Source of the DNA: Acetobacteraceae bacterium
Lineage (GTDB): Bacteria > Pseudomonadota > Alphaproteobacteria > Acetobacterales > Acetobacteraceae
Assembly: GCA_027487675.1 (NCBI GenBank)
Contig: JAIYDD010000288.1
Location: 1-51,617, forward strand
Direction: 5' to 3'
Length of the DNA stretch: 51,617 nt
Part shown: positions 1 to 51,617 of the stretch, piece by piece
Position numbering within the stretch: position 1 is the stretch's first letter
Layout of the letters: the number at the start of each line of letters is the position of its first letter
Notes under the pieces: generated by a model
The model's input: the letters and a program-made list of their open reading frames with translations, nothing else
Told to the model about the DNA's origin: nothing
Database searches by the model: none
Position numbers and translations under genes: made by a program

Positions 1-88
1 CGCGCTGGGCGCGCGACGTTGAGCCGCGCTGGGCGCGCGACGTTGAGCCGCGCTGGGCGCGCGACGTTGAGCCGCGCTGGGCGCGCGA
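1..88. repeat. 24-bp tandem repeat, about 3.7 copies, at the left edge
   Basis: Three exact copies of a 24-bp unit (beginning cgcgctgggcgcgcgacgtt) occupy 1-24, 25-48 and 49-72, and a fourth copy is complete for 16 bases (73-88). The array touches the window edge, so more copies may lie to the left. The period is a multiple of three, so on either strand it would read as an 8-residue repeat. On the minus strand this would be SRAQRGST, but no start or complete gene is visible. It lies just upstream of the GH3-family gene at 119. Confidence 0.9.
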
Positions 89-118
89 AGCGGCCCCGCG
101 CCGCGGGCTTGCGCGCTG

Positions 119-1621
119 ATGCTGGACGGCACGCCGCTGCTGCGCCTGTTCGCCGCCGCGCGCCTGCGGCGGATGCAGGCGCTGGACCCGGCGGCGACAC
201 AGGAAGCGCTGCTGCTGCGCCTGCTGCGACAGGCGGCCGGCACCGCCTTCGGCCGCGCGCATGGCTTCGACGCGATCCGCTCCGTCGCCGAATTCCAGGC
301 CCGCGTGCCGCTCCGCCGCTACGAGGCGATGTGGCAGGAATGGTGGAAGCCCGCCTTCCCGCTGCTGCGCGACGTGTCCTGGCCGGGGCTGATCCCCTAC
401 TTCGCGCTGTCCTCGGGCACCACCTCGGGGACCACCAAGCACATCCCCGTCACGGCCGCGCAGATGGCGGCGAACCGCGGCGCGGCGCTCGACACGCTGG
501 CCTGGCACATGGCGGCGCATCCGCGGTCGCGGCCCTTCGGCGGCCTGTCCTTCATGCTCGGCGGCTCGACCGCGCTGGAGGCGCTGGCGCCGGGCGTGCG
601 CGCCGGCGACCTCTCCGCCATCGCGACGGTCGAGGTGCCGCGCCTGCTGCGGCGCCGCGCCTGGCCACCGCCGCGGCTCTCCCTGATGCCGGACTGGGAC
701 GCCAAGCTGGACGCGATGGCGCGTGAGGCGCCGCGGGACGCCATCCGCGTGCTGACCGGCACGCCCTCGTGGCTGCTGGTGCTGCTGGACCGCATGTCGC
801 GCGACGGCGGGGGCCTGCCCTTCCCGAATCTCGAACTGCTGATCCATGGCGGCGTCGCCTGGGGCCCGTATCGCGACCGGATCGCCCCCTTCCTGCCGCG
901 CGGCTGCGCGACGCGGGAAGTCTATCCGGCTAGCGAAGGTTTCTGCGCCATACAGGACCGCGGGGAAGGGGAGGGGATGCGCCTCGTCCTCGACCGCGGC
1001 TGCTTCTTCGAATTCGTCCCCGTCGAGGAGCTGGACGGCCCGAACCCCACGCGCCACTGGGCCGCGACGATCGAGACCGGCGTGGACTATGCCGTGGTGC
1101 TGTCCAGCAATGCCGGCCTGTTCGGCTATGTGATCGGCGACGTGGTGCGCTTCGTCGAACGCGCGCCGCCGCGGCTGCTGGTGACAGGCCGCACCGCCTG
1201 GATGCTCTCCGCCTTCGGCGAGCATGTGACGGGCGAGGAGATCGCCGCCGCGATTGCCAGCGCTGGCGCCGCCACCGGCACCGCCGTCGCGGAATGGTGC
1301 TGCGGCCCGGCATTCGCGGGCAGCCTCGGCCGCCACCGGCTGCTGGCGGAAGCGGATGGCGGGGATGCGCCGCGCTTCGCCGCCGCCTTCGATGCCGCGC
1401 TGGTCGCCGCCAATGCCGACTACGCCGCGCACCGCGCCGGCGGCCAGATGCTGGCGCCGGAGGTGGTGCTGCTGCCAAGCGGCACCTTCGCCGCCTGGAT
1501 GCGCGCCATCGGCAAGGCCGGCGGCCAGCACAAGGTGCCGCGCGTCATCGCCGACCCGGCGCGCTTCGCCGCCGCCGCCTCCGGCTTGACCGACGCGGCG
1601 ACGGGCCGCGCCGGGCCGTAA
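119..1621 (+). CDS. GH3-family acyl-adenylating enzyme (auxin-responsive GH3-like)
   Basis: The 500-residue protein has the hallmark of the GH3 family, an ATP/phosphate-binding motif SSGTTSGTTKHIPVT at about residues 98-112. Later family-like segments are the YPASEGFCAIQD region and a C-terminal lobe with IGKAGGQHKVPR. GH3 proteins belong to the ANL adenylating superfamily; plant members join acyl acids such as indole-acetate to amino acids. The bacterial substrate is unknown and cannot be read from the sequence. The start is the ATG at 119; no strong ribosome site precedes it, and a 24-bp tandem repeat lies 30 bp upstream. The next gene follows on the same strand after 89 bp. The family call is firm and the role is not. 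Confidence 0.88.
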   Translation: MLDGTPLLRLFAAARLRRMQALDPAATQEALLLRLLRQAAGTAFGRAHGFDAIRSVAEFQARVPLRRYEAMWQEWWKPAFPLLRDVSWPGLIPYFALSSGTTSGTTKHIPVTAAQMAANRGAALDTLAWHMAAHPRSRPFGGLSFMLGGSTALEALAPGVRAGDLSAIATVEVPRLLRRRAWPPPRLSLMPDWDAKLDAMAREAPRDAIRVLTGTPSWLLVLLDRMSRDGGGLPFPNLELLIHGGVAWGPYRDRIAPFLPRGCATREVYPASEGFCAIQDRGEGEGMRLVLDRGCFFEFVPVEELDGPNPTRHWAATIETGVDYAVVLSSNAGLFGYVIGDVVRFVERAPPRLLVTGRTAWMLSAFGEHVTGEEIAAAIASAGAATGTAVAEWCCGPAFAGSLGRHRLLAEADGGDAPRFAAAFDAALVAANADYAAHRAGGQMLAPEVVLLPSGTFAAWMRAIGKAGGQHKVPRVIADPARFAAAASGLTDAATGRAGP

Positions 1622-1710
1622 CGCCGGCGGGGTTGACGGAGACCGCTCCCTCGCGACCTGCTGGAGGGCGATCCGGCGCCGCGTGCGCCGGCCAGGACGG
1701 GAGAGACCCC

Positions 1711-2676
1711 TTGCTCACGCGACGCCTTGCCCTCGGCGCCGGCCTTGCCGCGCTCGCCGCGCCGATCCTGCCGGCGCGCGCCGCCGCGCCCTTCCGCGGC
1801 GGGCAGACCGCGGGCTGGTACCGCTTCCGCCTGGGCGCCTTCGAATGCACGGTGCTGTCGGACGGCGCGCTCGATCTCGGCGCGCCGCACCCGACCTTCG
1901 GCGGCAGCCTCGTCACCGCCGAGCAGGTCGCCGCCGCGCTCCGCGACGCCAACCTGCCGACCGACCGCCTGCCGGCGCAGATCAACTGCCTGGCCGTCAA
2001 CACCGGGCGGCAGGTCGTGCTGCTCGATGCCGGCATCGGCGCCTCGCCCGCCTTCGGCCCCGGCGCGGGCCGCATGGCGGAGACGCTGGCGGCCGCCGGC
2101 ATCCAGCCCGCCGAGGTGGACCTGGTCGCCTTCACCCATGCGCATGGCGACCACAGCTGGGGCATCGTCGATGGCGCGGGGCGCGACGTCTTCCCCAATG
2201 CGCGCTTCGCGATGACCGGCGCGGACCTTGATTTCTGGACCGCCGAGGCGAACCTGGCGCTGCCCGAGCCGCTGCGGACGCTGGTCTCGGTGACGCGCGA
2301 CGTGGTGCTGCCGCGCCGCGCCCGCTTCGCGACGCTGGCGCCCGATGGCGAGGTGGCGCCGGGCATCCGCGCCGTCGCCTCGCCCGGCCACACCGGCGGG
2401 CATGTCTGCTTCCATGTCGAGAGCGAAGGCCAGCGGCTGCTGGTGATGGGCGACGTCGCCAACCACCACGTGCTGGCACTTGCCAACCCCGCCTGGCCCT
2501 TCGGCTTCGACGCCGACCCGGCGCAGGCCGCGGCGACGCGCCGGCGCGTGCTGGACATGGCGCGCACCGACCGCGTGCAGGTGCTGGGCTACCACTTTCC
2601 CTTCCCGGGCCTCGGGCACATCGAGGCGCGCGGGCAGGGTTTTGGGTTCACGCCCTCGCCCTGGCAGTGGGGCTGA
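1711..2676 (+). CDS. Exported MBL-fold metallo-hydrolase (methyl-parathion-hydrolase-like)
   Basis: The 321-residue protein starts at a TTG preceded by a gggagag ribosome site. It opens with a twin-arginine-like signal (LTRRLALGAGLAALAAP, cleavage near ARAAA). The metal site is visible: HAHGDH (HxHxDH), a later His in SPGHTGGH, an Asp in VMGDVANHH and a terminal His in GYHFPFPGLGH. The N-terminal part (GWYRFRLGAFECTVLSDG) resembles the methyl parathion hydrolase branch of the metallo-beta-lactamase superfamily. Substrate could be an ester, lactone or organophosphate; I cannot choose. It converges on the FAD oxidase gene 39 bp downstream. A longer in-frame reading starting at 1294 overlaps the GH3 gene and is not believable. 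Confidence 0.85.
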   Translation: MLTRRLALGAGLAALAAPILPARAAAPFRGGQTAGWYRFRLGAFECTVLSDGALDLGAPHPTFGGSLVTAEQVAAALRDANLPTDRLPAQINCLAVNTGRQVVLLDAGIGASPAFGPGAGRMAETLAAAGIQPAEVDLVAFTHAHGDHSWGIVDGAGRDVFPNARFAMTGADLDFWTAEANLALPEPLRTLVSVTRDVVLPRRARFATLAPDGEVAPGIRAVASPGHTGGHVCFHVESEGQRLLVMGDVANHHVLALANPAWPFGFDADPAQAAATRRRVLDMARTDRVQVLGYHFPFPGLGHIEARGQGFGFTPSPWQWG

Positions 2677-2715
2677 GGCGGGCGAGGGCAAGCGCGCATC
2701 GCCGCGCGGAAAAAG

Positions 2716-4122
2716 CTATTCCAGCAGCTCGGCCGGCGCGGCGTAGTCCGTCTCGTAGAGATGCACGGACTTGCCGGCGCCGGGCTTCCAGTCCGGGTCG
2801 TCCCAGGCCGCCATCTTGCCGGGGTTCAGCAGGCCCTTCGGATCGGCCAGGCGCTTGAAATCCAGCTGCGCCTGGTCCACCAGCTTCATCCCGCCATCCT
2901 CCAGCGTGTAGGTGTGCGGGTTGAAGATCGGCGCGCCGTTCTCCTCGTGCAGGCGGATGATCTCGGCGAGGCGTTCCTCGGTGGTGAAGCGCACCACCTG
3001 CAGGCCGAAGGCGCAGACCGTGCCGCCGAAGCGCACGAATTCCAGGTGCAGCAGCACCTCGTCCCCGAACATCCGCTCCATCCTCGCGATCAGGTCGAGG
3101 TGGTTCGGCGCGGGGAACAGCGTCTGCAGGTAGGTGATCTGCTTGTCGGTCTTCAGAACCTGCAGCGTGGTGTGGTTCCAGGAATGTTCATACAGCGGCA
3201 CCTCGGCGGCGTCCGACGGCTCGCGCAGGATCTCCGCGCCGCCATGCGATGCGATCAGCGCCGGCAGGATGTCGAGGAACGGGGGCGCGACCATGATGCA
3301 GGCCACCGAGTGCCCCGCGGGAACCCTTCCGCCCCACGATCGAAAGTGGTCCTGCGGCAGCGGCGCCGGCACCACGCAGGCGAGCTTCTTCGCGACACCA
3401 TCCATGCGGCAGAAGCTGTCGGCGAAGCGCGCCGCGCCCATCAGCGTGGGGAAGGCGACGACGACATCCACCCAGTCCCAGGCGGGGGAGACCGGCATCT
3501 CGAGCTCGGTGATGATGCCGTTGGTGCCGTAGGCGTGGTTCGCCTTGTTGATGTCCGCGCCGCGCAGTTCCAGCACGCGCGGCTCGGCCTCCATCGTCAT
3601 CACCTTGAGGCCGAGGATGTTCCCCGGCTCGCGCAGGATGCCGTAGGTGGTGCTGCCGATCCCCGACGACCCGCCGGCGATGAAGCCGCCGAGCGTCGCG
3701 GTGCGCTTGGTGGAGGGATGGAAGCGCAACTCCCCGCCCACCTCCCGCTTCAGATGCGCATCCAGGTCCATGATCCTGATGCCGGCTTCCGCGCGCACCA
3801 GGCCGGGCTTCGTCCAGACGACGCGGTTGAACTCGGTCATCTCCAGCACGATCCCGCCCTTCAGCGGCATCGCCTGGCCGTAATTGCCCGTGCCCGCGCC
3901 GCGCGGCGTCACTGGCACGCCCTGCGCATAGGCCGCCGAGAGCAGCGCGCGCAGTTCGGCCTCGTCGCGGGGGGCGACCAGCGCCTCGCCGGTCACCTTG
4001 TTGAGCTGGCGCTTGAGCACCGGCGAATACCAGAAGAAGTCGCGCGACTTCTGGCGCACCAGGGCGGGATCCGTGGTCCAGGCGAGGCCGGGCAGGGCCT
4101 CCATCACGGCGCTGACGGTCAT
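2716..4122 (-). CDS. FAD-linked oxidase (GlcD/VAO type), paralog 1
   Basis: The 468-residue flavoprotein is of the VAO/PCMH type. The FAD pyrophosphate loop is PRGAGTGNYGQ (residues 73-83), followed by GGFIAGGSSGIGS and the C-terminal LLNPGKM typical of glycolate oxidase GlcD and D-lactate dehydrogenase relatives. It is the last gene of a four-gene operon, and its ATG overlaps the TGA of a second, clearly related oxidase by 4 bp. No Fe-S partner gene of the GlcF kind is present. The two paralogs may form a hetero-oligomer or act on related hydroxy acids; that is inference. Confidence 0.87.
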   Translation of the reverse strand: MTVSAVMEALPGLAWTTDPALVRQKSRDFFWYSPVLKRQLNKVTGEALVAPRDEAELRALLSAAYAQGVPVTPRGAGTGNYGQAMPLKGGIVLEMTEFNRVVWTKPGLVRAEAGIRIMDLDAHLKREVGGELRFHPSTKRTATLGGFIAGGSSGIGSTTYGILREPGNILGLKVMTMEAEPRVLELRGADINKANHAYGTNGIITELEMPVSPAWDWVDVVVAFPTLMGAARFADSFCRMDGVAKKLACVVPAPLPQDHFRSWGGRVPAGHSVACIMVAPPFLDILPALIASHGGAEILREPSDAAEVPLYEHSWNHTTLQVLKTDKQITYLQTLFPAPNHLDLIARMERMFGDEVLLHLEFVRFGGTVCAFGLQVVRFTTEERLAEIIRLHEENGAPIFNPHTYTLEDGGMKLVDQAQLDFKRLADPKGLLNPGKMAAWDDPDWKPGAGKSVHLYETDYAAPAELLE

Positions 4123-5480
4123 GCGGCGGCGGGCTCCGGAGGTGTGAAATCGCGCATCTTGCCGGGGTTGAGCAGGCCGAGCGGGTCGGTCATCTGCTTG
4201 AAGCCGAGCTGGTCGCCCGGCACGCGGCGATAGCCGCTGCCTTCCTCGATCGTCAGCACATGCGGGTTGGCGATGCCGATGCCCTGCGCCTCGAAGGCGG
4301 CGATGATCTCATAAAGGCGCTCGGCGCTGGTCCAGCGGATGACGGGCAGCGCCGACATGGTCAGCCGCCCGCCGAAGCGGACGCATTCGGTGTGCATCCA
4401 GACCTCGTCGCGGAAGGGGATGCGCACGGCCTCCACGGCCTTGAGCGTGTCCTCGAAGGGGAAGCGGCATTGCAGGTAGCTGACGCCGCGGTCGCGCTTC
4501 AGCACCTGCAGCGTGGTGTGGTTCCAGCAGTATTCGTAGAAGGGCGTCTTCTCGGCGTCGCGCTCGGCTTCGACGGCGTCCTGCTCGGCCACGATGCGCC
4601 CGCCATGCTCGGCGGCGAGTTCGCGCAGCGCCGTCATCGCGGCGGGGGCGACCATCACCAGCGCCAGCGCATGGCCCGCCGGCACCGCTTCGGCGATGCC
4701 GCGGAAGAAGGGCGGCAGCTGGCTGTCGAAGACGCCGCACATCTTCTTCGGGATGCCGTCGGCGAAGGACAGGTCCAGCGCGAAGCGCGACGCCGGCACG
4801 AAATCCGGGAAGGCGATGGCGACGTCGCGCCAGGCCTGGGCCGGCGTCAGCGGCACGCGGATGCGCGTGAGGACCCCGGTGGTGCCATAGGTGCGGTTGA
4901 CCGGATTCGCCGCGATCCCTTCCAGGTCCAGGATCCGCGGCGGGTCCTGCATGGTGGCGACGCGCGCGCCGACCAGGTTGCCGCGCTCCCGCATCGTGCC
5001 GTGGCTGATCCCGCCGACGCCGGCGCCGCCGCCGGCGACGAAGCCGCCGATGGTCGCGGTGCGCTTTGTGGAGGGCCAGAGCTTGAGTTCCCACCCGCGG
5101 TCGCGGCACCAGAGGTCGAGGTCGATCATCTTCGCCCCCGCCTCCACCTCGACGACGCCATCGGTCAGCGCAACGGGCGCGGCCATCGCCGTCATGTCCA
5201 GCAGCACGCCGCCGTCCAGCGGCACGCATTGCCCGTAGTTCCCGGTGGCGCCGCCGCGCACGGTGACCGGAACGCGTGCCGCGCGGCATTCGGTCAGCAC
5301 GCGCAGCACCTCCGCCTCGTCCTTCGGCCGCGCCAGCAACTCGGCCGACTTGCCGTCCAGGCGCTGCTTCAGGATCGGGCTGTACCAGTAGAAGTCGCGG
5401 CTGCGCTGGCGCAGCAGCGCGCGGTCGGTCGCGATCTCGATCCCGTCGAGGGCGGCGGCAAGCGCGGCGATGTCAGCCAT
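4119..5480 (-). CDS. FAD-linked oxidase (GlcD/VAO type), paralog 2
   Basis: The 453-residue protein is a tandem paralog of the downstream oxidase. Shared blocks include RSRDFYWYSPILKQ near the N-terminus, the FAD loop VRGGATGNYGQ (residues 74-84), GGFVAGGGAGVGG, FYEYCWNHTTLQVLK and the C-terminal LLNPGKM. The start is taken as the ATG at 5480, which overlaps the creatininase stop by 8 bp and aligns with the start of the paralog. An upstream in-frame extension to 5609 would run inside the creatininase gene and has unlike composition. The oxidised substrate is unknown; hydroxy acids or amino alcohols are typical of the family. Confidence 0.87.
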   Translation of the reverse strand: MADIAALAAALDGIEIATDRALLRQRSRDFYWYSPILKQRLDGKSAELLARPKDEAEVLRVLTECRAARVPVTVRGGATGNYGQCVPLDGGVLLDMTAMAAPVALTDGVVEVEAGAKMIDLDLWCRDRGWELKLWPSTKRTATIGGFVAGGGAGVGGISHGTMRERGNLVGARVATMQDPPRILDLEGIAANPVNRTYGTTGVLTRIRVPLTPAQAWRDVAIAFPDFVPASRFALDLSFADGIPKKMCGVFDSQLPPFFRGIAEAVPAGHALALVMVAPAAMTALRELAAEHGGRIVAEQDAVEAERDAEKTPFYEYCWNHTTLQVLKRDRGVSYLQCRFPFEDTLKAVEAVRIPFRDEVWMHTECVRFGGRLTMSALPVIRWTSAERLYEIIAAFEAQGIGIANPHVLTIEEGSGYRRVPGDQLGFKQMTDPLGLLNPGKMRDFTPPEPAAA

Positions 5481-6297
5481 GGGGCGTCGGCTCGTTGGAC
5501 AGCCAGGCGTCCACGTCGAAGGCGGCGACCTGCTGCCACAGCTCCGCCATGCGCTGGGCGGCGAAATCCAGGATCTCCTCGCCCTGTTCGGCTGTGGCGG
5601 CGGAGGCATCGCCCACCGCGCCCATCGGGTTCAGATCCTGCGCCTGCCAGGCCAGCGGCGCGCCGGCGGGCGGCGCGACGCGCGGCGCGACATTCGCCGC
5701 ACCCTGCCAGCGGCTGACGAAGTTGCGGGCCTTGCCCATGTCCACCAGATGCGGCGTCAGCGCGAGCATGACGGAGGTCTCGTCGCGCCCGGCATGGATG
5801 CCGTAGGTGTTCTCGACCGGGTCGGTCTGGCTGGGCGGCTTGCCCATCCGCGCCCACATCGCGTTCACCACGAGCATGTTCGACTGGATGCGGATGCGCC
5901 GCGCCGCCAAATCCAGCGTCGAGACATTGCCGCCATGGCTGTTGACGATGACCAGCCGCTTCACCCCCGCTCGCGCCACGCTGGCGCCGATATCCGTGAC
6001 GAGGTCGAGGATCGTCTCCGGCGAGGTGGTCAGCGTGCCGGGGAAGCGCAGATGCTCGACGGAGACGGCGATGCATTGCGTCGGCAGCACCAGCACCGGC
6101 AGCTCGGCCGGGATGCGCGCCAGCGTGCGCCCGACGACGCCGCCATTGATGGTGGTGTCCACCGAGACCGGCAGATGCGGCCCATGCTGCTCGATGCTGG
6201 CCACGGGCAGCACGGCGACCGTGTTGGCCGGCAGGTCGCGGAAGGCCGGCCAGGGCAATTCCTGCCAGTGGCGGGTGGGGAGGGGCATCGTGCTCAT
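5473..6297 (-). CDS. Creatininase-family metal-dependent amidohydrolase
   Basis: The 274-residue protein carries the creatininase metal site: SIEQHGPHLPVSVDT gives E36, H38 and D47, NSHGGN gives H121, and GRDETSVML gives E173. The length is normal. Family members hydrolyse cyclic or linear amide bonds (creatinine, formamidopyrimidines, the mycofactocin precursor), so the substrate is not fixed. It sits between an NMT1-type binding protein (4-bp ATGA overlap upstream) and two FAD oxidases (8-bp overlap downstream). This fits uptake, amide hydrolysis and oxidation of one compound, but that link is inferred from gene order. Confidence 0.9.
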   Translation of the reverse strand: MSTMPLPTRHWQELPWPAFRDLPANTVAVLPVASIEQHGPHLPVSVDTTINGGVVGRTLARIPAELPVLVLPTQCIAVSVEHLRFPGTLTTSPETILDLVTDIGASVARAGVKRLVIVNSHGGNVSTLDLAARRIRIQSNMLVVNAMWARMGKPPSQTDPVENTYGIHAGRDETSVMLALTPHLVDMGKARNFVSRWQGAANVAPRVAPPAGAPLAWQAQDLNPMGAVGDASAATAEQGEEILDFAAQRMAELWQQVAAFDVDAWLSNEPTPHG

Positions 6298-7313
6298 GCC
6301 AGCTTGAGGTCGGTCGCGGCCGGCAGGAAGGCCGGGTCGTAGATGTCGGACGCCGTCATCGGGCGGACGATGGCGAAGGCGTCGCGCACGCTGTCGATGC
6401 TGCGCTGCAGCCGCACGGTGTCCACGCGCCCAAAACCGTTCTGGCGCACATGCGGCGTGAAGGTCAGGCGTTCGAGCGACATGCGCAGCCGCTCCGTCTC
6501 CAGCGCCACGTCGGTCAGCGGCTCGCGGCGGCGCATGTTCATGATGGCGGCCTGCGGGTCGGACAGGCTCTCGTACTGCGCGCGGATCAGGCCGCGGATC
6601 AGGCCGGTGACGGCGCGCGGATTGGCCTGCGCCCAGCGCCGGCTGGTGATCAGCGAGGTCGCGTAGAAATCCGCGCCGACATCGCTGAACAGCATCGTCA
6701 CGATGTCCTGTTCCGGGATGCCGAGCCCGCGCAGCGAGAAGATGCCCGAGGTGATGAAGCCGGTGATCGCATTCGCGCGGCCCTGCGCCAGCATCGGCTC
6801 GCGCAGCTGCGGCGTCACCGTCTGCCAGCGGACGCTGGATGCATCGAAGCCCGCGGCGCGCGCGAAGGCGGGGAAGAGCTGCCGGCCCGCATCGCTTTCC
6901 GGGGACGCGATCAGCTTGCCCGCCAGGTCGCGCGGCGTGCGGATGTTCTCCCGCCGCAGCGTCATCACCGCCAGCGCCGTCGCGTCATAGACGATGAAGG
7001 GCGTGAACAGGTCCACATCCGGCCGCTCCAGCCGCAGGCGGATGGTGGGGTTCAGGTCGGCGACGCCGACATCATAGGCGCCGGAGCTGATCTTGATGGG
7101 CACGTCGCCCGAGCCGAAGCCGCGGTCCATCGTGACGTTCAGCCCGGCCTCGCGGAAATAGCCGCGGTCGAGCGCCAGCAGGAAGGCCGCCTGCGGCCCC
7201 TGGAAAGCCCAGTCCAATGTGAAGCGCACATCGAGCAACTGCTGCGCCTGGACGGCGGGCGCGGCGAGGGCGGAGGCCCCGGTCAGGGCAAGGGCGTCTC
7301 GGCGGCGGATCAC
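6294..7313 (-). CDS. NMT1/SsuA-type ABC transporter substrate-binding protein, paralog 1
   Basis: The 339-residue periplasmic binding protein resembles the NMT1/ThiY/SsuA group. The GTG start at 7313 has a GGAGAG ribosome site 6 bp upstream and gives an arginine-rich signal peptide (MIRRRDALALTG, cleavage near VQAQQ). Family blocks are FTLDWAFQGPQAAFLLALDRG, GYFREAGL and FGSGDVPIKISSGAYDVG. It heads the four-gene operon with creatininase and two FAD oxidases. No permease or ATPase gene is nearby, so the membrane partners must be elsewhere. A paralog of identical length lies at 17003-18022. The ligand is unknown; the group binds pyrimidine precursors, sulfonates, nitrate and aromatics. Confidence 0.88.
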   Translation of the reverse strand: MIRRRDALALTGASALAAPAVQAQQLLDVRFTLDWAFQGPQAAFLLALDRGYFREAGLNVTMDRGFGSGDVPIKISSGAYDVGVADLNPTIRLRLERPDVDLFTPFIVYDATALAVMTLRRENIRTPRDLAGKLIASPESDAGRQLFPAFARAAGFDASSVRWQTVTPQLREPMLAQGRANAITGFITSGIFSLRGLGIPEQDIVTMLFSDVGADFYATSLITSRRWAQANPRAVTGLIRGLIRAQYESLSDPQAAIMNMRRREPLTDVALETERLRMSLERLTFTPHVRQNGFGRVDTVRLQRSIDSVRDAFAIVRPMTASDIYDPAFLPAATDLKLA

Positions 7314-7557
7314 GGCGTCTCTCCGGCGTTTCGGTGCGTGTTTGGCCCGCCCCGTATGCCAGGACAGGGCCGCCGTGGGTAGCAAGCCGCGGACCAGCGG
7401 GCACCCGGGCGTGCCGGTACGCCGCCCTGCCCAAGCATCGCGCAGCCTGCCCGCGGGGCGGGCAGCCTGGCCTGCGGCGCCGCCCCGCTGGGCTGGACGG
7501 CGCTGGTCCGCCGCTTGCACGATGCGGGACCGGCCGATGCGAAGAGGGCAAGCCACC
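7314..7557. promoter_or_regulatory. Divergent intergenic region between the binding-protein operon and the Rieske gene
   Basis: This 244-bp region separates two divergent operons and must hold both promoters. An inverted repeat with an 8-bp stem and 3-nt loop (7447-7454 with 7458-7465, half-site ctgcccgc) lies near its middle and could be a regulator site or a transcript hairpin. I see no convincing minus-10/minus-35 pair on either strand and no short gene. Confidence 0.35.
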
Positions 7558-8577
7558 ATGCGGGTGACCGAGACGCCGATCCTCCAGAAATTCTGGTACC
7601 CCGTCATGCCGCTGGAGATGCTGAAGGAAGGCCCGAAGCCCTTCACGCTGCTCGGCCGGAACATCGTGCTGTGGGTGGACGGCAGCGGCGCGCCGGCCGC
7701 GATGGACGACCGCTGCTGCCACCGCACCGCCAAGCTGTCCAAGGGCTTCTACAGCAATGGCTGGCTCGCCTGCGGCTACCATGGCTGGGAATTCGGCGCG
7801 GACGGCCGCGTGATGCGCGTGCCGCAGCGCCCGGTGGACCGCCAGGGCGCCACCAACATGCGCGTCCCCGCCTATCGCGCCGCCGCGCGCTACGGCTATG
7901 TCTGGGTCGCGCTCGACGAGCCGCTCTTCGATATCCCCGATTTCGAGGAGGAGGCGGAGGGCTGCCGCCGCATCGACGAATTCTACGAGGTCTGGAACTG
8001 CGCCGGCCTGCGCCTGATGGAGAACAGCTTCGACAACGCGCATTTCTCCTTCGTCCATCGCCGCAGCTTCGGCGACCAGGGCCACCCCGAGCCGGCGAAG
8101 CTGGAGGTCGAGGAATACGACGACGGCTTCCTGTTCATCACCGAGGTTCCCGTCCGCAACCCGGAGATCCAGAAGAAGGTGCTGCGGATGGAAAGCGACA
8201 CCACGGTGCGCATGATGCGCGGCCGGTGGTACATGCCCTTCATGCGCAAGCTGCGCATCCGCTACCCGAACGGGCTGAGCCATTCGATCATCACGGCCGC
8301 GACCCCGATCGACGATGCCTCCAGCCAGGTCGTGCAGTTCGTCTACCGCAACGACACCGAGGCCGACGCGAAGGCCGAGGACATCATCGCCTTCGACCGC
8401 ATCGTGACGGAAGAAGACCGCGACATCCTGGAAAGCACGGATTACGATGTGCCCCTCGACCAGGCGGGCATCGAGATGAACATGCCGTCCGACCGCCCCG
8501 GCGTGCTGATGCGGCGGATGCTGCTGAAGCTGCTGGAGCAGCAGGCGGCGCCCGCGCAGAAGCAGGCGGCGGAGTAG
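7558..8577 (+). CDS. Rieske non-haem iron oxygenase, terminal (alpha) subunit
   Basis: The 339-residue protein has a Rieske [2Fe-2S] site C53-C-H55 and C72-G-Y-H75, with 16 residues between H55 and C72. The mononuclear iron motif is D159-N-A-H162 followed by H167 (SFDNAHFSFVH). The short length and motif pattern match the demethylase and phthalate-oxygenase-like branch (VanA, phthalate 4,5-dioxygenase type) rather than large biphenyl dioxygenases. No ferredoxin or reductase gene is adjacent, so electrons must come from a partner encoded elsewhere. The ATG follows gagggcaagcc. A cupin gene follows after 5 bp. The substrate is probably an aromatic or N/O-methyl compound, by inference. Confidence 0.92.
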   Translation: MRVTETPILQKFWYPVMPLEMLKEGPKPFTLLGRNIVLWVDGSGAPAAMDDRCCHRTAKLSKGFYSNGWLACGYHGWEFGADGRVMRVPQRPVDRQGATNMRVPAYRAAARYGYVWVALDEPLFDIPDFEEEAEGCRRIDEFYEVWNCAGLRLMENSFDNAHFSFVHRRSFGDQGHPEPAKLEVEEYDDGFLFITEVPVRNPEIQKKVLRMESDTTVRMMRGRWYMPFMRKLRIRYPNGLSHSIITAATPIDDASSQVVQFVYRNDTEADAKAEDIIAFDRIVTEEDRDILESTDYDVPLDQAGIEMNMPSDRPGVLMRRMLLKLLEQQAAPAQKQAAE

Positions 8578-8582
8578 CGACG

Positions 8583-9002
8583 ATGGACGGGATGACCACG
8601 CAGGGCCTGCCCCGGACGCCGGGGCTGGACGACAGCGCGCTGGGGCCGCTGGCGTCGCGCTACATGTCGGTGGCGGCGCTGCCGTGGAAGCCCACGCCCT
8701 TCCCGGGCATTGAGATGAAGGTGCTGATGGAGCAGCCCTCGACCGGCCTGCTGACCGCGCTGTTCCGCTGGGCGCCAGGCAGCGCATTGCCGCTGCACGA
8801 GCATGTCGACATCGAGCAGACCTATGTGCTCGAAGGCCGCCTGGTGGATGAGGAAGGCGAGGTCCTGGCCGGCGACTACGTCTGGCGCCCCGCCGGCAAC
8901 CGCCACGTCGCGCGCGCGCCGGATGGCGCGCTGGTGCTGTCCTTCTTCCTGCGGCCCAACGTGTTCCTGGACGGGCCGCAGGCGGGGACGGAACTGAAGT
9001 GA
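8583..9002 (+). CDS. Cupin-domain protein (ChrR / dihydroxyacetophenone dioxygenase-like)
   Basis: The 139-residue single-domain cupin has the metal motif LPLHEHVDIEQTYVLEGRL, giving H72, H74 and E78, with the fourth ligand H108 in RPAGNRHVA. This is a complete ligand set, so it may be a small metal-dependent dioxygenase or a ligand-binding accessory protein. The gene begins 5 bp after the Rieske oxygenase stop and is almost certainly cotranscribed, which suggests ring cleavage or product handling after hydroxylation. It ends 112 bp before the convergent GDSH-protein gene. Confidence 0.85.
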   Translation: MDGMTTQGLPRTPGLDDSALGPLASRYMSVAALPWKPTPFPGIEMKVLMEQPSTGLLTALFRWAPGSALPLHEHVDIEQTYVLEGRLVDEEGEVLAGDYVWRPAGNRHVARAPDGALVLSFFLRPNVFLDGPQAGTELK

Positions 9003-9114
9003 CGCTGCGCGTCCCTGTCCCCTGACGGGGCGGGGGGCGCCGGCCAGCCACGCATCGGCCCGGGGGCTCTCAGCCCACTTCGCCGTCCGTCATGCTGCCG
9101 GAGGGTGCGTGCCG

Positions 9115-9810
9115 TCAGGCCCGCTGCCGCGCCCGCCAGGGCGCGAGCGCGACCGCGGCCGCCTCCGCCCAGAGCGGGGCGGCCTCGACCGGATCGAGAT
9201 GGTGGTCCCGCACATCCGGCGCGCGGAAGCGGCGGTGGATCACGCCCGTCGCCGGGTCCAGCAGCCGCGGCGTGAAGTCGTGGAAGCGCAGCCCAATGCG
9301 CGCGACCTCCGCGGCCAGCGCCGCGTTGTAGCGCAGCGTCAGGGCCGTGCGCTCGACCTGATTCTGCTGCACCTCGCGCCGCAGGTGCTGCACCTCGCCA
9401 TCCAGCTCGCCATCCCCGATGGTCGGCAGGACGGCGGAGGTGACCAGCGCATCCTCGTAGCCGGCTTCGCGCACCTCGCGCAGGAAGCCGCAATAGGCGG
9501 CGATGGACTGCGCCACCTGCTCCTCCACCGATTCGCCGTAGCGCTGCGCGCGAACCCAGACGACGAAGCCGCAATCGACCTCGCCGAGCTGGAAGATCGG
9601 GATCAGGTCCGGCTTCGCCGGCAGCAGGTGGCGGCGGAAGACCTTCAGCGCCTGGGTCTTGGACGTCGGGTGCCGCAGCCCCACCGCCGTCGCGCCGCCA
9701 CGGTGGACGAATTCGGCGGCGAAGCCGCGCAACAGGCCGCGCTGCTTCGCGGTCTCGACCGCGCGCACATGGCTGTCGCCGAGGAAGACGAGCTTCGGAA
9801 GCTTCCCCAT
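9115..9810 (-). CDS. SGNH-like protein with N-terminal GDSH motif
   Basis: The 231-residue protein begins MGKLPKLVFLGDSHVRAV, with a GDSH block at residues 11-14 as in SGNH/GDSL-like hydrolase folds. A terminal DxxH is less obvious; DVRDHHLDPVEAAPLW near the C-terminus is a candidate. The start at 9810 is fixed by a strong ggagga ribosome site 5 nt upstream. The longer in-frame extension to 10062 is arginine-rich noise. There is no signal peptide. Comparable proteins of unknown function accompany polysaccharide or sulfotransferase-like genes in other bacteria, but no such neighbour is present here. Function unknown. Confidence 0.75.
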   Translation of the reverse strand: MGKLPKLVFLGDSHVRAVETAKQRGLLRGFAAEFVHRGGATAVGLRHPTSKTQALKVFRRHLLPAKPDLIPIFQLGEVDCGFVVWVRAQRYGESVEEQVAQSIAAYCGFLREVREAGYEDALVTSAVLPTIGDGELDGEVQHLRREVQQNQVERTALTLRYNAALAAEVARIGLRFHDFTPRLLDPATGVIHRRFRAPDVRDHHLDPVEAAPLWAEAAAVALAPWRARQRA

Positions 9811-10060
9811 TCGGGTCCTCCCTCGCCGAGGCGCCTGGCGGTGCCGGCGGGCCGGAAGCTGGGGGGGCCGCACCGCGCGCGCCGACACCCGCCGCCCGCG
9901 CGACCGCCGCGGCCGGCTGACGAAAGAAGAGGTTCGGAGAGGCTTCGGTCGCCGCCGCTCCCGCTCCGCCGTCCGCGCCGCCGCCAGGCAGGTCATCCCG
10001 GCAGCATCCGGTGGGCACGACAACAACCCCTGGTCAAGATTTCCGTGCCAGGCTCGCCGC
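9811..10060. other. Non-coding region upstream of the GDSH gene
   Basis: This 250-bp stretch holds the promoter and leader of the minus-strand gene starting at 9810. It also precedes the small plus-strand gene at 10061. Apart from the ribosome site of the GDSH gene, I see no RNA gene or repeat. The composition is GC-rich and unremarkable, with a slightly less GC-rich patch near 10015-10045 that could contain a promoter for the small gene. Confidence 0.4.
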
Positions 10061-10234
10061 ATGGAGATGGTGAACGGCTATCCCTGCCGCGACTGCGCCG
10101 ATGTGGCGAAGGCGAAACGCGGCATCGATCCCGTCGGCCCCGCGCCGGCCGCGCGCCTGGCCACCGAGCCGAGCCGGCCGGAACCGCCGCCGTTCCGGCC
10201 TGATCCGTCGCGGCTTCTCGACCTGCAGGCTTGA
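10061..10234 (+). CDS. Small conserved-looking CxxC protein (57 residues)
   Basis: The 57-residue reading begins MEMVNGYPCRDCADVAKAKRG, with a CxxC pair (C9, C12) and an NGYxC start that I believe recurs in small hypothetical proteins of alphaproteobacteria. That recollection needs a search. Codons in the first two thirds have G or C at the third position as expected; the C-terminus is proline-rich and may be unstructured. There is no clear ribosome site. It lies 109 bp before the AapJ-like gene on the same strand. Function unknown; a zinc- or metal-binding ribbon is possible. Confidence 0.5.
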   Translation: MEMVNGYPCRDCADVAKAKRGIDPVGPAPAARLATEPSRPEPPPFRPDPSRLLDLQA

Positions 10235-10343
10235 TGGCGGGACGGCACGGGAAAGGACTGCCGCCCGGGCAGGCGGCGGCAGGGCGCGCCGAACCGCGCA
10301 CCGCGCGACGCGTTGCCGGCAGGCCCCATCCGGAAGGCCTGCC

Positions 10344-11345
10344 ATGATCCGACGCCTCGCCGCAGCCCTGCTGCTTGCCGCCACGCCCGCGATGGCGCAG
10401 CAGCCATCGCCGACGCTGGAGACGGTGCGCGCGCGCGGACAACTCGTGTGCGGCGTGTCGGGCGAATCGCCGGGCTTTTCGCTGCCCGACCAGCGCGGCG
10501 ACATGCGCGGGCTGGATGCGGATGTCTGCCGCGCCGTGGCCGCCGCCGCGCTGGGCGATGCGGGGCGCGTGCGCTTCGTCAGCCTCTCGCCACAGGCGCG
10601 CTTCACGGCGCTGCAATCCGGCGAGGTGGACCTCCTGGTGCGCAACACCGGCTGGACCCTGACGCGGGAAGCCTCGCTCGGCCTGATGATGGCCTTCGTC
10701 AACTACCATGACGGCACGGCCTTCGTGGTGAAGGAAAGCGCCGGCGTCGCCTCGGCGACCGAGCTCGACGGCGCGTCGGTGTGCCTGATCCCCGGCACCA
10801 GCACGGAGCTCGATGTCGCGGAGTTCTTCCGCACGCGCCGCATCGCCTTCCAGCCGGTGCAGATCGGTGGCGTGAACGAGGTGCAGCAGGCCTTCCTCGC
10901 CGGGCGCTGCGATGCCTGGGCGAATGACGGCTCCTATCTCGGCGCCTTCCGCGCGCAGCACGCCAATGTTGGGCTGCGCGTTCTGCCGGAGCGGCTGTCG
11001 AGCGAGCCGGTCGGCGCGATGGTGCGCAAGGGCGACGACCGCTGGTTCGACCTGGTGCGCTGGACGGGCTACGCGCTGATCGCCGCGGAGGAGCTCGGCG
11101 TGACCGCCGCGAATGTCGATGAGAAGCGGGGCGATTCCGACCCGGCCGTGCAGCGCCTGACCGGGGCGACGGGCGATCTCGGCCAGGCGCTCGGCGTGGA
11201 CAATGGCTGGGCCGCCGCGGCGATCCGTGCCGTCGGAAATTACGGCGAGACGTTTGGGCGCAACCTCGGCCCGCTCGGCCTGGAACGCGGGCCGAACCGG
11301 CTGGCGCGCGATGGCGGGCTGATGTGGGCGCCCTCGCTGCGCTGA
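10344..11345 (+). CDS. Amino-acid ABC transporter substrate-binding protein, AapJ/BztA-like (orphan)
   Basis: The 333-residue protein has a clean Sec signal (MIRRLAAALLLAATPAMAQQ) and the general L-amino-acid binding-protein pattern. Visible blocks are TLETVRARGQLVCGVS, GFSLPDQRGDMRGLDADVCRAVAAA, SGEVDLLVRNTGWTLTR and, near the C-terminus, GDLGQALGVDNGWAAAAIRAVGNYGE. In other alphaproteobacteria the gene leads an aapJQMP operon. Here no permease or ATPase follows; instead the gene converges on an aldehyde dehydrogenase gene. It may use a transporter encoded elsewhere or act as a sensor input. The ATG at 10344 gives the signal peptide directly. Confidence 0.9.
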   Translation: MIRRLAAALLLAATPAMAQQPSPTLETVRARGQLVCGVSGESPGFSLPDQRGDMRGLDADVCRAVAAAALGDAGRVRFVSLSPQARFTALQSGEVDLLVRNTGWTLTREASLGLMMAFVNYHDGTAFVVKESAGVASATELDGASVCLIPGTSTELDVAEFFRTRRIAFQPVQIGGVNEVQQAFLAGRCDAWANDGSYLGAFRAQHANVGLRVLPERLSSEPVGAMVRKGDDRWFDLVRWTGYALIAAEELGVTAANVDEKRGDSDPAVQRLTGATGDLGQALGVDNGWAAAAIRAVGNYGETFGRNLGPLGLERGPNRLARDGGLMWAPSLR

Positions 11346-11396
11346 TGCGCGGCGCGGGAAGACGGCGCCTCCACCCGGATCGGCACGCGCGCCCGG

Positions 11397-11425
11397 AAAA
11401 CCCTCCCCCGCGCGGCGGGGGAGGG
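11397..11425 (-). terminator. Intrinsic terminator of the dehydrogenase operon
   Basis: A perfect 9-bp inverted repeat (ccctccccc at 11401-11409 and gggggaggg at 11417-11425) has a 7-nt GC-rich loop. On the minus strand it is followed at once by TTTT (11400-11397). It begins 10 nt past the aldehyde dehydrogenase stop codon, so it is a Rho-independent terminator for the minus-strand operon. The stem can also form in the convergent AapJ-like transcript, but without a U tract. Confidence 0.75.
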
Positions 11426-11435
11426 CGGCAGGCGG

Positions 11436-12872
11436 CTACAGCCCCGCCTGGCTGACGAACTTGGTGTTCAGATAGGCCTCGATCGCCTCCGACCCGCCTT
11501 CGCTGCCGTAGCCGGAATCCTTGACGCCGCCGAAGGGCACTTCCGGCAGCGCCAGGCCGAGATGGTTGATCGTCATCATCCCCGTCTCGACTCGCGAGGC
11601 GATCGCGTTGGCCGTCTTCGCGCTGCGCGTGAAGGCGTAGGAGGCGAGGCCGAAGGGCAGGCGGTTCGCTTCCTCCACCACCTCGTCCAGCTCGCCGAAG
11701 GGCGCGATCATGGCGAGCGGCCCGAAGGGCTCCTCGTTCATCATGCGCGCGTCCCTGCTGACGCCGGTCAGCACGGTCGGCTGGTAGAAATAGCCCTTGT
11801 TGCCGATGCGCTCGCCGCCGGTGCGGACCTCCGCGCCCTTCTGGCGGGCATCGGCGACCAGGCCTTCCACCCAGGGCACGCGGCGGTCATGCGCCAGCGG
11901 GCCCATCTGCGTGTCCTTGTCCATCCCGTCGCCGACCTTGAGCCCCGCGGCGATGGCGACGAAGCGGTCGACGAAGGTGTCGTACAGCTTCTGCTGCACC
12001 AGGAAGCGCGTCGGCGAGACGCAGACCTGGCCGGCATTCCGGAATTTTGCGGCTGCCAGCGTCTTCGCGGCGAGCTCGACATCCGCGTCGTCGAAGACGA
12101 TCGCCGGCGCATGGCCGCCGAGTTCCATCGTCACGCGCTTCATGTGCGCGCCGGCCAGCGCCGCGAGATGCTTGCCGATCGGCGTCGATCCCGTGAAGGT
12201 CACCTTGCGGATCACCGGATGCGGGATGAGGTATTCGCTGATTTCCGCCGGCACGCCATAGACCAGGTTCGCCACGCCCGCCGGCAGGCCGGCATCGGCG
12301 AAGGCGCGCACCAGCGCGGCAGGCGAGGCCGGCGTCTCCTCCGGCGCCTTCACGATGATCGAGCAGCCGGTGGCGACAGCGGCGGAGAGCTTGCGCACCA
12401 CCTGGTTGATCGGGAAGTTCCACGGCGTGAAGGCGGCGACGGGGCCGACGGGCTCCTTCACCACCAGCTGGTAGATGCCCTCGCCGCGCGCCGGGATCAC
12501 GCGGCCATAGGCGCGACGGGCTTCCTCGGCGAACCAGTCGATGATGTCGGCGGCGGCCATCACCTCGACGCGGGCTTCCGCGACGGGCTTGCCCTGCTCC
12601 AGCGTCATCAGCCGCGCGACCTCGTCGGCGCGGCCGCGCAGGATGTCGGCAGCCTTGCGCATCAGCTTCGCGCGATCATAGGCCGAGACCTTGCGCCAGG
12701 CAGCAAAACCCTTGGCGGCGGCGTCCAGCGCCTCGTCCAGGTCGTCCTTCGAGGCATGGGCAACCTGGCCGATCACCTCCTCGTTGGCGGGGTTCAGCAC
12801 GGGCAGCGTGCGGCCGCTGCGCGCTGGGCGCCATTCGCCGGCGATGAACAGATGCGTGTCGGGATAGGTCAC
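11436..12872 (-). CDS. NAD(P)-dependent aldehyde dehydrogenase (succinate-semialdehyde dehydrogenase-like)
   Basis: The 478-residue protein has the full aldehyde dehydrogenase set: N152 in TPWNFP, the general base E250 in MELGGHAP, the nucleophile C284 in GQVCVSPTR, and [10 protein letters not shown] in the cofactor site. The [12 protein letters not shown] and [11 protein letters not shown] pattern is nearest to GabD-type succinate-semialdehyde dehydrogenases, but other aldehydes are possible. The start is a GTG at 12872 with a strong GGAGG site 9 nt upstream. It is the last gene of an operon with a DsbA-fold isomerase (37-bp gap) and a hydroxyacid dehydrogenase. Confidence 0.9.
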
Positions 12873-12909
12873 GGGCGAGCTCCTCCGAGCGGTTCTTCTG
12901 TGGGCAGGG

Positions 12910-13557
12910 TTACTGGCACGCCGGCGCGGCGGAGGGAACCGGCGCGGCGCGGAGCCTGCCATGCAGGGCCCATTCGATCGCATCCTCCAGCCGGTCGTCG
13001 CCCCAGAACACTTCCCCGCGCACCACGAAGCTCGGCGAGCCGAAGACGCCGAGGCGCCTGGCTTCCGCCGTCTCCGCCGCCAGCGCCGATCCCACCTCCT
13101 CGCTCGCGGCCAGCGCGAGGATGCGCGCCAATTCGTCGCCCAGCCCGATGGCGGCGAAGGTGCGGCGCAGATTCGCCTCGCTGCCGTTGCCGATGCCCTC
13201 GGCGAACCACAGGCGATAGGCTTCCCGCAGATAGGCCGCGCCCCAGCCTTCCCGCACGCCGACCATCGCCACGGCGTTGGCCCGCCCGACATCAGGCGCC
13301 GGATAGGGGAAGGGGACGCGGACCGGCAGGCCGTGGCGCGCGGCGCGGCGTTCGATGTCGCGGCGCATATGCGCCATCTTCGCCGTGCCTTCCAGGAACG
13401 GCAGCTGCGTCGCGCCGGTCAGCGCGCCCACGCTGCGGATCGGCCGCAGCCGCACCTCCACATCGGCCGCCCGCGCCAGTGCCTCGTAGCGGCCGACGGT
13501 CAGGTAGGTGTAGGTGCTGGCCGAGGTGAACCAGAAATCCAGGCCTGCCCGCGCCAT
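12910..13557 (-). CDS. 2-hydroxychromene-2-carboxylate isomerase-like DsbA-fold protein
   Basis: The 215-residue protein has the thioredoxin/GST-kappa fold seen in HCCA isomerases. The N-terminal [12 protein letters not shown] offers Ser at 12 and 14 where family members have the catalytic serine, and there is no CxxC. The cis-proline segment is [19 protein letters not shown], near-diagnostic for the family. HCCA isomerase acts with glutathione in naphthalene-type degradation, but many homologs have other roles. A ggaggt ribosome site supports the ATG at 13557. The gene lies 17 bp downstream of the hydroxyacid dehydrogenase and 37 bp upstream of the aldehyde dehydrogenase. Confidence 0.87.
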
Positions 13558-13574
13558 CGCCCGAGAACCTCCGA

Positions 13575-14606
13575 TCAGCTGTTGGGCCCGCGCTCCATCG
13601 CATAGGGCTGCCAGCGCAGCAGCCCCGATGCCGCCAGCACCTGCGGGTTGACGCAGGACATCGGCCAGCGGCCGGACAGCACCAGCGCGAGCTCCTGGCC
13701 CGCGCGGCGCTTGCGCGCCTCGTCGAAGCGCGCGCTGGCGCTGGCGTTGTGCGGCGAGAGGATCACATGCGGCATGCCGATGAGCGGACTGTCCGCGGGC
13801 AGCGGCTCCACCTCGAACACATCCAGGCCCGCGCCGGCGATGCGCCCTTCCGCCAGCGCGGCGACCAGCGCCGGCTCGTCCACCGTCGGGCCGCGGCCGG
13901 TGTTGATGAAGATCGCGCTCGGCTTCATGCGCGCGAAGTGCGCGGCACCCAGCATCCGCCGCGTCTCCGCCGTGTCCGGCGCGTGCATCGACACGAAGTC
14001 GGATTGCGCCAGCACCTGGTCGAGGCTGGCGGGCACCACGCCATGCGCCGCGATGGTCAGCTCGTCGACATAGGGGTCATGGGCCAGCATGCGCAGCCCG
14101 AAGGCCGCCGCGCGCTTCGCGACAAGCCGCGCCACGCGCCCGAAGGCGACGAAGCCAAGCGTCGAGCCCATCAGCCGCGGCACCTTGTTCAGCTGCGGCC
14201 TGCCCTGCGCCCAGCGGCCTTCGCGCACGCAGCGATCCTGCTCGATGCAGCGGCGATGCGCGGCGAGCAGCAGCATCATCGCGTGGTCGGCCACTTCCTC
14301 GATGAAGGTGTCGGGGCAGTTCGTCACCGGGATGCCGCGCGCGGTCGCGGCCGTGACGTCCACATAGTCCACGCCGACGGTGGCGCAGGTGATCACCTTC
14401 GCGCGCGGCGCGGCCGCGATCATCCGCGCGGTCAGCTTCATGCCCTTGGGGTAGATCGCATCCGCGCCTGCGGCCTCGGCGAGGAAGGCGTCCTCGGTCG
14501 GCGCGTGCTCGACGATCTCGGCGCCGAGGCGCGCCAGCGCCTCCATCTCGAAGCCGTAGCCGGCCGGCGCGCCGAGCGCCGGCGTCAGGATGCGCGGCCC
14601 TGTCAT
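13575..14606 (-). CDS. D-isomer-specific 2-hydroxyacid dehydrogenase
   Basis: The 343-residue protein has the phosphoglycerate-dehydrogenase-like fold. The catalytic Arg is in NTGRGPTVDE, the Glu in FEVEPLP and the His in SPHNASAS. The nucleotide loop is unusual: GFVAFG where GxGxxG is expected, so the central glycine is valine. The segment HDPYV suggests NAD preference (Asp after the second strand). It is the first gene of the three-gene minus-strand operon and is divergent from the SDR gene across 72 bp. The substrate could be glyoxylate, hydroxypyruvate or a bulkier 2-ketoacid. Confidence 0.88.
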   Translation of the reverse strand: MTGPRILTPALGAPAGYGFEMEALARLGAEIVEHAPTEDAFLAEAAGADAIYPKGMKLTARMIAAAPRAKVITCATVGVDYVDVTAATARGIPVTNCPDTFIEEVADHAMMLLLAAHRRCIEQDRCVREGRWAQGRPQLNKVPRLMGSTLGFVAFGRVARLVAKRAAAFGLRMLAHDPYVDELTIAAHGVVPASLDQVLAQSDFVSMHAPDTAETRRMLGAAHFARMKPSAIFINTGRGPTVDEPALVAALAEGRIAGAGLDVFEVEPLPADSPLIGMPHVILSPHNASASARFDEARKRRAGQELALVLSGRWPMSCVNPQVLAASGLLRWQPYAMERGPNS

Positions 14607-14678
14607 GTCGTTCCCCCCGTTCCCGAGGCGATGGACGTTGCTCTAGCCTTCGACCATCGGCAAGGGGAGGGACATCGC

Positions 14679-15440
14679 ATGGCAAGGCTGCGCGGGAAGG
14701 TGGCCTGGGTGACGGGCGCGGGCAGCGGCATCGGGGAGGCGGCGGCGCTGCAACTCGCCGAGGAAGGGGCCGCCATCGTGCTGACCGGCCGGCGCCGCGA
14801 ACCGCTGGAGGATGTGGCCGCCCGCATCGCCGCCGCCGGCGGCATGGCGGAGGTGCAGCCGGCGGACCTGATGGACGCCGCGCAGGCCAAGGCGATCGGC
14901 GCCTTCATCGCATCGCGCTTCGGGCGGCTCGACATCCTGGTCAACAATGCCGGGCTGAACATCACGCCGCGCCAATGGGCGGTGCTGACGCCGGAGGGCG
15001 TGGACGAACTCGTCCGCGGCAATCTCTCCTCCGCCTTCTACTGCGTGACGGTGGCGCTGCCCTTCATGCGCGGGCAGCGCGACGGGGTACTGATCCACAC
15101 GGCGTCCATGGCCGGGCGCAACATCTCGCTGCTCAGCGGGCCGGGCTACACCGCGGCGAAGCACGCCGTCGTCGCGATGAGCCACACCATCAACCAGGAG
15201 GAATGCGTCAACGGCATCCGCTCCACCGTGATCTGCCCGGGCGAGGTGGCGACGCCGATCCTCGACAAGCGCCCGAACCCCGTCCCGCCCGAGGAACGCG
15301 CGAAGATGGTGCAGAGCGAGGATGTCGGCGACCTGATCCGCTACGTCGCCTGCCTGCCGCCGCATGTCTGCCTGAACGAGGCCTGGATCACGCCGACGCA
15401 CAACCGCGGCTACGTCGCGGCGCTGTCGCGGAAGCTGTGA
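14679..15440 (+). CDS. Short-chain dehydrogenase/reductase (SDR, classical)
   Basis: The 253-residue protein has the cofactor motif TGAGSGIG, the NNAG motif, the catalytic Ser in HTASMAG and Y-x-x-x-K in GYTAAKHAV. An Arg-rich TGRRREPLE after strand 2 suggests NADP preference. The ATG at 14679 follows a ggggaggg ribosome site. It is a single gene, divergent from the hydroxyacid dehydrogenase operon and convergent with the amidohydrolase, 16 bp away. The substrate is unknown; the family acts on alcohols, ketones and 3-oxoacyl groups. Confidence 0.92.
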   Translation: MARLRGKVAWVTGAGSGIGEAAALQLAEEGAAIVLTGRRREPLEDVAARIAAAGGMAEVQPADLMDAAQAKAIGAFIASRFGRLDILVNNAGLNITPRQWAVLTPEGVDELVRGNLSSAFYCVTVALPFMRGQRDGVLIHTASMAGRNISLLSGPGYTAAKHAVVAMSHTINQEECVNGIRSTVICPGEVATPILDKRPNPVPPEERAKMVQSEDVGDLIRYVACLPPHVCLNEAWITPTHNRGYVAALSRKL

Positions 15441-15456
15441 CGGCGCGCGCGGCGCC

Positions 15457-16950
15457 TCACTCCGCCCGCAGCAGGCGCCGCCCCCGCGTCCAGCCGCGCG
15501 CGAGCGCCCGGCAATGGCAGGCCACATGCGGCGCGACCTCCTCGCACCAGGCGCGGATCGCCGCGTTGGTGGTGCGCAGGCGGTCGGCGGCTTCCTGCGC
15601 CTCGCGCGCCAGCTTCGCCTCGTCCAGGCCCAGCACGCGGCGGTCGCGCAGCTTCCACTCGCCGGCGACCATCACGTCGGCGACCGCGCTGCCATCCTCG
15701 GTCCAGACCAGCTGGTTCGCCGCGTCGTTGAAGGGCGCCCAGTTCACATGGGCGAGGTCGAGCAGCACGATGTCGGCGGCCTTGCCCGGCTCGAGGCTGC
15801 CGCCTTCGTCATGGCCGACCAGGTGCGAGGAGCCGCGGGTCGCCAGCCGCACTGTCTCCGCCGTGCCGAGCCAGTCGGCTTCCTCCGCGTCTTCCCAGAG
15901 GCGGGAGGCGAAGGCGGCGAGCCGCATCGCCTCGAACATGTTCTGGTTGTCGGAGGAGGAGGAGCCGTCGGTGCCGATGCCGACATGCACGCCGGCGCGG
16001 ATCGCCGCGCGCACCGGCGCGATGCCGGAGGCGAGGCGCATATTGGCGCCCGGGTTGTGCGACAGCCCCGCGCCGCGCTTGCCCAGCAGTTCGAGGTCGG
16101 ACTGCGTCAGCCAGACCCCATGCGCGACGCTGAACCAGCGCCCGACCAGGCCGAGCCTGTCCATGTGCTCCAGCAGCGTCGCGCCGCCGTAGCGGATCTC
16201 TCCGCCGGCGGCCTGGTAGCGGGCCTCGGCGACATGGGTCTGCATCGGCAGCCCGTATTCGGCCGAGAGCGCGCGGCAGCCCTTCAGGAAATCGTCGGTG
16301 CCGTGCAGCGGGATGGTCGGCGCGCAGCCGAGCCGGATATTGCGGCGGCTGTGCGACCAGGATTGCGCGGCGCTGCCGATGGCGCCGAGGATCTCCTCCG
16401 CCGAAGCCGCGCGCATCGCCGCGGCGCGGGCGCGGAAGGGTTCGGGCAGCGCCTCGACCAGGCCCGGCGTGGCCTGGAAGAAGGTCAGGTCGCCCACCAT
16501 CGGCGCCAGCACGGCGCGCAGGCCGACCGTGGCGTAGGCCTCCGCCATCGCATCCAGGCCATCGAGCGTGGGGGCGGGAAATTCGGCCGGCAGGTCGAAC
16601 GCCGCGGTGCAGCCCTTCCTCAGCATCTCCACGGCGGTCAGCGTGGTGGAGAGCTGCTTGTCCGCCAGCGTCCGCCCGCCGCTGATCCAGGGCGCATGCG
16701 CCAGCAGCAGCGCCAGGTCCCACTTGTCGCCGGACCCCTTGGCGAGCCCGCCATGGCCATGCGTGTGGCCGTTCACCAGGCCCGGGATCGCCAGCCGGCC
16801 CGAGGCATCGTGCGGCTTCGCATCCGGCACCTCGGTGCCCGGCGGCAGCAGCGCGGCGATGCGCCCGTCCTCGATCAGCAGTTCGGCGAAGGGCGCTGCG
16901 GTCGCATCCGCCGACAGCACGCGCGCGCCGCGCACCAGAAGCTTCGCCAT
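15457..16950 (-). CDS. Amidohydrolase-family deaminase (TrzN/AtzA/chlorohydrolase branch)
   Basis: The 497-residue metal-dependent hydrolase has H62-T-H64 (NGHTHGHGG), H239 (QTHVAEA), H277 (SVAHGVWL) and D328 (GIGTDGSSSSDN). This is the mononuclear site of the cytosine/guanine deaminase and chlorohydrolase group. The HGVWLTQSDLELL segment is typical of methylthioadenosine/S-adenosylhomocysteine deaminase and AtzB-like enzymes. The start at 16950 has a gagga site 6 nt upstream. It lies downstream of an NMT1-type binding protein with a 52-bp gap holding a hairpin, so uptake and deamination of an N-heterocycle is a reasonable inference. Confidence 0.9.
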   Translation of the reverse strand: MAKLLVRGARVLSADATAAPFAELLIEDGRIAALLPPGTEVPDAKPHDASGRLAIPGLVNGHTHGHGGLAKGSGDKWDLALLLAHAPWISGGRTLADKQLSTTLTAVEMLRKGCTAAFDLPAEFPAPTLDGLDAMAEAYATVGLRAVLAPMVGDLTFFQATPGLVEALPEPFRARAAAMRAASAEEILGAIGSAAQSWSHSRRNIRLGCAPTIPLHGTDDFLKGCRALSAEYGLPMQTHVAEARYQAAGGEIRYGGATLLEHMDRLGLVGRWFSVAHGVWLTQSDLELLGKRGAGLSHNPGANMRLASGIAPVRAAIRAGVHVGIGTDGSSSSDNQNMFEAMRLAAFASRLWEDAEEADWLGTAETVRLATRGSSHLVGHDEGGSLEPGKAADIVLLDLAHVNWAPFNDAANQLVWTEDGSAVADVMVAGEWKLRDRRVLGLDEAKLAREAQEAADRLRTTNAAIRAWCEEVAPHVACHCRALARGWTRGRRLLRAE

Positions 16951-16972
16951 GGCCGTCCTCGTGCCGAACCGG

Positions 16973-16995
16973 GCGGGGGGCGGGCTGCCCCCCGC
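16973..16995 (-). terminator. Strong hairpin between binding protein and amidohydrolase genes
   Basis: A perfect 9-bp stem (gcggggggc at 16973-16981 with gccccccgc at 16987-16995) and 5-nt loop lie 7 nt downstream of the binding-protein stop. There is no U tract after the stem on the minus strand. It is therefore better seen as an RNA-stabilising or partial-attenuation hairpin between the two genes than as a full terminator. Confidence 0.5.
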
Positions 16996-17002
16996 GCAGA
17001 CC

Positions 17003-18022
17003 TCAGACCATGCGCTCGGAACGCGGCGGCAGGAAGCGGTCGGTGAACATGCTCTCCGCGGTCGGCGGGTTGGCAACCCCCAGCGCCTCCGCGTTCACCG
17101 TGACCAGCGTGCGGGCGCGGTCCATGTCGAGGTGGCCGAGCCCGTTGGCGCGGGTGTTCGGCGTCAGGATGGAACGGTCGCGCGTCATCGCGAAGCGGCG
17201 GGCTTCCAGCGCCTCGTCGAACAGCGGCTCGCGCCGCTTGAGGGAGGCCATGCCGCCGGGGACGTCGTTCAGCAGCAGCTTCAGCCCCTCGACCGAGGCC
17301 TTGACGAAGCGCGCCGCCGTGTCCGCGTTGCGCTCCAGCCAGTCCGCGCGGACGAAGACGCCGGAGCCGAAGATGTCGAGCCCGTTCTCCGCATAGGGCC
17401 AGCCGAGGATCTGGTCCTCCGCGATGCCGAGCCCGACGAGGTTGAAATGCACGGTGAACAGGAAGCCCGTCACCGCATCCACCTGGCCCTGGCGCAGCAT
17501 GGTGTCGCGCAGGTTCGCCGCCATCGAGGTCCAGCGCACGCTGCGCGCATCGATCCCGGCGGCGCGGGCGAAGGCGGGGAACAGCATGCGGCTGCCCTCG
17601 CCTTCCGGCGCGCCGAGGTTGCGGCCGGCGACATCCTGCGGCCGGTTGATGTTGCGCCCGCGCAGCGTGACGATCGCCGCCGCGGTGCGGTCGAACACGG
17701 GGTAGAGCATCACCAGCCGGTTCTGCGGGTTGTCGGCGTTGAACTTCACCGCGCCGGCGAAGTCCGCGAAGCCGATGTCATAGGCGCCCGACCCCACCTT
17801 CACCAGCGTGTCGCCCGAGCCGAAGCCGCGGTCCATGCGCACGGACAGGCCTTCCCGCCGGTAGATGCCGCGGTCATCGGCCAGCGACCACATGGCGTGG
17901 TTGCCCTGCAGCGCCCAATCCAGGCTGAAGCGCAGCGCGGTCTGCGCGGCGGCGCTGCGCATCACGGGCAGCGGCAGCGCGGCGCCGGCGGTGGCGGCAA
18001 GCAGGTGGCGGCGGCGGATCAT
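17003..18022 (-). CDS. NMT1/SsuA-type ABC transporter substrate-binding protein, paralog 2
   Basis: The 339-residue binding protein has an RRR-type signal peptide (MIRRRHLLAATAG, cleavage near AAAQ). It is a close relative of the protein at 6294-7313: shared blocks are FSLDWALQG, MDRGFGSGD and KVGSGAYDIGFAD, and the length is identical. No permease or ATPase is nearby. It precedes an amidohydrolase gene and follows an EamA exporter gene, so it may feed a compound to that hydrolase. The ligand is unknown. Confidence 0.88.
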   Translation of the reverse strand: MIRRRHLLAATAGAALPLPVMRSAAAQTALRFSLDWALQGNHAMWSLADDRGIYRREGLSVRMDRGFGSGDTLVKVGSGAYDIGFADFAGAVKFNADNPQNRLVMLYPVFDRTAAAIVTLRGRNINRPQDVAGRNLGAPEGEGSRMLFPAFARAAGIDARSVRWTSMAANLRDTMLRQGQVDAVTGFLFTVHFNLVGLGIAEDQILGWPYAENGLDIFGSGVFVRADWLERNADTAARFVKASVEGLKLLLNDVPGGMASLKRREPLFDEALEARRFAMTRDRSILTPNTRANGLGHLDMDRARTLVTVNAEALGVANPPTAESMFTDRFLPPRSERMV

Positions 18023-18122
18023 GCGGGGGCGGTCCTTGCTTCGGGGGCGGGCGCGTCCGGCCAACCATACCGCGGATTCGGGGCCTGTCACCGCCCGGGC
18101 GGCGGGCGAAGCGCCGCATCCG

Positions 18123-18136
18123 GGCAGGCGCCTGCC
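18123..18136 (-). terminator. Short perfect palindrome downstream of the EamA gene
   Basis: The 14-bp palindrome ggcaggcgcctgcc lies about 30 nt past the stop of the minus-strand EamA gene, inside the 143-bp gap before the binding-protein gene. It lacks a T tract. It could be a weak terminator hairpin or a dyad operator for the binding-protein gene; either reading is tentative. Nothing else is evident in this gap. Confidence 0.25.
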
Positions 18137-18165
18137 GCGCGCTTGGGCAGCCTGCTCCGCCGGCG

Positions 18166-19056
18166 TCAGCCCCGCCCGGCGCCGCGCGCCAGGTACAGCG
18201 TCGCCGCCACCATGATCAGCGTGCCCCACAGCAGGTGCCAGCCCGGCGCTTCCGCGAAGAACACCGCGCCCAGCACGGCCGAGGCCGGGATCTGCACATA
18301 TTCCATCGGCGCCAGCAGCCCGACCGGCGCCCGCCGCACCGCCCAGGAGGCGAGGAAATCCCCCACCACGGCGAGCAGCGAGCCCAACACGATCAGCCCC
18401 ACCGCGAACCAGGACGGCGTGACCCAGACCAGCGCGCTGATCGGCCCGTAGAAGGCGACGGTGGCGATCGCATACCAGGCGACGACGCGCCCCGGCGGCT
18501 CGGTCGCCGACAGGCGCTTGATGGCGATCAGCACCAGCGCCCCGGTGACGCCGCCGCCGAGTGCCGCCAGCGTGCCGGCCGAGAGCCCTTCGGCGAATTC
18601 CGCGCCCGGTGCCACGATGATCAGCACGCCCGCGAAGCCGATCGCCGCGGCGATGGCGCGGTCCCAGCCGATGCGCTCGCCCAGCAGCAGGAAGGCCAGC
18701 GGCAGCGCCCAGAGCGGGCGGGCATGCATGATGGCAATCGCCTCGGCCAGCGGCAGCCACAGGATCGCCAGCATGTGCAGGAAGAAGCCGGCAAGCCCGG
18801 CCGCCGCGCGGAACAGGTGCGCGCCCGGCTGGCGCGTCGGCAGGTCGCGCCAGCCGCCGCGCAGCAGCCAGGGCAGCAGCACCAGCACGGTGACCAGCCC
18901 GCGCGCGAAGGGCATCAGCGCGACCGGCAGGCCTTCCTGCATCGCGCCGCGGAAGCAGGCGCCCATCGCGGCGAAGCACAGGCAGCAGGCCACCATCAGC
19001 CCCATGCCCGCCAGGGCGCGGCGCGCGTCCCGGGCAGGCGGGCTGGGCGTGGTCAT
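18166..19056 (-). CDS. EamA/DMT-family transporter
   Basis: The 296-residue inner-membrane protein is built of two EamA repeats of about five helices each. Recognisable parts are the N-terminal GLMVACCLCFAAMG helix, RGLVTVLVLLPW, RPLWALPLAFLLLGERIGWDR closing the first repeat, and PMEYVQIPASAVLGAVFFAE in the second. DMT proteins of this type export or exchange metabolites such as amino acids and nucleosides; the substrate is unknown. It is upstream of the NMT1-type binding protein on the same strand after 143 bp, and may or may not share its transcript. Confidence 0.9.
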   Translation of the reverse strand: MTTPSPPARDARRALAGMGLMVACCLCFAAMGACFRGAMQEGLPVALMPFARGLVTVLVLLPWLLRGGWRDLPTRQPGAHLFRAAAGLAGFFLHMLAILWLPLAEAIAIMHARPLWALPLAFLLLGERIGWDRAIAAAIGFAGVLIIVAPGAEFAEGLSAGTLAALGGGVTGALVLIAIKRLSATEPPGRVVAWYAIATVAFYGPISALVWVTPSWFAVGLIVLGSLLAVVGDFLASWAVRRAPVGLLAPMEYVQIPASAVLGAVFFAEAPGWHLLWGTLIMVAATLYLARGAGRG

Positions 19057-19170
19057 CGCGGCAAGGCTACGCCCGGGCGCGGCGCGCGCAACGGGGGCGG
19101 TCGCGCGTCACCATGCCGGCGGGACCCGAGCCCGGGCCGCAGCGCCCGCCGGCCTGGCGCGGACCGCCAT

Positions 19171-19189
19171 CCCGGGCATGGTGCCCGGG
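19171..19189 (-). terminator. Hairpin downstream of the small coiled-coil gene
   Basis: An 8-bp perfect stem (cccgggca at 19171-19178 with tgcccggg at 19182-19189) closes on a 3-nt loop. It starts 4 nt past the stop codon of the 63-residue gene on the minus strand. No U tract follows, so termination strength is uncertain. The rest of the 137-bp gap shows nothing. Confidence 0.4.
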
Positions 19190-19193
19190 CCGC

Positions 19194-19385
19194 TCAGCGC
19201 CGTTCGGCGGCGAGCTCCGCCTCCAGCTCCTTGATGCGGGCCGTCAGCGTGGTGCGGAGCGAAGGCGAGGCATGCGGCTTCAGCCCGGCCAGCGTGTCCT
19301 TCAGCTCGGCCAGCAGCTTGCGCTTCTCCTGCGCGGTGCGGCGGATCGGGCGGTTGTCGGAGAACTGGCCGTCATGGGATCGCAT
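19194..19385 (-). CDS. Small charged helical protein (63 residues)
   Basis: The protein begins MRSHDGQFSDNRPIRRTAQEKR and ends with a helical heptad-like stretch (LTARIKELEAELAAERR), suggesting a short coiled coil. A textbook gggaggt ribosome site 5 nt before the ATG at 19385 and sensible codon usage support it as a real gene. It is flanked by EamA and the start of the liv operon, divergent from the latter across 257 bp. Function unknown; an adaptor or DNA-associated small protein would fit but is not shown. Confidence 0.7.
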   Translation of the reverse strand: MRSHDGQFSDNRPIRRTAQEKRKLLAELKDTLAGLKPHASPSLRTTLTARIKELEAELAAERR

Positions 19386-19642
19386 CGCCCACCTCCCGTG
19401 TGAAGTCCTGGCGTTTCGTGTCCTGGCCGCGCGCGCAGGTAGCCCCCGGGGACCGGATGAATCCCGTTGGAAAACAAAGCGCTGGGCCATGATCGGCGCG
19501 CCGGTCGGCGCCCCGCATGGCATAGGGGGGCGCCGCGCGTGCGTCAACGCGCGGGCTGCCGCACTGTCTTGCCAGCCGCCGCCGCCCGGCGCATCAACGC
19601 CGCGGGCCCGCCGGGCCGCGCAACGAAGAGGGAGACGCGTCG

Positions 19643-20896
19643 ATGCCGACCGCCACCAAGCCCGCCGGCCATGCGGCCATCCCGCCCGGCACGGGCGGCG
19701 CCTCGCGGCGCGGGCTGCTGCTGGGCGCGGCCGGCGCCCTGGCGGCGCCGCGGCTGCTCGGCGCCCAGCCGGCCCCGGTGCGGCTCGGCATCCTCCAGCC
19801 CGTGACCGGCGCGCTGGCGCAGGATGGCGAGTACGGGCGCCTCGGCGCGGAGCTGGCAATCAACGAGATCAATGCGGCGGGCGGCATCCGCGCGCTGGGC
19901 GGCGCGCAGATCCAGATGGTGTTCGGCGACGCGCGCTCGAACCCCGAGGGCGGCACGGCGGAAGTCGAGCGCATGCAGGGCGAGGGCGTGGTGGCCGTGG
20001 TCGGCGGCTTCGCCAGCCCGATCTGCCTGGCGGCGTCGCAGGCGGCCTCGCGCTACGACCTGCCCTACATCGTCGATGTCGGCGTGTCCGACCAGATCGT
20101 CTCCCGCGGGCTTCGCAACACCTTCCGCTTCGGGCCGGGCTTCGGCGCCGTCACCCGCGCCGCGCTCGACAACCTGGTCACGCTGAACAACGCGGCCGGG
20201 CGCCCCGCGCGCACCGTTGTCGTGGTGCATGAGGACGGGCTGTTCGGATCGGGCATGGCGCGCCTGATGGGCAACGAGCTGCCGAGCCGCGGCTTCGAGA
20301 TCCTGGAGACGATCAGCCACCCGACGCCGGCGCGCGACATGTCCAACATCGCGCTGCGCATCCGCGCGCTGAACCCGGACCTGATCATCCCGTCGAGCTA
20401 CTACGCCGAGTTCGTGCTGCTGTCGCGCACCCTGCAGCAGCGCCGCATCCGCCCGAAGGGCATCTACTGCGTGCTGAACGGTGCCGCGTCCAACTTCCGC
20501 TTCGTGCGCGAATTCCCCGATGCGGCGAACCTGGTGATGGACGTCAACCACTGGGCCGATCCGCGCAAGCCGAAGACCGCCGAGCTGCGCCGCCAGGTGG
20601 AAGCCACCAACCGCTTCTGGCTGTACAACACGCCGCTGAACTATTCGGCGGTGATGCTGGTGGTGGACGCGCTGGAACGCGCCGGCCGCGCCGACCGCGT
20701 GGCGCTGATCGAGGCGCTGGCCGCGACCGGGCCGGGCTTCGACCGCCACATCATGCCCTATGGCCCGACGCGCTTCGTGAACGGCCAGAACCAGTCGGCC
20801 CAGGCGGTGAACACGCAGGTGCAGGACAACGACATCAGGGTGATCTTCCCGGCCGACTTCGCCGATGCGCGGCCGGTCTTCCCCTGGCCGACCTGA
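19643..20896 (+). CDS. Branched-chain-type ABC transporter substrate-binding protein (first liv system)
   Basis: The 417-residue periplasmic binding protein is of the LivK/HAAT type. The N-terminus has a twin-arginine signal (ASRRGLLLGAAGALAAP). The mature part begins VRLGILQPVTGALAQDGEYG and contains ELAINEINAAGGIRALGG, typical of the family. The ATG at 19643 follows agagggagacgcg. It is the first gene of an 11-gene run reaching 33748. A 137-bp structured gap separates it from livH. Such systems often carry amides, aromatic acids or urea rather than leucine; the downstream enzymes argue for a cyclic N-containing ligand (inference). Confidence 0.92.
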   Translation: MPTATKPAGHAAIPPGTGGASRRGLLLGAAGALAAPRLLGAQPAPVRLGILQPVTGALAQDGEYGRLGAELAINEINAAGGIRALGGAQIQMVFGDARSNPEGGTAEVERMQGEGVVAVVGGFASPICLAASQAASRYDLPYIVDVGVSDQIVSRGLRNTFRFGPGFGAVTRAALDNLVTLNNAAGRPARTVVVVHEDGLFGSGMARLMGNELPSRGFEILETISHPTPARDMSNIALRIRALNPDLIIPSSYYAEFVLLSRTLQQRRIRPKGIYCVLNGAASNFRFVREFPDAANLVMDVNHWADPRKPKTAELRRQVEATNRFWLYNTPLNYSAVMLVVDALERAGRADRVALIEALAATGPGFDRHIMPYGPTRFVNGQNQSAQAVNTQVQDNDIRVIFPADFADARPVFPWPT

Positions 20897-20946
20897 TATA
20901 CATGGACGCCCTCGATCGCCGGGCGGCCGCTCCGCTGCCTTGGCTT

Positions 20947-20978
20947 CGTCGCGCCGGAGGCGCGCCTCCGGCGCGACG
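20947..20978 (+). repeat. Perfect 32-bp palindrome between livK and livH
   Basis: Positions 20947-20962 and 20963-20978 are exact reverse complements (half-site cgtcgcgccggaggcg), without a spacer. In RNA this gives a very stable hairpin limited only by loop size. It lies 51 nt after the binding-protein stop, where stabilising or attenuating hairpins are known in other transport operons (for example the REP element between malE and malF). No T tract follows, so it is not a simple terminator. Confidence 0.85.
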
Positions 20979-21006
20979 CACATGCCGCGGCGGCCCTTCG
21001 GCCGCT

Positions 21007-21032
21007 CGCCCGGGCTGAAGGACGCCCGGGCG
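21007..21032 (+). promoter_or_regulatory. Hairpin presenting the livH ribosome site in its loop
   Basis: A 9-bp perfect stem (cgcccgggc at 21007-21015 with gcccgggcg at 21024-21032) closes an 8-nt loop containing the Shine-Dalgarno-like gaagga (21017-21022). The stem ends 1 nt before the livH ATG at 21034. A smaller hairpin (20990-20995 with 21000-21005) lies just upstream. Together they should limit or gate livH translation. Confidence 0.55.
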
Positions 21033-21033
21033 C

Positions 21034-21912
21034 ATGAGATCCTACCCGCCGGAGATCGTCGCGGAGGCCGTGCTGAACGGCCTCCTCACCGGCGCCGTCT
21101 ATGGGCTCGTGGCGCTGGGCCTCACGCTGGTCTACGGCGTGCTGCACATCATCAACTTCGCCCATGGCGCGCTGCTGACGCTGGCGATGTACGGCGCCTT
21201 CGTGGCGTGGTCGGTGTTCGGCCTCGATCCCTATGTCGCGATCCTGCCGCTGGTGCCGATCTTCTTCGCGCTCGGCTATGGCGTGCAGCGCTTCGTCATC
21301 GGGCCGGCCAGCCGGGGGGATGATTCCAACATCCTGCTGGTGACGCTCGGCCTGTCCATCGTGCTGGAGAACGGGCTGCTGGCCATCTTCCGGTCCGACA
21401 CGCTGTCGGTGCAGGTTCCCTACGCGATGGAGGTGGTGGAGCTCGGGCCCATGCTGCTCGGCTTCCCGCGCGTGGTCGGCTTCGGCGTGGCGTTCCTGGT
21501 CGCGCTGGTGCTGTTCGTGGTGCTGGGCATGACGGACACCGGGCGGGCGATCCGCGCGGTGGCGAAGGAACGCACCGGCGCGGCGCTGGTCGGCATCGAT
21601 GTGCGCCACGTCTACGCCGTGACCTTCGGCATCGGCACGGCGTGCCTGGCGGTCGCGGCCTGCCTGCTGCTGCCCTTCTTCTACGTGAACCCGCGCGTCG
21701 GCAACGCCTTCGTGCTGGTGGCCTTCACGATCGTGGTGCTCGGCGGCATGGGCAGCGTGCCGGGCGCACTGCTGGGCGGGCTGTTCATCGGCGTGGTGGA
21801 GAGCCTGTCGGGCCTCTATTTCGGCGAGAGCCTCGGCCAGATCGGCATCTTCCTGATCTTCATCCTGGTGCTGCTGTTCCGCCCGACCGGCCTGTTCGGG
21901 GCGAAGGCGTGA
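21034..21912 (+). CDS. livH: Branched-chain-type ABC permease, LivH family (first liv system)
   Basis: The 292-residue inner-membrane permease shows the LivH signature: NGLLTGAVYGLVALGLTLVYGVLHIINFAHGALLT-type helices near the N-terminus (residues about 10-50) and GMGSVPGALLGGLFIGVVES in the C-terminal cytoplasmic loop that contacts the ATPase. It pairs with the LivM protein whose GTG start overlaps its stop by 4 bp. Translation probably depends on the hairpin-embedded ribosome site upstream. The substrate is unknown. Confidence 0.93.
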   Translation: MRSYPPEIVAEAVLNGLLTGAVYGLVALGLTLVYGVLHIINFAHGALLTLAMYGAFVAWSVFGLDPYVAILPLVPIFFALGYGVQRFVIGPASRGDDSNILLVTLGLSIVLENGLLAIFRSDTLSVQVPYAMEVVELGPMLLGFPRVVGFGVAFLVALVLFVVLGMTDTGRAIRAVAKERTGAALVGIDVRHVYAVTFGIGTACLAVAACLLLPFFYVNPRVGNAFVLVAFTIVVLGGMGSVPGALLGGLFIGVVESLSGLYFGESLGQIGIFLIFILVLLFRPTGLFGAKA

Positions 21913-22853
21913 CGCCGCGCGACCTGCTGCCGATCGCCGGCTTCGCCGCCGCCGCGGCGCTGCTGCCGCTGTTCGTGACGGCCGGCACCTGGCTGAACTT
22001 CATGATCTTCACGCTGATCATCTGCCTCGCCGCGCAGGGCTGGAACATCCTGGGCGGCTTCGGCGGGCAGTACAGCTTCGGCCATGCGGCCTTCTTCGGC
22101 ACGGCAGCCTATGGCACCGCAATCCTGCAGCTGCGCTACGGCGTGAACCCCTATCCGGCCTTCGCGGCCGGCATCGCCGCGGCCGCGGCAGTGGGCTGGA
22201 TCATCGGTGTCCTGGCGTTCCGCTCCGGCCTGCGCGGCAGCTATTTTGCCCTCGTCACGCTCGCCTTCGCCGAGGTGTTCCGGGTCCTGGCCAACTCCGC
22301 GGAGGTCACGGGCGGCGCGGCCGGCCTGCTCATCAAGCTCGATGTGCGACCGGAGAACTTCCAGTTCGAATCGCGCGCCAACTTCTATTGGATCGCATTG
22401 GCGCTCGTCACCGGCGCGCTGGTGCTGACGCGCTGGCTGGAACGCTCGCGGCTCGGCGCGCAGCTCGTCGCGGTGCGTGAGAACGAAAGCGCGGCGCGCG
22501 CGCTCGGCGTGGATGCGCTGTCGGTCAAGCTCTCGGCCATCACGCTGTCGGGCGCCGTCACCGGCGCGGCGGGCGGGCTCTACGCGCAGTACTTCCTGTA
22601 TCTCGACGCCAACATCGCCTACGGCACCTGGATCAGCGTCGAGGCGCTGCTGGCGCCGATCATCGGCGGCGCGGGCACGGTCTTCGGCCCGGTGCTGGGC
22701 GGCATCATCCTGCACAGCCTGGCGGAGTTCACCAAGACGCTGGTCGGCCGCATCCCGGGCGTGGATCTGGTGATCTTCGGCGCGCTGCTGATCCTGGTGG
22801 TCCGCTTCCCGCCGCGCGACATCCCTGGCCTGCTGAAGCGGTGGCGTCGATGA
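21909..22853 (+). CDS. livM: Branched-chain-type ABC permease, LivM family (first liv system)
   Basis: The 314-residue permease starts at GTG 21909 in a GTGA overlap with livH. It has the LivM pattern: GWNILGGFGGQYSFGHAAFFG in the N-terminal part, LRGSYFALVTLAFAEVFRV, and the coupling-loop region ALGVDALSVKLSAITLSGAVTG. About eight to ten membrane helices are expected. A much longer in-frame reading from 21642 lies inside livH and is a shadow. Its stop overlaps the livG ATG by 4 bp. Confidence 0.93.
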   Translation: MTPRDLLPIAGFAAAAALLPLFVTAGTWLNFMIFTLIICLAAQGWNILGGFGGQYSFGHAAFFGTAAYGTAILQLRYGVNPYPAFAAGIAAAAAVGWIIGVLAFRSGLRGSYFALVTLAFAEVFRVLANSAEVTGGAAGLLIKLDVRPENFQFESRANFYWIALALVTGALVLTRWLERSRLGAQLVAVRENESAARALGVDALSVKLSAITLSGAVTGAAGGLYAQYFLYLDANIAYGTWISVEALLAPIIGGAGTVFGPVLGGIILHSLAEFTKTLVGRIPGVDLVIFGALLILVVRFPPRDIPGLLKRWRR

Positions 22854-23605
22854 GCCGCGTGAGCTTCCTGTCCGTCCAGGGCGTATCCAAGCGCTTCGGC
22901 GGGCTGCTCGCGGTGTCCGACGCCAGCTTCGAGGTCGCGGAGGGCAGCATCACCGGCCTGATCGGCCCGAACGGCGCGGGCAAGACGACGCTCTTCGCCA
23001 TCGCCTCGGGCTTCGAGCAGCCGACGACGGGCCGCGTCATTTGGCGCGGCGAGGACATCACCGGCCGCCCGCCGCACCGCCTGGCGCAGGATGGACTGGC
23101 GCGCACCTTCCAGATCGTGCAGCCCTTCGCCGGCCTGAGCGTGCGGGAGAACATCGCCGTCGGCGCCTTCCTGCGCCATCGCCGGCGTGCGGACGCGATC
23201 GCGGTCGCGGAGCGCGTGGCGGAGCGTGTGGGCCTGTCCGCGGAACTCGACAAGCCCGCCGCCGCGCTGACGGTGGCCGGACGCAAGCGCGTGGAGCTGG
23301 CCAAGGCGCTGGCGACGGAGCCGAAGCTGCTGCTGCTGGACGAGGTGCTGGCGGGGCTGAACCCGTCCGAGGTGCGCGACATCGTCCCCGTGGTGCGCGC
23401 CATCCGCGACGGCGGCGTCACCGTGCTGATGATCGAGCACGTCATGCAGGCCGTGATGAACCTCTGCGAGACGGTGCACGTGCTGGCGCAGGGCCGCATC
23501 ATCGCCAGCGGCACGCCGCATTCCGTGGTCGCCGACCCCGCGGTGATCGAGGCCTATCTGGGCCACGGCGCGGCGAAGCGCCTGTCCGGTGCCGCCCATG
23601 CTTGA
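22850..23605 (+). CDS. livG: Branched-chain-type ABC ATPase, LivG family (first liv system)
   Basis: The 251-residue ATPase has Walker A GPNGAGKT (residues 39-46), Walker B LLLLDE (160-165) and the LivG-typical loop VLAGLNPSE. The ABC signature is divergent, TVAGRKR instead of LSGGQ, although its fourth glycine is kept. The ATG at 22850 overlaps the livM stop (ATGA); an in-frame GTG 9 bp upstream is possible but less likely. It works with LivF as a heterodimeric motor. Confidence 0.93.
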   Translation: MSRVSFLSVQGVSKRFGGLLAVSDASFEVAEGSITGLIGPNGAGKTTLFAIASGFEQPTTGRVIWRGEDITGRPPHRLAQDGLARTFQIVQPFAGLSVRENIAVGAFLRHRRRADAIAVAERVAERVGLSAELDKPAAALTVAGRKRVELAKALATEPKLLLLDEVLAGLNPSEVRDIVPVVRAIRDGGVTVLMIEHVMQAVMNLCETVHVLAQGRIIASGTPHSVVADPAVIEAYLGHGAAKRLSGAAHA

Positions 23606-24299
23606 GGTGGAAGACCTGCACGCCGGCTACGGCCTGACGCGCGTGCTGGAAGGCGTTTCGCTGAGCGTCGGCGCCGGCGAGATCGTCGCCGTGCTCGGTT
23701 CGAACGGGGCCGGCAAGACGACGCTCAACATGGCGATCAGCGGCCTGGTCAAGCCGCGCGCCGGCCGTGTGCGCTTCGATGGCCGCGACATCACCGGCCT
23801 GTCGCCGCCCGAGGTGATGGCGCAGGGGCTGATCCAGGTGCCGGAAGGGCGCAAGATCTTCCCGAACCTGTCGGTGCGCGAGAATCTCGAACTCGGCTCG
23901 TACCGCCGCGCGAAGCCCAACCGCGCGCGGAACCTGGAACGCGTCTTCGCCACCTTTCCGCGGTTGCGCGAACGCGTGGGCCAGGCAGCCGGCACGCTGT
24001 CGGGCGGCGAGCAGCAGATGCTGGCAATCGGCCGCGGCATGATGGCGGAGCCGCGGCTGCTGATCCTGGACGAGCCCTCCCTCGGCCTGTCGCCGCTGCT
24101 TGTCGAGGAGATGTTCGCGCTGATCCGCCGGCTGCACGCCGACGGGCTCGCGGTCATGCTGGTCGAGCAGAACGTGGCGCAGAGCCTCGAGATCGCGTCG
24201 CGCGCCCATGTGCTGGAGAACGGGCGCTTCGCGCTGTCCGGCCCCGCCGCGCAGGTGGCGGAGGACCCGGAGCTCAAGCGCGCCTATCTGGGGCTGTGA
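23598..24299 (+). CDS. livF: Branched-chain-type ABC ATPase, LivF family (first liv system)
   Basis: The 233-residue ATPase has Walker A GSNGAGKT (residues 34-41), the signature LSGGEQQMLAIGRGMM, Walker B LLILDEPSLGLSP and VEQNVAQSLEIA. The ATG at 23598 overlaps the livG stop by 8 bp; an upstream in-frame GTG at 23589 is an alternative. It ends the importer, and the catabolic genes start 13 bp later. Confidence 0.93.
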   Translation: MLEVEDLHAGYGLTRVLEGVSLSVGAGEIVAVLGSNGAGKTTLNMAISGLVKPRAGRVRFDGRDITGLSPPEVMAQGLIQVPEGRKIFPNLSVRENLELGSYRRAKPNRARNLERVFATFPRLRERVGQAAGTLSGGEQQMLAIGRGMMAEPRLLILDEPSLGLSPLLVEEMFALIRRLHADGLAVMLVEQNVAQSLEIASRAHVLENGRFALSGPAAQVAEDPELKRAYLGL

Positions 24300-24312
24300 G
24301 GGGAGGAAGGCG

Positions 24313-25704
24313 ATGGCCATCGTGACGCCAGGTGTCGTGCCGGCCTCCGCGCTTCTCGCGCGGCCGCCGCATCCCTGGCTGGCGGCATGGGCGGGCTTCG
24401 CGGCGCGCAGCCGCTTCGCGGACCTGCCGGCCGAGGTTGTGGCGCGGTCGCGCCTGGTGCTGCTCGACTGCATCGGCGCCATCGCCGCCGGCGCGGCGGA
24501 GCCCGAGATGCAGGCGCTGGCCGCGCGTATGGTGGAGCGCGAGGGCCATGGCGCGGCGCCCGTCATCGGCCTTCCGCACGCGGCGCGGCCCGGCACCGCG
24601 GCCTTCCTGAACGGCACGTCCGGCACGATGCTGGAGTTGGACGAGGGCAACCAGTATTGCCGCGGCCATCCGGCGATCCATGTCGTGCCCGCGCTGCTGG
24701 CCGCACCCCGCGGCGACGGCGCGGCGCTGCTGCTGGCGCTGGTGCTGGGTTACGAACTGGGCGCGCGCGTCGGCATCGCGTCGAAGCTCGTCGTCACCAT
24801 GCATCCGCACGGCACCTGGGGCACCCTCGGGGCCGCGATGGGCGTCGCCAAGCTGCACGGCGCGACCGCCGAGGAGATGCGCGCGGTGATCAACATCGCC
24901 AGCACGCTCGGCCTCGCGACGTCGCGCCGGACGATGCTGGAAGGCGGCACCGTGCGCAACGCCTATGCGGGTGTGGCCAACATGCTCGGCCTGACGGCCT
25001 GGGACCTGGCGCGCGCCGGCTTCGAGGGCGAGCGCGACGGCGTCGCCACCATCTTCGGCAGCGTCGTCGCCACCGACTTCCAGCCTGCCGAGATGGTGGC
25101 CGATCTCGGCACGCGGTGGGAGGTCGCGCGCAACTACTTCAAGCGCCACGCCGCCTGCCGCTACACGCATGGCGCGCTGGATGCGCTGGCCGCGATCCTC
25201 GGGCGCACCGGGCCGCTCGGCCTGGACCAGGTGCGCGCGGTGGAGGTGGACACCTATGTCTGGGCCGCGCAGCTCGACAGCTCCGCCGCGCCCAACATGC
25301 TGGCCGCGAAGTTCAGCCTGCCCTTCGCCGTCGCGACCTTCCTGGCGCATGGCGCGGCGACCGTGCCGGCCTTCCGCGCGCCGGCGCGCGCCGATGCCGC
25401 GATCCAGTCGCTGGCCGCGCGCGTGGTGGTGAACGAGGATCCGTCGCTGACCGCGATGCTGCCCGGCCTGCGCCCGGCGCGCGTGCGCGTGACGCTCGCC
25501 GATGGCAGCACGCACATCGCCGAGGTCACGACCAACCGCGGCGACACCGAGGACCCCTACACCGAGGCCGAGATCCGCGCCAAGTTCCGCGAACTGGCCG
25601 GGCCCGTCTTCGGCGACGACCGCGCCCGCGCGATCGAGGAGGCGACGCTCCGCCTCGGCCCGCACGACGAAGCCGCGGGCTTCGTGGAGCTGCTGGCGCG
25701 ATGA
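24313..25704 (+). CDS. MmgE/PrpD-family protein
   Basis: The 463-residue cytoplasmic protein is of the 2-methylcitrate dehydratase / iminodisuccinate epimerase / aconitate decarboxylase superfamily. Recognisable parts are RSRLVLLDCIGAIAAG near the N-terminus, NGTSGTMLELDEG, HVVPALLAAP, and KRHAACRYTHGALDAL in the middle. The ATG follows gggaggaagg, the best ribosome site in the operon, and lies 13 bp after livF. Members lyse, isomerise or decarboxylate small polycarboxylates. Its presence beside hydantoinase genes suggests processing of a carboxylated ring-opening product, which is inference. Confidence 0.9.
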   Translation: MAIVTPGVVPASALLARPPHPWLAAWAGFAARSRFADLPAEVVARSRLVLLDCIGAIAAGAAEPEMQALAARMVEREGHGAAPVIGLPHAARPGTAAFLNGTSGTMLELDEGNQYCRGHPAIHVVPALLAAPRGDGAALLLALVLGYELGARVGIASKLVVTMHPHGTWGTLGAAMGVAKLHGATAEEMRAVINIASTLGLATSRRTMLEGGTVRNAYAGVANMLGLTAWDLARAGFEGERDGVATIFGSVVATDFQPAEMVADLGTRWEVARNYFKRHAACRYTHGALDALAAILGRTGPLGLDQVRAVEVDTYVWAAQLDSSAAPNMLAAKFSLPFAVATFLAHGAATVPAFRAPARADAAIQSLAARVVVNEDPSLTAMLPGLRPARVRVTLADGSTHIAEVTTNRGDTEDPYTEAEIRAKFRELAGPVFGDDRARAIEEATLRLGPHDEAAGFVELLAR

Positions 25705-27380
25705 GCGCGCTCGACGCCGTCACGCTCGCCGTGCTGAAGGGCCGGCTGGAGCAGGTCGCGGACGAGATGGACGCGACGCTCTACCGCAGCGCCTTCAACC
25801 CGATCATCGCGGAAGCGCGCGATGCCTGCCACGGCCTCTATCACGCAGAGACCGGCGCGACGCTGGTGCAGGGCACCAAGGGCCTGCCGATCTTCGTCGG
25901 CGCCATGTCCTTCGCCGTGCAGGCCGTGATCCGCCGCGTGCAGGCCGGCGCGGGCCTGGAGCCGGGCGACACCTTCCTGTTCAACGACCCGTATGAGGGC
26001 GGCACGCATCTCAACGATTTCCGCCTGGTGCGGCCGCTGTTCCGCGAAGGGCGGCTGTTCTGCTGGCTGGCGAGCGTGGGCCATTGGCTCGACATCGGCG
26101 GCAACGTGCCCGGGAACTACAATCCGCGCGCGACGGAAAGCCACCAGGAAGGCGTGCGCATCCCGCCCGTGAAGCTGATCCGCGCGGGCGTGATGCAGCA
26201 GGACATCCTGGACATCCTGGCCGCCAATTCCCGCGTGCCGCAATCCAACTGGGGCGATTTGAACGGGCAGCTGAACGCGCTCGATCTCGGCGAGCGGCGG
26301 CTGCACGCGCTGCTCGATGAGCATGGCGAGGCGAAGCTGCACGCCGCCTTCGACCTGCTGGCCGACCGCGCCGCGGCGCTGATGGAAGCAGAGATCCGCA
26401 CGCTGCCCGAAGGGGCGCATGTGTTCGAGGACTACCTCGACAATGACGGCGTCACCGACGAGCGGCTCACCATCGCGCTCGACATGACGGTGGCCGATGG
26501 TGTGCTGACGCTGGATTTCTCCCGCAGCAGCGGCGCCTGCCTCGGCCCGATCAACATCAGCGAGGCGACGACGGTCGCGGCCTGCTATGTCGCGCTGAAG
26601 CACGCCTTCCCCGACGTGCCCGCCAATGCCGGCGTGCTGCGGCCGACCCGCTTCGTGATCCCCGATGGCTCCCTGCTTGGCGCACGCGCACCGCGACCCG
26701 TCGCGGGCTACACGGAGACGATCCTGCGGCTGATCGGCGTCATCCTCGGCGCGCTCGGCCGCGCCGTGCCTGCGCGCGCCACGGCCGCGCCCTTCGGCAC
26801 GATCAACGCGCTGTCGCTGTCGGGCCAGCGCGGCGATGGCACGCGCTGGGTGATGTTCTCCTTCTTCGGCGGCGGGCTCGGCGGCAATCCGGAGAGCGAC
26901 GGGCTGCATCACGCGAACAACCCGATTTCCACCGCGACCATCCCGCCTGCGGAGATCCTGGAGGCCGCCTATCCCGTGATGTTTACGCAATGGGCTCTGC
27001 GCCCCGACAGCGGCGGGCCCGGCCTGCATCGCGGCGGCGTCGGCGCCGTGTATGAGATCGAGGCGCTGTCGCCAGGTGTCACGGAAGTCGCGCTGCTCGG
27101 CGAGCGCGGCCGCTACGCGCCCTTCGGCGTGAATGGCGGGGGCGACGCGGCGCTGAACCGCTTCGCTTGGCAGACCGATGCGGGGTGGGAGAGCCCGCCG
27201 ATGGCGAGCAAGGTGGTCGGCGTGAAGATCTCCGCCGGCCAGCGAGTGCGCCTGGAATCGCCGGGCGGCGGCGGCTGGGGCGATCCGATGCAGCGACCGC
27301 GCGAACTGATCGCGCGGGACATCCGGCTCGGGCATGTCTCGCCCGCGGCGGCTATGCGCGACTACGGCTACGCGCCATGA
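25701..27380 (+). CDS. Hydantoinase B / oxoprolinase-family subunit
   Basis: The 559-residue protein matches HyuB-type subunits: EMDATLYRSAFNPIIAEARDA near the N-terminus, FNDPYEGGTHLND (residues 94-106) and a glycine-rich end (ESPGGGGWGDP). With HyuA it forms ATP-dependent enzymes such as N-methylhydantoinase, 5-oxoprolinase, acetone carboxylase and acetophenone carboxylase. The ATG overlaps the MmgE/PrpD stop, and its own stop overlaps the HyuA ATG, so the subunits are translationally coupled. The order B then A is inverted relative to many clusters. The substrate is unknown. Confidence 0.9.
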   Translation: MSALDAVTLAVLKGRLEQVADEMDATLYRSAFNPIIAEARDACHGLYHAETGATLVQGTKGLPIFVGAMSFAVQAVIRRVQAGAGLEPGDTFLFNDPYEGGTHLNDFRLVRPLFREGRLFCWLASVGHWLDIGGNVPGNYNPRATESHQEGVRIPPVKLIRAGVMQQDILDILAANSRVPQSNWGDLNGQLNALDLGERRLHALLDEHGEAKLHAAFDLLADRAAALMEAEIRTLPEGAHVFEDYLDNDGVTDERLTIALDMTVADGVLTLDFSRSSGACLGPINISEATTVAACYVALKHAFPDVPANAGVLRPTRFVIPDGSLLGARAPRPVAGYTETILRLIGVILGALGRAVPARATAAPFGTINALSLSGQRGDGTRWVMFSFFGGGLGGNPESDGLHHANNPISTATIPPAEILEAAYPVMFTQWALRPDSGGPGLHRGGVGAVYEIEALSPGVTEVALLGERGRYAPFGVNGGGDAALNRFAWQTDAGWESPPMASKVVGVKISAGQRVRLESPGGGGWGDPMQRPRELIARDIRLGHVSPAAAMRDYGYAP

Positions 27381-29419
27381 TCGTCGGCGTCGACGTCGGT
27401 GGCACCTTCACCGACCTGTTCCTGTGCGACCCGGGGACGCAGCGCTTCCGCACCGCCAAGGTGCCGTCCAACCGCGGCGACGAGGCGGTGGGCTTCATGA
27501 ACGGGCTGCGCGCGCTCGGCGGTCCGGCAGGGTTCGAGGCCATCGTCCACGGCACCACGGTCGGCACGAACGCGCTGCTGGAACGCAAGGGCGCGAAGCT
27601 CGGCGTGATCACCACGCAGGGCTTCCGTGACGTGCTCGAGATGCGCCGCCGCGACCGCCGCCACACCTGGGGCCTCTGGGGCGACTTCACACCGATCGCG
27701 GATCGCGACCTGCGCGCCGAGGTCGCGGAGCGCACGCTGGCCGACGGCACGGTGCGCACGACGGTCGATGCCGCCGCCGTTCAGGCCGCGGCGCGGGACC
27801 TTCTCGCGCGCGGCGCGGAGGCCTGCGCGATCGTCTTCATCAACAGCTACGCCAACCCGGCGAATGAGCGCGCCGCCGCCGCGGCGGTCCGCGCCATGTG
27901 GCCGAACCCGCATGTCTCCGTGAGCAGCGAGATCCTGCCGGAGATCCGGGAGTTCGAGCGTGCCTCCACCACCGCGCTCAACGCCTATCTGCAGCCGGTT
28001 GTGGCCGGCTATCTCGGCAAGCTGGAGGCAGCGCTGGGTGACGCGGGGTTCGGCGGGCGCTTCCACATCGTCCAGTCGAATGGCGGCATCATGTCCACCG
28101 CCACGGCGCGTGGTGTGCCGGTGCGGACCGCGCTCTCCGGCCCCGCCGCCGGCGTGATCGCCGCCGCCGCCATCGCGCGCGCGGCAGGGTTCGACAACGC
28201 GATCACCTGCGACCTTGGCGGCACGAGCTTCGACGTCTCGCTGGTGACGGGCGGGCGGATGGCGCTCGCCGCACAGGCCACCATCGATTTCGGCATCGTC
28301 ATCCGCAGCCCGATGATCGAGATCACCACCATCGGCGCCGGCGGCGGGTCCATCGCGCATGTCGACCGTGGCGGGCTGCTGCAGGTCGGCCCGGAGAGCG
28401 CCGGCAGCCGCCCGGGCCCGGTCTGCTACGGCCAGGGCGGCACGCGGCCGACGCTGACGGATGCAAACCTCGTGCTCGGCCGCATCAATGCGGAACGGCC
28501 GATCGGTGGCGCCCTGTCGCGCCTGGACACGGAAGGTGCGAAGGCCGCGATCGCCGCGCATGTCGGCGCGCCGCTCGGCCTGGACGCGATGGCGGCGGCC
28601 GAGGCGATCGTGCGTGTCGCCAATGCCCGGATGGCGGGTGCTATCCGGCTCGTCTCGATCGAGCGCGGGCACGATCCGCAGCGCTTCGCGGCGCTGCCCT
28701 TCGGCGGCGGCGGCGCGCTGCATGTCGGCGCGTTGATCAAGGAGGTCGGGCTCGGCGCGGCGCTGGTGCCGCGCTTCCCCGGCGTGACCTCGGCACTCGG
28801 CTGCGTCATCGCCGATGTGCGGCACGACCAGGTGCGGACGCTGAACCTCTCGCTTGACACGCTGGATACCGCGGCCCTGGACGCGCGCATGGTGGCGGAG
28901 GCCACCGCGGCGCGCGCGGTGGTGGAAGCGGCGGGGCTTCCGGTCTCGCGCATCGAGATCCGCTTCGAACTCGACATGCACTACGCCGGGCAGACGCACA
29001 CGGTCGGCGTGCCCTTGCCGCTGCATGTGATGGGGGGCACGACCGGCGTCAGCCGCGCCATCATCCTGAGCGCCTTCGAGGCGGCCTACGCCCAGGCCTT
29101 TTCCCGCCTGCTTCCCGGTCTGCCGGTGCGCATCGTCACGCTGCGCACGGCGGCGATCGGCGTGCGGCCGGACTTCGATCTCGCCGCGCTGGCGCCGCCC
29201 GCGGGTGCGACGGTGGAAGGCGCGGCGCGCGGCGCGCGGCAGGTCTGGTTCGATGGCGCCTGGCACGCGGCCACGGTCTGGTCGCGGCTCGACCTGCCGG
29301 TCGGTGCGCGCATCCATGGTCCCGCGATCCTGGAACAGCCCGACGCGACGGTGGTGGTGGATCCCGGCCTGGTGGCGCGCGTGGACGGGCTCGGCAACCT
29401 GGTGATCGAGCGGGAGTGA
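27377..29419 (+). CDS. Hydantoinase A / oxoprolinase-family ATP-binding subunit
   Basis: The 680-residue protein has an actin/Hsp70-like ATPase fold: the first phosphate motif is DVGGTFTD (residues 6-13) and the second is CDLGGTSFDVSLV near 278-290. HGTTVGTNALLERKGAKLGVITTQGF is classic for the family (residues about 57-82). It supplies ATP-driven activation of a cyclic amide or ketone to the HyuB partner. The length is normal for HyuA. The ATG overlaps hyuB by 4 bp, and the next gene overlaps it by 4 bp. Confidence 0.92.
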   Translation: MIVGVDVGGTFTDLFLCDPGTQRFRTAKVPSNRGDEAVGFMNGLRALGGPAGFEAIVHGTTVGTNALLERKGAKLGVITTQGFRDVLEMRRRDRRHTWGLWGDFTPIADRDLRAEVAERTLADGTVRTTVDAAAVQAAARDLLARGAEACAIVFINSYANPANERAAAAAVRAMWPNPHVSVSSEILPEIREFERASTTALNAYLQPVVAGYLGKLEAALGDAGFGGRFHIVQSNGGIMSTATARGVPVRTALSGPAAGVIAAAAIARAAGFDNAITCDLGGTSFDVSLVTGGRMALAAQATIDFGIVIRSPMIEITTIGAGGGSIAHVDRGGLLQVGPESAGSRPGPVCYGQGGTRPTLTDANLVLGRINAERPIGGALSRLDTEGAKAAIAAHVGAPLGLDAMAAAEAIVRVANARMAGAIRLVSIERGHDPQRFAALPFGGGGALHVGALIKEVGLGAALVPRFPGVTSALGCVIADVRHDQVRTLNLSLDTLDTAALDARMVAEATAARAVVEAAGLPVSRIEIRFELDMHYAGQTHTVGVPLPLHVMGGTTGVSRAIILSAFEAAYAQAFSRLLPGLPVRIVTLRTAAIGVRPDFDLAALAPPAGATVEGAARGARQVWFDGAWHAATVWSRLDLPVGARIHGPAILEQPDATVVVDPGLVARVDGLGNLVIERE

Positions 29420-30012
29420 GCGGGATGCAGGATCTGGCGCTGCTGCTCTGCGACCTGCAGAACGACTTCATCCACCCGCGCGGCGCCTATGGGCGCGCCG
29501 GGCAGACGGCGCCCGCCATCGCGGCCCTGCCCGCGCGTCTCGCGCCGCTGGCGCAGGCGGTGCGTGCGCGCGGTGGCTGGATCGCCTCCACCCACTTCAC
29601 GCTGTTCACCGGCAGGGGCGGCGAGCCCTTCATCGATCCGCATCTCGCGACGCTGCGGCCCTTCCTGACGAAAGGCGATTTCGCGATCGGCGGCTGGGGC
29701 CACCAGGTGGTGGAGGAACTCGCGCCCTCCGATCTGCCGGTGGAGAAGGTGGGATACGATGCCTTCTACGCCACGCGGCTGGAATGGATCCTGCGCAAGG
29801 CCGGCATCCGGCGCCTGCTCGTCGCCGGCATCGTGACGAATGGCGGCGTCGCCTCCACCGTGCGCGGCGCACATGTGCGGGAGTTCCACGTCACCGTGCT
29901 GGAAGATGGCTGCGCCGCCTTCACGCAGGAGCTGCACGACACCGCCATCGCCGCGCTGCGTCCCGTGGCCGGGATCAGCAGCGTCGCGGCCGAGCTGGCA
30001 AAGCTCGCATGA
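29416..30012 (+). CDS. Isochorismatase-fold hydrolase lacking the catalytic cysteine
   Basis: The 198-residue protein is of the isochorismatase-like family, as in N-carbamoylsarcosine amidase and maleamate hydrolase. Asp-13 (LLLCDLQNDF) and Lys-111 (VEKVGYDAFY) of the triad are present. The expected TNxC motif is TNGGVASTVRGA, so the nucleophile position (residue 144, codon 29845-29847) is Gly. A Cys-less version is known in true isochorismatases such as PhzD, which use acid catalysis instead. The start is GTG 29416 overlapping hyuA, or ATG 29425. Either the chemistry is non-nucleophilic or a single T-to-G change has disabled the enzyme. Confidence 0.88.
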   Translation: MSGMQDLALLLCDLQNDFIHPRGAYGRAGQTAPAIAALPARLAPLAQAVRARGGWIASTHFTLFTGRGGEPFIDPHLATLRPFLTKGDFAIGGWGHQVVEELAPSDLPVEKVGYDAFYATRLEWILRKAGIRRLLVAGIVTNGGVASTVRGAHVREFHVTVLEDGCAAFTQELHDTAIAALRPVAGISSVAAELAKLA

Positions 30013-31415
30013 CCGCCGCGCATGTCGTCACCGAACGCGACCCCGTCTTCGAGGTGGAGGTCCCGGTCGCCATCATCGGTGCCGGCGCGGCCGGGCTGAT
30101 CGCGGCGCTGGCCTGCCGCGGTGCCGGCGTGGAGCCGCTGCTGATCGAGCGCGATCCGGTGCCGCGCGGCTCCACCAGCCTGTCCGCGGGTTTGATCCCG
30201 GCGGCCGGCACGCGCTTCCAGGCGGCGCATGGGATCGCGGACGATGCGGCGACCTTCGCCGAGGACATCCAGCGCAAGGCGCATGGGCAGGCCGATCCCG
30301 CGCTGGTCGCGCTGCTGGCGCGGGAGGCGGCGCCGGCCATCGACTGGCTGGCGGATGTGCATGGGCTGCCGTTCAGCGTGGTGCATGATTTCGACTATCC
30401 CGGCCATTCCCGCCGCCGCATGCACGGCCTGCCCAGCCGCAGCGGCGCGGAGCTGGTGGACCGGCTGCGCGCCGCGGCCGAATCCGCCGCGATCCCGCTG
30501 CTGACGGAAGCCCGCGTCACCACGCTTCTCCGCGACGCATCCGGCGCGCTGCGCGGGCTGGTGGCGGAGCGTCCGGATGGCAGCACGGAACGCATCGGCG
30601 CGCGTGCCATCGTGCTCGCCTGCTGCGGCTATGCCGGCAACAAGGCGCTGGTGCGGCGCTACATCCCGGCGCTGGCTGATGCGCTCCATTTCGGCCATCC
30701 GGGGAACGAGGGCGAGGCGGTGCTGTGGGCGGAACAGCTCGGCGCTGCGCTGCGCGACATGACGGGGCATCAGGGGCATGGCTCGGTCGCGCATCCGCAA
30801 GGGATCCTCGTCACCTGGGCGGTGATCATGGAAGGCGGCTTCCAGTTGAACGCCGAAGGCCGGAGGTTCTGGAACGAGAGCAGCGGCTATTCGGAAGCGG
30901 GCCAGGCGGTGCTGTCGCAGCCGGATGGCTTGGCCTTCGACATCTTCGATGCGCGCATCGCCGCCATCGCCCGCCAGTTCGAGGATTTCCGGATGGCGGA
31001 GGCGCAGGGCGCCGTGATGATCGCTGAGACGCCGGAGGCGCTGGCGCAGGCGGCGAGGCTGCCTGCCGATGCGGTCGTCGCACGCTTCGCGGAGGTGGCG
31101 GCCCTGAAGCGCGACGGCGCCATCGATGGCTTCGGCCGGGACTGGTCGCGCGCAGCCCCGCTCGCGCCGCCCTTCTGCGCCGTGCGTGTCACCGGCGCGC
31201 TGTTCCACAGCCAGGGCGGCCTCGCGGTGGATGATGCGGCGCGCGTCAGGCTTGCGGGCGGCGGGATCGTGCCGAATCTGTTCGCGGCGGGCGGCGCCGC
31301 CTGTGGCGTGAGCGGGCCGGAGGCATCCGGCTATCTCTCCGGCAACGGGCTGCTGAGCGCCGTCGCGCTCGGCCGCATCGCCGGGCGCGAAGCGGCGCGC
31401 ATCGCGGGCGCATAG
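30009..31415 (+). CDS. FAD-dependent oxidoreductase (fumarate reductase / ketosteroid dehydrogenase fold)
   Basis: The 468-residue flavoprotein has the dinucleotide motif GAGAAG at residues 24-29 and a matching C-terminal FAD segment (FAAGGAACGVSGPEASGYLSG). The family inserts or removes double bonds in steroids, dicarboxylates or cyclic ketones. The ATG overlaps the upstream hydrolase by 4 bp, and the Mo-hydroxylase gene follows after 11 bp. It probably oxidises or reduces a ring intermediate, inferred from position. Confidence 0.89.
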   Translation: MTAAHVVTERDPVFEVEVPVAIIGAGAAGLIAALACRGAGVEPLLIERDPVPRGSTSLSAGLIPAAGTRFQAAHGIADDAATFAEDIQRKAHGQADPALVALLAREAAPAIDWLADVHGLPFSVVHDFDYPGHSRRRMHGLPSRSGAELVDRLRAAAESAAIPLLTEARVTTLLRDASGALRGLVAERPDGSTERIGARAIVLACCGYAGNKALVRRYIPALADALHFGHPGNEGEAVLWAEQLGAALRDMTGHQGHGSVAHPQGILVTWAVIMEGGFQLNAEGRRFWNESSGYSEAGQAVLSQPDGLAFDIFDARIAAIARQFEDFRMAEAQGAVMIAETPEALAQAARLPADAVVARFAEVAALKRDGAIDGFGRDWSRAAPLAPPFCAVRVTGALFHSQGGLAVDDAARVRLAGGGIVPNLFAAGGAACGVSGPEASGYLSGNGLLSAVALGRIAGREAARIAGA

Positions 31416-31426
31416 GGGGACGCGGC

Positions 31427-33748
31427 ATGGACCAGTTCGGCATCGGCCAGCCCGTGCGGCGGAAGGAGGATGCGCGCTTCCTGACCGGGCGCGGCCGCTA
31501 CACCGACGACATCGACCTTCCCGGCCAGCTGCATCTGTGCGTCCTGCGCTCCCCGCACGCGCATGCGCGCATCGTCTCGCTCGATGTCTCGGCGGCGCGC
31601 GCGGCGCCGGGTGTCGCGCTGGTGCTGACCGGGGCGGATGTGGCGGCAGACGGGCTCGGCGACCTGCCGCTGATGGTCGACATCCCCGCCAAGCCCGGCA
31701 CGCCGCCGCTCTTCATCCCGCCGCGGCCGCTGCTGCAGCGCGACGCCGTGCGCTATGTCGGCGACCCGGTCGTGCTGGTGGTGGCCGAGACGCGCGCCCA
31801 GGCGCAGGACGCGCTGGAGCTTGTCGCCATCGACTACGAGCCGCTGCCGGCCGTCACCGACACCGGCCGCGCGCTCGACGAAGGTGCAGCGCTGGTCTGG
31901 CCGGACCGCGGCAGCAATCTCTGCGTGCTGTGGACCAATGGCCGCGCGGCGGAGACGGATGCCGCCTTCGCGCGCGCGCACCGCGCGGTCTCGATCGAGC
32001 TCGTGCAGAACCGCGTCGTCGGCAACCCGATGGAGCCGCGCGTGGCCATCGGCGACTGGGACGCGGCGGCGGGGCGCTACGAGCTGGTCTCCCCGACGCA
32101 GGGCGTCTTCCGCGTGCGCGATGCGCTCGCGCAGTTCGTGTTCAAGGTGCCGAAGCAGGCGATCCACGTCGTCAGCCCCGATGTCGGCGGCGGCTTCGGC
32201 CTGCGCGGCAAGATCTTCCCCGAATCCGCCATGGTGCTCTGGGCGGCGAAGCGGCTCGGCCGGCCGGTGAAGTGGCGCGCGGACCGGACGGAGACGATCC
32301 TGTCGGATCCGCATGGCCGCGACCACGTCACGCGCGCGGAGATGGCCTTCGACGCGCAGGGCAAGGCGCTCGGCCTGCGCGTGCGCACCATCGCGGCCGT
32401 CGGCGCCTATCTGCTCGATTTCGGTCCGCGCATCCCGACGGTCGCTGGCGCGCGCATCGCCGGCACCGTCTACGACATCCAGGCGGTCAACATGGAGGTC
32501 AGCTGCGCCTTCACGAACACCGTGCCGACGGACGCGTATCGCGGCGCCGGAAGGCCGGAGATCGCCTATACGATCGAGCGGCTGCTCGATCTCGGCGCGG
32601 CGGAACTCGGCCTTGGGCGCGACGAGATCCGGCGGCGCAACTTCATCCGCCCCGACCAGATCCCCTACACCAACTGCGTCGGCAACGTGATCGACAGCGG
32701 CGACTTCGGCGGCGCGCAGGCCATGGCGCTGCGCCTGGCCGACTGGGACGGCTTCGCGGCGCGGCGCGCCGAAGCCGCCGCGCGCGGCAGGCTGCGCGGC
32801 ATCGGCACCGGCTACTTCATCGAGGCCTCGGGCGGCCAGCCGCAGGAATGGGCGCGCGTCGCGATCACGCCGGAAGGCCGCGCCCGGCTGCATGTCGGCA
32901 CCTTCAGCCATGGCCAGGGGCACGAGACGGCGTTCGCGCAGATCGTGCACGCCACGCTCGGCATTCCTTTCGAGCAGGTGGAGCTGGTGCAGGGCGACAG
33001 CGACCTGGTCGAGCAGGGCTTCGGCACCGGTGGCAGCCGGTCCTCGCAGATGGGCGGCGTCGCCACCTTGCGCGCTTCGGATGCCGTTCTCGCCAAGGCG
33101 AAGCGCATCGCGGCCCATCTGCTTGAAGCGGACGCCGCCGACATCGAGCGCGACGGCGCGCGCTTCCGTGTCGCCGGCACCGATCTCGGCGTGACATGGG
33201 CGGAGATCGCCACCGCCGCATCCGACCCTGCGCGCCTGCCGGCCAGGGAGGCGTCGGGGCTCGACGAGAACGTCCTCTACAAGCGCAGCAGCGAATGCAA
33301 CTTCCCGAATGGCTGCCACGTGGCGGAGGTGGAGATCGACCCGGACACCGGCCATCTGCAGGTCGTGCGCTACGCCGCGGTCGACGATGTCGGCAACGTG
33401 CTCAATCCGCTGCTGGTGCATGGCCAATCCCATGGCGGCATCGCCCAGGGCCTCGGCCAGGCGGTGCTGGAGAATGCCGTCTATGACAGCGACAGCGGCC
33501 AGCTGCTCGCCGCCAGCTTCCAGGACTATGCGATGCCGCGCGCGACCGACCTGCCGGACCTGGCGCTCGATTTCCACATCGTGCCGACGCCGGTGAACGA
33601 GCTCGGCGTGAAGGGCGCGGGGGAGGGCGGGGCGTGCGGCGCGCCGCCCGCCATCGTCAGCGCCGCCTGCGATGCGCTCGGCGTCGCGCATCTCGACATG
33701 CCGCTGACGCCGGAGCGGATCTGGCGCGCGCTGGCGGCGCGCCGCTAG
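31427..33748 (+). CDS. Molybdenum hydroxylase large subunit (xanthine dehydrogenase family), orphan
   Basis: The 773-residue protein has the full large-subunit layout: an N-terminal hammerhead domain (IGQPVRRKEDARFLTGRGRYTDDI), the Mo-pterin motif DVGGGFGLRGK near residue 253, AYRGAGRPE with Y371-R372, and the catalytic Glu-733 in GVKGAGEGG. It lacks the VAYRCSFR loop of true CO dehydrogenase, so a heterocycle or aldehyde hydroxylase is more likely. No FAD or [2Fe-2S] subunit gene is nearby, which leaves its electron acceptor unclear. It ends in a 4-bp CTAG overlap with the convergent FAS1 gene. Confidence 0.92.
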   Translation: MDQFGIGQPVRRKEDARFLTGRGRYTDDIDLPGQLHLCVLRSPHAHARIVSLDVSAARAAPGVALVLTGADVAADGLGDLPLMVDIPAKPGTPPLFIPPRPLLQRDAVRYVGDPVVLVVAETRAQAQDALELVAIDYEPLPAVTDTGRALDEGAALVWPDRGSNLCVLWTNGRAAETDAAFARAHRAVSIELVQNRVVGNPMEPRVAIGDWDAAAGRYELVSPTQGVFRVRDALAQFVFKVPKQAIHVVSPDVGGGFGLRGKIFPESAMVLWAAKRLGRPVKWRADRTETILSDPHGRDHVTRAEMAFDAQGKALGLRVRTIAAVGAYLLDFGPRIPTVAGARIAGTVYDIQAVNMEVSCAFTNTVPTDAYRGAGRPEIAYTIERLLDLGAAELGLGRDEIRRRNFIRPDQIPYTNCVGNVIDSGDFGGAQAMALRLADWDGFAARRAEAAARGRLRGIGTGYFIEASGGQPQEWARVAITPEGRARLHVGTFSHGQGHETAFAQIVHATLGIPFEQVELVQGDSDLVEQGFGTGGSRSSQMGGVATLRASDAVLAKAKRIAAHLLEADAADIERDGARFRVAGTDLGVTWAEIATAASDPARLPAREASGLDENVLYKRSSECNFPNGCHVAEVEIDPDTGHLQVVRYAAVDDVGNVLNPLLVHGQSHGGIAQGLGQAVLENAVYDSDSGQLLAASFQDYAMPRATDLPDLALDFHIVPTPVNELGVKGAGEGGACGAPPAIVSAACDALGVAHLDMPLTPERIWRALAARR

Positions 33749-34320
33749 GCGGCCGACAGGATCGGCGCGCTGGTCACGTGGAACACGCCGTCGCTGGCCA
33801 GCACGTCGGCGCGGAGGATCTGCACCGGCGCGCGGCCCGCCACCGGCTGCACGCCGACGCGCTGGATCGTCGCGCTGCGCTCCCCGGTCTGCGCGACCTG
33901 CAGCCGCGCGCGATCCCAGGTGGTGACCTGGCCGCGGCGCGGGGCGATGTCGGCCAGGCGCAGCAGGCCCCAGGCAGCGTTGGCCGAGACCAGCGCGGCC
34001 ATGCGCTGGCGCTGCTCCGCCGTCGGGTTCGCCGGCGGGTTGTCCAGCAGCGCGCGCGTCTCCGCGGCCAGCGCGTCGAAGGCGTCGTTGGCGGGCACGA
34101 AGAAGGTCACCGCGCCGTTCTGCCGGCCGAGCCGCGACTCCAGCCCGCTCAGCAGCAGCGCGCTGGTGAAGCGGCTGTGCTCCGGCTTGTCGCGCAGCAG
34201 CGACAGCAGGTCGATCGTGCCGTCCTCCGGCAGCGCGCGCCGAGGACCGGCTGGCGGCGTCTGGCAGGCGGCGAGCAGGCCGAGGCCACCAAGACCCAGC
34301 AGGAGACGTCGCGGGATCAC
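33745..34320 (-). CDS. Fasciclin (FAS1)-domain lipoprotein
   Basis: The 191-residue protein has a lipoprotein signal with lipobox LAAC (Cys-19), followed by one FAS1 domain. The domain shows VTFFVPANDAFDAL (first conserved block) and ADVLASDGVFHVTSAPIL (second block). FAS1 domains mediate adhesion or binding at the cell surface; the ligand is unknown. The gene is monocistronic, divergent from the RraA operon across 145 bp, and its stop overlaps that of the Mo-hydroxylase (CTAG). Confidence 0.88.
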   Translation of the reverse strand: MIPRRLLLGLGGLGLLAACQTPPAGPRRALPEDGTIDLLSLLRDKPEHSRFTSALLLSGLESRLGRQNGAVTFFVPANDAFDALAAETRALLDNPPANPTAEQRQRMAALVSANAAWGLLRLADIAPRRGQVTTWDRARLQVAQTGERSATIQRVGVQPVAGRAPVQILRADVLASDGVFHVTSAPILSAA

Positions 34321-34409
34321 GTCAGACTCCGTTCAAGTCGCGCGCCGGCGCGCATCGGCCGGGCCGCGGCGGTGGTAACGCCCCCCATGCCGCGCGTCCA
34401 GGGCCGGGT

Positions 34410-34438
34410 TTGACGGGCGGCGCCGGCGCGCGGATGCT
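34410..34438 (+). promoter_or_regulatory. Candidate sigma-70 promoter of the RraA operon
   Basis: TTGACG at 34410-34415 and GATGCT at 34433-34438 are separated by 17 bp, 27 bp before the ATG at 34466. The minus-35 box matches 5 of 6 consensus bases and the minus-10 box 3 of 6. A 14-bp palindrome (gcgcgccggcgcgc, 34340-34353) in the same gap could be an operator. This is pattern matching only. Confidence 0.35.
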
Positions 34439-34465
34439 CCCGCGGCAGAGGGAGAGGACCACGCC

Positions 34466-35173
34466 ATGGCCGAGCATCCGTTCACGCGCGAAGACCTGGA
34501 AGCGCTGCGGCAATGGGACACGCCGACGATCTGCAACGCGCTGGAACTCGTCGTTCCGCAGCGCCGCGGGCATGGCTTCACCGTGCGCCCGATGCTCGCG
34601 GCCGATCCGAAGCTGCCGCCGATCTGCGGCCTGGCGCGCACCGGCACCATCCGCGCCGCCGCGCCGTCCGGCCGGCCGCGGGAGCAGGAGCGTGCGGCGC
34701 GACTCGGCTGGTATGAATATGTCGCGCGTGCGTCGCTGCCCACCATCGCCGTGCTGCAGGACCTGGACGACACGCCGGGCGTCGGCGCCTTCTGGGGCGA
34801 GGTCAATTCCAATATCCACAAGGCGCTCGGCGCGCTCGGCGTGGTCACCAACGGATCGATCCGCGACCTCGACATGCTGGCGCCGGGCTTCCAGCTGATC
34901 GCGGGCGTGGTGAACCCCAGCCACGCCTTCGTGCATGTGGTCGCCTTCGGGCAGGAAGTCAGCGTGCACGGCATGCATGTGGCGCATGAGGAAGTGGTGC
35001 ATGCCGACCGCCACGGCGCTGTCGTCATCCCGCACGATGCCGTGCGCAAGCTGCCCGCCGCCATCGACCTGATCGCGCGGCGCGAGAAGGTGATCCTCGA
35101 CATCTGCCGCGAGCCGGATTTCGACGTGGCGAAGCTGCGCGAGGCGATGGCGCGGCAGGACGAGATCCATTGA
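34466..35173 (+). CDS. RraA-family protein (HMG/oxaloacetate aldolase-like)
   Basis: The 235-residue protein has the RraA/MenG-fold signature: DTPTICNAL near the N-terminus, FWGEVNSNIHKALGALGVVTNGSIRD in the middle with R133-D134, and HADRHGAVVIP near the C-terminus. Enzymes of this fold are class II aldolases for 4-hydroxy-4-methyl-2-oxoglutarate or decarboxylases of oxaloacetate; others bind RNase E. The protein is longer than E. coli RraA, which favours an enzyme. A gagggagagg ribosome site precedes the ATG. The next gene starts in a 4-bp TTGA overlap. Confidence 0.88.
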   Translation: MAEHPFTREDLEALRQWDTPTICNALELVVPQRRGHGFTVRPMLAADPKLPPICGLARTGTIRAAAPSGRPREQERAARLGWYEYVARASLPTIAVLQDLDDTPGVGAFWGEVNSNIHKALGALGVVTNGSIRDLDMLAPGFQLIAGVVNPSHAFVHVVAFGQEVSVHGMHVAHEEVVHADRHGAVVIPHDAVRKLPAAIDLIARREKVILDICREPDFDVAKLREAMARQDEIH

Positions 35174-35556
35174 ACCCGGCGCCGGCCGCGCTCGGCGTGC
35201 TGCTGGCCATGCCGGCCCTTGCGCAGCCGGCGGGGTGGGAGGCGATGCTGCCCGGCATCGCGCCTGCGCTGCGCGCCTGCCTGGCGCCGCTTCCGGGCGC
35301 GATGGTGGTGGACGCCTGGCCTGCCGAGGGCGGCGGCCTGGTCGCGCGCCTGCGGGGTGCGGATGGCGCGCGCTTCGATTGCACCAGCTATCCCGGCGGC
35401 AGCGTCACGCGTCGCGACCCCGTCGCCGTGCAGGACCGCCGGCCGGGCGAGGGCCTGCGCGCCTTCATGCCCGAACGGCGCTGCGTGGATGCCTGGCGCG
35501 TGACCGATGCGGCGGGGCGCGAGCTCGGCTGGCTCGCCTATCCGGGGTGCGGCTGA
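35170..35556 (+). CDS. Small exported protein with four cysteines, unknown function
   Basis: The 128-residue reading starts at TTG 35170, overlapping the RraA stop by 4 bp. The N-terminus (NPAPAALGVLLAMPALAQP) looks like a short signal peptide cleaved near ALAQ. The mature part has four cysteines, in RACLAPL, FDCTSYPGG, ERRCVDAW and the C-terminal GCG, which could form two disulfides in the periplasm. I do not recognise a family. Its stop overlaps the thioesterase ATG by one base, supporting translational coupling and hence that the gene is real. Confidence 0.65.
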   Translation: MNPAPAALGVLLAMPALAQPAGWEAMLPGIAPALRACLAPLPGAMVVDAWPAEGGGLVARLRGADGARFDCTSYPGGSVTRRDPVAVQDRRPGEGLRAFMPERRCVDAWRVTDAAGRELGWLAYPGCG

Positions 35557-35996
35557 TGCGCGACGTGCTGGCGCGCGTGCGCGCCGAATGGGTGGACCAC
35601 TACGGCCACATGAACCTCGCCTACTACCTGGTGGTCTTCGACCTCGCGACCGATGCGCTCTGGCCGTCGCTCAACCTCGGCGGGGGCTTCCGCGCGCGCG
35701 GGCTCGGCACCTTCGCCGTCGAATCCTGGCAGGGCTATGTGCGGGAAGTCGTGCTGGACGCGCCTCTCGCGGCCGAGAGCGCGGTGCTGGCCTTCGACGC
35801 CAAGCGGCTGGTCGTGCGGCACCGCCTGCACCATGCCGAGGAAGGCTGGCTCTCGGCGGAGAACGAGGTGCTGTTCCTCTGCGTCGATCTCGCGACGCGC
35901 CGCGTGGCGCCCTGGCCGGAGGATGTGCTGGCCGCCTTCGACGCGGCGCGCGTGCCGGATGCGCCGAAGCGCCTGGCGCTGACGCGTCGCGCCTGA
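35556..35996 (+). CDS. Hotdog-fold acyl-CoA thioesterase
   Basis: The 146-residue protein has the 4-hydroxybenzoyl-CoA-thioesterase-type active site DHYGHMNLAYY near residues 14-24 (DxxGHxN), followed by the helix with VVFDLATDALW. Related proteins hydrolyse acyl-CoA, often carnitine- or hydroxybenzoyl-linked. The ATG overlaps the stop of the small exported protein (TGATG). It ends 4 bp before the convergent EamA gene. Confidence 0.88.
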   Translation: MRDVLARVRAEWVDHYGHMNLAYYLVVFDLATDALWPSLNLGGGFRARGLGTFAVESWQGYVREVVLDAPLAAESAVLAFDAKRLVVRHRLHHAEEGWLSAENEVLFLCVDLATRRVAPWPEDVLAAFDAARVPDAPKRLALTRRA

Positions 35997-36000
35997 CCGC

Positions 36001-36885
36001 TCAGCCGCGGTTCACCACGAAGATCCCCGCGCCGATCAGGCCGAGGGACAGCAGCAGGAACCAGGTGACCGGCTCGCCCAGCAGCAGCGCCGCGAAGCCC
36101 ACGCCGAAGGCCGGCGTCAGGAACAGGAAGGGCGCCAGCAGCGATGCCTTGTGCCGCGCCACCAGCCAGAACCAGGCGGTGAAGGAGATGCCGGCGACCA
36201 CGACCGACTGGAACAGCAGCGCGCCGACCACCCGCGCATTCGGGTCGAAGACGCCCGGCTCGCCCATCGCATAGCCCAGCGGCAACAGCGCCAGCACCGC
36301 GGTCAGCTGGTAGAGCAGCGTGCGTTCCGGCGCGATGCGTGTCAGCCGCGTCGCCTTGATGACGACGATCGTCGCGCCCCACAGCGCGCCGCCGGCCAGC
36401 GCGAGCACATCGCCCGCGAGCGTGTCGGTCGGCCCCCCCGCCAGCTTGTCGCCGAAGGCGGCGACCAGCCCGGCGAAGGCCAGCGCCAGCCCGGCCGCCT
36501 TGCGCGGCGTCAGCCTGTCCCCGGCCACGAAGAAATGCGCGCCGAGCGCCGCCCAGAAGGGCGCGGTGTAGAGCATGACGGTGACACGCGCCGCCGTGGT
36601 CAGCGCCAGCGCCTCGTACAGCGCCCAGAATTCCAGCGCGAAGAAGAAACCCGCCAGCGCGCCGGCGCCGAGGCTGCCGTCGCGCCGGAACACCGCGACG
36701 CCGCGCCAGGCGCACCAGGCCAGCAGGCAGGGAATCGTGATGACCGATCGCAGCCCTGCCTGCACCATGGGCGAGATGCCCTCGAGCCCGATCTTCATGG
36801 TGATCTGCCCGAGCGCCCAGGTCGCGCACAGCAGCACCAGCAGCGACGCCGCCGGCAGCGGCAGCCGATCGGGCGCGGCGTTCAC
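36001..36885 (-). CDS. EamA/DMT-family transporter, coupled to tctA
   Basis: The 294-residue membrane protein has two EamA repeats with about ten helices (for example ATWALGQITMKIGLEGISP in the first, GALWGATIVVIKATRLTRI starting the second, and FLTPAFGVGFAALLLGEPV near the end). The start is GTG 36885, in a 4-bp GTGA overlap with the tctA stop. A longer in-frame reading to 38286 is the shadow of tctA. Coupling to a tricarboxylate-type importer suggests handling of a related metabolite, which is inference. Confidence 0.9.
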   Translation of the reverse strand: MNAAPDRLPLPAASLLVLLCATWALGQITMKIGLEGISPMVQAGLRSVITIPCLLAWCAWRGVAVFRRDGSLGAGALAGFFFALEFWALYEALALTTAARVTVMLYTAPFWAALGAHFFVAGDRLTPRKAAGLALAFAGLVAAFGDKLAGGPTDTLAGDVLALAGGALWGATIVVIKATRLTRIAPERTLLYQLTAVLALLPLGYAMGEPGVFDPNARVVGALLFQSVVVAGISFTAWFWLVARHKASLLAPFLFLTPAFGVGFAALLLGEPVTWFLLLSLGLIGAGIFVVNRG

Positions 36886-38363
36886 GCGCGCAGGCGGCGC
36901 AGCATCGGCCAGGCCAGCGCCGCCGCCGTGCAGGCCCAAAGCAGCAGCGACGGGATCGAGGCGAACAGCGCCGCCACGTCGCCATCCGACAGCGCCATCG
37001 CCCGGCGGAAATTGTCCTCCAGCAGCCGGCCCAGCACGAAGCCCAGGATGATCGGCACCAGCGGCACGTCGAGCTTGCGCAGCGCATAGCCCAGCACGCC
37101 GAAACCCACCGCCAGCATCAGGTCGAAGGGCGAGTTGGCCACTGCCCAGACGCCCGCCAGCGACAGCGCGATGACGCCCGGATACAGCACCCAGGCCGGC
37201 ACCGCGAGCAGCCGCGTGAACAGCCCGACCAGCGGGATGTTCAGCACCAGCAGCATGACGTTGCCGATATACATGCTGGCGATCAGGCCCCAGGCCACTT
37301 CCGGCCGTTGCGCGAACAGCAGCGGCCCGGGCGTGATCGAATACATCAGCAACGCGCCAAGCAGCACCGCCGTGGTGCCCGACCCCGGGATGCCGAGCGA
37401 GAGCATCGGCACCAGGTTGCCGATCTGCGCGGCGTTGTCGGCCGTCTCCGGGCTCGCCACGCCGCGCATGTCGCCCTTGCCGAAGCGGTGCTCGCCGCGC
37501 TCCGCGATGTGGCGTTCGGTGGAATAGGACAACGCCGCGGCGACGGACGCCCCCGCGCCGGGCAGCACGCCGATCGCGAAGCCGATGCCCGTCGCGCGCA
37601 TCATCGCGGGGATGCAGCGCGCCAGCTCGGCCAGCGTCAGCCGCTCGCCATGGCCGAGCGCCGCGGCCGCCACGCGCATCCGCGTCTCCAGCAGCAGCAG
37701 CACCTCGCCGATCGCGAACAGCCCGATGGCGAGGACGGTGAAGTCGATGCCGCCCAGCATTTCCATCGAGCCCATGGTCAGCCGCTCGATCCCCGTGCCG
37801 GAATCGACGCCGACCAGCGCCAGCAGGATGCCGAAGCACCCCGCCGCCCAGGCCTTCACCGCATTCCCCGGCGCGACGGCGCCCAGCAGCGACAGCGCGA
37901 AGACGATCAGCGCCACATAGTCCGCCGGCGAGAACCCCACCGCCACGCGCGCCAGCGGCACGGCGAGGAAGGTCATCATCACCACCGACAGCGTGGCCCC
38001 CACGAAGCTGCCGATGCCCGTGACCATCAGCGCCGCCGCCGCGCGACCCTGCTTCGCCAGCGGGTGGCCATCCAAGGTGGTGATCGCGGCCGAGGGCTCG
38101 CCCGGCATGTTCAGCAATATCGCCGTGATCCGCCCGCCATAGCCGCTGCCGTAATAGACCGCCGCCAGCAGGATCAGCGCGCTTTCCGGCGGCAGCTTCA
38201 GCGCGAAGCAGAAGGGCAGCAGCAGCGCGATGGCGTTCATCGGGCCGATGCCCGGCAGCACGCCGATCGCCGTGCCGATCAGGCATCCCGCCAGCGCCAG
38301 CGCCAGGTTCGTCGGCGTCAACGCGACGGCGAAGCCGCCCATCAGCGCGGCGATCGCGTCCAT
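36882..38363 (-). CDS. tctA: Tripartite tricarboxylate transporter large permease TctA
   Basis: The 493-residue integral membrane protein has the TctA hallmarks: GVLPGIGPMNAIALLLPF near the N-terminus, LAAVYYGSGYGGRITAILLNMPGE, and LGIPGSGTTAVLLGAL in the second half. About eleven to twelve helices are expected. With the 4-helix TctB (1-bp gap upstream) and the TctC binding protein it forms a secondary, ion-driven importer for citrate-like or other carboxylated compounds. Confidence 0.94.
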   Translation of the reverse strand: MDAIAALMGGFAVALTPTNLALALAGCLIGTAIGVLPGIGPMNAIALLLPFCFALKLPPESALILLAAVYYGSGYGGRITAILLNMPGEPSAAITTLDGHPLAKQGRAAAALMVTGIGSFVGATLSVVMMTFLAVPLARVAVGFSPADYVALIVFALSLLGAVAPGNAVKAWAAGCFGILLALVGVDSGTGIERLTMGSMEMLGGIDFTVLAIGLFAIGEVLLLLETRMRVAAAALGHGERLTLAELARCIPAMMRATGIGFAIGVLPGAGASVAAALSYSTERHIAERGEHRFGKGDMRGVASPETADNAAQIGNLVPMLSLGIPGSGTTAVLLGALLMYSITPGPLLFAQRPEVAWGLIASMYIGNVMLLVLNIPLVGLFTRLLAVPAWVLYPGVIALSLAGVWAVANSPFDLMLAVGFGVLGYALRKLDVPLVPIILGFVLGRLLEDNFRRAMALSDGDVAALFASIPSLLLWACTAAALAWPMLRRLRA

Positions 38364-38364
38364 G

Positions 38365-38805
38365 TCAGATCCCGAGCGGGCCGCGCGGCAGCGGCAAATC
38401 CAGCAGCCGGTCGAGCAGCAGCCACAGCGCCGGCGCCGTCACCGCCCCCGACGCCGCGGCGCGCAGGGGCGTCGCGCCGAAGGCTAGCGCGATCACGACG
38501 CACAAGGCAAAGGTCGCCGGGATGAAGCCGATCTCCGGCAGCGCCAGCCCGTAGACGAACATCGCGACCGTGGCCGCGATGCCGGGCAGCACGCGCTCCG
38601 CCTTCTCCCACCGCGTCGCGGGTGCGACCATCAGCACCGCGCCGCAGACCGCCATGGCGAGTGCCACCAGCGTCGGGAAGGCCTTCGGACCGATCGGGTC
38701 GGCGGCGAAGGCGACTTCCAGCGACTGCGCGTGCCAGCCCACGCCGGCGCCGGCCAGCACCAGCACGGCGCCCAGCGCGCGGTCGGCGAGAAGCGGCGCG
38801 GCCAT
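38365..38805 (-). CDS. tctB: Tripartite tricarboxylate transporter small permease TctB
   Basis: The 146-residue protein has four predicted helices: LADRALGAVLVLAGAGVGW, TLVALAMAVCGAVLMVAP, IAATVAMFVYGLALPEIGF and the C-terminal region. The segment DPIGPKAFPTLVA after the first helix is typical of TctB. It lies between tctC and tctA with 1-bp gaps on both sides. The start is ATG 38805; a longer in-frame reading to 39228 is a shadow of tctC. Confidence 0.92.
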   Translation of the reverse strand: MAAPLLADRALGAVLVLAGAGVGWHAQSLEVAFAADPIGPKAFPTLVALAMAVCGAVLMVAPATRWEKAERVLPGIAATVAMFVYGLALPEIGFIPATFALCVVIALAFGATPLRAAASGAVTAPALWLLLDRLLDLPLPRGPLGI

Positions 38806-38806
38806 C

Positions 38807-39802
38807 TCAGTTCTGCTGCTGGATGACGCCGACCTCGCGTGCCAGCGCGCGGTATTCGGCGGTGCGGCGCTTGGCCAGTTCCTCGAAGTCGCGGCCGGCC
38901 ATGTTGAATTCGAACAGGCCGGCGCCGTCGCGGATCGCGGTCCAGCCCGGATGCGCCTGCAGGCGACGCAGCGCCTCCACCCAATACTCATAGGCCGCGT
39001 CGGGCATCTGCGGCGGGCCGTAGAAGCCGCGGACGATGGTCCATTCGGCATCGATGCCCTGTTCGCGCGCGGTCGGCACATTCGCGAAAGCGCCGGGCAG
39101 GCGGTTCGGCGCCAGCACGGCCAGCAGCCGGATCTCGCCGGCTTCCAGCTGGCCGCGCACTTCCGTCGCATCGCCGGGGAAGACCTGGATATGCCCGCCG
39201 AGGAGGGCCGCCATCGCCTGGCCGCCACCCTCGAAGGGCACGTAGCGGATGCGGCGCGGATCGCTGCCCGCCCCGCGCGCGATCAGCGCGGCCTTGGTCC
39301 AGTCCTGGCTGCCCACCGCGCCGCCCGCGCCCATCGGCACGCTGCCCGGGTCCTGGCGCAGCGCGGCGACCAGGTCCGCCAGAGTCTGGAAGCGGCTGTC
39401 GCGGCGCACCGCGATCACGCCGAAATCCGCGCCGATGGTGCCGAGCCAGCGCACGTCGTTCTCGCCCCAGCGGCCGAACCGGCCCTGCGCCATGTTCACC
39501 CAGGACCCGGTGGAGACGGCGACGATCACGTTGGGATCGGTGCGGCGCTGCGCGTTGATGTGGTTGATGGCCACCGCGCCGATGCCGCCCGGCATGTTCA
39601 CCGTGCGGATCGGCGGCGCGATCAGGCCGAGTTCCTGGAAGGCCCGCGCCGCGGTGCGGCAGGTGAGGTCGAAGCCGCCGCCGGGCGCCGCGCCGGCGAT
39701 GCATTCCGGGTTCTGCGGCGCGAAGCCGCCCTGGGCGAAGGCGGGCGTGGCGGCGAGCGCGGCGAGGCCGGCGGCCCCGGCGAGCAGGTGGCGGCGGTGC
39801 AT
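38807..39802 (-). CDS. tctC: Tripartite tricarboxylate transporter binding protein (TctC/Bug family)
   Basis: The 331-residue periplasmic protein has signal MHRRHLLAGAAGLAALAATPAFAQ-like features (cleavage after AFAQ) and Bug-family blocks: IAGAAPGGGFDLTCRTAARA near the N-terminus, VNMPGGIGAVAINHI, and VPFEGGGQAMAALLGGHIQV. The start is ATG 39802; an extension to 39856 lacks signal character. It is the first gene of the tctCBA-eamA operon. The gene is divergent from the GhrA-like gene across a short region. The ligand is unknown. Confidence 0.92.
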   Translation of the reverse strand: MHRRHLLAGAAGLAALAATPAFAQGGFAPQNPECIAGAAPGGGFDLTCRTAARAFQELGLIAPPIRTVNMPGGIGAVAINHINAQRRTDPNVIVAVSTGSWVNMAQGRFGRWGENDVRWLGTIGADFGVIAVRRDSRFQTLADLVAALRQDPGSVPMGAGGAVGSQDWTKAALIARGAGSDPRRIRYVPFEGGGQAMAALLGGHIQVFPGDATEVRGQLEAGEIRLLAVLAPNRLPGAFANVPTAREQGIDAEWTIVRGFYGPPQMPDAAYEYWVEALRRLQAHPGWTAIRDGAGLFEFNMAGRDFEELAKRRTAEYRALAREVGVIQQQN

Positions 39803-39969
39803 GGGTCCTGGTTCCTCCCCCGTCACGGCCGCCTCGCGCGGCCTTCGTAAGCCCATGGCGCCAGCAAGCCCCGGATGCGGCGCAGCGTCAACGCATGACC
39901 CGCATCCGCGCTTGGCAGCGCGCGCCGGGGGCGGCAGAAAGCCCGCCGAGGGCCGGGGCGGGGGTGCGC

Positions 39970-40917
39970 GTGGACAAGCCGATCATCTTGGTGAAGTCGG
40001 GCGGCGAGGCCTCGATGCCCGAATGGCGCCAGCTCTTCGCCGAACTCGCCCCGCAGCTCGAGCCGCGCTGGTGGGACGACGCGACGGTGGACCGCGAGGC
40101 CGTGCGCTACGTGCTGGTCTGGGACCCGGAGCCGGGGCGGCTGGCGAAGCTGCCAAACCTGCGCGTGATCTTCGGCACCGGCGCGGGCGTGGATTTCATC
40201 ACCGCCGACCCGGACCTGCCGCGCCACCTGCCGCTGGTGCGCATGGCGACGCCAGGGGCCGCGCAGCGCATGGCCGAATTCGTCTGCTGGGCAGCGCTGT
40301 CGCTGCTGAAGGGCGCGCGCCGCATCGGCGCCGGCCAGGCGGAGCGCCGCTGGGACTATTTCGAACCCGACCGCACGGCGCCGGAGACGACCGTCGGCAT
40401 CATGGGCCTCGGCCATATGGGCGCGGCCGCGGCGCGGATGCTGCAGGGCCTGGGCTTCGCCGTGATCGGCTGGTCGCGCGGTCGCAAGGACCTGCCCGGC
40501 GTCGAGAGCTTCTGCGGCGACGCGGAACGCGACGCCTTCCTGGCGCGCAGCCGCATCCTGGTCTGCCTGCTGCCGGCCACCGAGGAGACGCGCGGCCTGA
40601 TCGCCGCGCCCCTGCTGGAGAAGCTGCCGCGCGGCGCGGGGCTGGTGCAGGTCGGCCGCGGCAGCCAGCAGCGCACGGCGGACATCCTCGCCGCGCTCGA
40701 TGCCGGGCAGCTGTCCGGCGCCGTGCTCGACGTGTTCGAGCAGGAGCCGCTGCCGCCGGACCACCCGGCCTGGACGCATCCCGGCGTGCTGGTCACGCCG
40801 CACCTCGCCAGCCTGCCGCCGCGGCGGGAACGCGTGGCGTATGTCGCGCAGCAGATCGCCGCCTTCGAAGCCGGCGGGGCGCTGCGGAACCTCTACGATC
40901 CCGCGCGCGGGTATTGA
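39970..40917 (+). CDS. D-2-hydroxyacid dehydrogenase (glyoxylate/hydroxypyruvate reductase A-like)
   Basis: The protein of about 315 residues has the cofactor motif GIMGLGHMGAAAA, the catalytic Arg in VGRGSQQR, the Glu in FEQEPLPPDHP and the His in VTPHLASLPP, matching GhrA-type reductases. The start is uncertain: GTG 39970 (chosen, family-like N-terminus DKPIILVKSGG, preceded by ggggtgcgc), GTG 39964, or ATG 39895, which adds a low-complexity extension. The segment WSRGRKD after strand 2 favours NADPH. It converges on the alpha/beta hydrolase gene 18 bp away. Confidence 0.88.
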   Translation: MDKPIILVKSGGEASMPEWRQLFAELAPQLEPRWWDDATVDREAVRYVLVWDPEPGRLAKLPNLRVIFGTGAGVDFITADPDLPRHLPLVRMATPGAAQRMAEFVCWAALSLLKGARRIGAGQAERRWDYFEPDRTAPETTVGIMGLGHMGAAAARMLQGLGFAVIGWSRGRKDLPGVESFCGDAERDAFLARSRILVCLLPATEETRGLIAAPLLEKLPRGAGLVQVGRGSQQRTADILAALDAGQLSGAVLDVFEQEPLPPDHPAWTHPGVLVTPHLASLPPRRERVAYVAQQIAAFEAGGALRNLYDPARGY

Positions 40918-40935
40918 GGCGGCGACGCCCGGCGC

Positions 40936-41757
40936 TCAGCGAAGCCAGCGGCGCACGGCGTCCAGCGTCGGCGCGTCGAACAGGTCGTGCAGCACCGAGA
41001 AATGCGTGGTGCCCGGCACCAGCACCGCCTCCGCCTCCTCGCCCCGCGCGCGCAGCGCCTCGGCGAAGCGCAGCGTCTGGCCGACGAAGCCCGGTGTCTC
41101 CCGGGCGCCGGCGACCAGCCGCGCGGGGAAGCGTGCGCCGTCATGCAGCGCGTGCAGCGGGCTCGCGGAACGCGCCTGGGCCGCCGTCAGCGCGACCGAG
41201 GCGCCGACGCTGGTCCGCAGCAGCGGCGCCAGGTCATAGACGCCGCTGACGCCAAGAAGGCCGCGCAACCCGAGCGGCGAGCGCGGATCGAGCATCGCCA
41301 TGGCCGCCAGCTGCGCCCCCGCCGAATGCCCCGACAGCACGACGCGGCCGGCATCGCAGCCGAGCCGCGCCTGCGCCAGCCAGGCCAGCGCCGCATGCGC
41401 CTGCGCGACGATCTGCGGCACGCTGACCGCCGGCGCCAGATCATAGCCCGGCAGCGCGACCGAGATGCCGCGCGCCAGCAGCGGGCCGGCGAGGAAGCCG
41501 AAGATCTCCTTCTCCAGCGCGCGCCAGTAGCCGCCATGGAAGAACACCAGCAGCGGCGTGCCCTCGCCGGCGCCGAAATAATCCAGCCGCATGCGTGGCC
41601 CATCGCCATAGCGCAGGTCGAGCGTCGCGGCGTGCTGCGCGCGCAGCGGATCGCTGGCCGCGCGCATGCGGGCATATTCGGCGTCGCGCTCCGGATGCCG
41701 CGCGCGCAGCGCGTAGTCGGCTTCCAGCGCGGGATCGATGGTGGGCGCGTCACACAC
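40936..41757 (-). CDS. Alpha/beta hydrolase, arylformamidase-like (HGGYW, GHSAG)
   Basis: The 273-residue protein has an oxyanion motif HGGYW (residues 74-78) and nucleophile S145 in SGHSAGA. The HGGYW form is characteristic of kynurenine formamidase relatives in the hormone-sensitive-lipase group. The catalytic His is likely in PGTTHFSVLHD near the C-terminus. The start is GTG 41757, overlapping the livF stop by 8 bp; a reading to 41877 would lie inside livF. It is the last gene of the GntR-liv-diiron operon and probably hydrolyses a formamide, amide or ester related to the imported compound (inference). Confidence 0.87.
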   Translation of the reverse strand: MCDAPTIDPALEADYALRARHPERDAEYARMRAASDPLRAQHAATLDLRYGDGPRMRLDYFGAGEGTPLLVFFHGGYWRALEKEIFGFLAGPLLARGISVALPGYDLAPAVSVPQIVAQAHAALAWLAQARLGCDAGRVVLSGHSAGAQLAAMAMLDPRSPLGLRGLLGVSGVYDLAPLLRTSVGASVALTAAQARSASPLHALHDGARFPARLVAGARETPGFVGQTLRFAEALRARGEEAEAVLVPGTTHFSVLHDLFDAPTLDAVRRWLR

Positions 41758-42451
41758 CCAGATAGGCCTCCCGCACCGCTTCGTCGGCGGCGAGCTCCGC
41801 GCTCGTGCCGCGCACCGCGACCGTGCCCTCCGCCAGCACCGCGCCCTGCTGCGCGACACGCAGCGCGAGCCGCGCATTCTGCTCGGCCAGCAGGATGGTC
41901 AGGCCCTCCGCGTTCAGCGCGGCGATGGTGCGGAAGATGTCGCGCACGACCATCGGCGCCAGGCCCATGCTGGGCTCATCGAGCAGCAGGATGCGCGGCC
42001 CGCCCATCAGCGCGCGCCCGATCGCGAGCATCTGCTGCTCCCCGCCCGACAGCGTGCCGGCTTCCTGCGACAGGCGTTCGGCAAGGCGCGGGAACAGCGC
42101 CAGCACATGCTCGCGCGCGCGGCGCGCGGCGGCGGGATCGGCGCGGTAGGCGCCGATGGCGAGGTTTTCGGCGACCGTCAGGGGGGCGAAGACGCGCCGC
42201 CCTTCCGGCACCATGGCCAGCCCCGCTTCCAGCCGCGCTTCCGGCGGCAGGTCGGTGATGTCGCGCCCTTCGACAAGCACGCGGCCCGCGCGCACGCGCA
42301 GAAGGCCGGAGAGCGCGCGCATCGTGGTGGTCTTGCCCGCCCCGTTGGCCCCGAGCAGGCAGACGCAGCCGCCGCGCGGCACCGCGAGGTCCACGCCGCG
42401 CAGCACCGTCGCGCTGCCGTAGCCGGCGGTCAGCCCCCGCACCTCAAGCAT
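41750..42451 (-). CDS. livF: Branched-chain-type ABC ATPase, LivF family (second liv system)
   Basis: The 233-residue ATPase has Walker A GANGAGKT, the signature LSGGEQQMLAIGRALMGG, Walker B LLLDEPSMGLAP and AEQNARLAL. Its ATG at 42451 overlaps the livG stop by 8 bp, and its stop overlaps the hydrolase GTG by 8 bp. It is similar in length and layout to the first LivF at 23598, but the two systems differ clearly in sequence, so this is not a recent duplication. Confidence 0.93.
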   Translation of the reverse strand: MLEVRGLTAGYGSATVLRGVDLAVPRGGCVCLLGANGAGKTTTMRALSGLLRVRAGRVLVEGRDITDLPPEARLEAGLAMVPEGRRVFAPLTVAENLAIGAYRADPAAARRAREHVLALFPRLAERLSQEAGTLSGGEQQMLAIGRALMGGPRILLLDEPSMGLAPMVVRDIFRTIAALNAEGLTILLAEQNARLALRVAQQGAVLAEGTVAVRGTSAELAADEAVREAYLGV

Positions 42452-43208
42452 CGTCGTCGCGGCCCAGATAGGCTTCGATCACGGCAGGGTCGCGGCTGAC
42501 CTGGTCCGGCGTGCCGGCCGCGATCTGCCGCCCGCCCGACATCACCAGGATATGCTGGGCGATCGACATCACCAGGCGCATGTTGTGCTCCACCAGCAGC
42601 ACCGTCGTGCCGTCGCGCGCGATGCCGCGGATCAGGGACGCCATGCGCCCGGCCTCGGCATGCGGCAGTCCGGCGGCGGGCTCGTCCAGCAGCAGCAGGC
42701 GCGGCGCGGAGGCGAGCGCGCGGGCGAGTTCCAGCAGCTTGCCCTCGCCATAGGCCAGCCCGCCCGCGGGGTCGTCGGCGCGCGCCGCGAGCCCGACGCG
42801 ATCGAGCAGCGCCAGCACCTGCCGCCGTTCCTCCGCCGCGCGGCGCGTCGCACCGCCCAGCAGGTCGCGCAGCACGCCGCCCGGCCGGTGCGCGTCGAGG
42901 CCGAGCAGCACGTTCTCCGCCACCGACAGGTCCGGCACGATGCGCAGGTTCTGGAAGGTGCGTGCCAGGCCGAGCTTCACGCGCCCATGCATCGGCACGC
43001 GGGCGATGTCGGCGCCGTCCAGCCGCACCTCGCCGGCGCTCGGCGCGACGGCGCCGGCGATGATGTTGAACAGCGTCGTCTTGCCCGCGCCGTTCGGCCC
43101 GATGACGGCGGCGAGCTGCCCCGGCGGGACGGAGAGCGCGATGTCCGCCACTGCCTGCACGCCGCCGAACCGCTTGCAGACGCCGCGCAGCTCGAGCAGC
43201 GCCGTCAT
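42444..43208 (-). CDS. livG: Branched-chain-type ABC ATPase, LivG family (second liv system)
   Basis: The 254-residue ATPase has Walker A GPNGAGKT, the LivG-type signature LAYGEGKLLELARAL in place of LSGGQ, Walker B LLLLDEPAAGLPHAE and VEHNMRLVMSIA. The ATG at 43208 overlaps the livM stop by 4 bp. Long upstream in-frame readings are shadows of livM. Confidence 0.93.
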   Translation of the reverse strand: MTALLELRGVCKRFGGVQAVADIALSVPPGQLAAVIGPNGAGKTTLFNIIAGAVAPSAGEVRLDGADIARVPMHGRVKLGLARTFQNLRIVPDLSVAENVLLGLDAHRPGGVLRDLLGGATRRAAEERRQVLALLDRVGLAARADDPAGGLAYGEGKLLELARALASAPRLLLLDEPAAGLPHAEAGRMASLIRGIARDGTTVLLVEHNMRLVMSIAQHILVMSGGRQIAAGTPDQVSRDPAVIEAYLGRDDDA

Positions 43209-44158
43209 GCGCGCGCCCGCCGCAGCCGCCCGCGCAGCGCCGCACCCAGCGCCGCCAGCCCGCCCGGATAGGCCAGCAGCACCAGCACCAGCGCGCCGCC
43301 GAAGATCAGCATCTCGAAATCGTGGAAGCGGCCCAGCACTTCCGGCGTCATGGTCAGCACCAGCGCGCCCGGCAGCGGCCCCCAGAACCGCCCCCAGCCG
43401 CCGATCGCGACCGCGGTCAGCAGCAGCACGGAGCGCAGGAAGCCGAAGGTCTCGGGCGAGGCGAACTGGTTGACGTGCACATAGACCCAGCCCCCCGCGC
43501 CGGCCATCGCCGCGGCCAGGACGAAGATCGCGATCTTCACCCGCGCCGTGTCCACGCCGAGCCCGCCCGCCGCCAGTTCGGAAAAGGTGATCGCCCGCAT
43601 CGTCCGCCCCGTGCGCGACGCCAGCAGCCGCAGCGCGATCAGCATGCACAGCCCCGCATAGCACCATGCCACCAGGTACTGCCCCAGCGGCATGTCCACC
43701 GGATGCCCGAAGTCGCGCACGAAGCCCGGCACGCCGAGCAGCCCGTTCGGACCGCCGGTCAGCGACACCAGCTCGTTGAACATCACCGTCATGATCGCGC
43801 TGAACCCAAGCGTCGCCATCGCCAGGTAGTGCCCGTGCAGCCTGAGCGCCGGGATGCCGATGATGACGGCGCCGAGCGAGGCCAGCGCAACCGCCGCCGG
43901 CAGCCCCGCCATCGGGTCCCACCCGTAGCGCGCCGCGAGCACGCCCGACGCATAGGCGCCGAGCCCGAAGAAGGTCGCGTGGCACAGCGAGACCTGCCCG
44001 CAATAGCCCGCCACCAGGTTCAGCCCGACCACCAGCCCGACATTCACCAGGAACCCCACGCCGAGCAGCGTCACGTAGTCGTTCGGCGACAGGAAGGGCC
44101 AGGCGAGCAGCGCGACGAAGACGAGCCCGAGCCAGGCCGGATGCGGCAGGCCGCTCAT
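43205..44158 (-). CDS. livM: Branched-chain-type ABC permease, LivM family (second liv system)
   Basis: The 317-residue permease carries LNLVAGYCGQVSLCHATFFGLGAY (residues about 47-70), LRLHGHYLAMATLGFSAIM and the coupling segment GGLGVDTARVKIAIFVLAAAMAG. These are LivM family features. Both ends overlap neighbours by 4 bp (livH upstream, livG downstream), indicating strict cotranslation. Confidence 0.93.
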   Translation of the reverse strand: MSGLPHPAWLGLVFVALLAWPFLSPNDYVTLLGVGFLVNVGLVVGLNLVAGYCGQVSLCHATFFGLGAYASGVLAARYGWDPMAGLPAAVALASLGAVIIGIPALRLHGHYLAMATLGFSAIMTVMFNELVSLTGGPNGLLGVPGFVRDFGHPVDMPLGQYLVAWCYAGLCMLIALRLLASRTGRTMRAITFSELAAGGLGVDTARVKIAIFVLAAAMAGAGGWVYVHVNQFASPETFGFLRSVLLLTAVAIGGWGRFWGPLPGALVLTMTPEVLGRFHDFEMLIFGGALVLVLLAYPGGLAALGAALRGRLRRARA

Positions 44159-45042
44159 ACCCGCTCCGCCTTGCGCTTGCCGAACAGGCCGGAGGGCCGC
44201 AGGAACAGCACCGCGAGCAGCAGCAGGAACGCCACCGCCTCCTTGAAGCGCGACGAAATGGCGTAGCCCGCCAGCCCTTCCAGCGTGCCGAGCAGCAGGC
44301 CGCCCGCCACCGCCCCCAGCGGATGCCCCATGCCGCCCAGCATCGCGGCCGAGAAGCCCTTGAAGCCCAGCATCGTGCCCTGGTTGTAGTCGATCAGCGT
44401 GAGCGGCGTGATGACGAGGCCCGCCACCGCGCCCGCCGCCGCCGCCAGCCCGAAGGACAGCATCACCATCCGCTGCACCGGCACGCCCACCAGCGCCGCC
44501 GCATCCCGATCCGCCGCCGCCGCGCGCAGCGCGAGCCCGGTGCGGCTGCGCGCGAAGAAGACCTGCAGCGCGAAGATGAAGCCTGCGCAGGCCGCCAGCA
44601 CGATCAGCGACTGCGCCGGGATCGCAGCACCCGCGATGCGCAGCACCGCATCGCCGAGCGGCCCCGGATAGCCCGTCGGGTTCTTCCCCAGGGTCACCAT
44701 GATGGCGCCCTTGGTGAAGATGGCGATGCCGATGCTGACCATGGTGATCAGCAGCGGCGAGGCGTCGCGCAGCCGCTGCACCGCCAGAAGATAGGATGCG
44801 ACGCCGACGGCGACGACGAGCAGCAGCGATGCCGCGCCCGCCAGCCCCGTCGCGAAGCCCGCCATGTGCCCCGCCGCCGTCGCCATGCCGGCCAGCATCA
44901 CCCATTCGCCCTGCGCGAAATTCACCGCGCCGGTGGCGCGATAGATCAGGCTGAAGCCCAGGCCCACCAGCCCGTAGATCGCCCCCGTGCCGAGCCCGCC
45001 GAACAGCACCTGCAACAGCGCCGCCGCATCCATGGGCGGCAT
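44155..45042 (-). CDS. livH: Branched-chain-type ABC permease, LivH family (second liv system)
   Basis: The 295-residue permease has GGLGTGAIYGLVGLGFSLIYRATGAVNFAQGEWVML-type helices at the N-terminus (residues about 15-50) and AAMLGGMGHPLGAVAGGLLLG in the coupling loop. The ATG at 45042 overlaps by one base the stop of the upstream diiron paralog, so the enzyme genes and transporter genes are one translational chain. A second in-frame ATG lies 9 bp downstream. Confidence 0.93.
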   Translation of the reverse strand: MPPMDAAALLQVLFGGLGTGAIYGLVGLGFSLIYRATGAVNFAQGEWVMLAGMATAAGHMAGFATGLAGAASLLLVVAVGVASYLLAVQRLRDASPLLITMVSIGIAIFTKGAIMVTLGKNPTGYPGPLGDAVLRIAGAAIPAQSLIVLAACAGFIFALQVFFARSRTGLALRAAAADRDAAALVGVPVQRMVMLSFGLAAAAGAVAGLVITPLTLIDYNQGTMLGFKGFSAAMLGGMGHPLGAVAGGLLLGTLEGLAGYAISSRFKEAVAFLLLLAVLFLRPSGLFGKRKAERV

Positions 45043-45968
45043 CAGCCGCGGCCCAGCAAGGCGTGGCTGAATTCCGGCAGCGCCACGCCGAGCGTGCCGA
45101 GGAACACCCGCGCATCGTGCAGCCAGCGTCGCAGCGCCGCTGCCTCCTGCTCCGGCGTCGCGGCGCCGAGGCCGGCCTCCGCCGTCAGCGCATCCGCCGC
45201 CGCCTCCCGCGCCGCGGCGTTCGGGGCGAGCCAGGGCATGTGGTAGCCGGCGAACTCCACCTCCGCCATGTGCTGCGCGATGGCGGCGGCGATGCGCGCG
45301 CGGTCTTCCGCTGTCCAGCCGGGCGCGCGGTGCGCCAGGTAGATCTGGCCGAAGAAGGAATGACGCGTCTTCGCCGCGATCATGCGGTCCAGCACCGCGC
45401 CGATCGCGAGGTTCTCCGTGCCCGCGCGCTGCGCCTCGGCCAGGGCGCGTTCCAGCCCGTCCTCGAAGAAGCAATGCACGGCGACCAGCGCGTCGAGCGC
45501 GTTGCGCGCATCGAAGGCGGCGCGGTGCAGGCCGCGGTTGAACAGCGCGGCGTAGGCATCGGTGCCGGGCCGCGCCGGCGGCTTCGCGCCCTGCGGTGCC
45601 AGGGCACGCGCCAGCATGTCGCAGGCCTCGACCTGCCAGGCTTCCTCGGTGTTGCGCACGGTGAGGAACATGCGCGTCTCCGCCTCGCGCCCCTTCTCCA
45701 TGCAGAAGCGGACGACGAAGGCCGGCGTCTCGGTCAGCGCCGTCGCCTCCAACCAGGCGCGGCGCCGCCAGCACGCCGCCGCGGCCTCCCGCAGCTTCGG
45801 GTCCAGCGTCTCCGCCCCCAGCCGGTCCCACGGCACCGCCCGCCGTGGATCCCAGCGCGCGCGCTTGCTCTCCTCGTAGAGCCGCCGCAGCGCCGGCACC
45901 TCCTCCGACAGCTTCAGCGGGAAGCGCTGCTCGACGAGGATCGGGACCGGATCGTGAAGCGCGGCCAT
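45042..45968 (-). CDS. Ferritin-like diiron-family protein with substituted metal ligands (paralog B)
   Basis: The 308-residue protein aligns end to end with the neighbouring paralog A: WDPxxxVPWxxL, RRAWxE, the ExxH region and a long shared C-terminus (LPEFSHALLG versus LPAFTHPKLG). Of the six ligand positions, E74, E109, E169 and H203 are kept. The His after E109 is Gln-112 (EAWQ) and the last Glu is Lys-200 (KTRH). A normal diiron centre is therefore unlikely, and it may be a structural or regulatory partner of paralog A, as in catalytic/non-catalytic subunit pairs of known diiron oxygenases. The gene lies 6 bp after paralog A and overlaps livH by one base. Confidence 0.82.
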   Translation of the reverse strand: MAALHDPVPILVEQRFPLKLSEEVPALRRLYEESKRARWDPRRAVPWDRLGAETLDPKLREAAAACWRRRAWLEATALTETPAFVVRFCMEKGREAETRMFLTVRNTEEAWQVEACDMLARALAPQGAKPPARPGTDAYAALFNRGLHRAAFDARNALDALVAVHCFFEDGLERALAEAQRAGTENLAIGAVLDRMIAAKTRHSFFGQIYLAHRAPGWTAEDRARIAAAIAQHMAEVEFAGYHMPWLAPNAAAREAAADALTAEAGLGAATPEQEAAALRRWLHDARVFLGTLGVALPEFSHALLGRG

Positions 45969-45974
45969 GCGTTG

Positions 45975-46928
45975 TCAGACCGTGCCGAGCTTCGGATGGG
46001 TGAAGGCCGGCAGCTCGATCCCGAAGGCGTCCATGCGCGCGCGGATGCGCTTCAGGCTGTCCACGAAGACCGGCTTCTCCGCCTCCTCGACCGTCGCGCC
46101 GAGCCCCGCTTCCCAGGTGATGCGGTCCGCCTCCACCTCCGCCGCGCTGGCGGGGGAGGGCGGGGCAAGCCAGGCAGAGTGGTAGCCGTTCAGCTCCACC
46201 TTCTCGATCATCACGATCACCGCGTCGCGCACCTGCGCGCGCTGCGCCGGCGTCATCCGCGCGATCTCGTGTTCCAGAAAGTACCAGCCGAAGGCGCAGT
46301 GCCGCACCTCGTCGCGCATGATGTTGCGGCAGATCGCCTTGGCGACGGGATCGGTCGTGATCTCGACCAGGTGGCGGAAGACGTCGAAGGCGATCTCCTC
46401 CGCCGTGCAGACCAGCGCGGCGATGATCGCCTCCAGCGGGACGGCGGTGTCGAGCGCCGCGCGCCGCACGCCATGCGTGGCCACGCTGCCCTGGTAGGCG
46501 GCCTCGACGGGCTTCTCCAGGTAGCCGCCCAGCTTCTCCGCCATCAGGTGGCAGACCTCCGCGTGGCGCGTCTCCTCCTGGCTGCGGATCGTGAAGAACA
46601 GCTGCATGTCGGAGGGCCGGCGTTCCACGCCGAAGCGGATCTGCAGCGTCGGGCTTTCGCTGATCGCGCCGTATTCGCTCCAGGCGCGGCGCGACCAGTA
46701 TTGCCGCGCGGAGAAGAGCTGCGCCTCGGTGTATCTCGCGGTGTCCAGCAGCTCCCACGGCACGTCGGTCTGCGGGTCCCACTGGTTGCGCGTCGCGGTG
46801 TGGAACAGCTCGCGGATGCGCGGGATCTCCGCGTCGAAATCGGCGGGGAAGCGGTCCTCGGCCTGGCCCAGCAGGCCCTGCACCATCTCCGTCGCCTGCG
46901 CCGGCGACATGTCGCGGGTGAGCAGCAT
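45975..46928 (-). CDS. Ferritin-like diiron oxygenase-type protein (paralog A, complete ligand set)
   Basis: The 317-residue, mostly helical protein has the arrangement of a carboxylate-bridged diiron enzyme: E85 (RRAWSEYG), E119-T-R-H122 (SQEETRHAE), E177/E178 (CTAEEIAF) and E207-V-R-H210 (RDEVRH). This is two ExxH pairs plus two further Glu, as in ribonucleotide-reductase-R2-like and AurF-like oxygenases. The exact subfamily cannot be fixed from the sequence alone. It lies 15 bp after the livK gene and 6 bp before paralog B. Oxidation of the compound imported by the surrounding liv genes is the natural inference. No reductase gene is in the operon. Confidence 0.85.
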   Translation of the reverse strand: MLLTRDMSPAQATEMVQGLLGQAEDRFPADFDAEIPRIRELFHTATRNQWDPQTDVPWELLDTARYTEAQLFSARQYWSRRAWSEYGAISESPTLQIRFGVERRPSDMQLFFTIRSQEETRHAEVCHLMAEKLGGYLEKPVEAAYQGSVATHGVRRAALDTAVPLEAIIAALVCTAEEIAFDVFRHLVEITTDPVAKAICRNIMRDEVRHCAFGWYFLEHEIARMTPAQRAQVRDAVIVMIEKVELNGYHSAWLAPPSPASAAEVEADRITWEAGLGATVEEAEKPVFVDSLKRIRARMDAFGIELPAFTHPKLGTV

Positions 46929-46943
46929 GGCGGGGGTCCTTCC

Positions 46944-48101
46944 TTACGTCACGAGGTTGAAGCGGCCGGCGCGCCAGTCGAGCATCACGACGTCGTCCTT
47001 CGACAGCCCGCTGTGCCGCTCGGCCGAGAAGCTGAACACGCCGCTGACGCCGCGATGGCCGCGGATGCCCTCGATCGCGTCACGCACCGCGTTGCGGTCC
47101 GCGCCGCCGCGCTGCAACCCGATCGAGGCCAGCATCATCGCGTCATAGGTCTGGCCGACGAACTGGTTCGGCGCGCGGCGGTACTTTGCCGTGAAGCGCT
47201 CCGTCAGGCCGAGGATCGCGTTGCGCGTCGGGTCCGTCTCCGGCAGTTGGTCGCCGATCGGGAACTTCACCGACAGCAGCAGCAGCCCCTGCGCTGCCTC
47301 GCCCGCCAGCTCCATGAAGCGCTGCGCGACGAAGCCGTAGCTGTGCACCAGCTGCCGGTCGCCGAGGCCAAGCTGCCGCGCCTGGCGCAGGAACACCACG
47401 CCGACCGGCGCCGTCGTCCAGCACAGCACCACCTGGCTGTCGCCGCCGCGGATGCGCGTCAGCTGCGCGGTCAGGTCCGTGTCGGCGGGATTGAAGCTTT
47501 CATAGGCCACCTGCAGGTTCCGCCGTGCGGCGACGAGGCGCATCTGCTCCACCGCGCTCTGCCCGAAGCCGGAACTGTCGGCCAGCATCGCGACGCGCGT
47601 GCGGCTGTTGGCGTGGCACCAATCGGCCAGGCGTTCGAGCACCTGGTCGTCGTCCACCGTGGACTTGAAGACGAAGCGGCGTTCCGCGACGGGCGTCACG
47701 ATGCTCATCGCGCCCTCGGTCGAGATGAAGGGCACGCGCGCCTGCTCGGCCATCGGCGCCATGGCCAGCGCGATGCCGCTCATGCTGCCGCCGCCGACCA
47801 GCACGTCCACGCGGTCCTGCGACAGCAGCCGGCGCGTGGCGTTCAGCGCGCGCTGCGTCTGGCTTTCGCCGTCGTAGAAGAACCACTCGATGCGCCGTCC
47901 GCCGATGCCGCCGGCGGCGTTGATCTCCTCCACCGCCAGCTCGACGCCGACGCGCATGTCCTCGCCGAGGAAGGCGGCGGGGCCGGTGACGGACAGGATC
48001 GTGCCGACCTTGAAGGTCTGTGCCTGCGCGAAGCTTGGGCGGATGGCGGGCACGGCGAGCGCCGTCGCCAGCAGGGCGCGGCGGGGAAGGGCGGTTCTCA
48101 T
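46944..48101 (-). CDS. Branched-chain-type ABC transporter substrate-binding protein (second liv system)
   Basis: The 385-residue periplasmic protein has an arginine-containing signal (LPRRALLATALAVPA, cleavage near SFAQA) and family blocks FKVGTILSVTGPAAFLGEDM and VEEINAAGGIGGRRIE. Its ATG overlaps the GntR regulator stop by 4 bp, and the diiron gene follows after 15 bp. The ligand is unknown. Its location as first structural gene after the regulator suggests that the regulator responds to the same compound or a product. Confidence 0.92.
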   Translation of the reverse strand: MRTALPRRALLATALAVPAIRPSFAQAQTFKVGTILSVTGPAAFLGEDMRVGVELAVEEINAAGGIGGRRIEWFFYDGESQTQRALNATRRLLSQDRVDVLVGGGSMSGIALAMAPMAEQARVPFISTEGAMSIVTPVAERRFVFKSTVDDDQVLERLADWCHANSRTRVAMLADSSGFGQSAVEQMRLVAARRNLQVAYESFNPADTDLTAQLTRIRGGDSQVVLCWTTAPVGVVFLRQARQLGLGDRQLVHSYGFVAQRFMELAGEAAQGLLLLSVKFPIGDQLPETDPTRNAILGLTERFTAKYRRAPNQFVGQTYDAMMLASIGLQRGGADRNAVRDAIEGIRGHRGVSGVFSFSAERHSGLSKDDVVMLDWRAGRFNLVT

Positions 48102-48898
48102 CGGGCGGGTTTCCTCTCCGGCGGCGGGGTTGGGGCGATCGGGATGTCCACGACGGTGCGCGACTGGTCGGCGCGGTAGAAGGAATGGCCCGCGAGCACG
48201 CGCCGCCCGTCGGCATCGCGGTAGAGCAGGCGGCGCAGCAGGATCGGGTCGCCGGCCGCAACCTCCAGCCGCGCGGCGATGCGGCCATCGGCGCCCAGCG
48301 CCTCCATTTCCATCGTCGCGCGCACGACCGTCGTCGCCTGGCGCAGCGCATCCAGCAGCGATCCTGTCGAGGCGACCTTGCGCGGCACATGCGCCGCGAA
48401 TTCCGCCGGCATCACGCGCAGATCCAGCGACACGGGAATGGTCCCCGCCAGCCGCAGCCGCTCCACGACGAGGCAGGCCGTGCCGGGTTCCAGCCCGAGC
48501 GCCGCGCATTCCGCTTCCGGCGCCGGGCGGATGCCGTGGCGCAGCAGGCGGAAGGCGATGGCGCGGCCGTGATGCGCCCACTGGTTGATGAAATCCATCG
48601 CCGGCGTGAAGCGCTCCTCCACCTTGCGGAAGGCGACGAAGGTGCCGGCGCCGCGGCTGCGTCGCAGATGGCCCTTCGCCACCAGCTCGTCCAAGGCGTG
48701 CCGCACCGTCATGCGGCTGATGCCGAAATGCTCGGACAGCTCGCGTTCCGTCGGGAAGCGCAGCTCGGGCGACGGCCAGGCGGCGATCGCGCCCATCAGC
48801 AGCCTTCGCAGCTGCGCGTGCAGCGGCAGCGGGGAGCTTCGCTCCAGCGCCGTGGCGCCGAGCCGTCGCATCGCGTCCGGCAGGTCCGTTTGGTCCAT
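48098..48898 (-). CDS. GntR-family (HutC/UTRA) transcriptional regulator
   Basis: The 266-residue regulator has a GntR winged helix at about residues 24-90, with RFPTERELSEHFGISRMTVR and HLRRSRGAGTFV. It is followed by a UTRA ligand-binding domain (about 105-250; PVSLDLRVMPAEFA, YRADQSRTVVD near the end). The start is ATG 48898; a TTG at 48910 would add four residues. It is the first gene of the operon down to 40936 and overlaps livK, so it most likely represses its own operon and is released by a small ligand. Confidence 0.9.
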   Translation of the reverse strand: MDQTDLPDAMRRLGATALERSSPLPLHAQLRRLLMGAIAAWPSPELRFPTERELSEHFGISRMTVRHALDELVAKGHLRRSRGAGTFVAFRKVEERFTPAMDFINQWAHHGRAIAFRLLRHGIRPAPEAECAALGLEPGTACLVVERLRLAGTIPVSLDLRVMPAEFAAHVPRKVASTGSLLDALRQATTVVRATMEMEALGADGRIAARLEVAAGDPILLRRLLYRDADGRRVLAGHSFYRADQSRTVVDIPIAPTPPPERKPAR

Positions 48899-48899
48899 G

Positions 48900-48909
48900 T
48901 GGCTAGACA
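48900..48909. promoter_or_regulatory. Possible GntR/HutC operator
   Basis: tggctagaca (minus strand tgtctagcca) is an 8-of-10 palindrome immediately upstream of the regulator gene. It resembles the GT-N-TA-N-AC pattern of GntR-family sites with one mismatch. Its position over the regulator's own start would suit autorepression. It is a single weak match and could be chance. Confidence 0.22.
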
Positions 48910-49033
48910 ATCAGATGTCGTGCCGCCCGCGCAAGCGCTTTCCGCGCCCGCCCGCCGCCTGTTGTTGCGGCACCGCCTGCCCGGGGAAGCGGCGGGCTGG
49001 CGCCGGCGGGCGAAGTGGGGCGCCGCTGTCGGG

Positions 49034-49062
49034 TTGACGCTCGGCCCGGGGCGCCGGACAGT
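49034..49062 (+). promoter_or_regulatory. Candidate sigma-70 promoter of the YtcJ-type gene
   Basis: TTGACG (49034-49039) and GACAGT (49057-49062) are 17 bp apart and lie 20 bp before the ATG at 49083. The minus-35 box matches 5 of 6 consensus bases and the minus-10 box 3 of 6. Nothing else stands out in the 184-bp gap shared with the divergent GntR gene. Confidence 0.33.
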
Positions 49063-49082
49063 CGTGGGGCAGGGAGAACGGG

Positions 49083-50750
49083 ATGGCCGCGACGCGGACG
49101 ATGGAGCAGGACCTGGTCTTCACCGGCGGCCGCATCTTCCGCGGACTGGCCGGGGGCTTCGCCGAGGCGCTGGCGCTGCGCGACGGCCGCGTGCTGGCCG
49201 TCGGCGACGCGGAGGCGGTGGTGGCCGCCGCGCCCGGCGCCCGCCGTTTCGCGCTCGACGGCCGCGTCGCCATCCCCGCCTTCAACGAGGCGCATATGCA
49301 CCTGCTGCCGCACGGGCTTGCGCTGGCCGGCGTCAACCTGCGCGCGGAGGAGGTCCGCACCCTGGACGAGGCGCTGTCGCGCCTGCGGCGCGCCGCCGCG
49401 GCGACGCCGAAGGGCGGCTGGGTGCTGGGCCGCGGCTACGACCACGCCGAGCTCGACATCGGCCGCCATCCGACGGTCGAGGAGCTGGACGCCGCCGTGC
49501 CCGACCACCCGGTCTTCATCACGCGCACCTGCGGCCATATGGGCGTCGCCAACAGCGCCGCGATGCGCGTCGCCGGCGTCGGCCACAACACGCCCGATCC
49601 CGAAGGCGGCATCATCGAGCGCAAGGCCGGCCGCCTCACCGGCCTGTTCCAGGAACGCGCGATGCGCCTGGTGCGTGATGCGATCGCGCCGCCCGAGGCG
49701 GCGGCGCTGGTCGCGGCGATCGGCCGCGCCTGCGACGACCTGGCGCGATTCGGCTTCGCCAGCGCCACCGACATGAATGTCGGCATGACCGCGGGCCTCG
49801 CCGAGATCGAGGCGTATCGCGCCGCGCGCCGCGACGGCCAGCTGTCCCTGCGCCTGTGGAACGTGCTCGCCGGCAACCCGGAAGGCATCGCGCAGGCAGC
49901 GTGGGACGCCGGGCTGCGGCCGTCGCGCGAAGGCGCGCGGATCGTCTATCCGGGCGACGACAGGCTGCGCTGGGGCGCCGTGAAGGTCTTCGCCGATGGT
50001 TCGGCCGGCGGCCTGACCGCGGCCTTCTTCGACCCCTACCAGGCAAGCGCCGGCGGCGGCACCGGCGTCTTCACCTTCCCGGACGCGACGATCCACGCGC
50101 TGCTGAAGCTGTACCACGAACAAGGCTGGCAGCTCGACATCCACGCCATCGGCGATGCCGCGATCGAGCAGGTGCTGTCGGGCATGGAGGCCGCCGACGC
50201 GCCCGCGCATCCCTTCGCCGGCCGCCGCCACCGCATCGAGCATTGCGGCTTCGTGACCCCGGACCAGCGGCGTCGTATGAAGGCGCGCGGAATCCTGCCG
50301 GTGCCGCAGCCGGTCTTCATGTACGAATTCGGCGACCTCTACATCCGCAATCTCGGCCGCGCGCGGTCCGAGCACGCGTACCCGATGCGCACCTGGCTTG
50401 ACGAAGGCCACCACCCGGCGGCGTCGTCCGATTGCCCTGTCAGCACGGTGGATCCCTTCGCGAACCTCTTCACCATGCTGACGCGCAAGACCAACCGCGG
50501 CACGGTGATGGGCGCGGAGGAATCGCTGACGGCTGAACAGGCCGTGCACTGCCAGACCTGGTGCGGCGCCTACACGCAGTTCGCCGAAGGCATGCGCGGC
50601 ACGCTGGAAGCCGGTATGCTCGCCGATCTCGCCGTGCTGTCCCGCGACATCTTCGCCGCCGAGCCGGAGCAGATCCTGCGCGACACGCGCTGCGACCTGA
50701 CGCTGCGCGATGGCGTCCCGATCTTCGACCGCCACGGGGAGCTCGCCTGA
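49083..50750 (+). CDS. YtcJ-type metal-dependent amidohydrolase
   Basis: The 555-residue protein belongs to the amidohydrolase group of YtcJ and N-substituted formamide deformylase. The first metal site is H71-M-H73 (NEAHMHLLPHG), followed later by the Lys in AVKVFADGSAGG, His in DIHAIGDAAIEQ, His in HRIEHCGF and Asp in SSDCPVST. The ATG follows agggagaacggg. A dipeptide-type ABC permease begins 1 bp after its stop, so the enzyme probably acts on a compound brought in by that transporter. The substrate (formamide, amide or cyclic amide) is not determined. Confidence 0.9.
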   Translation: MAATRTMEQDLVFTGGRIFRGLAGGFAEALALRDGRVLAVGDAEAVVAAAPGARRFALDGRVAIPAFNEAHMHLLPHGLALAGVNLRAEEVRTLDEALSRLRRAAAATPKGGWVLGRGYDHAELDIGRHPTVEELDAAVPDHPVFITRTCGHMGVANSAAMRVAGVGHNTPDPEGGIIERKAGRLTGLFQERAMRLVRDAIAPPEAAALVAAIGRACDDLARFGFASATDMNVGMTAGLAEIEAYRAARRDGQLSLRLWNVLAGNPEGIAQAAWDAGLRPSREGARIVYPGDDRLRWGAVKVFADGSAGGLTAAFFDPYQASAGGGTGVFTFPDATIHALLKLYHEQGWQLDIHAIGDAAIEQVLSGMEAADAPAHPFAGRRHRIEHCGFVTPDQRRRMKARGILPVPQPVFMYEFGDLYIRNLGRARSEHAYPMRTWLDEGHHPAASSDCPVSTVDPFANLFTMLTRKTNRGTVMGAEESLTAEQAVHCQTWCGAYTQFAEGMRGTLEAGMLADLAVLSRDIFAAEPEQILRDTRCDLTLRDGVPIFDRHGELA

Positions 50751-50751
50751 G

Positions 50752-51617
50752 ATGCTCCGCCACGCCATCCAGCGCCTGCTGCTGGCTGTGCCGGTGATGT
50801 TCGGCGTGCTGCTCGTCGGCTTCCTGCTGATGCAGGTGGTCCCGACCGACCCCGCCGTGGTGCGCGCCGGCCCGACCGCGAGCGCAGAGGTGGTGGACGC
50901 CATCCGCCGCGACCTCGGCCTCGACCAGCCGCTGCATGTGCAGTTCGGCCTCTATCTGTGGCGGCTGCTGCAGGGCGACCTCGGCGTGTCGATCATCAAC
51001 AACGTGCCGGTCACGCAGGAACTCGCCGCCACGATGGGCCCGACGCTGGAGCTGATGGTCGCCGCGCTGGTCTGGTCCATCCCCCTCGGCATTGCGCTCG
51101 GCACCGTCGGCGCCTATTGGCGCGGCTCGCTGATCGACCGCGCGGCGATGGCGATCAGCGTCGCGGGTGTCTCCGTGCCGGTGTTCTTCCTCGGCCTCGT
51201 GCTGATCTGGTTCGTCGGCTTCCAGTGGCAGTGGCTGCCCTTCACCGGGCGCGGCGGCCCGCTCTGGACCATCGAGGGACTGCGCGCGGTGGCGCTGCCC
51301 GCCATCACGCTCGGCGGCGTCTTCGTCGGCCCCGTCGCGCGCATGACGCGCACCGCGGTGCTGGAAGTGCTCGGCGCCGAGCATGTCCGCACCGCGCGCG
51401 CCAAGGGCCTGCCGGAACGCCTGGTGGTGCTGCGCCACGCGCTGCGCAACGCGATGATCCCGGTGGTCACGCTGATCGGTTTGCAGATCGGCTTCCTGCT
51501 CGGCGGCGCGGTGGTGACGGAGACGGTGTTCTCCTGGCCCGGCGTCGGGCGGCTGGCGGTCGGCGCCATCACCTCCTCCGACCTGCCGATGGCGCAGGGC
51601 GCGATCATCGTGCTGTC
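50752..51617 (+). CDS. DppB/OppB-type ABC transporter permease (partial, runs off right edge)
   Basis: An open frame starts at ATG 50752 and continues without a stop to the window end (288 codons seen). It begins MLRHAIQRLLLAVPVMFGVL, as in peptide/nickel permeases. It contains MQVVPTDPA, RRDLGLDQPLHVQFGLYLW and GDLGVSI, and near the end the EAA coupling motif (RTARAKGLPERLVVLRHALR) and TETVFSWPGVGRL. Only about 20-30 residues should be missing. A second permease, ATPases and a binding protein would be expected to the right. Confidence 0.92.
   Translation, partial: MLRHAIQRLLLAVPVMFGVLLVGFLLMQVVPTDPAVVRAGPTASAEVVDAIRRDLGLDQPLHVQFGLYLWRLLQGDLGVSIINNVPVTQELAATMGPTLELMVAALVWSIPLGIALGTVGAYWRGSLIDRAAMAISVAGVSVPVFFLGLVLIWFVGFQWQWLPFTGRGGPLWTIEGLRAVALPAITLGGVFVGPVARMTRTAVLEVLGAEHVRTARAKGLPERLVVLRHALRNAMIPVVTLIGLQIGFLLGGAVVTETVFSWPGVGRLAVGAITSSDLPMAQGAIIVL

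Follow-up and report, generated by a model that had tools for sequence, protein, structure and literature searches.

We identified an operon of nine genes on the minus strand of a 51,617-nucleotide stretch of Acetobacteraceae DNA (the window, here meaning this whole stretch). It joins a GntR-family regulator, a liv-type ABC importer, two paralogous proteins of R2-like predicted fold, called A and B, and an alpha/beta hydrolase. We consider it reasonably likely that this is a catabolic import-and-oxidise operon, in which A and B would act as one heterodimeric oxygenase and the oxidised product would then be hydrolysed. The arrangement exceeds chance, as its gene order recurs in 34/52 loci (a sample whose three scan seeds, all liv-type relatives, bias the liv-associated count upward). 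A lies under the Pfam cut-offs, B reaches no Pfam family and neither protein of the window matches an NCBIfam model; the enzyme core of this recurring operon is therefore nameless in these libraries. A search of the open-licence literature found no paper on such an operon. The conserved companion genes supply a testable substrate logic, and the A/B pair provides a further case of a catalytic diiron protein with a degenerate partner, which is useful for understanding why such partners persist.

Organization of the operon

All nine genes were found by reading the open reading frames together with Pfam (ORF calling was mechanical, in GC-rich DNA). Their junctions consist of overlaps of 1-8 bp or gaps of 6-15 bp, confirming the tightly packed minus-strand operon of the original prediction (Table 1). 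The substrate-binding protein (SBP), two permeases and two ATPases of a liv-type importer lie together, and the top NCBIfam match of livF is LivF, under that model's cut-off. Among the nine genes Pfam recognised no reductase or ferredoxin gene; the set also contains no gene for a PaaB bridging protein or a PaaE reductase, and RidA does not adjoin it.

Table 1. Operon genes and candidate operator, with positions in the window
Feature	Positions	Strand	Evidence and junction
GntR-family regulator, UTRA ligand domain, HutC/PhnF-like	48098..48898	-	Pfam GntR and UTRA above cut-off
Periplasmic substrate-binding protein (SBP), liv type	46944..48101	-	Pfam Peripla_BP_6; 4-bp overlap with GntR
A, catalytic diiron subunit (predicted)	45975..46928	-	Six ligand residues and R2-fold model; 15-bp gap after SBP
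B, paralog of A, degenerate metal site	45042..45968	-	Alignment and R2-like model; 6-bp gap after A
livH-type permease	44155..45042	-	Pfam BPD_transp_2; 1-bp overlap with B
livM-type permease	43205..44158	-	Pfam BPD_transp_2; 4-bp overlap with livH
livG-type ATPase	42444..43208	-	Pfam ABC_tran and BCA_ABC_TP_C; 4-bp overlap with livM
livF-type ATPase	41750..42451	-	Pfam ABC_tran; 8-bp overlap with livG
Alpha/beta hydrolase, kynurenine-formamidase-like	40936..41757	-	Abhydrolase_3; GTG start at 41757; 8-bp overlap with livF
Candidate operator TTGTCTAGCCA	48900..48910	-	Partial match to palindrome TTGTCTAGACAA; weak

Conservation across loci

The 52 loci comprised the window, one plasmid and 50 genome contigs. 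SBP-A-B-(creatininase)-livHMGF forms one run in the 34 loci mentioned above, a count that includes L089; locus counts also take in Achromobacter operons that are nearly identical (L054, L056-L058), and one assembly contributes two contigs (L082, L083). Another 14 loci have no adjacent liv set and four are cut by contig ends, two of which fit the run. The same nine-gene set is also present in other bacteria from soil and water. None of the 12 loci L076-L087 (46-57% identity, two cut off) has the SBP-A-B-liv run, and thus the A/B pair also exists without an adjacent importer. The suggestion that uptake and oxidation genes form one unit was borne out among close relatives, and in this sample, whose seeds favour that outcome, the pair was not usually found away from liv genes.

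Proteins A and B

A is an R2-fold, weakly AurF-like protein. Its six ligand residues (E85, E119, H122, E177, E207 and H210) are all kept in 51/51 rows of the core alignment, which leaves out L045, L056, L058 and the partial L088, and its predicted model has the R2 fold with a pLDDT of 89.6. Among the 50 structural matches listed, the nearest solved folds were R2lox and R2, at identities of 13-17% and, for R2lox, a TM of about 0.5-0.64 by query length. When A and B were searched by sequence against solved structures, no convincing relative emerged; among viral contigs 151 stretches matched a pattern, none encoding a relative of A. The PaaA model weakly matches 3/58 A members, and one R2lox model of NCBIfam weakly matches 18/58. 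This last match, together with the nearest folds, would suit an oxidase or radical protein of the R2lox kind that serves detoxification or signalling and is not a catabolic oxygenase. We regard that role as quite unlikely, since coupling to an importer, hydrolases and RidA fits catabolism, and the R2 tyrosine site, which we take to lie at position +4 from the first ligand His, has no Tyr in 51/51 rows (C 44, S 6, A 1). The gene context of A also differs from that of R2 and of R2lox, the latter being characterised by Tyr-Val crosslink residues.

The most frequent Pfam match of A is AurF (PF11583), found in 55/58 members at E <= 0.001; window A reaches both AurF and DUF455 solely under the curated cut-offs, with 22.8 bits against 29.6 for AurF. 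An AurF/CmlI-type N-oxygenase, converting an amine to a hydroxylamine or nitro compound, would agree with this match and with a ligand spacing nearly equal to that of AurF, CmlI and DnfA, and near that of the DnfA and AzoC residues listed in excerpts of PMC9478400 and PMC8840469. It is nevertheless an unlikely identity for A: beyond the low score of window A, the third His among the seven AurF-type ligands of those excerpts (DnfA His209, AzoC His225), at position -4 from the last ligand Glu, is found in 0/51 A rows, where position 203 is I in 40 and V in 11.

B is a paralog of A (34% identical; profile-profile E 6.8e-70) with an R2/R2lox-like predicted model (pLDDT 92.6), and A is the more conserved of the two, with a median identity over 27 full loci of 0.68 vs 0.50 for B. 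At the six ligand positions window B reads E74, E109, Q112, D170, K200 and H203, so that Gln stands in place of the first ligand His. The last ligand Glu is replaced in 47/47 rows that have a residue at this position (K 43, Y 3, R 1), in an alignment from which the fragmented B of L076 was left out and in which the doubtful B of L086 was kept. Partial metal binding may remain, because 23/48 B rows keep five ligand-like residues and read EEHDKH. Those rows and the shared fold of the two models are what two separately active diiron oxygenases working in sequence would have; the Gln in window B and the loss of the last Glu throughout make such a pair very improbable. The description of the pair as two tandem diiron proteins was wrong, because B lacks the full ligand set. 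Since B has lost the last Glu and A keeps all six ligands, one heterodimeric oxygenase is probable, with a catalytic A and a degenerate B by analogy with PaaA/PaaC.

In that known pair, as given in an excerpt of PMC4498308, two subunits share a fold; PaaA has the six-residue diiron set Glu42, Glu72, His75, Asp126, Glu155 and His158, and PaaC is described as a structural subunit. A follows the same pattern (E, ExxH, E/D, ExxH), and B resembles PaaC as an adjacent paralog with lost ligands. Unlike the phenylacetyl-CoA epoxidase system, the window operon has no PaaB- or PaaE-like gene and is coupled to an ABC importer.

Importer and regulator

SBP orthologs carried in the operons are 54-76% identical, and the SBP matches the structure 3sg0 with 107 bits vs 54 for 1z15, a Leu/Ile/Val-binding protein. 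We tentatively assume an aromatic leaning for the SBP; a search of the open-licence literature for ligands of 3sg0 and 4dqd found nothing. The liv-type families are common, and the host genome has further liv-like sets besides that of the operon, as might be expected if the operon's liv genes imported ordinary branched-chain amino acids and A-B were an unrelated passenger. Both the retained gene order and the poorer match to 1z15 speak against this, and we give it hardly any credence.

The regulator matches the HutC and PhnF models under their cut-offs, and GntR heads 32/34 SBP-A-B-livHMGF loci. The best 12-mer of the candidate operator scores 10/12, which was reached by 1/200 random stretches of the same window. 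TTGTCTAGNCA has a single exact occurrence in the host genome, and so has the reversed control pattern. Upstream regions numbered 36; L071 was dropped because its GntR gene is cut by the contig start. The motif scored at least 9/12 in 18 of them, in a test that is partly circular because the motif was picked from these same regions; the remaining 18 scored 7 or 8/12, which random stretches equal in at least 12% of draws.

Hydrolases and RidA

The window hydrolase has HGGYW, GHSAG and a C-terminal His, and the HGG-Y/F-W, GHSAG and late His motifs are all kept in 33/33 homologs. We take HGGXW with the Ser and His motifs to be a signature of the kynurenine-formamidase type, and the hydrolase shares HGGYW and GHSAG with kynurenine formamidase-like alpha/beta hydrolases. 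The arylformamidase-like label was supported: the protein is a relative of kynurenine formamidase (4e11, E 1.3e-23), but 9n8r ('Lipase 1') and 2pbl (a putative esterase) match better, and ester rather than amide hydrolysis may be the step it performs.

In 42/47 uncut loci the next gene encodes a hydrolase, which belongs to any of three unrelated families, labelled by running Pfam on examples. After livF in the 33 uncut liv-type loci, this gene is kynurenine-formamidase-like in 29, an amidase in three and another alpha/beta hydrolase in one; after the A/B pair in nine liv-less loci it is an alpha/beta hydrolase in four, an amidase in two and a creatininase family member in three. In the five loci with B-A order no hydrolase directly adjoins the pair. 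RidA is present in 22/33 uncut liv-type loci, and 17 Rid-family genes lie elsewhere in the host genome. The hydrolases in a shared position and RidA together therefore suggest an amide or formamide, followed by an enamine or imine. Oxidation of an N-containing compound with amide-type hydrolysis as the next step is strengthened by the unrelated amide-type hydrolases and RidA; the two working diiron enzymes of the original proposal were not sustained.

Proposed pathway

The GntR/UTRA regulator would sense the compound or a product and control the operon, and the dedicated liv-type importer, judged from its sequence, would bring the compound in. In the A-B heterodimer, A would hold the diiron site and activate O2, and B may assist assembly or offer a docking site to substrate or reductase, as a degenerate partner like PaaC beside PaaA. 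The oxidised product would contain or become an amide or formamide, cleaved by the alpha/beta hydrolase, as the position of that gene suggests. In many relatives RidA would next hydrolyse an enamine or imine, for which the host may use a Rid-family gene elsewhere. An N-containing aromatic or heteroaromatic acid is the substrate class we favour, and this is the weakest step; an open-licence literature search on a homarine idea gave no result. The Rut and Nic pathways likewise place an oxygenase step before an alpha/beta hydrolase, Rid protein or amidase, but their oxygenases depend on flavin or mononuclear iron, unlike the predicted diiron site of A-B.

More tentatively, A-B may define a new diiron oxygenase class: a heterodimer of R2 fold that pairs a catalytic subunit with a degenerate one bearing the lysine, and that mostly has no adjoining reductase gene. 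Such an enzyme might open an N-containing ring or cleave a C-N bond by oxygen insertion, yielding an amide or formamide plus an enamine, so that import, oxygenation, and amide and imine hydrolysis would be combined in one patchily spread module.

Other companion genes

No reductase or ferredoxin was recognised among the ORF clusters common to at least three loci (clusters annotated in part), and only two B-A loci, L078 and L083, have flavoprotein genes beside the pair. A gene of about 430 aa, C6, is divergent from GntR in 17/52 loci and does not adjoin the window operon; the one member scanned has no Pfam or NCBIfam match, and a five-row profile gave no convincing PDB match. In L040, a gene for a Mo-hydroxylase large subunit lies directly upstream of GntR and has a counterpart in the window at 45% identity.

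Conservation of the proposed importer-oxygenase operon

The operon is a real, conserved, predicted import-oxidation-hydrolysis unit with an unusual, testable enzyme core, and no description of such an operon was found in the open-licence literature searched. ORF reading of the window gives the minus-strand order GntR, liv-type periplasmic substrate-binding protein (SBP), A (the proposed catalytic diiron subunit), B (its neighbour), livH, livM, livG, livF and hydrolase. Six junctions overlap (by 4, 1, 4, 4, 8 and 8 bp) and two leave gaps (15 and 6 bp), and Pfam confirmed the families of the regulator, binding protein, two permeases, two ATPases and hydrolase, bearing out the tight nine-gene operon of the original prediction. 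A and B are paralogs, with 34% identity and clear kinship by profile comparison.

Scanning 84,980 species genomes with three orthologs as seeds gave 50 loci, by their titles mostly alpha- and betaproteobacterial together with four actinobacterial assemblies; adding the window and one plasmid brought the total to 52. Locus L053 and a contig of the class-sample genome G263 are equally long and seemingly one record, counted once, as L053. That the A-B pair and the liv genes form one unit held for 34/52 loci, where SBP, A, B and livHMGF make a single same-strand run, a count biased by seeds favouring the liv-linked arrangement; it failed for 14 loci without an adjacent liv set, and the joint unit is therefore a trait of the closer relatives. 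GntR heads 32 of the 34 runs (exceptions L068 and L070, the latter beginning at a contig start), and a creatininase-family gene lies between B and livH in L053 and L089. Among loci cut by contig ends, L063 and L088 are consistent with the run and L077 and L082 are uninformative. Of the 14 liv-less loci, four read A-(A)-B-hydrolase; A-B is followed by an amidase in two and by a creatininase in three actinobacterial ones; and five have B before A, four of these (L079, L080, L083 and L087) having liv-type genes elsewhere in the locus. B was found in 48/52 loci; of the rest, L077, L082 and L088 are truncated at contig ends, and in L086 the gene neighbouring A is about equally distant from A and B. 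Distances of the nine genes correlate across 27 full loci (Spearman 0.38-0.86), to which shared host ancestry contributes. L055 and L062 carry two tandem A copies, one B and a hydrolase in a run without liv genes. In actinobacterial L086, a further gene after the pair resembles, by eye, an aldehyde dehydrogenase.

Close relatives of A are rare in the host's own family: 8/200 genomes of the family sample matched at E 1e-3, and only the own genome (the source assembly) had a near copy. The next-ranking match was 26% identical, and the three same-genus genomes among those listed gave no match. In the class sample 12/385 genomes matched at E 1e-10, one closely (G263, 67%). Three plasmid records also matched, one closely (Paraburkholderia, 60%).

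Coordinates of the operon, its A-B pair and other features
Feature	Location	Position	Strand
Nine-gene operon	window	40936-48898	-
A	window	45975-46928	-
B	window	45042-45968	-
GH3-family gene	window	119-1621	+
Second liv-type transporter set	window	19643-24299	+
MmgE/PrpD gene	window	24208-25704	
Mo-hydroxylase large-subunit gene	window	31427-33748	+
Amidohydrolase_3 gene, divergent from operon	window	49083-50750	+
Three consecutive Rid-family genes, adjoining a related SBP and liv-like genes	C120 (own genome)	~8797-12644	
C6, ORF near GntR	L057	6413-7702	
Pair, then creatininase-family, zinc alcohol dehydrogenase and TenA genes	L086	11858-16069	

Metal site and structural class

In A, alignment showed E85, E119, H122, E177, E207 and H210 to be invariant in 51 core rows; in eight distant relatives only E85 varies, being E in five and D in three. 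This set fits the PaaA residues as printed in PMC4498308. The original prediction of two diiron proteins did not survive for B, where, across 48 rows, the last Glu is replaced by K (43), Y (3), R (1) or a gap (one), the Glu-177 position is D in 43 and 30 retain the first His; five ligand-like residues are still present in 23. These substitutions make a normal diiron centre in B unlikely.

Structure models of A alone and B alone were confident (pLDDT 89.6 and 92.6) and resemble R2lox and R2 among the best 50 structure matches each. An AurF-type assignment, to which the Pfam AurF model points (55/58 A members, E at most 0.001), was rejected because Ile or Val stands in place of the third histidine in 51/51, and an R2 assignment because Cys, Ser or Ala occupies the site of the R2 tyrosine in the 51 core rows. 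One R2lox model matches 18/58 A members and the PaaA model 3/58. Within the R2-like diiron superfamily, A is most aptly described as a branch without a name.

None of the nine operon genes encodes a reductase. Flavoprotein genes adjoining the pair were found only in L083 (Pyr_redox_2) and L078 (Pyr_redox_2 with Fe-S domains), other loci being checked through shared ORF clusters only.

Hydrolase, substrate and regulation

A hydrolase gene follows livF, directly or past RidA, in 33/33 liv-type loci reaching that point (all but L070), and follows the A-B pair in nine liv-less loci; overall it lies downstream in 42/47 uncut loci, the five B-A loci having none there. Families were assigned by Pfam on examples and by similarity to these elsewhere, and in the 33 loci are kynurenine-formamidase-like (29), amidase (3) or another alpha/beta hydrolase (1). 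That three unrelated families occupy the same position suggests amide-type hydrolysis as the conserved function, with ester hydrolysis as a possible alternative. RidA occurs in 22 of the 33 and is absent beside the window operon. The own genome has 17 Rid-family genes, three of which adjoin another SBP and liv set on its contig C120 and may belong with it to a further import system, for an amine or N-heterocycle.

Operon SBPs are 54-76% identical to that of the window, compared with 37, 35 and 29% for the own genome's next-best SBPs and 23% for that of L087. This grouping is based on identity, since the SBP tree places the 37% paralog (L092) neither clearly inside nor outside the operon set and long branches blur the outsiders. 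The best solved relatives are 3sg0, 4gnr and 4dqd, the first and last of which we take to be binders of aromatic keto acids. Mo-hydroxylase genes occur in the window and in 7/51 other loci (L040, L049, L078, L079, L080, L083 and L087); in L040, a gene 45% identical to the window large subunit lies directly upstream of GntR. From the SBP relatives, RidA, the amidases and the Mo-hydroxylase genes, our favoured guess, held with low confidence, is that the substrate may be an N-containing aromatic or heteroaromatic acid.

Upstream of GntR, a TTGTCTAGACAA-like site (at least 9/12 matching) was found in 18/36 loci tested; it is a candidate operator, and a lead rather than a test since the motif was drawn from the same upstream regions on which it was scored. 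Exact TTGTCTAGNCA occurs in the own genome only as the window copy, and a reversed control pattern gave one hit. C6 (~430 aa) is divergent from GntR in 17/52 loci (L057 and 16 others), with no convincing match in Pfam/NCBIfam (one member) or PDB sequences (five-row profile).

The window Amidohydrolase_3 gene had no match at E 1e-15 across the other 51 loci, and its closest solved relatives are uncharacterised metal-dependent hydrolases. The window also holds a second liv-type set followed by an MmgE/PrpD gene, and a gene of the GH3 family, known for plant hormone conjugation, here in bacterial DNA.
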